Shown here piece after piece: positions 1-64,000 of a stretch of 64,000 nucleotides of DNA. The translations under genes were made by a program, and so were the position numbers. The notes under the pieces are model-generated. The model was given only the letters and a program-made list of their open reading frames with translations. It did no database searches and was not told where the DNA came from. The stretch comes from Apostichopus japonicus (Eukaryota > Echinodermata > Holothuroidea > Aspidochirotida > Stichopodidae). Position 1 is the stretch's first letter. The number at the start of each line of letters is the position of its first letter. The DNA is taken from positions 9,813,501 through 9,877,500 of the forward strand of contig NC_092576.1 in assembly GCF_037975245.1 (NCBI RefSeq), in the 5' to 3' direction.

Positions 1-245
1 CCCAATTTGGAATCCAATGGCATCAAAGAACCAAGTCAGCCCTGTTCACAAAGGGTATCACCCAGTCTCCTTTTAGATGTATGTGTTTTACATTTGGTAC
101 ATTCCCAAAACGAGAACACCTGCTTGAATCCGACCTAACTCATGATTGCTACCAGGGAATTGGTATTAGTGTAGTCATTTCAATGCAGTCCGGTATTGTT
201 AATTTTTAAGATGGATTGATTTGATTTTTTTTTATCTTTTCTCAG

Positions 246-1114
246 AGTACGGTGCTTTGCCAGTCATGGTTATCATTGGAGACGGTCTCCATAACTTTGG
301 TGATGGCCTGGCCATAGGAGCAGCATTTACTGCTAGTGTAGGAGCAGGGATCTCCACTTCCGTAGCTGTACTTTGCCATGAAATACCCCATGAATTGGGT
401 AAGTGAACATTCCTTTATAATCCTATAACCATCGTCTGCATGTTAGAAATATGTATCGTTTTCGCTATTAATTTCGTCCTTTTTAAATGAAATAATCTAT
501 TGGAGAGAATATTCCAGTGTACAACACTTACAAAGACATTTATATGAATTTTCATGTTTTGTTTTTTTACTTCTAGGTGACCTTGCCATCTTGATTAAAA
601 GTGGTCTGAAATTGAAGACTGCCCTCTGCCTAAACTTTATGTCTGCATTGACATCATTCGCTGGGCTTTACCTGGGTATAGCTTTAGCAACCACGGAGAT
701 AGCTAGGCAATGGATCTTTGCAGTAACAGCTGGGATGTTTCTGTACGTGGCTCTAGCTGATATGGTAAGTACAGTAGGAGTAGGAGACTATCAAATAGTG
801 ACGAGAGTGTCAGTGGTTGTGTCGGGGATATTTACTACAAGTACTGTGTTGGTTTTGCACATGCAAAACAGTGTGACTCCATGAATACATTGAACATTTG
901 AACGCTTTTTTTTTATTTCAATGTTTAGTTCTTCGACTTTGGCAGAAAACAAATTCAAGAAAAATCGAAAATAAACTTTATTATTATTTTTATTGTTGTT
1001 GTTATTATCATTATCATAATTATTATTGTTATTATTATTATTATTGTTATTGTTTATATTATAATTATTGTTATTATAAGCATCATTTTTGTGTACTTAT
1101 TATTATGATTGTTG

Positions 1115-1153
<39 letters not shown>

Positions 1154-1253
1154 TATATAGGCCTATTATAATAATCATAATAATAAATACACAAAAATGA
1201 TGCTAATAAGAACAATAATTATAATATAAACAATTTATATAGTTTATATTATG

Positions 1254-1287
<34 letters not shown>

Positions 1288-1717
1288 CAAATTGTACTTG
1301 TCACGCAAACACAAAGTAGGAGACAAACTTACCCACAACAGTTGTGAAAGCTGATCAAACATTTCTTCGAATTTTAACAATAACTCGCGAAACCTCGTTG
1401 TAGATACACAATATATTCATTGATTGGATCACTTCCTCGAAATTTCAATTTTTAATGGTTCCATAATGAAATGTATCTGTTAGTTTCTAAAAATGAATGT
1501 GTGTGACTTCCCTTTACGAAGACTTTTACTCAATTAAATTTCAATAATTTTTCAATGTTTCCAATTTTTTTTTCCACAGATGCCACAGATAACTCATATC
1601 AAGAACGTGAAAGACCCCTTGACTACGTTTATCCTTCAAAACATCTTTTTTCTGGCAGGGGCTGTTTTTATTTTTGTGATTGCCATTTACGAAGACGCAA
1701 TCAATTTCAGCTTTTAA
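246..1717 (+). CDS. ZIP (SLC39A, LIV-1 subfamily, ZIP4/ZIP12-like) zinc transporter, last three coding exons
   Basis: This is the C-terminal part of a plasma- or organelle-membrane importer of Zn2+ and related metals; the 5' exons lie left of the window. Coding exons read as 246-398, 577-764 and 1580-1717, with AG/GT borders (ctcag, gtaagt; ctag, gtaagt; acag) and junction phases 1 and 0. Exon one carries the transmembrane-4 metal motif [14 protein letters not shown] and ends in the transmembrane-5 motif HEIPHEL, completed across the intron to HEIPHELGD. The next exon gives further hydrophobic segments ending [10 protein letters not shown]. The last gives MPQITHI, a final membrane helix and a short tail [10 protein letters not shown] before [12 protein letters not shown], with His rather than the Glu of ZIP8/14 (EEFPHELGD), points to the ZIP4/ZIP12 side of LIV-1; choosing between those two is not possible here. 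No breaks are seen. Confidence 0.93.
960..1290. repeat. TTA/TTG-type and (AT)n microsatellite tract in a ZIP intron
   Basis: A run of TTATTATT/GTTATT units (about 978-1100) is followed by two pure (AT)n blocks (about 1119-1160 and 1253-1287). The sequence between 1085 and 1230 partly mirrors itself, forming a hairpin-prone block. The short open frame through it is a translation of simple repeats. Confidence 0.85.
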
Positions 1718-2610
1718 TCAAAATCAAGTTTTTATTTTCTCCTTTTGTTTTATAGTAAGAGCTGAATTAGTTTGAAGTATTTTTGAAATGAATACTTGAT
1801 TATTATTATTTTTTTTTACGTCATGTTTTGAATTAAAAGATTTTACACTATACCTTAACTTTAATCATGGTATTTCGACCAATGAAAAATTCATTTGACC
1901 TATTTGTAATCGACTTTATTCCGGTGAAGTTAAATTTTCTATATAGGATTTTTTATTTTTTATTCATCAATATCATAACTGGAGTGGGAAAAGTTTATAA
2001 GGACTTCTTTGATTATTGCTAATATTTGTCTTCAAAAATATGTTTCTTTATTGGATCCGTTTATATCACCCCCCCCCCTCTCCCACTCCCCATACGAAGG
2101 TATACTACTTAAAAATAACACTATAATAATGACAACATCTCCTAACAATTGACTAAACCCTCATAAATATTTACGATTAATTATGCATATGTTAACCTTT
2201 AAGTAATGTATTCTACTGATTGATTTAAATTGATGTCTTTGATTTGTTTGGGAAGTTATACTCAGATTAGTAAAGTTAAGTTTTATTTTCTTTTTAATAA
2301 ATATAGTATATATATATATTTTTAAATGAGACTCAAGTTTAATTAACGTTATCAGTTAATATTTGATACTGAGAAGGAGACCGAGAATGAAGTTGAAAAT
2401 GTTTCGATTTTTTGATTTAGTCAAAGTTAACAGTCGCAGGTCGGGTTGAGGAAGTGTGGATGAGATTTAACGTGAGATATGAGAGAAATATGTTTGATTC
2501 CATCTATAGCAGCTTTTTTTAAGGTTTATGAAGATAAAACATGTAATGTGGGTTTTGTTTGTATGTTTCGTGAAATAATAAACATATTACTGACAAAAGC
2601 ACCTCTTTGA
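1718..2610 (+). other. Probable 3' UTR and poly(A) signal of the ZIP gene
   Basis: AT-rich non-coding sequence follows the ZIP stop codon. An AATAAA hexamer at about 2577-2582 is followed within about 30-50 bases by T/G-rich sequence, a plausible cleavage region. No other coding signal is seen here. The true end could be earlier. Confidence 0.5.
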
Positions 2611-2871
2611 TTCTTTTTTGTTGTTGTCAGTTTCTCTCACTTCTTTTAACAACGTACATAATCTCGGCTTGTTTTCTTGTATTCGATCTTAGTTTATATT
2701 TTTTTTTCAAAAACGTATTATGTCAACTCAAACGTTTGTAAATATTCTTGATAGATAATTACTCGAAATTAGTACGTAATACTAGCCTACTACAGTCTTC
2801 TGGTCTTGCTATGTTTGACAAAAAAATATGACTTCTAGCAATGTTTCTATATCCATTCTAGTTTCCAATAT

Positions 2872-3163
2872 ATTCAGGCGCGTAGCCAAGGGGGGGGGGG
2901 CGAAGGGGGCAGCCGCCCCTCCTTGAGCATATTTTTTATATTTTTTTTATGATATCGCTAGTAATTTCAAAAGAGAAAATGCTAAGATGCAACTTACAAG
3001 GCCTGGGAAGTGCCATTTCCAGCGATCTGGGAGGCATTTTCAGCCAAAATTTTCTTGTACGCTTCGCGCCAACTTATGGTGGCGCTATACGCTTAGATAG
3101 TTTGCAATGCCGAATCTACAGTTTCGCCCCTCCCTTGGCAAATTCCTGGCTACGCGCCTGAAT
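2872..3163. mobile_element. MITE-like element with 17-bp terminal inverted repeats
   Basis: The left end reads ATTCAGGCGCGTAGCCA (2872-2888) and the right end is its exact reverse complement (3147-3163), flanked by AT/TA-rich bases that could be a TA or ATAT target duplication. The 292-bp interior has a poly-G run next to the left end and C-rich sequence near the right end, and no transposase. This is the architecture of a non-autonomous cut-and-paste DNA element. Confidence 0.8.
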
Positions 3164-3944
3164 ATATTTAGCTTTACATCTGTGGAATGCCCTTTTTAGT
3201 GCTCCTCAGAGTTTAGGAATAAATGATGTAATGTTAATCAATTATTTTATAAATTCTAATAACTCAACAAAAAGTCATGTTCTTTGACATTTTTATAAGC
3301 AACAGGGCACTCCTGGGTGATATTCACCATCACTAAAATACATTGTTAACATGTTATATCAGGTCATACAAGTCTCATGTGTTCCCTTTAGGTTGTGTGC
3401 TATATCTGAGGTATTTCACCTAGTGGTCTGTGTATTAGCTTGAGTAGTCAAGTCACTTTGGTTGATGAACGCCAGCTGTTTGTTTAACTGGTCACGCCGT
3501 AAAATATGAAAGTGGTATATAACTACAACCTGCACTGGATACAATCCTTTTCTCTAATAGTCTGCAGCATATCAAACCTTGACCGAGGATGTGCTGGGGT
3601 AGTGAGGAGGGGGCCAGTGGGTGAAAATTAAGAAACGTGAATACAATGAAGCAATTTGAAATGAAGCAAGTTAATTAAAATACTTTTTTAAGATAATTTG
3701 TTAAGCACCTCAAGGAATAACGAATGTATCACCTATTACCATTTATTTTTTCCTTTTTATTAAATAAAACGGATTAGCCATACCCCGTTGTCTTACGAAA
3801 CACCTACGCATTAGGGTAAAAAGCACAAGTTACAACTACATAACCAAAAGCATCAGAACTGCAATTGTTATGGGTTACTTCCCATCCAAACCCATTTGCC
3901 AAGGCATACTCTTCCCCCATCCCCACCGCACCCTCGCACCACGG
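3164..3944. other. Intergenic stretch without recognised features
   Basis: AT-rich sequence with no long open frame, no tRNA-like boxes and no obvious repeats, leading into the C-rich start of the minisatellite. Confidence 0.5.
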
Positions 3945-4350
3945 TTATCTCACTAATGGATATTTGCCAACACATCGGACGGGCGAGATGGGCTGTGTGT
4001 CACACGTATGGTATTTCCATATCGGATGGGCGGGATGGGCTGGGGTGTCACACTAATGTGTATTTACACATCGGACGGGGCGGGATGGGCTGGTGTGTCA
4101 CACTAATGGGTATTTACGCATCGGACGGGCGGAATGGGCTGTGTGTCACACACGTATGGTATTTCCATATCGGATGGGCGGGATGGGCTGGTGTGTCACA
4201 CGTATGGGTATTAATATATCGGACGGGGCGGGATGGGCTGGTGTGTCACACGAATGGGTATTTCCACATCGGATGGGGAGGAATGGGCTGGTGTGTCACA
4301 CTAATGGGTATTTACACAGCGGACGGGGCGGGATGTGCTGGGCTGTTCCT
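3945..4350 (+). repeat. GC-rich minisatellite, about 8 copies of a 47-50 bp unit
   Basis: The core CGGAYGGGGCGGGATGGGCT recurs at about 3976, 4023, 4072, 4122, 4171, 4220, 4270 and 4320, that is every 47-50 bases. The linker resembles GTGTGTCACACTAATGGGTA. Units alternate in small insertions, and the G-richness stands out from the AT-rich surroundings. Overlapping open frames of up to 165 codons here are repeat artefacts. Confidence 0.9.
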
Positions 4351-5127
4351 TACGTGTCGTGATTTATATAATGTAAACCGCATCGTCGTGTAAATACAGC
4401 ATATAAGTTCATGGACATTGGTAGGAATTGTAACGTTTGACATGAAGGAAAATACGATATGAAAAAGACAGAACAGAAAGGTTTATGACAGGTCATAGTT
4501 CTGTAATACTCCCCTCTATTGACTACTTTCAAAGGGCAGTTTACTTGATATGGGTATAATTACCTCTTGCATTAATACACGTCTACTTTCTATTCTGTCG
4601 TTGATGAGAGCCTTTTTATTGCATCGAGAGATCTTTAAACTGTTAATAGTGTACTATGAATCATGATATCTTCAATGCGAATGAGATTTCCATAGAAGCT
4701 TTTGAACGAATAACAAGTAATTAAATAAAATGACTTTCCTTTTGATAATAAAAACAGAATTGGATTTCCTTCCAACTTAAAGCGTCAGTTTGAGATGATT
4801 GACAAATATTTTGTCACTCCGATCAAGTCATTTGAAAAACGACAGAACATTGAAAACCTTCTGTACCACTTAATAGTTAAGAGATGATCCTTTAAACATC
4901 TGAAGTATATCACTTAAAGCGACTGAAGTTTTAAGTCTACAATGCACATATCATTCTTAAAATTCAACAAACAACTCAATTGGAAGAACAATACTATCAT
5001 GTCATCGAATGACATGTTTAAAGTACGGTATATTACAAATGTGTTAAAGAAAATCACGCTGTGTGAAATATTACCCGATTTATCGTTTATATGAAGTAAA
5101 TACATGTTTTGGTTAAATCATTAGAAT

Positions 5128-5415
5128 TTATAAATCAATGAATAAACATTTTGAAACTAAGGCTTGTACTGAGAAGTACGTTATTATGAATTTATCCCTA
5201 AAGATGTATTCTAGAGATTTATTTTATTGGTACGAAGTGAAAATATCAATGGCTAGCACCGAAGATTTTTTTCGTTTACAGTGATGACACATTGTGACTA
5301 AAGTCCGCTTTAAGCCATCCATTAAATTTAACATCATATCAATATAGACTAGTAACATAAAAAGTTCGAGTGCTAATCCAAATAGTGAAATTAACAATCG
5401 AACTTTCTTTCAGTT
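5128..5415. repeat. Left arm of a roughly 0.3-kb inverted repeat
   Basis: The sequence is the imperfect reverse complement of 6475-6793. For example, AAAGTCCGCTTTAAGCCATC near 5299-5318 matches GATGGCTTAAAGCGGACTTT near 6590-6609. The about 1.06-kb spacer contains short tandem repeats and a foldback MITE. No coding content. Confidence 0.8.
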
Positions 5416-5718
5416 TTCAGGTAATTATGTAAAAATTGCATGGGAGACGATACTGTTGAGATTGTATCATATTTAAGTAATATCCTACTCATTGAACCTC
5501 GCTTAGTATAAACACAATTGTAGGATGGTGTGTTTGAGTGAATATTTGCAGTCTTCCTTTGGCGTACCTGCATGTATGGATGGTTGAATATAAATCCAGC
5601 GCAAAACCAAACTTGTAGCTGCTTTAATGGTCAGTTGATACACGATGTCATGTCAGATCGTAGACATTTTTGTAGATGTAGATTTGCAGATTGTATATCG
5701 CAGACGATTGTAAGTCTA

Positions 5719-5766
5719 CGAAGATTTACGAAAGTTTACGAAGATTTACGAAAGTTTACGAAGATC
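5719..5766 (+). repeat. Short tandem repeat of TTTACGAAGA/TTTACGAAAG units
   Basis: Four to five near-identical decamers (TTTACGAAGA and TTTACGAAAG alternating) lie in a row. It is small and local, inside the spacer of the 5.1/6.8-kb inverted repeat. Confidence 0.75.
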
Positions 5767-5929
5767 TCTCATTATACAATGTTGACTGTATCAAACGAGA
5801 ACAACTTTCCAGGGACAGAAACCTTTTTGGAAGGTGATAACAGTAATGTGATGTCGTATCGGACAAACCTTAATGAAGCCCGATGACTAGTGTAACTTTG
5901 TAATATCATTTCTCTCATCATTATAATGT

Positions 5930-6078
5930 GAACAGAAACACATTTTGAACAGGACTGCATTTGAACAGGAACGCACTTAAGCAAGTACACATTTAACAGG
6001 AACACATGTGAACAGATACACTTCAAACAGGAAGTCATTTGAACAGGAACACACTTACACAGGTAGACATTTAACAGT
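5930..6078 (+). repeat. Degenerate tandem repeat of about 16-20 bp (GAACAGGAACACATTT-like)
   Basis: Around eight degenerate units of the form GAACAGGAACRCATTT follow one another up to the left end of the foldback MITE. A related run (GAGCAGAAACAAATG, GAACTGCAGGAACAAAATTG) continues on the other side at about 6393-6460, so the MITE seems to have inserted into this array. Confidence 0.7.
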
Positions 6079-6093
6079 GAAAATTATCATTTG

Positions 6094-6390
6094 ACAACCG
6101 ATTCACACAGAGATTATGGATTATGGTATTGTATTACAGTAAAAACTGGATCGTGCTGATAAATCTGTTAATTCTGTAACATGCGCTATTAGGTTTACAG
6201 TAAGAACTGATGATATGTGTAATCCCAACAAATGCAACAAACTGGATTTGTTGGGATTACACATATCCTCAGTTCTCACTGTAATCCTAATAGCACATGC
6301 TGCTGATTTATAGCACGATCCAGTTTTTACTGTGGTACAAAACTTTTAAGATTTACAGTAGTAACTGTGTTCTCTGTGTGTATCGGGTTC
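6094..6390. mobile_element. Foldback MITE, copy 1 of 3
   Basis: The element is nearly palindromic along its whole length. The outer ends read CCGATTCACACAGAGA and TCTCTGTGTGTATCGG, and the inner halves contain GATATGTGTAATCCCAACAA and TTGTTGGGATTACACATATC. Related copies lie at 39922-40224 and 54568-54855. No coding capacity. The long hairpin is typical of foldback or MITE elements. Confidence 0.85.
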
Positions 6391-6474
6391 ACATGAGCAG
6401 AAACAAATGTGGATAGGGACATACTTGAACTGCAGGAACAAAATTGAACACATCTGAACGTTTCCATTTGCTGC

Positions 6475-6793
6475 ATTGAAAACTAAAAGAAAGTTTTTAA
6501 AAAATCTATTGCTAATTTCACTATTTGGATCAGCACTCGAACTCTACTCGAAGTTACTAGTCTATATTGATATGATATTAAATGTAATGGATGGCTTAAA
6601 GCGGACTTTTAGTCACAATGAGTCACACTGTAAACAAAACAAAAAAAAATTCGGTGTTAGCTATTGTGATTTTCAAATCTGTACATTAACAATAAAATGC
6701 ATCTCTATAGAATACATCTTAAGGGATAAATTCAAAATAACGTACTTCTCAGTACTAGCCTAAGTTTCAAAATGTTCATTCATTGATTTATAT
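6475..6793. repeat. Right arm of the 0.3-kb inverted repeat, abutting the large inverted duplication
   Basis: The segment mirrors 5128-5415. It ends at about 6793, almost exactly where the left arm of the large receptor duplication begins, so a rearrangement breakpoint probably lies here. The open frame across it has no recognisable product. Confidence 0.75.
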
Positions 6794-7656
6794 ATTGGAA
6801 TATTTAACAGATTCTGACATTATTTAAATATTTAATTTCTTATTTATTATGTCTAATAAGAAAACGTTCATTGAATTAACTAACTTCGATAAAGCATTTT
6901 AATAACTTCCAAAACATTCCATTATCAGTACATGATACCAGACGGAATACTTTAATCCAAAATCAATTTCATTATGCTACACCCTGAATCAGGAACATTT
7001 GAACATTTTCAAAATTCTTCCGAAATGGAAGAATTGCTGAATGTCACTTCATAGCCTTCATTGTCTACATTACAACAATCCTCTGTCTCTAATTATGATT
7101 CGAAATAATTGTCAGGTTTTACAAATAATGATGGAGTAATAACCATGTTCATAACATACCATCGTTGATCATATCTGTTTGATCATATATAGGCGGGAGC
7201 TCTCTTGAGATCAATGCTAATGGCAGAGGACGTATGTTTCCTTGTGCCCTTTGATCCCTATTTAAAAAGAATATTAAATTACTTTTATATGTAATAAATA
7301 ATAAGATATATATATGTAATAAATAACTAATCGCAAAACTTGAAGAAAAAAAAACGCAGTATAGTTTAGGATTAGAAACTTCCGTCGGAATTTCTATGAT
7401 AATACCGTTTAGAGGTTTTACATATGTTCATTAAAATATTAAATTGTAGGTAAAAAAATAACAACCTGAAACATTCACAAGCAATTTGAATAAAGACATT
7501 GAAACCTAAGCAAAAACAATTGTTATCGTTGTAAATTATCAGTACTGTCTTTGTATGTAAGTTGTTAATTACCTGAGAGTCATTAGCCAAATGAAAGAAA
7601 AGAAAGTACTACTTTTTGTTCTAGTATGATTCGTACGTCTCTCCCATTGAATTAGT

Positions 7657-8031
7657 TTTAAAGGGAGTGAAGACTCGCGCACAAAAACAAACGTCTGATG
7701 CCGGTAAACTGACGTATTTTCGAATGAGGTGTAACGGAGGTATTAGACACCATCATCGATCCCAGAAAATACACACACAGCTTGCTACCGTCGGTAATTA
7801 GGCACTAGTGTACAGTCAATACATGAAGCTACGGTCAATACCCACAACACAGTGTACAAAGCAGCGACGGACATCTCGGGTTCAGATAAATGATAGCAAG
7901 GTATCAAGTTTCATTAGTTTCTGCATTTTGTAGCGACAAGGGGGGAAAAAACTTCACTTGCAAGCAACGGAGGGTTAATTTCTTTTCACAGGGCGGCACG
8001 CGGTTTTTGGGCGAGTCTCCAATGCCTTTAA
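7657..8031. mobile_element. TIR element inserted in the left arm, partly deleted in the right arm
   Basis: One end reads TTAAAGGGAGTGAAGACTCG and the other, reverse-complemented, TTAAAGGCATTGGAGACTCG, giving imperfect inverted termini about 375 bp apart. The right arm has only one end (about 17340-17460) of the same element. No coding capacity is visible. Confidence 0.6.
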
Positions 8032-8924
8032 GTATATGTAATGAATGATATCTACGTCAGTGGGTTCTAGATTGGAGTTCATGTCCTATAAGCAATAGAT
8101 CTGTTCAGAATTAATGAAGATATATAAACTTCGAAAAGAAACTTACGTCGGTGAGGTCATTGTCCTGTGTCCTGTTTTGAAAGAAATTTAATTGACATGT
8201 TTTTGCTATTTCTGGCATTATTTCAAAAATTCATACAGTTTAAAATCAATACGGTTATTGCTTCAATTATGATGTCATAATAACTTATTTTAAGATCATA
8301 ACACTTAACAGAACCCTTTCATTGAACGCCTTACGAGTACCCGATGAAATCGTCTTCCGATAGATAACTGTATATTATTAAGTAATAATAATAATAATAT
8401 ATAAGTAATTATTACGCGAAGATGGGCTAAGCGTCCTATCAATATTATTCGAATTCTTGCTTTGTGTAGAATTGAACTGTATTTTATAACATTATCAAAT
8501 GACGTCAATTTAAGTGCCCGACCGGATACTTACATACAAGTATTATATGAATCGTACATAACATTCTGTATATTTTTTCTTTAAATTCAGAAAGTTTTAA
8601 ATAGACAACATTTCCATTTCAAAAAGTAAAAGGTATTCTTTTATATAACTCACCACGTAACTCATTCCACAAAATGGCAAATGTTATCGGACTGAAAATC
8701 AGTAAGATTGCTATGACTAATGAAACTCCAATTATCATTTGAAGTGAGTTGTCATCGGGGCGTGTTGTTTTTGTAGCTATAGGCAGAGGAAAGAAAATTC
8801 TTTGTGTAATTTAAATATCTAAATCTATGATTCTTCGTTTTGTTTGGTTACGTTAAAGTGAATATGTGTATTTTAACTCAACGAATTATAACTTATCCCC
8901 AATATATATACTTATATAAATTCT

Positions 8925-9124
8925 GTATACTATTCTGTATATATATATATATATATATATAGTAATATCAATATATATATATATATAGTAATATCAATAT
9001 ATATATATATACATACATATATATAGCCTATATATATATATATACAGCCTATATACATATATATAGGCTATATATTTATATGTATATATATATCAATATA
9101 TATTTATATATATATATATATCGT

Positions 9125-9160
<36 letters not shown>
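8925..9160. repeat. (AT)n/(TATACA) microsatellite in the left arm
   Basis: Several (AT)n blocks are broken by AGTAATATCA and TAGCCTATATA interruptions. It corresponds to the shorter, differently built tract at 16258-16430 in the right arm. Confidence 0.85.
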
Positions 9161-10289
9161 ATACGGTAGGTACTTTACTCCATCAGCTATTCGATGACAC
9201 ATAATTATCTGTTTGTCTAAGTTATAATAACATTATGAATTCAAATAACAACGTTTCTCTTATCTTTCCTTTTCTATATAAGTCGACATTTCATTATGTT
9301 CCCTTGACTTTAAATTGTTGATTAAATATTCCCCATCAGAACATAAAAATATGTAAACAAACTTCCTAGTGAGGAAGTCATAGCTACTGTTTCACTTTCA
9401 CAATAACCAAAAAAAATGTCAAACCTGTTCTTCTGCTAACAAACACATATTTTACCGACATCTTAACTAAGGAAGCACACATAAAAAAAACTTCAGATTT
9501 TAACAACAGTTTTGTTTTTTAATAATGTATCCCGACCAGTCAATTTAATTTTTTTTAAACTTATTGAATATTTTTTACAATATTGATTATTTCTTACCAG
9601 AGGTAAAATTCTTGACACTAGATGGGGTTGTTGTTGTTGGTGGTGGTGCTGATTCTCAAAATAAAATAAGAGATTTATTTATGTGAAAACAATCATGTCA
9701 TAGAGAGTTTTATATAGGTAATTACCTCCAACAGTAAAGCTTTAAAAGACAATTGTGATGTTCAGACAGGATACCTACAAATATGTCATTAATATAAATT
9801 CTTAATTTTATACCGGTTGTTAAAATCATCCTTATCTGGGATTCTTCAATGGCTGAATAGTGATGTTCCAAATTATTAGATACAATGAAAATCACATTCT
9901 TGTAACATACATCATCAGCATCATCTGGATATATCTAACGTTTTGTAATAGTTTATCATTTCTGAAAAGCAGAATGATTGGCATTATAATGGCAATCTAG
10001 AGTAAACTAAGGGGGTTTTTCTTTCACTATAATACGCTCACCTATCCTTACAACACATTACGCATTAGCCAGGAAGCGTTAATTCATGGTACATTAAATA
10101 CTTAAGCGAATACATGTTTCGTGCAATATAATTTCATTTCCTGGTCAGTTTTATATTAACTTTTCATGTTTATCAAACCAACCTTTGATTTCCAAAGTTT
10201 TGTTGGCCCAAGTCTTTATATTTGGACCCTCCTGCCAGGCTGAACAGCTAGCATTATATCTGCCAATATACAGCTTGAGTATACTAAAG

Positions 10290-12617
10290 CATCTTAACTT
10301 AGCTCTGCGTATATAGTATACAATGTAGAGCCAATATTTGATCAATAAAAATAAATAACTTATATTTCTTACCATGACGTTCATGGAAAATGAATATTTG
10401 ATTTGGTTAATCGTTGGTATCAGGCAGACTGCGGGCATGCTTTTGACCAGTATTAATGTAATTATGATTGCATTTTTTTTGTTATCATTATTGTCAATGT
10501 AATGATAATATTACAATAATTTGTATTTCTATTTGTATTGAGGAGTACATAAAATAGTACCTACCACCCTAATTCTTACTCTAGTGATATGCTACAAGTA
10601 GGTTGAAGTAACTATAATACAAGAAATGTAGAAATATTCAAAACACACCGATCTATACACAAACATATAGGGGAATAGTTCTGAGGATACTGCTTCAGTG
10701 ATGGTGTATCTAGGAAATATTCTTACCATACGACATGATGAAAATTGATGTATTCCATTGTATTTGTCCGTCTTCAAACCCGGCAGAGCAGGTTAAAGTA
10801 TCACTGCTTTTTCCTACTCTATACTCGATAACTGATGTAGAATTAAACAGCTGACTTCCAGTGGTAAATGAATTCCAAGTTGTAATATTCCTGTCCTCAA
10901 TTATGGATGAATCCCACGTCAGATTTACCCTGGGTTTCGAATTCAATGCATGGCAAGTAATACTAAAAAATTTGTTTTCTTCCAGCCAAATTGCATCGCT
11001 AATGTAATTTCCATCTTTTGATAACGACATCACTGGAGGCACTGAATGGATAAAAAAAAATTATCAGAGATGCAGAATAGTTTAAAATGTATTGATTACA
11101 TGCGCCAAACATTTCATCAAATATTTTAAGTAAAAAACGAATACTTTTGAATTTCACTGTCATTAAATACCAAATATGACGTTGTTATGACCTTTTTTTT
11201 GGGGGGGGGGGAGTTGGAAAGTGATACTCATTTACTGCTCTGCCCTTGATCTTTCTTTTTTATATGTATTGCAAAGTTATCATTATTTCTTTGTCACGTG
11301 CCTCACGGAAAACGTGATATGTTAAATTCAAATGAAAGCAAATATATGTTTTCTCAAACACTTAAGTCACACTTCTTGAACAGTTCGCGTTAAACATATT
11401 CTTATTTTATAATCGAAATGGTAACACTTGACGGTTTCAGTGACCACCAAAAAAGGCTAACAATTCCTGAAAGGTCCCTTATCTTAGCTCTGCGTATATA
11501 GTATACAATGTAGAGCTAATATTTGATCTATAAAATAAATAACTTATAATTCTAAGCATGACATTCCTTGACTATGAATATTTGATTTGGTTAATCGTTG
11601 GTATCAGGCAGACTGCGGGCATGCTTTTGACCAGTATCACTGTAACTATGATTGCATATTATTGTCATCAGTATTATTAATGTAATGATAATATTACAAT
11701 AATTTGTATTTCTATTTGTATTTGTGGAGTACATACAATAGTACCTACAACCCAAATTCTTACTCTAGTGATATGCTACACGTAGGTTGAAGTAACTATA
11801 ATACAAGAAGTGTAGAAATATTCAAAAACACACCGATCTATCACACAAACATATAGGGGAATAGTTCTGAGGATACTGCTTCAGTGATGATGTATCTAGG
11901 AAATATTCTTACCATACGACATGATGAAAATTGATGTATTCCATTGAGGGTGTTCGTCTTCAAACCTAGCAGAGCAGGTTAAAGTATCATTGCTGTTTCC
12001 TACTCTATACTCGATAACTGATGTAGAATTAAACAGCTGACTTTCATTGGTAGATTTATTCCAAGTTGTCGTATTCATTTCCTCAATTATGGATGAAATC
12101 CACGTCAGGTGTACTTTGGGTTTCGAATTCAATGCATTGCAAGTAATATTAAATTTTTCGTTTTCTTCCAGCCAAATTTCATCGCTAATGTCATTTCCAT
12201 CTTTTGATAACGACATCACTGGAGACACTGAAGGATAAAATATTTATCAAAGATGCAGAATGGTTTAAAATGTTTTAACTACATGCGCCAAACATTTCAT
12301 CAAATATTTTAAGTAAAAATCGAATACTTTTGTTTTTCACTGTCATTGAATACCAAATATGACGTTGTTATGACCTGTTTTTTTTTGGGGAGGGGGGGGG
12401 AGGTTGGGAAGTTATACTCATTTACGGCTCTGACCTTGATATTTCTTTTTTTATATATGTTTTGGAAAGTTAACATTATTTCTTTGTCACGTGCCTCACG
12501 GAAAACGTGACAAAATGTTAAATTCAAATGAAAGCAAATATATATTTTTTTCTCCAACACCTAAGATACACTTTTTGAACAGTTTGCATCAATCATACTG
12601 TTATTTTGTAATTACCT
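10290..12617 (-). repeat. Tandem duplication (about 1.19 kb unit) carrying the first Ig exon
   Basis: Two direct copies, about 10290-11480 and 11481-12617, each contain flanking intron, a 315-nt Ig exon and downstream intron; exon starts are 1186 bases apart. Shared intron landmarks include the CTTAGCTCTGCGTATATAGT block near 10297 and 11483, a poly-G tract near 11202 and 12387, and a TCACGTGCCTCACGGAAAAC block. The right arm has a single copy, so the doubling occurred only in this arm or was lost from the other. Confidence 0.85.
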
Positions 12618-13734
12618 TCGTTTAATTTTACAAATTGAAAACGTTTTAGATCTATAAAACATAATTCGGCGCCAAGTACGATATCCTCATTATAATAATA
12701 CACTATATTCAATTCTGTTTGTTATTCAGGTCTGTTAATTGTAATATGCAAGCATGGGAACTTGTATGGTCCGATAAACTACAAAATACATATTTCAAAA
12801 ATCAATATACAATTTATATCGGCAGGGTATGTTCAGGAGTTTCCGAACATTTACGTTATTCTGTTGTCCCAACGATAATTGCGTTAACGAAATGCCAAAG
12901 AAAGACGCCGATAGCCGAAACGTGGTTTATCCACAATGCTTAAGAAGGGTTTTATAGGTCACTCGGGTCCAAGGGTAACGGGAAACGCCCCTAATGTTTC
13001 GTTTTTTGTATTGCGGTTTACGACATGACTCGGTATGTTTCGACATCTTAAAATATACATTTTTCGACATATTTTGTGTGTTATTCGACATAGTCAATAC
13101 GTCAAAATTCGACCACCCGGAAGCTACCATCATAAATGATAGATTCTAGGTTAAAGGTGATATTAGTATTTTATTAGAAGTAATTTAGCCAGTTGTTAAT
13201 CATATTTAAATCTTGAATGTACATTCAATTCACATTCAATTTAGTTTGTCGTTTAATTTTGACAGAAAACTAAACCAATGAAACCAATATGTTATATACA
13301 GTTTGAGAGTAGCATCACTTGAATGATCAAATGGAAGAATTCAAAATGAAATGATCAGCTTAATGTTATTGCATTTATTTTAATTATTAAGTTGATTTTG
13401 TCAATAAGATGAGCAGGTTTTTTTTTTTTAAGAGAATCTATATATTGTGTTCATTTGTATTTAGCAGGAAGCATAACACAAATAGTATCATGTTCTGAAT
13501 TTAAGATACATTAACTATTTTTGCTAACGTTTTAAATATTTCAATTAAATTTTCATGAAAAGGACACCAATATGAAATGTTGATCCTGAATAAAACATAT
13601 ATAATAAACGTGATTTTCATATTTGACCTTCAGCAATGTCAAGTTTAGTTTCCTTTTAATAACTATCAGTATCATATTTATCATTTTAAGTTTCAAAAAC
13701 ATAACAAACATCATACAATTTATAATTCAAATTC
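12618..13734. other. Spacer between the two arms of the inverted duplication
   Basis: About 1.1 kb that is not mirrored. It includes scattered TTCGACAT-like words (about 13020-13110) resembling a segment near 41130-41200, and AT-rich sequence. Both receptor copies read outwards from here, so a 5' exon or divergent promoter would be expected in or near it, but no signal-peptide exon with a good donor was found. Confidence 0.5.
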
Positions 13735-14142
13735 CATGGTGCTCACAGAAACCGTCAAGTGTTACCATTTCGATTTACAAAATAACAACATGTTTAACGC
13801 GAACTGTTCAAGAAGTGTGACTTAGGTGTTTGAGAAAAAATATATTTGCTTTCATTTGAATTTAACATATCACGTTTTCCGTGAGGCACGTGACAAAGAA
13901 ATAATGATAACTTTGCAATACATATAAAAAAAAAAAATATCAAGGGCAGAGCCGTAAATGAGTATCACTTTCCAACCCCCCCCCCCAAAAAAAAGGTCAT
14001 AACAACGTCATATTTGGTATTTAATGACAGTGAAATTTAAAAGTATTCGTTTTACTTAAAATATTTGATGAAATGTTTGGCGCATGTTATTAATACATTT
14101 TAAACTATTCTGCATCTCTGATAATTATTTTTATCCATTCAG

Positions 14143-14457
14143 TGTCTCCAGAGATGTCGTTATCAAAAGATGGAAATGAAATTAGCGATGAAATTTGGCT
14201 GGAAGAAAACGAAATTTTTAATATTACTTGCCATGCATTGAAATCGAAACCCGAAGTACACCTGACGTGGAATTCATCCTCAATTGGGGAAAGGATTACA
14301 ACAACTTGGAATTCATCTACCACTGAAAGTCAGCTGTTTAATTCGACATCAACTATAGAGTATATAGTAGGAAACAGCAATGATACTTTAATATGCTCTG
14401 CCGGGTTTGAAGACGCAGAATTACAATGGAATACATCAGTTTTCATCAGGTCGTATG
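14143..14457 (+). CDS. Receptor 1, first Ig exon (phase 1-1)
   Basis: The 105-codon exon begins after ccattcag and ends at SYG before gtaagg. The Ig core is visible as [13 protein letters not shown] and, for the second Cys, DTLICSAGF. Many NxS/T sequons are present. Two further open copies exist on the opposite strand (11913-12227 and 10727-11041). Amino acid changes between the three copies cluster between the Cys and the strand before the second Cys. Confidence 0.88.
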
Positions 14458-16257
14458 GTAAGGATATTTCCTAGATACACCATCACTGAAGCAGTATTCT
14501 AATAACCATTCCCCTATATGTTTGTGTATAGATCGGTGTGTTTTGAATATTTCTACATTTCTTGTATTAGTTACTTCTTTCTACTTGTAGCATATCACTA
14601 GAGTAAGAATTTGGGTGGTAGGTACTATTTTATGTACTCCACAAATACAAGTACAAATTATTGTAATATTATCATTACATTAACAATAACGATAACAATA
14701 ATATGCAATCATAGTTACAGTGATACTGGTCAAAAGCATGCCCGCAGTCTGCCTGATATCAACGATTAACCAAATCAAATATTCATTGTCAATGAATGCC
14801 ATGGTTAGAATTATAAGTTATTTATTTTTTATTGATCCAGTATTGTCTCTACATTGTATACTAAATACGCAGAGCTAAGATTAGATGCCTTAGACCTTTC
14901 ATGAATTGTTAGGGCCTTTTTTGTGGGGGGGGGGGGGAGCAGTTATAGTGCTGTCGTAGAACCCTTTAATTTATTCATTTCTTTCGTCTTTCACTTCAGT
15001 AAACGCGACAATTAGTCTGAATATTCCGAGAGAAGAAGAAGGTGAAAGAAATGAATACACTGAAGGGGAGGCTTTAATTTTTACATGTCAAGCTTTGTCA
15101 GCACGACCAGCTGTTAAACTGAACTTAACCATTTCGAGAATATATCCAGAAGGGACACACAAGCCGAATTGCACATACGAAAATAATTCTACATATGCTA
15201 ATTGTACACTGTCTATTGGCAGTTATAATGCTAGCTGTTCAGCCCGGCAGGAAGGTCCAAATATAACAACTTGGGACAACAAAACTTTTGAAATCAAAGG
15301 TTGGTTTGATAGACATGAAAAGTAAATATAAAACTGACCAGGTAATGAAATTATATTGCACGAAACATGTATTCGCTTAAGTATTTAATGTACCATGAAT
15401 TAACGCTTCCCTGCTAATGCATAATGTGTTGTAAGGATAGGGGGAGAGTATTATAGTGAAAGAAAAACCCCCTTAGTTTACTCTAGTTTGCCATTATAAT
15501 GTCAACCATTCTGCTTTGCAGAAATGATAAACTATATCAAAAACGTTAGATATTTCCTGTGATGCTAATGATGTATGTTACAAGAATGTGATTTTCATTG
15601 TACTTAATAATTTTGAACATCACTATTCAGCCATTGAAGAATCCCAGAAAAGGATGATTTTAACAACCGGTATAAAATTAAGAATTTATACTAATGACAT
15701 ATTTGTAGGTATCCTATTCTTCACATCACAATTGTCTTTTAAAGCTTTACTGTTGGAGGTAGTTACCTTTATAAAACTCTCTATGACATGATTTTTTTCA
15801 CATAAATAAATCTCTTATTTTATTTTGAGGATCAACAAAAACTCAAACTAATGACACGACTTCAGAATCTGATGCTCCTGGTAAGAAATAATCAATATTG
15901 TTTAATTTAATCAATAAATTAAAAAAAATTAAATTGACAGGTCGGGATACATTATTTAAAAACAAAACTGCTGTTAAAATCTGAAGTTTTTTGTGTGTGT
16001 TTCCTTAGTTAAGATGTCGGTATACTATGTGTTTGTTAGCAGAAAAACAGGTTTGATTTTTTGGGTTACTGTGAAAGTGAAATAGTAGCTATGACTTCCT
16101 CACTAGGAAGTTTGTTTACATATTTTTATGTTCTTATGGAAAATATTTGTTTAACAATGTCGACTTATATATTAAAAGGAAAGATAAGAGAAACTTTGTA
16201 ATTGAATTCATCATGTTAACATTTAATATAACTTAGACAAACAGAGAATTCTGTGTA

Positions 16258-16294
<37 letters not shown>

Positions 16295-19200
16295 AATGTA
16301 TATATATATATATATATTTATATACATATATATGTATATATATGTAAATATATATATTTATTTATAATATATATATATATAAATATATATATTATATTTT
16401 ATATTATATATATATTACTATATATATTCGGGATAAGTTATAATTCCTTGAGATAAAATTCACATATTCACTTTAACGTAACCAAACAAAAAGACGAATC
16501 ATAGATTTAGATAATTAAATTACACATTGAAAGAATTTTCTTTCCTCTGTCTATAGCTGAAACAACCACAGAACCCGATGACAACTCACCTCAAATGATA
16601 ATTGGACTTTCATTAGTCATAGCAATCTTACTGATTTTCAGTACAATAACATTTGCCATTTTGTGGAAGAAGTTATTTGGTGAGTTATATTAAGAATACC
16701 TTTTACTTTTTGAAATGGAAATGTTGTCTATATAAAGTTTTCTTAATTTAAAGAGAAATTATACATAAATGTTATGTACGATTCGTACTGTACATCGTAA
16801 TACAACTAGTATAATCAGATGTTTTTCATATATTACTCGTATGTAAGTATCCGGTCTGGCTCTTAAATTGACGTCATTTGATAATGATATAAAATACAGT
16901 TCAATTCTACACAAAGCAAGAATTCGATTAATATTGATAAGACGCTTAGCCCATGTTCGCGTAATAATTACTTATATATTATTATTATTACTTAATAATA
17001 TACAGTTAGCTATCGGAAGACGATTTAATCGGGTACTCGTAAGGCGTTCAATAAAAGGGTCCTGTTAGGTGTTATGATCTTAAAATAAGTTATTATGACA
17101 TCATAATTGAGGTAATAACCGTATTGATTTTAAACTGTATGATTTTTTAAAATAATGCCAGAAATAGGAAAAACTTGTGACTTAAATTTCTTTCAAAACA
17201 GGACACAGGACAATGACATTACCGACGTAAGTTCTTTTTCGAAGTTTATATATCTTCATTAATTCTGAACAGATCTCTTACTTATAGGACATGAACTCCA
17301 ATCTAGAACCCACTGACGTAGATATCATTTATTACATACTTAAAGGCATTGAAGACTCGCCCAAAACCGCGTGCGGCCATATGAAAAAGTTAACTTTCTG
17401 TTTGCTTGCAAGTGAAGTTTTTTTCTTGTCGCTACAACATGCAGGCAGTTATGAAACTTGAGACTTGATAAAGTAGCACTTCCTTTTGGCTAATGACTCT
17501 CAGGTAATTAGCAACTTACATACAAAGACAGAACTGATAATTTCCAATGATAACAATTGTTTTCGCTTAGGTTTCAATGTCTTTATTCAAATTGCTTGTG
17601 AATGTTTCAGGTTTTTCAGGTTGTTCATTTTTTTGAACCTAAATTTAATATTTTTATAAACATATGTAAAACTTGTATGTAGAACATTCATCCTCTAAAC
17701 GGTATTGACATAGAAATTCCGACGGAAGTTTCTAATCCTAAAATATACTCCTTTTTTTCCCTTCAGTTTTGCGATTTGTTATTTATTACATATATATATA
17801 TCTTATTATTTATTACATATAAAAGTAATTCAATATTCTTTTTAAATAGGGATCAAAGGGCACAAGGAAACATACGTCCTCTGCCATTAGCATTGATCTC
17901 AAGAGAGCTCCCGCCTATATATGATCAAACAGATATGATCAACGATGGTATGTTATGAACATGGGTTATTACTCCATCATTATTTGTCAAACCTGACAAT
18001 TATTTCGAATCATAATTACAGACAGAGGAATGATGTAATGTAGACAATGAAGGCTATGAAGTGACATTCAGCAATTCTTCCATTTCGAAAGAATTTTGAA
18101 AATGTTCAAATGTTCCTGATTCAGGATGTAGCACAATGGAATTGATTTTGGATTAAAAGTATTCCATCTGGTATCATGTACTAATAATGGAACGTTATGG
18201 AACTTATTAAATGATTTATCAAAGTTAGTTAATTCAATGAACGTTTTCTTATTAGACATTATAAATAAGAAATTAAATATTTGAATAATGTCAGAATCTG
18301 GTAAATATTCCATTTAATGCTTACAACTATGTTACAAATGTTTACAACGACTTAATCAAAGTCCATTCACTCTGGCTTTTTCCAATAAAAATTGTAGACG
18401 TAGCGGAACAAAGCATAGATGATACCGTCATCGGCTTGAATTCTGAAGATGTCCAACTAAACTTCCAGCTTCCAGGGGCAGGTACCATGAAGTACTGGGT
18501 AGCAACCTACTCGTCTGAAGGGGATAAAGTTACGAAAATTATTGCAAAGTCTGTCTCTGGTGTGTATATTTAATCGACTTTGATTGATTTATTAATTTCT
18601 CATGTGTTTCAGTAGCAGAAAATTGATATTTTTATAATAAGTTTTACAAATGTTATAAGTATACCGAGTGCTATGTTATTACTTCATCGACAAAACCACA
18701 GGAGTAAATATATATATTATGTCAATGAAACGCAAGTTATCACAGCCAGTTTTGATCAAACACAGAGTGACAAAGATATCCAAGAAACATTGATGCATTT
18801 AACTGTCTGTATACGGGATGTCATATAAACGGTTTCTTGTTATAGTTATGTTTTAGTAGCAGTGCCACTTTCTATAGATGTAAAGAAGAAATGTCTTTAG
18901 ATTTTCATTCTCAATTTTCTCTTACTTTGATAACATCTAATCAGGTGTGTCTTCAATTTGTTTATGTTTTTTCCCCGATGTAGAGAATGCCCGGATGAAG
19001 GAGATCCTTAATTTCCGTGCATTAGCAAAGAATGCGACAATTATGCCCAGACATCAAAACATTGTGGATGTATTAGGAGTGTCACTTGAAGATGGTGAGT
19101 GGCATACTATCGGCTATTAGTTGATATTTTAACTCGTACCACGTGTAAAGCCTGCTTTTATACCACAAATACATGCAGTTTTGTGTGAGCATTTAGGCCT

Positions 19201-22200
19201 CTCATTCTTCAAGTGCTTTTATTAACTAATAATATTTTAATAAGTTTAATAACAAACAAGTATTAGACACTAGTTTTAATAAGACACAAGTATTAGAAAC
19301 TAGTTTTAATAAGACACAAATATTAGAAACTAGTTTTGATAAGATAAAAATATGAGAAACTAGTTTTAATAAGACATATATATTGAAAACTAGTTTTAAT
19401 AAGACACAAATATTAGAAACTAGTTTTGATAAGATAAAAATATGAGAAACTAGTTTTAATAAGACATATATATTTAAAACTAGTTTTAATAACACACAAA
19501 TATTAGAAACTAGTTTGATAAGATAAAACTATTAGAAACTAGTTTTGATAAGATAAACATATTAGAAACTAGTTTAAATCAGACCTTTCTGTTTATGGGT
19601 GATTGATATATGTTTTTAGTGTTAACTTTTATTATTCAATCATTGATATTCTTTTTTATATTCAGTGCCGTACTTTATCTATCAAGAATATATTGAATAT
19701 GGAACCCTGAAAGATTTTTTAATGAGAAATTACCAGGAATCGTCTGGTGGTTCGAGCAAACAGGACACCCCAGACCAAGAGAAAACATTACATTTGACAA
19801 TGTTTGCAGCTGATATTTGTGAAGGAATGTTGTTTCTGAAAAAGCAAAATGTAAGTTCTCTCTTTCACGTTAATACTTAATATAGTTATTGTTAAGTGAT
19901 GGTCACAACAAGGCGTATGTTTAGATCCGTACGACAGACAGGATCCCTAGAACGCCGACCGTTATTGGTGGCATAGTTAGTACGGCACATTTATTCATTC
20001 CTTCAAAACGTTCAAATGCAAAAAAATGGCTTTGTCCTTTTGAAATTAATATTATTAGCATTATTACGGATATCATATGCTGAGTAACTAAGACTTGAAT
20101 CAATGTATTTGTTTTATTGTGTGGTGAAACATCTTATGTTACCGGTTATCAAGTGCTTTGTTATAGAAGTTGTTAACTTTTAGTACTAATATGGTCACTG
20201 ATTGTAAATAATTCGTATCTCTTGTTTGGATGCATTTTCTTCCAAACACAATTCAGTGTCACCACCCAGGACTAGCTGCGAGAAAGGTATTACTTAGTCC
20301 CAGTGGGAGATGTAAGTTGTACGACTTCTGGCCAGTTGATATAGCCCAAGATAGAGTGAAACAGATTTTAGATAAGGTTAGTAACTTCTTGCCTTCGCTA
20401 TTTGGCTACCAAGATAAAAAAAAGAGGAGAGGAAATGCTAAATAGTAATATATGAAAGTCTTACTTTAACTTTGGTTTTTGTGCTGTTTATGAAAGGTTT
20501 GCACCTTTCTTCATTATGCAGTTTAGGTAACATGTTTGTGACATTACATTGTCTGTTACATAAAAGTGTAAATTAATATAACTTTGTCAGGTGACCTATC
20601 ATGTTTATAAAAACAGATAATTTCCCAATATGTAGAAACAAAGTCACATAGTAAGGATATTCAATAACTTTTGTAAAATATGAACCATCATTTGCCTTTC
20701 TTATACTAATTTCGGTCGGTCTACAAAATAGAGACGTCAAAATGGACCAAAAATGTAGTCGCCTCTGTATATAATATGCGATATTTGATGGAAAAGTTAT
20801 CTCACAACTTTACTTATTATATTTCATAATGATTCCTCTCATTAATAATGTTTACAGAAAGTACCACCCCTAGCGTGGCTAGCTCCAGAAACCGTCTTCC
20901 TCGGACACTTTATGGAAAAATCAGACATCTGGAATTTCGGTGTTGTTCTATGGGAAATTTACTCCCTTGGTATGGCTCATAATAACCATTTTGGATCGAT
21001 ACTTTGCAAAGTTCGATAATGTATATATAAATTGTTGTAACGTTTCTACAATTACTATAGAAGCAAATGTTCATCAAGGGCATTCGTAAAGTTTGTATTT
21101 TTGATTTCTTTGAAACTAAAAGCAGTAGTAGTTGTTAACAGATATAGTTTATACCAAATACAGGCTCAAATGGTGTAAATACCACTAATTATAGTGTTAT
21201 CAGTCTTTTAGCATAAGCAGTAGCTGTATGAAGTTATGTATCAGTCAATGATCCCCTATTGGATTCTTATAAATAATGTTATTATTTGGAGCTCCGTTTA
21301 GTCTCGTTCAAATTCATATCACTTTATCGTTTGCATAAAAGGGTTACATGAAACTCATTTGTGATTATTAGACACTTCCTTTTAAGCATGATTACGTTGT
21401 GTTACTCCCCTTCCAGGAGAGATACCATTTGGTGGGCTAACCTGCGCTGAAATAGAAAGTAAATTAAGAAACAAGGAATCCTTAGATCAACCACTCACCT
21501 GTCCAGGAGGAATGTAAGTTTAAAACTTGTTAATTAGAGCACAATTTGTTGCTTCTCATACCGACATGAAAAATACCACATATACATTCATTCAGCATCG
21601 AGATATAAGAACTGTTATACTGTCTGACCTTTAAATCAATTATAAATGTTCAAATGAAAAGTCTTGAATATTTCTTTCATCTTGGTTTTTTTCGCAGTTT
21701 AGTTTTGTTTAATCATTGTCTCTAGAGACTAGCTGATCATATAAGTAAAACAAAGTACTCTTTTTTAACAGATCTAGATCTGATTACGGCATTTAAAAGA
21801 AACTTTGTCATCCATTTATTTTGTCTGGCAAGTTTAAACAGACGTGTTGTTTATTTGTAAAGCATATTTGCCCATTTTCTTTCCATTTGTAGTTTTGGTC
21901 ATATGCTAGCTACCTGGAACTCTGCCATAGACGAGAGGCCGACTTTTGAACACCTTAACGTAACATTAAGCTCGTTTCTATATGATATGAGAGAGGTATG
22001 TTTTTGAATTTCAATAAATATTTGAAATTAAATATGAAAACCGATTAGTTTACATGAATGACCTTATTCAATATATAACATTATTAAATCATTTGTATAC
22101 AAATACTAACTCAAGGAATTCATTTATTTTATAAATTTTAAACATTGTTTGATGAATATATCTCTTGTTTCCTTCTGTTTACAAGTGTGAAAACTTCACA

Positions 22201-22347
22201 AGAGGAATTTTGTTTCTTACAAAACCTTTTATCTCTTTTAACATATAGTCATTGAATAACGAAAATGATAATTCCGAAGAACCAAATTATTTCAGGCTGG
22301 ATAAAGACTCTTCTTCATCGGATGATTATATTGAACACATTATTTGA
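14143..22347 (+). CDS. Receptor 1: two-Ig-domain, single-pass receptor with a tyrosine pseudokinase domain (5' end not found)
   Basis: Fourteen exons join in frame to about 633 codons: 14143-14457, 15000-15299, 15830-15880, 16557-16679, 17202-17226, 17850-17947, 18398-18559, 18984-19094, 19666-19850, 20257-20376, 20858-20969, 21417-21513, 21893-21995, 22249-22347 (TGA). All introns are GT-AG. Order: Ig, Ig, short Thr-rich stalk, TM helix, juxtamembrane with SRELPPI, kinase-like domain, acidic tail. In the kinase fold, beta-3 VAIK reads IIAKS, the N-lobe has [10 protein letters not shown], the hinge [10 protein letters not shown], and APE is kept in WLAPE. HRDLAARN is HPGLAARK and DFG is DFW, so the catalytic Asp and catalytic-loop Asn are gone and catalysis is very unlikely. 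There is no Tyr in the activation segment. The Ig exons are rich in N-x-S/T sites. A signal-peptide exon is missing, and its function is unknown. The family is like RTKs of invertebrate deuterostomes, but no orthologue is claimed. Confidence 0.9.
15000..15299 (+). CDS. Receptor 1, second Ig exon (phase 1-1)
   Basis: One hundred codons from [10 protein letters not shown] to TFEIKG. Candidate Ig cysteines lie in LIFTCQAL and NASCSAR, with an extra pair in KPNCTYEN and YANCTLS that could form a second disulphide. Several NxT/NxS sites. The donor is the weaker GTTGGT. In the left arm only the last third survives (10193 to about 10275). Confidence 0.85.
16258..16430. repeat. (AT)n microsatellite in a receptor 1 intron
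   Basis: Alternating AT blocks with TATATG and TTTATA variants. The 67-codon frame of Ile/Tyr repeats across it is an artefact. Confidence 0.88.
16557..16679 (+). CDS. Receptor 1, stalk end and transmembrane exon
   Basis: Forty-one codons: an acidic/Thr-rich start ([10 protein letters not shown]), a hydrophobic helix [20 protein letters not shown] and a basic stop-transfer KK. It fixes the topology with the Ig domains outside. The mirror copy 8654-8776 keeps the helix with a few substitutions. Confidence 0.9.
19235..19580 (+). repeat. Intronic minisatellite, about 30-bp unit, about 11 copies
   Basis: Units of the form GAAACTAGTTTTAATAAGAC plus about 10 more bases (ACAAATATTA, ATATATATT or, with a GATAAGATAAA variant, AATATGA) follow one another, with a two-unit higher-order pattern. 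It sits between the kinase exons 18984-19094 and 19666-19850. The - strand open frame of LLKLVSN-like repeats comes from this array and is not a gene. Confidence 0.9.
20257..20376 (+). CDS. Receptor 1, degenerate catalytic-loop exon (HPG, DFW)
   Basis: Forty codons starting [13 protein letters not shown] and passing [10 protein letters not shown]. Against the HRDLAARN...DFG consensus of tyrosine kinases, the HRD Asp is Gly, the Arg is Pro, the catalytic-loop Asn is Lys and the DFG Gly is Trp; the DFG Asp is kept. The changes are in an otherwise well-kept loop and the same exon of receptor 2 shows the same set. Confidence 0.92.
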
Positions 22348-22720
22348 GGCTTTTCTTGATTCTCTGGACGTTTTTTCTTGGACCTGACGAAGAGTGTTTC
22401 TTCTTGTTGGATGTTAAGATGTGAATATAACTGTGATATTTTGACCGTTTCGCTTTGGTTGGGGAACGACGAACATACATCTTACTTTTGTGGACAACAC
22501 TTTGAAATGAAATCTACTGGATTAACTTAACATGTAAAGGAAATATGATGAGGATGTCCATCTTCCGAGCTACAGATACGAAGTTTCTTTGTTCCTGGAT
22601 TATATACACAACTCTTGGAGCAGCGTCTACACTACAAAGATTAGATGCAAATATATAAGTAGTAATTTAATTAAAAAATAATCAACAAAAATAAAGTGAA
22701 ATTAAATGAAATATTGAGAA
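22348..22720 (+). other. Probable 3' UTR and poly(A) signal of receptor 1
   Basis: Non-coding sequence after the TGA stop. An AATAAA at about 22690-22695 is the first convincing hexamer. Sequence from there to 23250 holds no recognised feature. Confidence 0.5.
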
Positions 22721-23257
22721 AGAATGTGAATGGACATTGACATCGTTTGTAAAGCTTGGTTATCGTTTAGTGTTTGATCAGCCTATAAAATGATCCTAAT
22801 ATTGTGTATTATGGTATAATTTGAAGGAAAAACAAATAGTGAAAAAAAAAGAATTATTTGTAATAATGATCTCAAACGCTATCACAAGAGTGAATTTAAG
22901 GTTTGAAATCGATTTTTCGTTGATAACAGGGTTATAGTATGTTTAAGTATATCTTTAGTACATTAATTCCTACAAGGAAACATACTTTGCAGATATAACA
23001 TTTTTTTACGTTATGGGAAAATGATGGCTTAAACAATCGTCAGAGGCTAATATGGACTTAATTTCAGTTTCGCTAATTCCATAGTTTCAAGAGGGTATTA
23101 ATGCATTAATAAAAATCATTTGTACAGCGCATTAATTAATAGGTCTTAGACTTGCATAATGTTTGCTTTAAAAAGAAAAGAAAACTATTGATTTGACAAA
23201 GAAGTAGAATATTGAATACATATAGTTATCATTTAAGTTTCTTTAATAAGTTTTATT

Positions 23258-23400
23258 CGGTTTAGTTCTTTGTGGTATGACATCTGTTAAACTGAGTAGG
23301 CAGAATTCTGTCTTGATCTGCAATATTCTTTTGTGCGCCATTTTCTACACTAGCTTCATCTACTTTGCTAACAGCTTGTACAAAAAAGTTTCACTTTTAC
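23258..23400 (+). repeat. Direct repeat, copy 1 (second copy 24822-24945)
   Basis: About 125 bases starting TTAGTTCTTTGTGGTATGAC and running through TTCTACACTAGCTTCATCTA are nearly identical to the second copy about 1.56 kb away. The two copies flank the 154-bp tandem array. No coding evidence. Confidence 0.85.
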
Positions 23401-23789
23401 ATCATTCAGGAAGATCACGTAGTTATCACATGAAATCTATTTCCTCTTCGGATAGCTTCATTTAACTGCAAAAGAATAAAAATGCAGGAAAAAAATATTC
23501 AAAAAAAAAAAAGAAATTAAGAAGGCATGCAGCCATCGTTTATTCTTAGTTAAAACAGCACATTGTGATCGAAAATTGATTCGCACATTTTTTTTGTATG
23601 ATACATTAGTGAATAAAATAAATCATCCTACTAATTATCCACAAAATAACTGAACGTGTAGTAATAATTGTCAATACAAAGCTAATTAATTATCAGAAAA
23701 AAATAATAAGACATTTTTGAGTGTATAATTTGAAAAGTTGAGTACAAGTTCGTGGTCAAGTATTTTATCAAGTGTATGTACTATATTGT

Positions 23790-24400
23790 AGAATTGTTTA
23801 GCTTGACGCCTTTGTAAAACCTGTTATATCCATATGTGACCAAGTCAGGCACAGGATTTGCCATCAGGCTAAACCTATCCCTTACTTTAATTACATTTGA
23901 CCATGTAAGATGCTCTGCGCATGAGTTGTTGATGATGATTATAGAATTGTTTAGATTGGCACCTTTTGTAAAACCTTTTATATCCATATGTGACCAAGTC
24001 AGGCATAGGGTTTGACATCAGGCTAAACCTATCCCTTACTTTACTTACATTTGACCATGTAAGATGCTCTGCGCATGAGTTGTTGATGATGATTATAGAA
24101 TTGTTTAGATTGGCACCTTTTGTAAAACCTTTTATATCCATATGTGACCAAGTCAGGCACAGGGTTTGACATCAGGCTAAACCTATCCCTTACTTTAATG
24201 ATATTTTACCATGTAAGATGCTCTGCGCATGAGTTGTTTATGATGATTCTGGAATTGTTTAGATTGACGCCTTTGTTAAACCATTTATATGCATATGTGA
24301 TCAAGTCAGACACAGGGTCTGCCATCAGGCTAAAGCTATCCTTTACTTTAATTATATTTTAACATGTAAGATGCTCTGCGCATGAGTTTTTGATATTTTA
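23790..24400 (+). repeat. Tandem repeat, four copies of a 153-154 bp unit
   Basis: GAATTGTTTAG starts units at about 23791, 23944, 24098 and 24252. Each contains CATATGTGACCAAGTCAGGC and AGATGCTCTGCGCATGAGTT. The first and last units are the most diverged. Short open frames in both directions arise from the repeat. Confidence 0.92.
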
Positions 24401-24821
24401 AGCGATATGTAATAAACAAAGTTTCATTTTTCAGATGTTTTGAATTATGTTCTTTTGCCGAAACGAATGTGGAGAACAGAGTCATAGAATGCTATAATTG
24501 AGGAATATTTTTCTTACAGAAACCTTACAGTTTTATGTGGTATAATGTGCAAGAATGTTTAGAAATATCCTTTTTAGTGGCTTGCCCTATACGAAAATCA
24601 TATTTTTTTCGGGATGTTTCAATAAAAGTTACTTTGCAGTATTCTTTTCAGGAACTGAAAACCTACATTTTAGAGGCATGCAATTAATTTTAACCATAGC
24701 AATGTACCATCGGTAGGTATATAACTGAAGTATTGAGTTCCGTATAAATAATGGAATTCGATTATTTTTCATATAAGTTCTTCATTGCAGATGAGTTTTC
24801 TCTCTTAAATGAGAAAAGTTT

Positions 24822-24945
24822 TCTTCTATTAGTTCTTTGTGGTATGACATCTGTTAAAATGAGTAGGCAGAATTCTTTCTTGATCTGCAATATTCTTTTG
24901 TGCGACATTTTCTACACTAGCTTCATCTACTTTGCTAACAGTGCA
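24822..24945 (+). repeat. Direct repeat, copy 2 (first copy 23258-23400)
   Basis: Same block as at 23258, including GGTATGACATCTGTTAAA and TTGATCTGCAATATTCTTTT. It may be the boundary of a larger repeated element that encloses the 154-bp array. Confidence 0.85.
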
Positions 24946-25404
24946 GAGTCAACTAGCTCTAGGTAGGGAGTCAACTAGAGAAGGACAAAGACAGAAAAGT
25001 GTGGAGAACAGAGGTGGAAAATAGCTACGTTAAGAGGGGTGACAGAGGAGGAACAAGGGGAGATGTTGTTTTTATTGTACCGTAATCATTAAGAGGAGTA
25101 AATAATTGTAACAATCACTTGGTTACCAACTTGTGTATTGTGGTTTTTATTTTTATAATTTTGCATTTGGTTATCTAACGTGATAACCTTGTATGCTACA
25201 TGTGATCAAATCACATGCAATAAAAAATCTCTTCCAAAAATGTATTACTCATATTTCTGGGGACTTAATAACACACTTAACTTGTATTGCAACCACGTAA
25301 CCATTATCTTATGATTTGTAGTATGAAATCAAGTGAAAAGCGATAAAATAATGACACTAAGATTTATTAACACTTCGGTCGAATCATTATTGAGAAAGGT
25401 AGCT

Positions 25405-26025
25405 TCAAACTGGTAGTGTCAGTATGAGCAGTATGAATATTATGTTTCTATCAGATATAAAGGTTTGGAACTGTTTGTACTCTCAGTATGATTGCTTTAA
25501 ATGATGATATATCCAAGTCTGGTAGTGTCAGTATGAGCAGTATGAATATCATGTTTCTATCAGATATAAAGGTTGGGAACTGTTTGTACTCTTAGTATGA
25601 GTGCTTTGAAGGATGATATATCCAATACTGGTAGTGTCAGTACCAGCAGTATGAATATCATGTTTCTATCAGATATAAAGGTTAGGAACTGTTTGTAATC
25701 TCAGTATGAGTGCTTTGAAGGATGATTTGAGAGGACAGTATAGAATGGTATATAGATTTAGAATCAGATAGAGGTTTGGAAATGTTTGTACTGTCAGTAT
25801 AAGTGCTTTGAATCATGGTATGAGAGGACGGTATTGTGTAATATTAACATGAGAATCAGAGAAAGGTTAGGAACTGTTTTCACTGTCAATATGAGTGCTT
25901 TGAAGCATTATATCAGAGGACAGTATAGAGTGGTATTACCATTAGATTCAGATAAAGGTTAGGAACAGTTTGTACTGTCAATACGAGTGCTTTGAAGCAC
26001 GATATGGGAGGACGGTTTAGAGAGG
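25405..26025 (+). repeat. Tandem repeat of about 109-bp and shorter units
   Basis: CTGGTAGTGTCAGTA recurs at about 25410, 25519 and 25628 (period 109), followed by shorter units sharing AGGAACTGTTTGTACT and GAGTGCTTTGAAG. Related single or double units occur at 55715-55870 and 58830-59005. Confidence 0.88.
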
Positions 26026-28890
26026 TAACTGTCTGGCAAAGTAGACTGTTCTTTGAATTTTGCAATGTACTACGTCAATGAGGAAGGGTGGATTCATATT
26101 AACAGCAACTTTCGTTTCATCTTGTCATAGCGACGATACAAAATATTAGGTGTTTCTGTATATAATGTCTAATAATCAAGATCCAAAGTGCTTCATATAT
26201 CATATTTTCAGATTTTGAATATGATAGTATCAAGTATTCCTGTTTCACCTTTTTTTCAAAGATATTGAAAGACTGGGAATCAACAAACATATTAATTTTC
26301 AAAATGTATTACAGATGCTTCAGAAAGAATACAAAGTTAACAAAACATGTAAATGTAGTTAAATTCTCATTGTCATGATCTTTCGTGAAAATTCTGCAAA
26401 TATATATCTTTGTTCATCTTGCGTCAGTAAATTCTTTATTGGAATTGTACCTTCAGTTAAGCTTCTTCAAACTTTATATTGATACTTGATACGACAAACC
26501 ACCCCACCTACTATAACTGTTAACCTAGTCACAACCTGCATCACTATGTGCTTACTACTGAAACTGTCGTTGGACAACTCCATGGTGGCGTCTGGTCTTC
26601 TCAAGTGTTCCGACGACGAAACTTCATCTCAATAACTGCATTTTACATTTGCTTGGTACATCGTTTCACAACCAATTTCCGCCGCATATTTCCTCAAGTT
26701 CAAGCTGATGGCTTACAAACACTCATATGCGTTCTTAACTGACTGCTCATCGCCAGAATAGACAATTATTGTGTCACATAAATGAAATCTTCTTGCTTCT
26801 TTCACATTTGTAATTTTATTTAATTGTAATTGAATTTAAGTTTATTAAATGTATTCTTGGTCATATTTGCAGGTAACATCTCGGCTGATTAGAGTTGCAG
26901 CTGATCTGTTCAGTTACCTAATCTGTCATGGTGAATTATGATACTGTCAGATTACATGGTAATCTATCCACCTCGAGTCGATGTGTGAAATGCTGAACGG
27001 CCATCTTGTTTAAGAGCTTCATGGAGACAGAAAATCTCATTCTATGATTTCCATGCATTTACAGACCTTTTGGATACCTCGAAAGGTGTAAACATAAGAG
27101 CGCTGGATTCTTACAGTGAACATTTTCGTTATTCAGGCTGTCCAATTATCATGTTCAAGTCTAATTTTGTGGAATCCATGCATTATATCATTTAGTTTTC
27201 TGTAAATGTCTGTAAGAACGAGGAAAGGGTGTTTATTTCCATCTACCAGTTTCGAACATTCTTCTCAATAAAGCCATTAATATCATCTGAAAGAACAAAC
27301 AATTACAATTTTAAGTCAGTTGCTATAACTGCAGATTATAAATAGTTAGTCACTAATCAGGTGTTAATAACCGATGTTAATCAGGTGCTGGATATGACAA
27401 CTGCTAGTTATCTGGTCAGCCATCTTTGGTAAATGAACAAAAACTTAGTAAACACCTTTCCTTCTGTGCATTCGATATACTTTCTAGGTGTTCCTAGAAT
27501 ACTGATTCAAGAATAGTTTGAAGCCCTTGGCTGTACATTTAAGATTCTCTTTGTAACTTACCAAGATTAACTTTGGTCAACTTTGCACTCGGAAGTTTTA
27601 GATGTCAGATGAAGTTATGGAGTCATCATTTTTGCCTCCATTAAAAAGACATATCTGTGATGAATATGAATAAATAAAATAACAATGTTACTATGACAAT
27701 GTATAGTAGACATATAAATCTTCGTGAAACCTTCAATGAACTATTCAGGGCATACATATAACTTCAATTCCTGTAAAGAGAAACAGATAGAGAGAGAGAG
27801 CGCGCGAAAGTCTCTAAGATGCTTAATTCAATAAAAGTGAGCCTGTGACGCCACACAGTACATGTTGGTTACTGATACATATTCATTTCGCTGTGATGTA
27901 TCATCACCCAATTTGACACACTTTTCTAATGCTATTACCACTCTTTGCTGTTCTCATATATGATGCTGCGATGCATTCGTACTTACAGTGTTAACAGTTC
28001 CTAAACCTTCACATGATAAAAACAGGATATTCATGCTGTTCAGATTGACATTAAAATTGCTTTGAAGTATGATATGAAAGTAGAGTTTTATAAAGCCCCA
28101 CAAGGGTGACGTCATCGTGTAATAAGTCTACAGTCTGCTTCACGATTTCTCCTGTTCCGTGTTCTTTTACTGTTATAAACTTGCAACATGACAGAAGTAA
28201 GCCATTGCGCAATCTCAATGTGAGAATAAGGTTAATACTTCAGACAATCACTGACTTCTTTCACAAATGTAAACTGGGTCATCAATCTTCTGTCTGTTGA
28301 GAAGGACGTTAGGAAACTAGAACTAGTGTTATAATCGAAGTTTAATTATTCCTATGTTAGCTTTGTGTTAGCTATTTCATCGACACTGAGCGGCGATGAC
28401 AAGTTTAACATTTGATAGTAAGCCACGGCTGTACTTTGCCACCTCCCTAGCTCATTTTGTCTAAATTGTAAGGACGAGAGCAAGCGATCATTAAAACTAG
28501 GAAATGAAACATGATTCCCTGTTAACATTATTGAAGAGGTTTCACCAGCTGGAGCTATAAATGATTCTTGTCATGGACAAAGGTCATGGACAGGTCAATT
28601 ACGTATCGTTCGTTGTGTGTGCCAGTGAACCGAAAGGACAACAGGAAACGGTGTGTTATACAATATAGATCAGATTGTTTGTGAATTTGCCAATATGTTT
28701 CGTAGATTGTCATTTAATAAGGGCAGATAACTGACAGATAACATAGCAATTGTCTAGGAGAGAAATATACTCCACACTGCTTAGTGTACAACTTGATAAT
28801 GTATGTCTCAAACACGAGATGGATGTTTGATTATATGTCCTTTAGTTCTCTAGTGGCTGAACCATTCCTTACTCCAGGATGTTGATCACA
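26026..28890. other. Gene-poor stretch
   Basis: No open frame here has recognisable protein features, and no splice-flanked coding block could be linked. A (GA)n/(GC)n run lies at about 27788-27808. Confidence 0.5.
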
Positions 28891-28914
28891 TGGGGCGGTT
28901 TGTTGCTGGCTCGT

Positions 28915-28990
28915 AGCCAGACCGGGCACTGTCCCACCCCATCCCACCCCACCCCACATCCCACCTTCATGCCCCTTCATACCCCCAACC
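28915..28990. repeat. C-rich simple sequence (CCCACCCCATCC-like)
   Basis: Short CCCACCCCA/CCCCATCC units; a similar CCCCACTCCA run lies at 32398-32442. Both are strand-asymmetric and unlike the AT-rich surroundings. Confidence 0.7.
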
Positions 28991-29361
28991 GCCTTCAACG
29001 AGTGCAAAAGTCTTCGATCATCATGTGTACGAAAGCTATACAAGTTAACACTAAATGAGTATTGTGCCTCACTTTATATAGTTAGTGGGCGTCCAAAACA
29101 GGATACATAGCTACGAGCCTTGTCACATACATTAAATGGATACAATATATTGCACAAGAATACCAATCGGCATTTTAAATACATGGGAAACATATACAAA
29201 TGGTGGCAACGAGAGGTTTTAAGCAACACAAATTCATGATAACATAGGAATTGTATCAATGATCATACAAGAATCTTTCGTGAACGTAAAGTCTACTTCA
29301 TACAAAACTTCAACGTTGCTAAAAATCCCCCAACGGTTCGAAAATGGACGTAATTTTCGGC

Positions 29362-29400
29362 ACCTATATAAATGCAGGTGTGACGTCATCGGGAATGATA
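29362..29400 (-). promoter_or_regulatory. Possible CRE plus TATA-like pair
   Basis: A palindromic TGACGTCA occurs at about 29391-29398. Read on the - strand it lies just upstream of ATTTATATAGG (about 29363-29373), the usual order for a CRE and a TATA box. Another GGTGACGTCATCG is at about 28105-28117. No gene starts just downstream on the - strand that I can support, so chance is a real possibility. Confidence 0.2.
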
Positions 29401-30936
29401 AAATAGATGGAACTTTACTAAGATAAATGTTTATGATTGCAGGTAAAAGTCACTGGCTCTAAAGTTAACTTACAAAGTACAGATAAAAATGCAGCGAAAA
29501 AAATCTAATAAGCATGAAAAATATGAATTAGCATGGGTAATAGATTGTAAGAAAAATGTTAATATCGAAATTAAATTAAGATTACCTTTTAATATTTAAA
29601 AGATGCTAATATTTCTAGAAGAAAGTCGAATTCGGATGAAGGGTCGAATTATCCCAACATTACCCTGGTCTGTTCAATGTTTGATTATGCGATGGATTTT
29701 GCTTTAACTCTGGTTATTATCATACTTCATTTGTTTTAATAGGAAAGAAACAGGGTTCCTGTCAACAAAGTTAGTTACCTATACGCAATACTCGAAATCA
29801 CTCTAGGGGTGATGAACTAGGCAAGAGCTTTGTACACATCATAGATCAAATTATTGACAAGAGATGACTGATTCGGAGCATCGCAATAATACTGATAGGT
29901 TACACTAACACGTGAATCTCTTGACAGTTGGAAACAGCTAAATAAAGATAAAATAAAATAAAATAAATATTATAAAATACAACAGAAGATAAGTCCTGTG
30001 CTCTAACATAATAATCTTAGTTCTTGGCTACCTGAATATCCCTTCCCACGCTGGGGGTAGAATTTAGAAGCGAAAGCATCTTGTTTAATGTTTTATCCGG
30101 TTGTACTAAAAACTTTCACATTTGTTAATAACATTTTCCGATTTCCCGATTTTCAGTTTCTTTTTATATTCTAGATCTCTTCGTTAGATTGAGAAATATT
30201 GAAGTATAGTAAAAATTTAACATCCGTTTCAAACTAATTGAAAGTTATATACAAAACTAACTTGGTTTTGTTACTGCGTTTCCGCTATCTTCGTTTCAAA
30301 AACGAAAACGATATTTTTAGTTTCATTTTACTTTCAACGACTGCAGCTCCCTGCGATATATAACGCAAGTAAAGAAATGAATACATTCAGCATAAGAACT
30401 ACTTATTATCTTGTTAATTTTTTGAGCTAATTTTCTTCAATTTTAATTCTTACGTTTGGGAAGAAACTAGGGAGAGACATGCAGATGATTATATAAGGTA
30501 CGTCTTATCGAATGCCATTTGCGACAGCTGTTATCAATTTAAAATAAAGAACGATTTACATTCGACATCATAAACTACTTTTGTAGCCTACTCAAATAAT
30601 TTTAGCCACGTTACACAGAAACCAAATTAAGTATGTCCTTGTCACTTATCGTGTTTTATGATCAAGTTAAGCACAACGATTTCGTAACATTCCACACATA
30701 TGATATGTGGTTGAAAACATTTTAAGTTGCCTAGCTTATGACCCATGAAACATCCCCTTCCCAACTTTTCTAAGGAATAAGAAAATTAATATCAGAATGA
30801 TTTTGTCTGAAGTATTTACACAAAAGGAAGAACGGCTGAATATTTCACCAGAACAAGGAACGCATTTTACAGAACGAAATACAACTATAAAACATATTTA
30901 GTTTTGTTCGGAAACTACTTTCAAATGATCACAAAC

Positions 30937-31292
30937 CGTAAATTTCCAAGAAATATTGTGAAGTTGTCCTCGAGTTATTACACACATACGTTCCTTCATA
31001 CGAATAATCGACATGTTTGAACCACAAAGCATGATTCTCGGTGATAATGACACCTTTTGTGAAGCGATAATCGACCACATTTTTGCGAAATGATTTCATT
31101 TTCGTAAAGCCAAACAATATTGAGCGATGAATTCTCTACACCATTACATTTCATAGTCACTGAATCGTTGATGGTACCTTTGATCAATTCTACAGATTGT
31201 GACGCCATTATGTGTCGTTGTAAGAAGATGAAGCAAGGTAACATAGCAGAGATGAGCGACCACATGTTGATTGAGATTTTCGCCTTCTTCAT
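30937..31292 (-). pseudogene. Orphan first exon: signal peptide plus Ig domain, frameshifted
   Basis: The - strand frame opens with MKKAKISINMW and a hydrophobic stretch (LISAMLPCFIFLQ) like a signal peptide, then SVELIKGTINDSVTMKC, NIVWLYENEIISQK, i.e. the first Cys and the Trp of an Ig domain. At a run of five A (about 31078-31083) the frame is lost by one base; another frame continues NVVDYRFTKGVIITE to YEGTYVCNN and ends EIYG before a GTTTGT donor, phase 1 as in the receptor Ig exons. No matching downstream exons are found leftwards. It could be a pseudogene, or a true exon with a homopolymer sequencing error. Confidence 0.7.
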
Positions 31293-31365
31293 CGTGCTTG
31301 TTATTCATTTCTTCTTTTCAAAGAAGCTGAAATTTGTAGACAATGTTAAAATGTTCTGTCAATAA

Positions 31366-33555
31366 AAGTCGACCTCTACAGAGAAGAAAATGATCATTTC
31401 GCGAACTTCAGTCACATTTTTAATCAATCTGATAAACGAAGATGAACACTAAATGAACACTAATTGAAGTATGCACAGTTGTGCACAACGAGACGCCTAC
31501 ATTGAGCTGCTAAAATATAGCATATTTTGTAATGTAGGTTGTACTAGGCGTAGCCCGTTAGTTGTCAGTAACAGTGTTCATGAATAGCGTGTACTTTCCT
31601 TCCTGAGTTATTCAAACTAAATATAGATTGTTAAGTTATTGAAGAGAATGAAAATATTCCTGCACAAAAGTAAACACTTCACTCTAATATGAGACTGACA
31701 GAATGATAAAAATTGAAACAAAAGGGGCAATTAGAGAAGGAATGATCTATCCGATTCATTCTATTTGCATAACATAAGCAAAATAGAAACTTAAAGTAAT
31801 TACTTACTGCTGAGTTGACAGTATGCTGAGAGTTCTGCATCACAGACAACTCAATTTAATCTGTTATTGGAATACTATCAGTATTGATTGGCTAAAATTG
31901 TTTTCAAATGTTTAACAAAGAGCGAAGCTTTTATAAAATAAAGGGAATTGGAAAGTAGCGGAAGCTTGTAATGACAGCTAGGAAGTCATTGAAACCTTAA
32001 AAGGGAAGTTTTGTTTTGTAGGATACCTCAACAACTAGAGGGCGCCATTGACCAAAACAAAAGTGGAAAAGATTTGCAGTAATTGAACAACTGACTTGTT
32101 ATCTAAAACATGTTAAGTTGCCACATTACTTGTCATTTTGCCTGGTCATGACTCAGGGATACGCTGAATTTATTTAATTTAAATTCATTCATTTTGATTC
32201 TCACGTCATGCATTTATTTTTTTACAATAATCAGCTGATAAGTAGAAAGTGATAAAAGAGACATGATGTGAAGGAAGTAGAACAATTAACTGTAGTGGGC
32301 TTCACGAAGTGCTCTATTTCCCATAATTTAAGTAATTAGTTAGAGAAAATATTACAGTACGTAATAGCAATATAAACAAACACACCAAGAGAAAAACACC
32401 CCACCACACCCCACTCCACCCCACTCCACCCCACTCCACCCCTTTGTACTCTATCCCAAGACACAATTATGCCCAACCGACAACTAGCCTTCCAGGTAGC
32501 ATACGCCCATTAAAAGCCCCGTTGACTTACACACTAAATCACAAAAGTAATGTGGTCTCTAAGTCTAGATAGAAGTTTTCACTAGCTAAACGCTACCCAT
32601 CACCGGATAGCTGACAAATTGGCCTTTCTTGGCACCATCAATTTTTTGTATCATGACTGAGTAGATTTTTTGCTATCCGAGCCGGAAGTTTTCGTCACTT
32701 GTAAGCAAACCTCTTCACTCAGTGGTAAACAAATTTCCTACGCTGCTCCTGGGAGGCCTAAAGGGGTTTAAAATTGCCTCAATTGACCCAATTTTCTCAC
32801 CACATGTACTTCCATTCATGCTCTTTAACATGAAATCCACAAAAAATAGATCATGATTGATAACAGGTCACAAAGATGTTCTCCTGATGCTTTTTGGCAC
32901 TTTTCCTGAAGGAGAACAATCGAGTGGATTGATATAGACTCTAATAGGAGTATGCCACCTTAACCATGCACCATCATTCCCATCACAACTGAATACCTGT
33001 TTCCATACAATAAGAGAGTGCCGGGTTTCTTATACACAGTCTTAAAGAAAGTATGCAGACAAATGGTCAGTATTAATAAGTACTGAGGTATGATTTACTC
33101 AAGTCATATCTCAACGATCTTACACTAGGTCTGTCAATTAATGTCTTGGTTAAGGAATTCCAAAAATAAATGGCACGAAATCGAAGGCTCAACGGAGAGA
33201 AAGATGTGCGGTTTGCCGTATGTATATGAGATGATGAGGATAGTTGTAAAGAAGTTTTAGAAGGTGTTTGGTAGCAAATTGTGAGTGAAACGGTACGTCA
33301 AAGAAGCAATTCCTAGATTTATTATGTCCTGAAGTTTCAATAGATTTAGTGTTTTGAGAACAAGAACCAGTGTGATCACGCGGACCATAGTGACAGATAT
33401 GTCGGACAGCCCTTTTCTATGATGGAAGTGATTGGAATAATGACTACTATTACATCAGTTTTTGACGAAGAAAGTTTTTTTTTTTTATAACTTTCGTATT
33501 ACAACGATTAACAGGACACTCAGTACTACTGGCATATGAGAGTGATCAAGGTGGA
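31366..33555. other. Intergenic stretch with no supported gene
   Basis: Only scattered short frames. A CCCCACTCCA-type simple repeat is at 32398-32442. Confidence 0.5.
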
Positions 33556-33557
33556 TT

Positions 33558-33559
33558 TG

Positions 33560-33598
<39 letters not shown>

Positions 33599-33601
33599 TG
33601 A

Positions 33602-33632
<31 letters not shown>

Positions 33633-33674
33633 TGAATATATATATATATATTATATATTGAATATATATATATA

Positions 33675-33713
<39 letters not shown>
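33558..33713. repeat. (AT)n microsatellite with TATTGAATATA interruptions
   Basis: Four (AT)n blocks separated by TTATATATTGAATA repeats. The 81-codon frame starting here is an artefact of the repeat. Confidence 0.9.
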
Positions 33714-33714
<1 letters not shown>

Positions 33715-35160
33715 GTTTGTGGCCAAATGATTTTTATTTTGGGAAATAATTTATTGTCTTCTTTGAAAGAGGAAAATCACATTATTCAACTGATATATGT
33801 AAGGTGGTTATTAGGGGTTAATTTATTAAGGGCTAAACTATGAAATTATTATGAGTGCAACATTCTATGTCATAGTTTACACCTATGTAATGAGTTTTCC
33901 AGATTTATCAAAATTTCAAATGTGTATATCTGGAAAATGAATGGATGGTACGAAATTTCAACGAAGTTTGAATGAGATTATCACACACAACAAATGTACG
34001 GAATATGGACAAATTAGCTAGGTGTCCGTAGTCATATTTTGTCGGCACATTAAACATTTCCATTTTAACCGTTTGTGATATGAATACAACATATTTAGAT
34101 CTAAATTCAACTCTGTCATTATTAATTGCAAAATGCTGTCATCTCATATCGAAGAAAAAAATAGTTTCACTTATCCGTAAAAGAATATTTTCAACAATAT
34201 ACAAAACTCATGACAATATCCTCTTTATTTATTTTTACTGCAGTGGTATAGAACTCTCGTGCTGTCTGTCAATCTTTAATTCTGCTATAACGCCCTCAAT
34301 TAACTACAGCATGAGGTAACACGTGTACCCAGTTCATTGAACAAGGTATTTGTCAAGTTGGACATGATACTTGGTTGGGTTCTTGTGGCCTTTGCAATGA
34401 TTAATACATTGTCCAGCTGTTTATTAACAGTGTCATTCGTGTAACATGGAATATCGGCCCACTGGTTTAAATAGTATGACGATTGTCATCACTGTGTTAT
34501 GTTTAAAAAAAGCATACGTGACATGAACATAGATAACGAAACAGAAAGCAACAGACTTACCTTGTGTGTAATTGCTCATTACCACGGTCTAATTAGGAAG
34601 CTGCCATTCTCTAACTTAATAATGACAGTTCACTGCTTGTATTAACAATAAATCAATTAACTTCGAACTGCGACTTTTGAAGTAACATTTATGAGAGAGC
34701 GACGCTATTAAGCACTTTCATTGTTGGCTTACGTTATCAGTACATACATAGAATGACCAAAATACGAGAGTGAGACAAGTGTTAGTTGTATCATGTAAAA
34801 ATCGAGAGGGTGCTTAATCATAGCAATGTAACTTGTTGACACGTTATTGTGTCTATTTAGTTCCTCTTTCAGTCAAACCGAACATTTACATTCACAATTA
34901 AAACTGCACACGTTTCTAATGAATGTGTTGACCTAAATGTTGAGCTAATTTCGTTACACAAACTTGAATACGAACCTGTTAATGGCGTTATGGTAACTCA
35001 AATGTGTTGTACATCAAATCAACTGACAGCTAATGTATATCACATGAAGGTTGCTAATGTTCAAGATAAGAAAATCGGTTATCCAGATATCATATTTGTA
35101 CATGTCATATCCCGACAACCTACTGTCGGTTCTGATAGGTATAATGCTGGTTTTTCTTAG

Positions 35161-35283
35161 CCGATACTCATAACTGGTACAGCGACTACTCGTTCACGTC
35201 CCACAACCGTGCATCAGTAATTACTACACTTTGTGTTTGTAATACAGTAACATGTGTTATAGGTGGCACTCTAACGACTGCAA
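35161..35283. mobile_element. Short TIR element, copy 1 of 3
   Basis: It begins CCGATACTCATAACTGGTAC and continues CATCAGTAATTACTAC, TTGTAATACAGTAACATG and TAGGTGGCACTC, matching the reverse complement of 43982-44115. Its right end is diverged. The surrounding 34.3-35.2 kb shows no other feature. Confidence 0.6.
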
Positions 35284-35499
35284 AGCTGTTAACCTGTTCC
35301 CATGTAAGACAAAGAACTGCGCGACTGGACAAGGAGTCTAAGAAGATGACAATGCCTACGAGGTGAAGTAAAGGAGGAACGGTACCGCTTGATTCCAGTT
35401 CGCACCTCTCTTTAAATTACGTCAATTCTTCAACATATTTATAGCATAAAACGACTAGATACGACTTCATTTTAAAATCGCGAATTAGAGAACTCGCAC

Positions 35500-35632
35500 T
35501 CAATGGTTGGTACAGCAACTACTGTTCATGTCCCACAAACGTTCATCAGTAATTACTACTTTGTGTTCGTAACACGGTAACATGTGTGACAGGGCATGAA
35601 TATTATGTTACCCTACCAGCTTATGAGTATCG
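35500..35632. mobile_element. Short TIR element, copy 2 of 3
   Basis: The body GGTACAGCAACTACTGTTCA to TGTGTGACAGGG matches copies 1 and 3. The right end CCAGCTTATGAGTATCGG is the inverse of the usual CCGATACTCATAAGCTGG terminus. About 330 bp from copy 1. Confidence 0.6.
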
Positions 35633-35929
35633 GATGTTTCACTGCACGAATATTAAGGTGTCAGGTCCTACTAATGTTTGTCATTTAAACCGTCAATAAT
35701 AATATTGACAACATGACCAACTTAGTCCTGGATTCAAGCAAAGAGTCACACATTTAGAGCTCGTTATTTGTTATCATAAACGTTTATAAAAGCAACGAAA
35801 ATGAAGTCTGCCTGGTTTATGTGAATATTACTACTACTAAGATCATTTTTGAAACAAAATAAAATAAAACTGTTAGCAAGTTGCTTATCCACTAAAGAGC
35901 CTGTGTAAGAGAATGTGTTAAAGTATGTT

Positions 35930-36140
35930 AGCCTGAAGTTTCGATCCTAGCAGGATCTTCTTCAGAGGCTAAATGACAAGTAACGTACAGTAACAGAAGA
36001 GACAAAAGCACGCACAGAATACAGTCAGGTTAATGAGCATGGTGAACACAAAGAGATAGATGTAAGGGGATTAGTAGACAATGGATGGAGAGAAGAATGT
36101 AAGAAACCAACAGGGGAAGAGGAGAGGTTAGAGATAAACA
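35930..36140 (+). repeat. Likely fragment of a dispersed element
   Basis: The palindrome GATCCTAGCAGGATC and the words around it (CTTCTTCAGAGGCTAAATGA), followed by purine-rich sequence, resemble the ends of dispersed animal retroelements. This is an impression; no coding part or ends are visible. Confidence 0.3.
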
Positions 36141-37786
36141 GTAAATATTATTTTTGAGAAGCATATCTATTCCTTTCCGAGAAGTAAACGGCACATGTCA
36201 AAGCTAACGTTAATTGACAAGCATCCATAAAGTAATTAATGACACTGTTAGAATAACACTTTATTAGTATCATCTGGTAGGGTTGACCTGCATTTGTGTG
36301 GCTTCCTTCAAAATGTGATAAGAATGTTTGACATGTGTGTCCATCATAAAACCTCAAAGGTTCGTGTACTACCAATATCAACATGTAGAAACATTCAGCC
36401 CCTTTCACGGAGAATGCCTTCGTTGTTGGTTTAACGGAGAATTCCTTTGTTGTGGGTTCTGTGGCCTATGGGATATCAGGACAGTTCAAACAGTAGATGA
36501 AAAGCTGCCGGCCGCACACCTTACGTGGCATTGAAGTGTAACTTGCAGACTAGGTTTTCAGTAGTAGTTAACATAGGTAAGAAAGGTGACCGTGGGAAAG
36601 AAAGGTAACTACATTAAAAGGATGAGAGCTCATGCGGTCAACATGGTATTTAAGATTATTAAATCAAGCTTTAATGTTAAAAGAAACTGCAAATATCACA
36701 AACCTAATGAAAAGAACCCTAACTTGTAGTGCTGGAAGGATATTAAAATTATCCCAGAACGGCCAGCAATGTTTTATTAAGACATAATTAAGTATTGATT
36801 TTCCACGTTTCCATTAGAAACAAAACAAACTATGTTCCTAGTAGTTTTATTTTATTTGACATTTTATGTAAAACAAATTAAATTGTATCTTCTGCGGTAT
36901 ATTTTGTATTATCGAATGGACGAAAAACGGATAATGTAAAACAATCTACACGAAATAGATTTTACCTTCCTTATTGAAAAATTAAAATATCTAACATATT
37001 GAAATAAAGGAGATTAACTTAGTTCTGATGATAATGTGAAGTACGAAACGCATACAGAATATGACACATGTCTATGAACAAAACACGGAAGTACTAGAAC
37101 TAGTTGCCCTTTCTCTCCAAATTTAAAAGCACGACGATTTGTTTATATAAGCAGCAATCATGACGTTGCTAACAGTTTAACACGTGATGTCTCCTAACGA
37201 CCACTTTCTCCCTTCTCACTTCATATGATCCAATCAATGCTTTCTAATTCGCGTCAAAAACAATCAGTAATATGCTTTACTGAGTGCAAGTCAGACGCAT
37301 ATGACTATATAATAACTGATATAACTATGCTTTAGATCTTGTTATAACAGCTCAACAAACCTTATTTGGTAGATCCCGCCCTCTCCCCCTCACCAGGGAA
37401 AAGAAAAGAGGACGAAATTGATACCAACGAAGAAATGATTGCTCCATCAGGAAACTATATTACGTACTTTGTAAATTGAAATATTATTTTTATATATATT
37501 TTTTTATATTATTTTTGATATAATATTATTATTTTGGGTTGCAATATTATTTCAAAGCGAAGTACATATTACTGACACAAACACATTACTTCTTGACAAT
37601 TTGAGGAAATTTCTTTGCCGCGAATGCGCAAATTACCAATGTCAATACCACAATGTAACCATTAATTTTTAACAAACCGTAAAATTTCCAATATCTTCAT
37701 GAACAACTGTATTTCTCCTCATTCAAAAAAGCCGACGGGTTGGATTGTTGAGGATAGTAGCAGTAATTTATGTTTTATCTTTAAAG

Positions 37787-37985
37787 CGATCGTTCAGAAT
37801 AAACCTTTCGAAATGAGATGATTTCTTGCTCGTAAATCCAGACTAAATCAGTGACAAATCGTCTACTGGACAGTTCATAGTCACTGAATCGTTATCGCTG
37901 GCCTAGATGAATTCCACCGATTGTGAATCGGCCATTTCAGTAAGTGAGACGAGACACAATGTAACCCCTATTGAGATTATAAATA
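37787..37985 (-). pseudogene. Decayed relic of the signal-peptide/Ig first exon
   Basis: The sequence aligns with about 31087-31275 in the same orientation (shared TTCATAGTCACTGAATCGTT). On the - strand it reads MADSQSVEFI, a stop, ASDNDSVTMNC, then another stop, beside MASQSVELIKGTINDSVTMKC in the 31-kb exon. Two in-frame stops and loss of the signal-peptide start make it a clear pseudogene fragment. Confidence 0.7.
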
Positions 37986-38174
37986 GACTGCGATATGAGC
38001 CTTTTTTGGTCATGATTGAAAACGCCTGTTTATATACGTTGTGCCGTATTTATGATTCCCTTCCGTGGATATTAAGATAGATTGTTGCTCATTAATGAGG
38101 TTTTATATTACTATTTATGATGTATGTTGTCTAATAGACCTTATAGTTTTAACTACCGTCACCGTTTTGAAACC

Positions 38175-38335
38175 TTTGTATGTTATTCTACTTCCTGAAC
38201 TAAGCAATAATAAGTTGTATGTTATTCTACTTCTTGAACTAAGCAATAATAAGTTGTATTTTATTCTACTTCCTGGACTAATCAATAATAAGTTGTATGT
38301 TAGGCTACTCCCTGAGCAAAGCAATAATAAGTTCA
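38175..38335 (+). repeat. Tandem repeat, four copies of a 39-bp unit
   Basis: The unit TGTATGTTATTCTACTTCCT followed by GAACTAAGCAATAATAAGT recurs every 39 bases. Because 39 is a multiple of three, open frames persist on both strands (126 and 69 codons); they are explained by the repeat. Confidence 0.9.
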
Positions 38336-39231
38336 GCGTGTTTGCAGACTATTTTATCGAAATTGGAATAACCTTCTTACAAAAGAAACCACTTCAATGT
38401 AACATAATACGGATAAATACAAACAACATCAGAAGGCTTCATTAAATGAATGTTCTAAACAAAGGTACGCTATTGTCATGACAATACAATGGAAAGGCAA
38501 AGAGCATAATTCAGGTACTGTTGGTTCAATTTGAGTTTATTTTCATATTCACATAAATTCAGCGAATGTCTTACTATGCTGCAGACCAGGGCGTCGAGGA
38601 ACCAATTGTGCCGCTGAATACATAGCTTATTTTACAAAATAATAAACCTTTGAAATCTAAAGCAGGTAAAAAGGGAACGAAATGAAATAATTCTTACAGG
38701 ACGAACTTTACCGTTTTACGGGTCATTTCCAATAAACGTCTGCATATTTTGAAGTCAACGTGTCCAGCTAAAATGATTGGACTTTTCGGCTGCTGTATTT
38801 AGAACTGGTATAAGTTTTACAGCTGTGCAATGAAAAGTTTCCTTAATTATATATTACTCCAAAACTATGACTTTGTTTCAACTTTACGTTCGTCTGTGTG
38901 TGTAATGTGTCCTTGTCGACAAAAGATTTGTCTACGTCTATGCTCTATATGGAAAATGAGTGCGAGTCAAGTTAATTTCAATATAGCCCCATCACATATC
39001 GTTTAATTATTGAAGGCGTTTGCATTTCTTACCGTGTGTTTCTACCGTTTGCTTGTTTATTCATAGAAATCATGTAATATATATTACAAAACTTACAACA
39101 TATTGTGATTAAATACGCTGTAAACACTTTTTCATAGAAATAAGTGAGATTCAAAGTTATGAATATCATAACATTTCAGTGCCCCCTTTATTACGAAAGC
39201 AAATAAACCCCGTTTAAAACAGACCCTTATT

Positions 39232-39530
39232 GGTGCTGTGGTCGAGTGGATGGAGGCGGTGTCATTTGAAGCAATGAGGCTTGGTAATCGGGGTTCGATG
39301 CCTGGCCGGTTCATAGTTAGGTGGATTTTTCATCCAAGCGCAATCTACGGTTTTCACATCTGAAATGACTTTTCAAAATTGAAAAGATTCCAAATTTGAG
39401 TTAAAATGTTGAATTGGAAGCCACCCGATGGGAAAGCTGTAATCCTTAAGCCCTTACGGGTTTCTCTCACATTTGTGGTCGCTTCAGCGTCGTAAAAATA
39501 ATTGCTGATTATTTTTATTATTATTAAAGT
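39232..39530 (+). mobile_element. tRNA-derived SINE, full-length candidate
   Basis: The head GGTGCTGTGGTCGAGTGGAT contains a pol III A box, and GGTTCGATGCC (39292-39302) is a B box. The head resembles a tRNA-Ser/Leu type and is followed by about 200 bp of tRNA-unrelated body and a TTATTATTATTAAAG tail. The same head recurs at 63954. It has lost tRNA folding, so it is not a tRNA gene. Confidence 0.75.
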
Positions 39531-39921
39531 TTAGTGGTCCTTTAATTAGAAATGTGTATTATCTAGTAAGCAGTTAAAGTTCTGTCCATCGTTTATGGCT
39601 GTTAACACGTCGAGTTGTATGCACTTTTATTGCTTTCATTCCCAATGGAGTATGAGGAGACTTTATCAGTCAGACTACTTTTTCTTTCATACTGTGATCA
39701 TATGTTATGGTTGTCATTTGTTTTCACCGGTTAGATGACCACAGTTTAAAGTCATTCAGTTATATATTCAGTATGTAAACAGTTGATCCAAACAACCGAC
39801 TATATTTATCAGGTAACAGGTAAAGCTGCTTCAAGTTAGAACTAGCACAATCGATTTTAAGTGATTTGAATGAATCAGTTTATTATATCTTTGAACTCAC
39901 TAGTTAAGTATTTGCAAGCAG

Positions 39922-40224
39922 CCGATTTCACACAGAGATTACAGTAACTACTGTAAATCATTAAACTTTGTATCACAGTTAAAACTAGATTGTTCTAACA
40001 ACTCTGATAAATCGGTAGCACGAGCTATTTGGTTTACAGTAATAACTGAGGATATGTGTAATTCCAACACATGCATCAAACTGAATTTGTTGGGATTACA
40101 CATATCCTCAGTTCTCACTGTAATCCTAATAGCACATGCTACCGATTCATAGCACGATCCAGTTTTTACTTTGGTACAAAACTTTAAGATTTACAGTATA
40201 GTAACTGTTCTCTGTGTGTTTCGG
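39922..40224. mobile_element. Foldback MITE, copy 2 of 3
   Basis: Ends GCCGATTTCACACAGAGATT and CTCTGTGTGTTTCGG, inner palindrome around TTGTTGGGATTACACATATC. It is alike in length and structure to 6094-6390 and 54568-54855. Confidence 0.85.
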
Positions 40225-40237
40225 ATGTCGCAAGAGG

Positions 40238-40515
40238 TAGTGGAAGTGTAAAGATGGGAAATGGAAAGGAGATAGGGAACGAGGTAGGGAAAGGAGGGAA
40301 GGGAGTTATGGTAGAGAATAGAAAATGAGGGGCCTAAGGAAAGAGGAAGGGCAATGATAATTCGAGGTAAGGGAAAGGGTAACTGAAATGAGAAGGGGAC
40401 ATAAAAAAGAAGAATGGGAAGCGAAAAACAATAGAAGGATGAAAGACGAGGGAATATAAAGGTCTGAAGGGAATGAAAAGGCATAAAACAAGTGAAGGTT
40501 AATGAAAGAAGAGAG
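40238..40515 (+). repeat. Polypurine-rich tract
   Basis: About 280 bases of GGAAAGGAGAT/GGGAAAGG-type sequence with few pyrimidines lie directly next to the foldback MITE. The complementary pyrimidine strand gives Ser/Pro/Leu-rich open frames that are not genes. Confidence 0.8.
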
Positions 40516-41048
40516 TGGGTGTAAATTAGCTAATTAAACTTACTATGAGAAATGATGACACGTCTAACATTATTATTGAGACTATATAGAACTTACGGTG
40601 ACTTTCATACTTCAAATGCCATTAAAACGTTATATTACCTGTTGACTATACCTTCTATAAAATCATTGTTCTTAGCTCTGAATATAAAACAGACTCAAGT
40701 AGCACTAACCATTATCACAAATAAAACACAAACATTTCGTTCAAAATTATTCCAAATTTGGATTAAAATGTTAACTATTATCCTCCGTCGAGTCATATGT
40801 TTACATATGATGCAAAACTCGTCATTGGCTATCTACATGCATGAATATTCAATGAATAAAGAAGAATAAACCGGACGGTACTCTTCCTCCTGATTGATTA
40901 ATTTTTTACTTCAGCAGGATCAGGTTGGCTGTTTACGGACGCTTAAACTAAAAAGATCTTCCACAAACGGGTTGTTTTACTCTAGCTATAGCGCATGCTC
41001 GTCACCCCTACAAAAACTTACAATTTTTTCGTAAAACTTAGTTAATTA

Positions 41049-41225
41049 GCTGGAACATGTTCCCCAGGGGCCAGTTGGCCCATCCAAGTGACGGCTCTTT
41101 GCGTGGCGGTTTTCGGAAATTTGAGTGGAACTCGACATGCTCTGTGTCTGAATTCGACATGTTTGGAGCGGTATTCGACATACTGATAGCTTAGCATTCG
41201 ACTGCCAAGGTTTTTTGAGGCTTTC
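41049..41225. repeat. TTCGACAT-word segment
   Basis: The words CTCGACATG, TTCGACATG, TTCGACATAC and TTCGACTG recur within 90 bases. A similar pattern occurs near 13020-13115. It may be a degenerate dispersed element. No coding support. Confidence 0.35.
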
Positions 41226-42579
41226 TTTCAAAATGTGTGGAATATTTTCTTCTTTTAATTAGTTGTCAGGATAAATGTTAATTTATTATAACAATCAATG
41301 AACGTAATTTATTAATGGAACTCCTCAAAATATAGAACCAATCACTTCATAAAGATCAATGTTGCCTTTGATGAACGAGGCAAAGGAGTAAATTACTTCT
41401 ACAACTTGAAGTAAACCTCCATCAAACCTCGCACCGTATCACTCGTCTTGAAGCTCCGTGCATTAAAATCTCCATTTACTTCGTTTTTATACACCGTTTT
41501 CAACAAATTGTGTAACCAAATAAGGACAATCTTATAGGAAATCAAGTAAAACAAATCAATTAGACCACGGTGGATTTCTCAGTTTAAAATTATTGAGTAC
41601 AATCAGCGTTTGTTTTATCTGATCAAAGGGTCAATGTTCAGGGACAAATCTGCAAGAAGAAAAAAGGAGAAAACATCACTTATATTATATTCTAAGAGAA
41701 TTTGTTATGAAAGGGATAACGGTTTGGTTATTTAAGAAAAAAAGACAAGGAAATAAAATGCTCGTTCAAATGATATCGATTTTAGACACCCCTACGCAAT
41801 ATTCGACCATATGTGTATATATAAGCCAGTGCTGAATGCGAAATTCGGAATATTGGAATAGCCTGCATGCATGTAGTGGGGGTTAGATGATACCAACACA
41901 AAACAAAACAAAAGTTTGATTACCTTCATGATCTGTAATTTTATTTTCAATTTTGCACAATATTCACATCACTACAGTCTTTACCTTTTTTCTTGATGTG
42001 AAACAGGTCACCGTTATTGATAGCTTCGAATAAATAAATATTTTGATAAAAAAGAACACATTTCCAATTTGCAAACAAATACTTAATAGACATTTGATGA
42101 AAGCGTTATTGTCAATTGTTAATCTTAACTCTACTATCAATTATTTTAGTGTCTCAAAATAACTTTTATATTGGTTATCACACCGTGTTGGGAAACAAGT
42201 AGCTGGTTAATTTTCTGTTACAATATCGTCATTGCAAATAGATTATAAATGCAATGCATTTGCCAGTTTTTAAATGTTGACCGTTAGAGCGTTATTAGAC
42301 CAATGTGTTTATCTTAGTGTGTAATTAATAATCATATCAGCACACTTCCTTAGTCCGAACTTGGATTGACTCATTTTTACATAATATGGAATAAATATGT
42401 TCAACGATGATATTCTGCTGTAATAGTTCAAGTTGAGCTATTGAGTCAAAGTAACTTGATTTACCACTGTAAGTATTTGTAAACGAGAGGAATAATCTAT
42501 TTAATACTTATGGTAAGAGACAGAGAAGCAAGCAAAGAGGAAGAAAGTAATGATACGGGTATTTTTTTCCTTCTAACAG

Positions 42580-52239
<9,660 letters not shown>

Positions 52240-52690
52240 CGTTAGATTGAAAAATTTGTCTCGAAAGAAGAGAAGATTGTATTAATTAATTGAGAAAATT
52301 AATTGAGAAACATTATTATTGCTAATCTGCTAATAATATACATATATAAATCTATTTACGAGGTTAAGGGTATATCTTGGGCCTTCTTTCAATATAATCA
52401 CTGCAATAACAAGTAATGCTTTTAACGAATGTTACTTTTACATCTAGCAAGAAAACACTAAAATTACAATGGGCTACACTAATTTTGTTTTATCTTTTCC
52501 TACGTACAATTTATTTAAGTCGTGGAATATTCGAAGCTATTGTTTGGTCATTTGTTTCCACATCACGTTTTACAAACCAGTGAGCTTAAAAATTAAAAAA
52601 AAAAATCTGTTTAAAATTCACGCTCAAATGTTTCCAGAGGTTGTAAAACTCATATCAGTTGATAAAATAAAATATATGAAAAAGCTTATT
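52240..52690 (+). other. Probable 3' UTR of receptor 2
   Basis: AT-rich non-coding sequence after the stop. A candidate AATAAA lies at about 52666-52671. The open frames here have no recognised domains. Confidence 0.4.
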
Positions 52691-54567
52691 AAGCCAGAGA
52701 TAAATTGATGAGAGAAATTTTATTTGCAAAGAGAACTAGTCTAATACAACTTCTTTAGAATTTTAAATGATGAATAGTTATGCTCGTTACTATGTTATGT
52801 TGGTATGTTAGGATGCTTGTCCTTTCAGAATATCTGACTAACCTGAATATTAATTTGAATAAGAGTCAGTAACTCTAAAGTTACAAACTTGATATATGCA
52901 TCATGTAATATTTCATCGTATAATTGTTAATGTGGTTGTTATATTTGAGAAGACATAATGTAAAGTATAACACTATATCATGCCATTAAGATTTGCAGTA
53001 GATTTACATGTACATCAGTTGCATTAAGTTAGACTGTATAGCTTCCTACATTTAAGGTACATGGTACATCTATTTCCTGGTAAGATTTTGTTGGCAAGAT
53101 ATCGACAGGATATGCCCCTGTCATCCATATATTTTCAGTTTCGGTTGATGAAATATATTTATAAAAGGGATTTTTGCTGAAGGGACATAACTATTATTGT
53201 GATAAGTGTTATCGACGTTCAAGTGCACAATCCTCACATTGAATTTAATCGTTTAGCTGTTTTATAGTTGATCTTTGGAAGTAATTATGTTGTAAAATCT
53301 TCATAACAGCGTGAGATATATTCTCCACAGTTAAAAATACTTCTAAAATTATAAGTGTTCTCCTTCAGTCTGTTTATTACTATCATTTTGCAGCAGCCGC
53401 TTTAATAAGGGATTAAGCCTGTAAATATATTTTACTGTCATCAAGACTAAGTTTGATCTTGTCTTGAATTTTACTAGTGAATATATTAATTAAAATATTA
53501 ACAGAGCGGTATTTTTGTAATTGATTTCTGTCGTTTATGTTAAAAGAAGGAAATGACTTAAATGGCCTCCCATATACTTTCAATGTATCAGCAATAGTAA
53601 AATAACGTCATTTGGTGTCATTTTAGGACTAATCGTAATGCAAATGAACTGAGATTTCCATTTACCATTTTCTTGTTTATCTTTTCATCTTAGTTTCGTC
53701 GCTTCTATAATTTACAGAAACGAAAGACAGCTATCATATATGATATATTCTCTTTCTCACATGATAAACGACAGAATGATGATAAATATGTTTCTTAAAT
53801 ACCGTCGTAAAGAATGTGTATGTTTTTGGGATCTTAAATTGAATTTCGTCCCTTCTACCAATGAACGGCATATTTTCATGGATACTAAACACGGTATACA
53901 CGTAAAAGTATGTGATAACACAGTTATTCGGCACACAATTACATAACAATTCCAGATACTGAAAACATGAAAGGACTAATATGACGAATAGTGTTTATAG
54001 AACAAATAGTCTGATATGCCCTGTTCGTGATTACTATGATTATTACCTTTAATATTCTTTTGTTTACCGCACATCCTGCTTAATATTTGGTATGCCTGAG
54101 GTTGAAAAAAAGTTGTGAAATGTAATCAACATTGTCAACAATATGATTTTGTCTTGAATGATTCTGCATCACCTGGGGACATGTACGTATGTATTCTCTA
54201 ACCTGAAATACAATAAACACCATTGGCGATCCTCAAGTTGATTGGTACTTTTGTTAATTAAGAAAGTACACCGAAGTAACCAGGTTGTTTTGTACGGTTT
54301 TTTAATATCTTTAATTTGAAGTAAAGAAAAGTAAATTAGCGGCGTAAAGAGATGTATTTCATGAAAATACCAGGCAAGACGGAATGATATATATTTTTCG
54401 AATAATGAATGTTAACGATATGATCCCAAACTCAAGTTATGATATGCAATATGTAATGGATGTGTTATGAATATGTACATGTATAGAATCATTTTATAAT
54501 CAGCTTGACTTCCATCACATGATCAATTAACTGAATAATTTTACCTTTAATTTGCAGAAAGTCCACC
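52691..54567. other. Gene-poor stretch downstream of receptor 2
   Basis: AT-rich, without coding or repeat structure I can name. Overlapping frames on both strands at 53734-53949 show no domain. Confidence 0.45.
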
Positions 54568-54855
54568 CAATACACATAGAGAACAAAGTTACTACTGTAA
54601 ATCTTAAAGTTTTGTAACAAAGTAAACAATGAATCGTGCTATAAATCGGTAGCATGTGCTATTAGGATTACAGTAAAAACTGAGGATATGTGTAATTCCA
54701 ACAAATCAAGTTGTTGGGATTTGTTGGGATTACACATATCCTTAGTTCTTATTGTAATCCTTATTAAACATGCTACCGATTTATCAGCACAATCCAGTTT
54801 TTACTGTGGTACAATTTCTTTAAGATTTACAGTAGCTATCTCTGTGTGAATCGGT
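54568..54855. mobile_element. Foldback MITE, copy 3 of 3
   Basis: Near-palindrome with outer ends around TACACATAGAGAAC and ATCTCTGTGTGAATCGG, inner halves with GATATGTGTAATTCCAACAA and TTGTTGGGATTACACATATC. Same family as 6094 and 39922; the left terminus is the most eroded. Confidence 0.83.
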
Positions 54856-55714
54856 TGAAAAGTCAATGGAAACGATTATATCACATTTATTAAGAGCTAA
54901 GCACATCACAAGAAACAACTTGCTGTGACATTTCTTCCACTGTAAGCTTTAAAAGAGGGAAATATCAACGTAGATGTCGAAAAACGCATACTGTGTCGAA
55001 ATTACCTCACAAGAAGTATCTTAATGCTTTTATAAGACATGACATATTGTTTTAACTAATGTGTCACGTCTGTGTAGCAAATAAACAAATTGTTTAGAAA
55101 TTGTAACGGTCTTAATAAGGCATTTAGTATATAACAGTACTTGTGTTATTATTTTTATATTATTATTATACTAGTGTTATTCATCATAATTATCGTAATC
55201 ATGTGCCATCTATATCTCCAGTGACAGAGAAGCATATGGACAGTCAATTCGGGTGAACATTAATTAAGGAACTTGAATACTGTGTTCAAGAGTTATGACA
55301 AGAAGATAATGAGCTTTCAGGTTTACAGGGCTTTAACGAAAAGAAGAAGAAAAAATACTATTCAACATTGTGTTTGTTTATCAGTTGTATTGTATCAAAT
55401 ATGTGTACATAAACTTTCAGTTCAGGGTCCACCATAAAAGCAAAGCAATTGCTTTATGGCTTACACTTAAAAATTCGTAATATATTTTGGCTTTAGAGAG
55501 ACGGTGGACTGTCGTGAATTCATGCTGTCACAAGGTAGGACCGTTCTGGTATTGACTATAGTAAGTGATCGATGGTTCAAGCGGATCATGAGCATCACGA
55601 ATGGTACACAGTTCTTTTAAATGGCTTCCATATAAATATCGCGTTGAGGTCACTACTCGATACAATATAATCTCCTAATATGTTCCTTAACTCATCTGGG
55701 ACAGTCGGGACGCT

Positions 55715-55870
55715 TTCAGAGCACTCATACTGTCAGTATGGGCAGTAGGGATATCATGTTTCTATCGGATAAAGGTTAGGAACTGTTTGTACTGTCAATA
55801 TACCAGTGGTTTGAAGCATGATATGGGAGGACAGTTTAGAGAGGTGGTGTTAGCATTAGGGAAATTGTCC
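55715..55870 (+). repeat. Dispersed unit of the 25.4-kb tandem repeat family
   Basis: Shares CATACTGTCAGTATGGGCAG, ATCATGTTTCTATC, AGGTTAGGAACTGTTTGTAC and GCATGATATGGGAGGACAG with the array at 25405-26025. Confidence 0.8.
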
Positions 55871-57639
55871 CAACTGGCTGGTTCTTTACAATATCGAACT
55901 TCCTGCTAATTTATGTCTTTCGTTATGGAAACAGTGTAGGAGAATGCATTAATCAATCGACAGAATTTATTCTATATTTCCGTTCAATTTTGCTCTTTGA
56001 ATGTTATATCCTTTTATTGGTATTCAGTGAAAGCACCGCAGCATGCATGTTATGATGAGAAATGAGAAATGTATGTTATGTACTTTCATAAAAATATCGG
56101 AGACTTATAATTTAGTCCTTGCATTAATCTTCTTGAGAGACAGCCTACTGAGATTTTGGAGAATTTTTTTTTTTTATATATAGGGCGTTACAGTTTTACC
56201 AATGGGATGTTCAGTTACATAGGATATCAATAATTATAGGAGTTTTGTTTTTAATAATACTAAACTATAATAGTTGAAAGGTATTGACTGTAATTACTAG
56301 TTATATAGGTGATGAAACAAGTGGCACATATTCTTTACGATTCTGTATTTGTAATGTGATTTGACTAAACTTTGAAGACACTAAACTTTGAAGACACTTT
56401 ATTCACATGGGTTTGTTACATCGTTTGGGACAGTGCTCCGACATGGACACAAGGTGTGAGGATGGCCTTACAAGCAATTCTGGCTTCACGTTTATATGAT
56501 GTCATATAGTAATACAACTTTATACTGTTTATCACACGAGAGAAAGACAACATTTTTGAATGCAATTATCATACAAGTCGATCTTTGAAAATCATGCATC
56601 TCTGTCGTTTTATCGTGAGAACACTTTAAAGGAAATCCTTCCAAAGCGATCATACAATAGGATATAAAATATAAAAGATGGATAAGCTAATCTCTCGTCG
56701 TGATACACACAGAGTTTTCTAGACCAAAACATGAATAATGTAATGGATGAATTGCAAAATGCAAAGATGTTTGTAACTTTGGTCTTCTTTATCATTTCTC
56801 CTACATCCCGGTGAAAAATGATGAAAATGTTGAAACGTGACCTCTCCTCGATTTGCATCTCTCTTCACAGACCTGACTTCCTTTCAAATATCTATAGCAA
56901 ATAGATAACCTCAAGACATAAATGAATGACACATTACAATTTTTTTTAATTTTCATGTTTATTTTTTGTCTCTGGAACATAAATAAAAAACAGGATTGCT
57001 TAACGAAATTCTTTAGACACCAAATTGGGCTGTTTCTCTTCCGAGAGCATATCTGGTCGTCTTTTAATTTTGTGAGGAAATTCTATTACATTACCGTACA
57101 GATTAAAAATGACTTTATGCCATTTCAAAATGTTTAACGTGTTTCAAGTAAAGAAAGTGTGATGAACTTAGTTAATAACATTGATCCAGGGTGAATAACA
57201 TCTAAAGATAAAGAATTTGATTCGGATATTTCGCAGATATGGAAACGACAGTACTATGACCTATTTCTCTAAGATTTGGCTGATCACAAGTAATAATGTT
57301 GTCAAGAAATGCACAAAATGAATTATTATGTATTGCATTAATACTTATATCGTCATACTTTGTAATTGATAGAAGAATAAATGGGATAATTACTAGCACA
57401 ATGTAATACATTTAATATACAAATGGTTCTACAATACCCAGTACTATTTTTACTTTCTTATGAGATTATTTAATTCTTATTTGTAATAGTTTCATTAACA
57501 CAACTAATATAACGTTACGTGAAAATCATGTGATATTAATAATGGTCTGATGTTGCTCTGTACAAGATGGCCTGTCAGAAGAAATCACTTAGCCATGTAG
57601 ATCTTAACATTAGGATATGTAAATACTTTCTGAAAAGTT

Positions 57640-58470
57640 TCATCATTATAACAACATTATTAGTTGTTTGTTGACTGCTGTGGTTGTATCATATGTTACA
57701 TCTTAGTACAGTCATTTTTTTAATAGTTTTTTTCCTTTGCTAATAACTACAGTTCCATCTCGGCTGCTGTTTTTGTCCCTGTTCCAGCTCCATGGAACAA
57801 AGTTTCATAATTATGACAACATTATTATTTTTTGTTGGCTGCTGTGGTTGTTTCATGTGTTACATCTTAGTACAGGCATTTTTTAATAGAGTTTTTCTCC
57901 TTTGCTAATATATACAGTTCCATCTCGGCTGCTGTTTTTGTCCTCGTTCCAGCTGCATGGTACAAAGTTTCATAATTATGACAACATTATTATTTTTTGT
58001 TTGTTGCTGTGGTTGTTTCATGGGTTACATCTTAGTACAGTCATTTTTTCAATAGAGTTTTTTTCCTTTGCAAATAACTACAGTTCCATCTCGGCTGCTG
58101 TTTTTGTCCCTGTTCCAGCTCCATGGAACAAAGTTTCATAATTATGACAACATTATTATTTTTTGTTGGCTGCTGTGGTTGTTTCATGTGTTACATCTTA
58201 GTACAGGCATTTTTCAATAGAGTTTTTTTCCTTTGCAAATAACTACAGTTCCATCTCGGCTGCTGTTTTTGTCCCTGCTCAAGCTCCATGGAATAAAGTT
58301 TCACAATTATGACAAGATTATTATGATCATTGACTGCTGTGGTTGCTGCATGTGTTATATATATATGTGTGTTAGTACAGTCAGTTTTTAATAAAGCTTT
58401 TTCCTTTGCTAATAATTATAGTTCCATATCGGAGGCTGCCTTGTCCTTGTTCCAGCTCCATGAAAAGATG
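57640..58470 (+). repeat. Tandem repeat, about five copies of a 165-bp unit
   Basis: AGTTCCATCTCGGCTGCTGT begins blocks at about 57751, 57916, 58082 and 58247, and a diverged one at 58420. Each carries TTCCAGCTCCATGGAACAAA and GTTACATCTTAGTACAGTCA. The frames across it are artefacts. Confidence 0.92.
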
Positions 58471-58829
58471 AAGAATCCCTACATATATTTATCGTCAAAA
58501 TAAGCAACTGCAAAAAAACAAAGGAAAGTTTCATTAAGCTATAATCTCAGCATACTATAGTACATTTCATACATAATCCAAGTCTTATAACTCCATCCTT
58601 TTTACTACACTGATTCAGTCTGTATGCTGACAATTATACAACAAACAAACTAGACCTCTCTGCCTCAACTCTGTCCTGACTAATTAAACACGAAATGAGG
58701 CAATCGCCATCAAGAAAGGAAGACTCCTCTTATAATAAATATTCATTATGCTTAAAATCGGGATTGTTAATACTGTCCTTTTCTCGTATTGATTGTATGA
58801 GAAGTCTAAATATGTTTTTTATATAAAAA

Positions 58830-59005
58830 AAAATAGGAACTGTTTATACTGTCAGTACGAACGCTTTCAAGCATGTTATGGGAGGACAGTATATAGTGGT
58901 ATTAGCATTAGAATCAGATCAAGGTTAGGAGCTGTTCATACTGCCAGTACAAGTGCTTTCAAGCATGATATGGGAGAACAGTATAGAGTGGTATTATCAT
59001 TAGTA
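58830..59005 (+). repeat. Two dispersed units of the 25.4-kb tandem repeat family
   Basis: Two units of about 88 bp with AGGAACTGTTTATACTGTCA, CTTTCAAGCATG and GGGAGGACAGTATA; the shared following sequence (CAATTGGCTG) suggests the family has a longer common flank, as at 55870. Confidence 0.8.
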
Positions 59006-62000
59006 AAATAATCTCAATTGGCTGATTGCATATGCAAGACTGTGTTGAGAGTAGGAGCAAAGAAGTGAAATGTATGTTTTCAGTCCTTATACAATAGACA
59101 TGCAACACTTTTCCCCAGAATATATGAATGACTAAAAATATGTTGAAGGCAATTTATTGCATTATGTTCACAGCAGATGTGTTAAACAGTTCAGTTACAT
59201 TTCACACATAGCAAACCATCGTCATGGTTACATATCAACAATGACACGAGTATCCAGTCCTATAGACTAGATTTGATGGAAGAACCTTAAATATATTTCC
59301 AGGACAGTTACTTCAAACGAAAGTGAAAAACTAAAATGATTGCAATTGTTGGGGAGGGGGATTAGGAGGAGGGTGGAGGTGAGGGTGGTGCTCGGGGACA
59401 ATAAGGAAGCCAGTGAAGTATATGACAGTTGACTATTTTAGAGGTTGCTCAATAAAACTTTCGGGGATGTTCTGTATCCCTTCATAACACATCAGTATAG
59501 CATTTTGCATGACAAAGACAATTTTTGTAAGATATTTTTTGGATCTAACACAGCAGAGCGAATGAGTTCATCATGGTGGCAATTCAACTGGAAATTCTTT
59601 TACATTTCTTTATAACATTTGCTTCACTCAGTCAAAGTAGAAAGTATTAGAAAAAAATGGATTTTGCGACAGAACGCTATACATATAGAAAACATTGGCA
59701 GCTAAGCAAACAGAACAAATATCTTACATGTATTTTCTCCCAAAAACTTCAACAAGAAAATTATAAAAGGTATGAAAAGCTATTGATGAACATCTGCAAT
59801 GATGAATATACAGACCAACCACTGGGAGAGACTGCCTTGGAGAATAGGTTACATTCAATGCACAAGATCTCATGTTAGAAAGAAAATACACAGATGGGGT
59901 TTCAACTAACCTTGTGGAATATGTTCCTCGTACAGAGAATGATCGCACTTTATGACAACTGAATATTTAAGGAAGGAAAGAGTCCTATTGACATAGGTTT
60001 CTAGAGGTTTAAACTCGCTCTTGGCTCCCTCATCACCGGACAAAAAAAATGATATGCTTGACAATTAAGATGGAAATGAAAAGACTAATTGTAATGAAAT
60101 ATGCATCAAATTTGCTATTGATCATGGGTTATAAAGTTGTATTCTCAAACAATTTTGAGATAGGACATCCTATACATGTTATATATTTAGTGTAACAAAA
60201 TATCAAAATTCGAATTAAAATCAGGTTTTTGTCCATAAGGGAATTATCAGTTGTAGATTATAGCATTTAAAAGCATGCATATGACACCGAGGCATTAAGA
60301 ATGGTTAAAAATGACAAATTTAGAAATCCACCTGTTTCGAGTATGCTAAAAATAAAGAGAACAAAAATTCCTAAGGAGATCAAATATATTGTAACGTCTA
60401 GGTAACGTTGTAAGACACAACCTGCAGATTTATTTTAGTTTGACTATTTTAGGAAAGCATTTAAAACTTTGACTTACTTAAAATGGTCGAATTAAGAATG
60501 TGGACCGAATACTCCACAGGCTACCCTTTCAGTTAAACTCAATTCATTAATCCTTCAGTACTGCTTTAAGTGCAAACAAAAAGAAAACAGTAGAAACTAG
60601 AAATTGGCAAAATTAATAAAGATAACTCTACGTTACGTTTAACATTGACACAGAGACTTAATCAAATTGTATTGAAAGTTTCATTCGTCTCTAATTTAGA
60701 CATTCTCGCAGGGCTTACCATTCTCATAGTTCAGAACATATTTCTACATCTCTATTAAGACCGAGAAATAACATTTATTAAAATAGCAATTGATTTCCAT
60801 ACAATAGATGATGGTAGTCGAAGAACGGAAAACATATAAAGTACAATTAATATCATCATATTTCCGCATATCTTGAGTAGCTCCAATAAGAAGGCTTACA
60901 GTAACTTCAAATAATATCACATGTAATTGAGTTATACTCGATACTGCGGAAGCGTTGAATTGAAACTGTTATGTACCTTGTCTTAACAGCATTTATAGCG
61001 GCCATGTTGTCAAATCGTAAAAAAAAGAGAAGAACTATTGGCTGATTTATATTGAGAAACAAATACCTCATCTTTCAATTGCATAAAACAAACGTACACG
61101 AGTCACTGTGTCGAAACTTCGTCACACCAAACATTAGTTAACTCCGATGCAAGATTGTGTTACAAACCGTTGATTTCAACCAGATGTCTCTTAGTATAAT
61201 TGCTGCCATGAGTCTTCTAAAACCATCGTACGTAAAGTTAATTCTGTTGAGCTGAATAGATTATATCATCCAGGATAGAGATAGTTCCTTCACATTTATC
61301 ACTTTCATAATTATCTTTACTAGAATATTATTTCTTTTTCGCGTCTCCAGATAAACATTCAAATGTTACGTTGTCCAACATGCATCGCAACGTCAGGTTT
61401 GTCCCCTATGTTACTTTATGAATTCCTGATTTCAAAGAATATCACAATAATTATTGTCCACAGTAGAAATTTTATCACCCTGTTTCTAACCATCATTGCT
61501 AGATTTTTCATATCCTCGACAATCCGTCTTTAGTTCCTGTGTAACTCGTTTAGCAAATATATATTATTTGTTATAGTTTATGTTCGTCTGCAGTTTTCTT
61601 TATAAGCTTTCAGCATTTTGATTTTTCTCTTTCTTGGTCAAACAGATACTGACAAACACATCTGATATAAATCGTTGTTGCCAACACCGATATTCATCGG
61701 TATTAGACGTATGATTTATGCTAAAAGTCGGAGAGGTGCCCCTAAAATGCGAATCAAAGTCTTCCATCCATAACACGAATTTGAGAAAATGTAAAAAAAC
61801 ACTAAACTGCAGTAATTATAATGTAATACATTTGATATACGCTGTACAACTTGCACATTGATATTCAGCTAAGCAAGAGACACTAACGTACAAAGGGGAA
61901 TTAGGCAATACACGGAAGCAATGCATTGCAAGGCAGATAAAAGGTTGTTCTTCACACATTAAGCGCAAAACGAAAATACAATATAGTTAAAGACAAAATG

Positions 62001-62140
62001 AAACTCTATCAAAATATTACAATACAAAAAAGCAAAAGTAAAAGGATAACGATAAAAATAAATGCTCTCATACGTTTAATAGGCTAATTTAAACGGATGA
62101 AAGCCCCATGAAGCGATAAAAAGAAAAGGAAAAAATCAGG
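59006..62140. other. Gene-poor stretch
   Basis: AT-rich sequence. A 73-codon frame at 59657-59878 (MDFATERYTYRKHWQ start) has no recognised domain and no clear splice partners. A G-rich patch lies at about 59350-59395. Confidence 0.45.
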
Positions 62141-62295
62141 TTTATTTGACGAAACTGAAAACCTTTTGATTAGGAGAGGTACAAACAATACGGTAGCTTA
62201 AAGGTTTAACTTGATTAGATAAGAGTGATAGAATATTATCAATTAATGATACTTTGGTATCTATTGCACGCCGATCTTAGATATTCAAGCAAAAT
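62140..62295 (+). repeat. Direct repeat, copy 1 (second copy 62845-63000)
   Basis: Shared blocks are TTTTGATTAGGAGAGGTACA, ACGGTAGCT and CGCCGATCTTAGA, about 700 bp apart. No coding content. Confidence 0.8.
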
Positions 62296-62844
62296 AAGTC
62301 AAATAATCACAAGAGACAAGCATCGGCGTAGGAGTTAAGCTAAGCCATTAGTCAGAGTGACTACCAATTAATAGCCAGTCTGTAAAACCAGTGGTTACCT
62401 GTTTATAAAAACATCAGAATAGTCTTAGAATTATGTAAAAAAATTCGCAAATTCTGTTCCGTTATCATGTTCATGTTGTGCATTGTCAATGACAGTTAGA
62501 CGAGTACTGGCCTAACGTCGATTTCTTTGCAAAATTTAGTATGTTTAAAGGTATGCTGTATGGGCTCCAAATATGCTAGATATTCAAATATGGTCACCTT
62601 TGGTCAAAATTTTTAAACTGGTTTTATTACAACCTTCGAGGGATATTCTCTCACTGGGACAATTCAGTCATCTTGTGTGCTCATTTAGAATGTCTGAGAA
62701 CAATTTGAAAAGTAAAGACTTCCAGAAAAGTACTTTTTGAAAACTTCTAGCAATAGTAGCGTGCTATAATTTTGCTATAATTTACTGACTACCATCACAA
62801 TTACATGAAATCGACAATACTGTTAAAGGGGACACATGATATCT

Positions 62845-63000
62845 TTTAGCGAAACTGAAACCTTTTTGATTAGGAGAGGTACAAACACTACGGTAGCTGT
62901 TAGGTTAAATTGATTAGGCAAGAGTCACTGTGACAGAATATGATCAATAACTGATAATTGTGTAGCTAATGTACGCCGATCTTAGACAAGCAAAATACTA
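62845..63000 (+). repeat. Direct repeat, copy 2 (first copy 62140-62295)
   Basis: Begins GCGAAACTGAAACCTTTTTG and ends GCCGATCTTAGACAAGCAAA, aligned to copy 1 with several indels. Confidence 0.8.
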
Positions 63001-63194
63001 TTAGGAAATACAACAATATATCTGTCTTATTATTATTATTAATATATATATTATCTTTATCATATTTATTAAAGAACTTCAATGGAAAAGCCCAATAATG
63101 TAGGACTGAGGGATTATGGAAGGAAGGAAGGGAAAGGGGGGGGGGGGAGACAAATCCCAAGAGTGGTATCCTTCTATTCAAATTGGATAATCAG

Positions 63195-63455
63195 TAAGAT
63201 AACAAGTGGGAAATACTAAAGAGCGCCATCTATTTGCTGCCTCGCTAAACAGAGCCTCATCTTGTTAAAATAACAAGTAGGAAAAGGGTTGTTGGGTGAT
63301 AAGGGTACACCATACCATTATTGCACATCTGTCTCATACCTCTATGAAACATGAGTGGTTGTACATAAGGGGATGCATACTAATAGGAAATAATGAAGAG
63401 AGCCATCTATATTGCTCCCTCGCTAAACAAAAACTCATCTTGTTAAAATAATTGA
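63195..63455 (+). repeat. Tandem pair sharing a CGCTAAACA...CTCATCTTGTTAAAATAA block
   Basis: Copies at about 63205-63290 and 63375-63455 share GCCATCTAT, CTCGCTAAACA and CTCATCTTGTTAAAATAA. A poly-G run lies just upstream at 63137-63146. Confidence 0.75.
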
Positions 63456-63953
63456 CTGCAGTGTCCTTTGGAAGATGGAACGCTTTGATTGTCCATTCTG
63501 TACAAAATATGAGAGTTATTTCAACAGCAAGAAGGTTACATTTGCTTAACCCTGTTTGTCTTCTTACGTTTATGAACACAGACTGATAACAAACGATAAG
63601 ACTATAGATGCATATTTGGCACCCTTTGTCTTTGTCAGTTTGAGCAAAGTTCGTGCCGTATCAATAATTGGGGGAGTGTGTTGGAATAGCTGGATTTGTG
63701 TTGGAGTGCGGCTGGTGGTATTTATACTAGATCACAATATTGTCGTTATGTGTTCGCCTTTTTAATTGAAGCAACTGGTCATTAGCATCGACTACGTGTT
63801 ACAATAACTTGTGGGTTGTAGTCCGTTAGTTCATTAGGAGGAAGCTTAATGATAAGTGCGACTCATTATCCGATTAATAGACGGTTAATATGCATAAGAT
63901 GGTTTGCAATAACAGTAACATTCCTCACTATATTTTATGTGGACGTTATAACC

Positions 63954-64000
63954 GGTGCTGTGGCCGAGTGGATAAAGGCGGTGGCATTTGAAGCAATGAG
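63954..64000 (+). mobile_element. tRNA-derived SINE head, cut by the window end
   Basis: GGTGCTGTGGCCGAGTGGAT and the following GGCATTTGAAGCAATGAG match the first 47 bases of the SINE at 39232. The A box TGGCCGAGTGG is closer to the tRNA consensus than in the other copy. It could also be an intact tRNA gene continuing outside the window, but the match to the SINE makes that unlikely. Confidence 0.7.

Follow-up and report, generated by a model that had tools for sequence, protein, structure and literature searches.

Human receptor pseudokinases are eight in number, about 10% of the receptor tyrosine kinases, and in the receptor pseudokinases HER3 (ErbB3), EphA10 and EphB6 the Asp of the HRD motif is replaced, according to PMC13259870 and its Table 2. 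HER3 acts as an allosteric activator of EGFR and HER2, and receptor pseudokinases phosphorylated in trans recruit SH2 proteins (PMC13259870). HER3 is also said, in the discussion of PMC10523662, to retain weak activity. In Caenorhabditis elegans, the pseudokinase FLOR-1 (catalytic loop HRALALRS) functions in oomycete recognition, where it lies downstream of OLD-1, an active receptor; FLOR-1 with both residues changed back still rescues, which indicates that its role is independent of its two lost residues; the KIN-16 family to which FLOR-1 belongs is called C. elegans-specific in the same source (PMC10523662). For the sea cucumber Apostichopus japonicus, the 2017 genome paper names the tyrosine-protein kinase receptor as one of five clustered families that have expanded, with a suggested nervous-system link (PMC5638244), and an FGFR expansion tied to regeneration is cited in PMC13228809.

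Here we analysed 64,000 nucleotides of the A. japonicus genome (NC_092576.1, positions 9,813,501 to 9,877,500; hereafter the window, whose coordinates are used unless stated otherwise). The window carries two genes, R1 and R2, each with Ig, transmembrane and kinase exons in order on one strand. The exons of R1 are:

14143..14457, +: Ig exon 1, phase 1 at both ends (by eye); Pfam C2-set_2, E 6.3e-07, 29.8 bits, cut-off 21
15000..15299, +: Ig-like exon 2, phase 1 at both ends (by eye); Ig_2, E 0.0032, 18.1 bits, under the cut-off of 27
16557..16679, +: transmembrane exon, a hydrophobic stretch; phase of its donor does not match the following exon
17850..17947, +: juxtamembrane exon, reading frame continuing into exon A; 32 of 32 residues shared with a minus-strand copy
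18398..18559, +: kinase exon A; degenerate glycine loop, IIAKS, beta-3 Lys kept
18984..19094, +: kinase exon B; Leu in place of the alpha-C Glu (NFRALAK)
19666..19850, +: kinase exon C; hinge, short insert, FAADICEGM
20257..20376, +: kinase exon D; HPGLAARK, KLYDFWP
20858..20969, +: kinase exon E; WLAPE, DIWNFG
21417..21513, +: kinase exon F
21893..21995, +: kinase exon G; IDERPTF, end of the C-lobe
22249..22347, +: tail exon and stop, conserved in R2

The catalytic-loop exon of R1 (20257-20376, +) is preceded by AG and followed by GT, is in phase 0 at both ends and joins seven other kinase and tail exons in frame, the whole being open throughout from 18398 to 22347. Comparison with Pfam PF07714, a check proposed with the original prediction for this locus, gave an E-value of 1.3e-49 and 169.3 bits for the spliced R1 domain, well past the cut-off of 23.1, and 1.3e-50 and 172.6 bits for that of R2 (same cut-off). 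Given the E-value obtained for R1, its resemblance to kinases is not due to chance.

R1 and R2 were then compared with the eight active kinases TIE2, VEGFR2, RET, KIT, FGFR4, INSR, EPHA2 and SRC. In this ten-row alignment R1 has HPG in place of HRD (Pro for Arg, Gly for Asp), Lys in place of the Mg-binding Asn of the catalytic loop and DFW in place of DFG (Trp for Gly). Translation and alignment thus agree with the original prediction on each of these replacements (HPGLAARK, KLYDFWP). Its wording, that the catalytic triad is lost, holds for the HRD Asp, the Asn and the DFG Gly but not for the DFG Asp, which is retained. The IIAKS (18538) and WLAPE (20876) motifs that it named are both present but lie outside 20257..20376, the interval to which it had assigned them. 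Overlooked at that stage was the replacement of the alpha-C Glu by Leu (NFRALAK, exon B); the basic residue preceding the kinase Trp is Ala in R1 as well. The beta-3 Lys, the HRD His, the DFG Asp and Phe, the APE Glu, the alpha-F Asp, Trp and Gly and the alpha-I Arg are all kept, and in the alignment R1 and R2 are alike in having lost catalytic and retained structural residues. Read by eye from their alignment, R1 has GxGxxK and R2 has GxGxxT as glycine loop, and neither carries a Tyr in the activation segment. When a pseudokinase is defined by the loss of at least one essential residue among the VAIK Lys, the HRD Asp, the DFG Asp and the Asn, R1 and R2 both belong to this class, having lost the HRD Asp and the Asn and retained the Lys and the DFG Asp. 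The replacement of four residues together (catalytic base, Mg-binding Asn, alpha-C Glu and DFG Gly) has very probably abolished phosphotransfer by R1 and R2; since beta-3 Lys and DFG Asp remain, nucleotide binding or weak activity may persist.

An alternative catalytic exon with HRD and DFG, for which the original prediction had allowed, was found neither in the window nor within 100 kb on each side by motif scans (264 kb, including one 100-base run of N). Six-frame scans revealed no HRDLA or HKDLA exon in this region, no DFG kinase exon lay near R1 or R2, and the few DFG strings were isolated. An alternative catalytic exon for R1 or R2 was rejected on these grounds.

The second gene, R2, comprises the following exons:

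42580..42933, +: Ig exon 1 (by eye); C2-set_2, E 1.9e-08, 34.6 bits, cut-off 21
44371..44649, +: second extracellular exon (by eye); open frame, no Pfam match over the cut-off
46739..46846, +: transmembrane exon (by eye), a hydrophobic stretch
47671..47771, +: juxtamembrane exon, in frame with exon A
48018..48200, +: kinase exon A; VIAKS
48591..48701, +: kinase exon B; Leu in place of the alpha-C Glu
48956..49143, +: kinase exon C
49728..49847, +: kinase exon D; KLYDFWP
50182..50293, +: kinase exon E; WLAPE, DVWSFG
50678..50774, +: kinase exon F, followed by GC
51493..51595, +: kinase exon G
52153..52239, +: tail exon and stop

Exon F of R2 apparently uses a GC donor (50774/50775), where R1 has GT. 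R2 (juxtamembrane and kinase exons at 47671-51595, tail at 52153-52239) matches R1 in the plan and phases of its kinase exons and in its replaced residues. Because these replacements are shared, the catalytic loss is most likely older than the duplication that gave rise to R1 and R2, the fold having been held since. Over the kinase exons 193 of 295 aligned residues (65%) are identical. There are 144.5 nonsynonymous changes over 697.3 sites and 154.5 synonymous changes over 187.7 sites, giving a pN/pS of 0.25 (bootstrap 0.205-0.308) at which the synonymous sites are saturated. The tails are similar too, and both tail tyrosines are conserved (the motif begins EEPxYFx).

Among the Ig-like exons chosen for scanning, one domain per gene exceeded the Pfam cut-off (14143-14457 in R1, 42580-42933 in R2). 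With the best-looking splice sites, those of R2 having been picked by eye, the phases on the two sides of the junction from the transmembrane to the juxtamembrane exon do not match in either gene. The 14 open exons originally proposed for R1 are therefore in frame for the juxtamembrane exon and kinase exons A-H, but not across this junction. A search for a missed small exon between the transmembrane and juxtamembrane exons gave nothing above its control, the best pair scoring 24 and the best control pair 31. A signal-peptide exon or 5' end was identified for neither R1 nor R2, and the full membrane topology of both receptors is a predicted one.

Head-to-head with R1 lies the following partial copy:

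6796..12611, -: inverted partial copy of R1 (extracellular, transmembrane and juxtamembrane parts), 84.5-91.4% nucleotide identity to 13737-18312

In this copy the first Ig exon is doubled and the second is mostly missing, no match to a kinase exon was found within 6796-12611 (-), and its end lies inside an inverted repeat (5112-5419 with 6477-6808). Elsewhere in the window, exons of a ZIP zinc transporter were recognized at 203-881 (+; PF02535, E 4.1e-33, 115.4 bits, cut-off 35.1, from two joined pieces). Ig-domain-like pieces in two frames occur at 30932-31304 (-; ENHALWFKHVDYSYEGTYVCNNS), and the piece scanned from there had an Ig_2 E-value of 0.045, under the cut-off. A palindromic, MITE-like repeat family is present at 6126-6343, 39951-40190 and 54595-54855, and direct-repeat arrays with periods of about 154, 109 and 166 bases occupy 23802-24380, 25406-26043 and 57675-58362, respectively. 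Rfam and tRNA scans of the window returned nothing. The G+C content of the window is 33.1%; the mean given for the A. japonicus assembly is 38.56% (PMC10344927).

Relatives were sought in the whole genome (671,581,487 bases in 35 contigs, the window's contig measuring 46,036,110 bases). With the R1 kinase as query, at least 124 exon matches were obtained, clustered on several contigs (122 of 695 candidates scored). A single catalytic-loop exon as query gave at least 150 matches (150 of 251 candidates scored), 71 of them on contig C12, 47 on C16 and 32 on twelve others. Canonical loops that we compared scored at most about 22 bits with this query by our own calculation and the weakest of the listed 150 scored 27.4, the two score scales differing somewhat (63.2 for R1 by our calculation, 56.3 by the search tool). 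As their scores exceed those of canonical loops, the 150 places are closer to the R1/R2 family than to ordinary kinases, although the scores alone do not tell which catalytic residues each place carries. Within 100 kb of the window, R1 and R2 are the only complete copies.

To these scores we added the residues themselves. Twenty places, mainly the best matches of R1 and not a random draw, were fetched; 19 had the catalytic-loop exon and the twentieth, L068, failed to align to it. With R1 and R2 this amounts to 21 exons read, which encode 17 different peptides in the 24-residue stretch used for comparison, and leaves 129 of the 150 places unread. The HRD Arg position is Pro in all 21, encoded by all four Pro codons; the HRD Asp position is Gly in 16, Ala in four and Val in one and never Asp; the Asn position is Lys throughout; and the DFG Gly position is Trp in 17 and Cys in four. 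Cys-Lys-Leu precedes the DFG position in every exon read. Departures at otherwise kept positions were seen in L052 (HRD His to Tyr) and L061 (DFG Asp to Tyr). The lysine of IAKS is present in all seven copies for which exon A was read (R1, R2, R1b, L043, L046, L047 and L048), and the alpha-C Glu is absent from all eight copies compared (these seven and L035), L043 having a Glu one residue earlier. The string CKLYDFW occurs at 20 places in the genome and not at all in the reversed control, and all 20 are among the listed 150. The canonical HRDLAARN occurs at 30 places, again with none in the control, and none of the 30 is among the listed 150; this was a test for the exact string, which a member with HRDLSARN, for example, would escape. 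None of the 21 exons read shows an active catalytic loop, and an active member may exist among the 129 unread places.

The genome also contains a young copy of the kinase part of R1, R1b (C21, 15060782-15067310; L030, L033, L040 and L041), situated inside blocks that are 90.6-94.1% identical to R1, introns included. R1b differs from R1 at 9 of 309 residues, with a dS of 0.058, a dN of 0.012 and a ratio of 0.21 (part of the tail exon being covered). The fold of R1 and R2 is under purifying selection and not in decay, as seen at two time depths (pN/pS 0.25 for R1/R2, dN/dS 0.21 for R1/R1b). Together with the fixation of the changes in R2 and a like loss in 19 further exons, this sustains the original proposal of a pseudokinase receptor rather than a decaying gene, which had concerned R1 and had not extended to the family as a whole. 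Some family copies look like pseudogenes, for example L048 (C16, 7304691-7307882), which has an in-frame stop in its APE exon (PPTA*LAPE). Outside the window, C16 9896461-9896726 (window coordinate 82961-83226) carries a stray copy, 275 bases long, of the region of R2 exon B, with 90% nucleotide identity and identical exon residues. Contigs C17, C18, C19 and C21 hold many further clustered PF07714 exon matches at profile positions of about 116-187, which suggests another expanded kinase set.

With respect to known kinases, R1 and R2 are 25-30% identical to every one tried. The best single-domain PDB match was FGFR4 for R1 alone (130.4 bits) and TIE2 for an R1/R2 profile (133.9 bits, followed by FGFR1 with 132.2); the top row of both searches was an EGFR construct summing two domains. 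R1 and R2 share the motifs FAAD..GM and TCAE with TIE2, as read from the alignment, and their kinase insert is short as in FGFR and Tie receptors. The latter have EGF repeats and fibronectin III domains outside. We assign R1 and R2 to neither the FGFR nor the Tie family, to which similarity had pointed: in a tree with one sequence per family, including one FGFR row, R1 and R2 form a long branch that groups with no single family and is joined to neither.

What, then, may these receptors do? The explanation we prefer, with a probability of roughly 0.6, is that R1 and R2 belong to a large family of Ig-type receptor pseudokinases, specific to the lineage, whose tail tyrosines are phosphorylated by an active partner. 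A ligand would bring a receptor of the R1/R2 type beside an active kinase, whether another receptor or a cytoplasmic enzyme, the dead kinase domain would act as dimer partner and platform, and the conserved tail tyrosines would be phosphorylated in trans and dock effectors in a HER3- or FLOR-1-like manner. We infer expression, trans-phosphorylation, partner and ligand alike; the conserved tail tyrosines fit a role as partner or platform, and their phosphorylation by an active partner kinase is probable. It is rather unlikely that the proteins are decoy or dominant-negative receptors, which would bind ligand or active receptors and damp signalling while the pseudokinase aids folding, trafficking or dimerisation. 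Such a role would suit the kinase-less partial copy of the outer part of R1 in the same window, and the tail sequences YFRL and YFSL are compatible with it in that they also fit a YxxPhi sorting signal. Nevertheless, kinase fold and tail are conserved between R1 and R2, and a pure decoy would need neither.

Retention of weak or unusual catalysis, with other residues taking the place of base and metal ligand so that the proteins would not be strict pseudokinases, appears improbable to us. In its favour are the retention of beta-3 Lys and DFG Asp, the conservation of the replacing residues and the precedent of weak activity in HER3 (PMC10523662, discussion), but base, Asn, alpha-C Glu and DFG Gly have been lost together, and Gly, Ala or Val at the Asp position gives no hint of a new catalytic residue there. 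We attach very little weight to decaying genes or an assembly artefact. The in-frame stop of L048 and the window's minus-strand copy lacking a kinase speak for it; against it stand the open kinases of R1 and R2 with splice sites kept and a pN/pS of 0.25, the dN/dS of 0.21 for R1b and the occurrence of the same motif at many places. Nor does decay predict the observed pattern, since the replacing residues are conserved while their codons vary, the Asp position alone being looser. Selection seems to keep the kinases of the R1/R2 type for something besides phosphorylation.

As far as it was read, the family is dead throughout, with conserved replacement residues and varied codons, which raises the question why a kinase fold is kept without catalysis; it also provides a natural set of paralogues big enough to map interfaces by conservation. 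The published kinase-receptor expansions of A. japonicus may correspond to the R1/R2 family. If so, much of the reported expansion may be catalytically dead, and the suggested nervous and regenerative links of the expanded kinase receptors would need rereading. A tentative and more far-reaching idea, less likely true than false, is that the tyrosine kinase receptor expansion of the sea cucumber consists largely of some 100 or more kinase-dead Ig receptors sharing HP[GA]L[SA]ARK...CKLYDF[WC], a new signature selected as a protein interface. Their signals might pass through a small number of active kinases that they share and serve recognition (immunity, self/non-self or regeneration), perhaps with co-expanded fibrinogen-related proteins as ligands, like angiopoietin and Tie. 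Searches of open-licence PMC papers brought up no description of a family of the R1/R2 type, which is weak evidence of novelty, and a word search for LYDFW in papers gave three matches, unrelated by their titles.

Compared with the described systems, the published A. japonicus expansions resemble the present family in consisting of clustered receptor kinase genes, and lost catalytic residues are not mentioned in the available text of PMC5638244 and PMC13228809. HER3, EphA10 and EphB6 likewise combine a receptor kinase fold with loss of the HRD Asp (HRN, HRG and HRS); EphA10 and EphB6 have also lost the Asn and HER3 the alpha-C Glu, as have R1 and R2 (PMC13259870). However, none of the human eight in Table 2 of that source combines HPG, Lys for Asn and DFW, and eight human genes contrast with at least 150 related exon places here. 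FLOR-1 and OLD-1 offer an invertebrate, lineage-specific receptor family in which FLOR-1 has lost Asp and Asn and partners the active OLD-1. There OLD-1 and other members have an intact motif (PMC10523662), whereas the 21 exons read here include no active member, and FLOR-1 keeps the alpha-C Glu that the R1/R2 family has lost.
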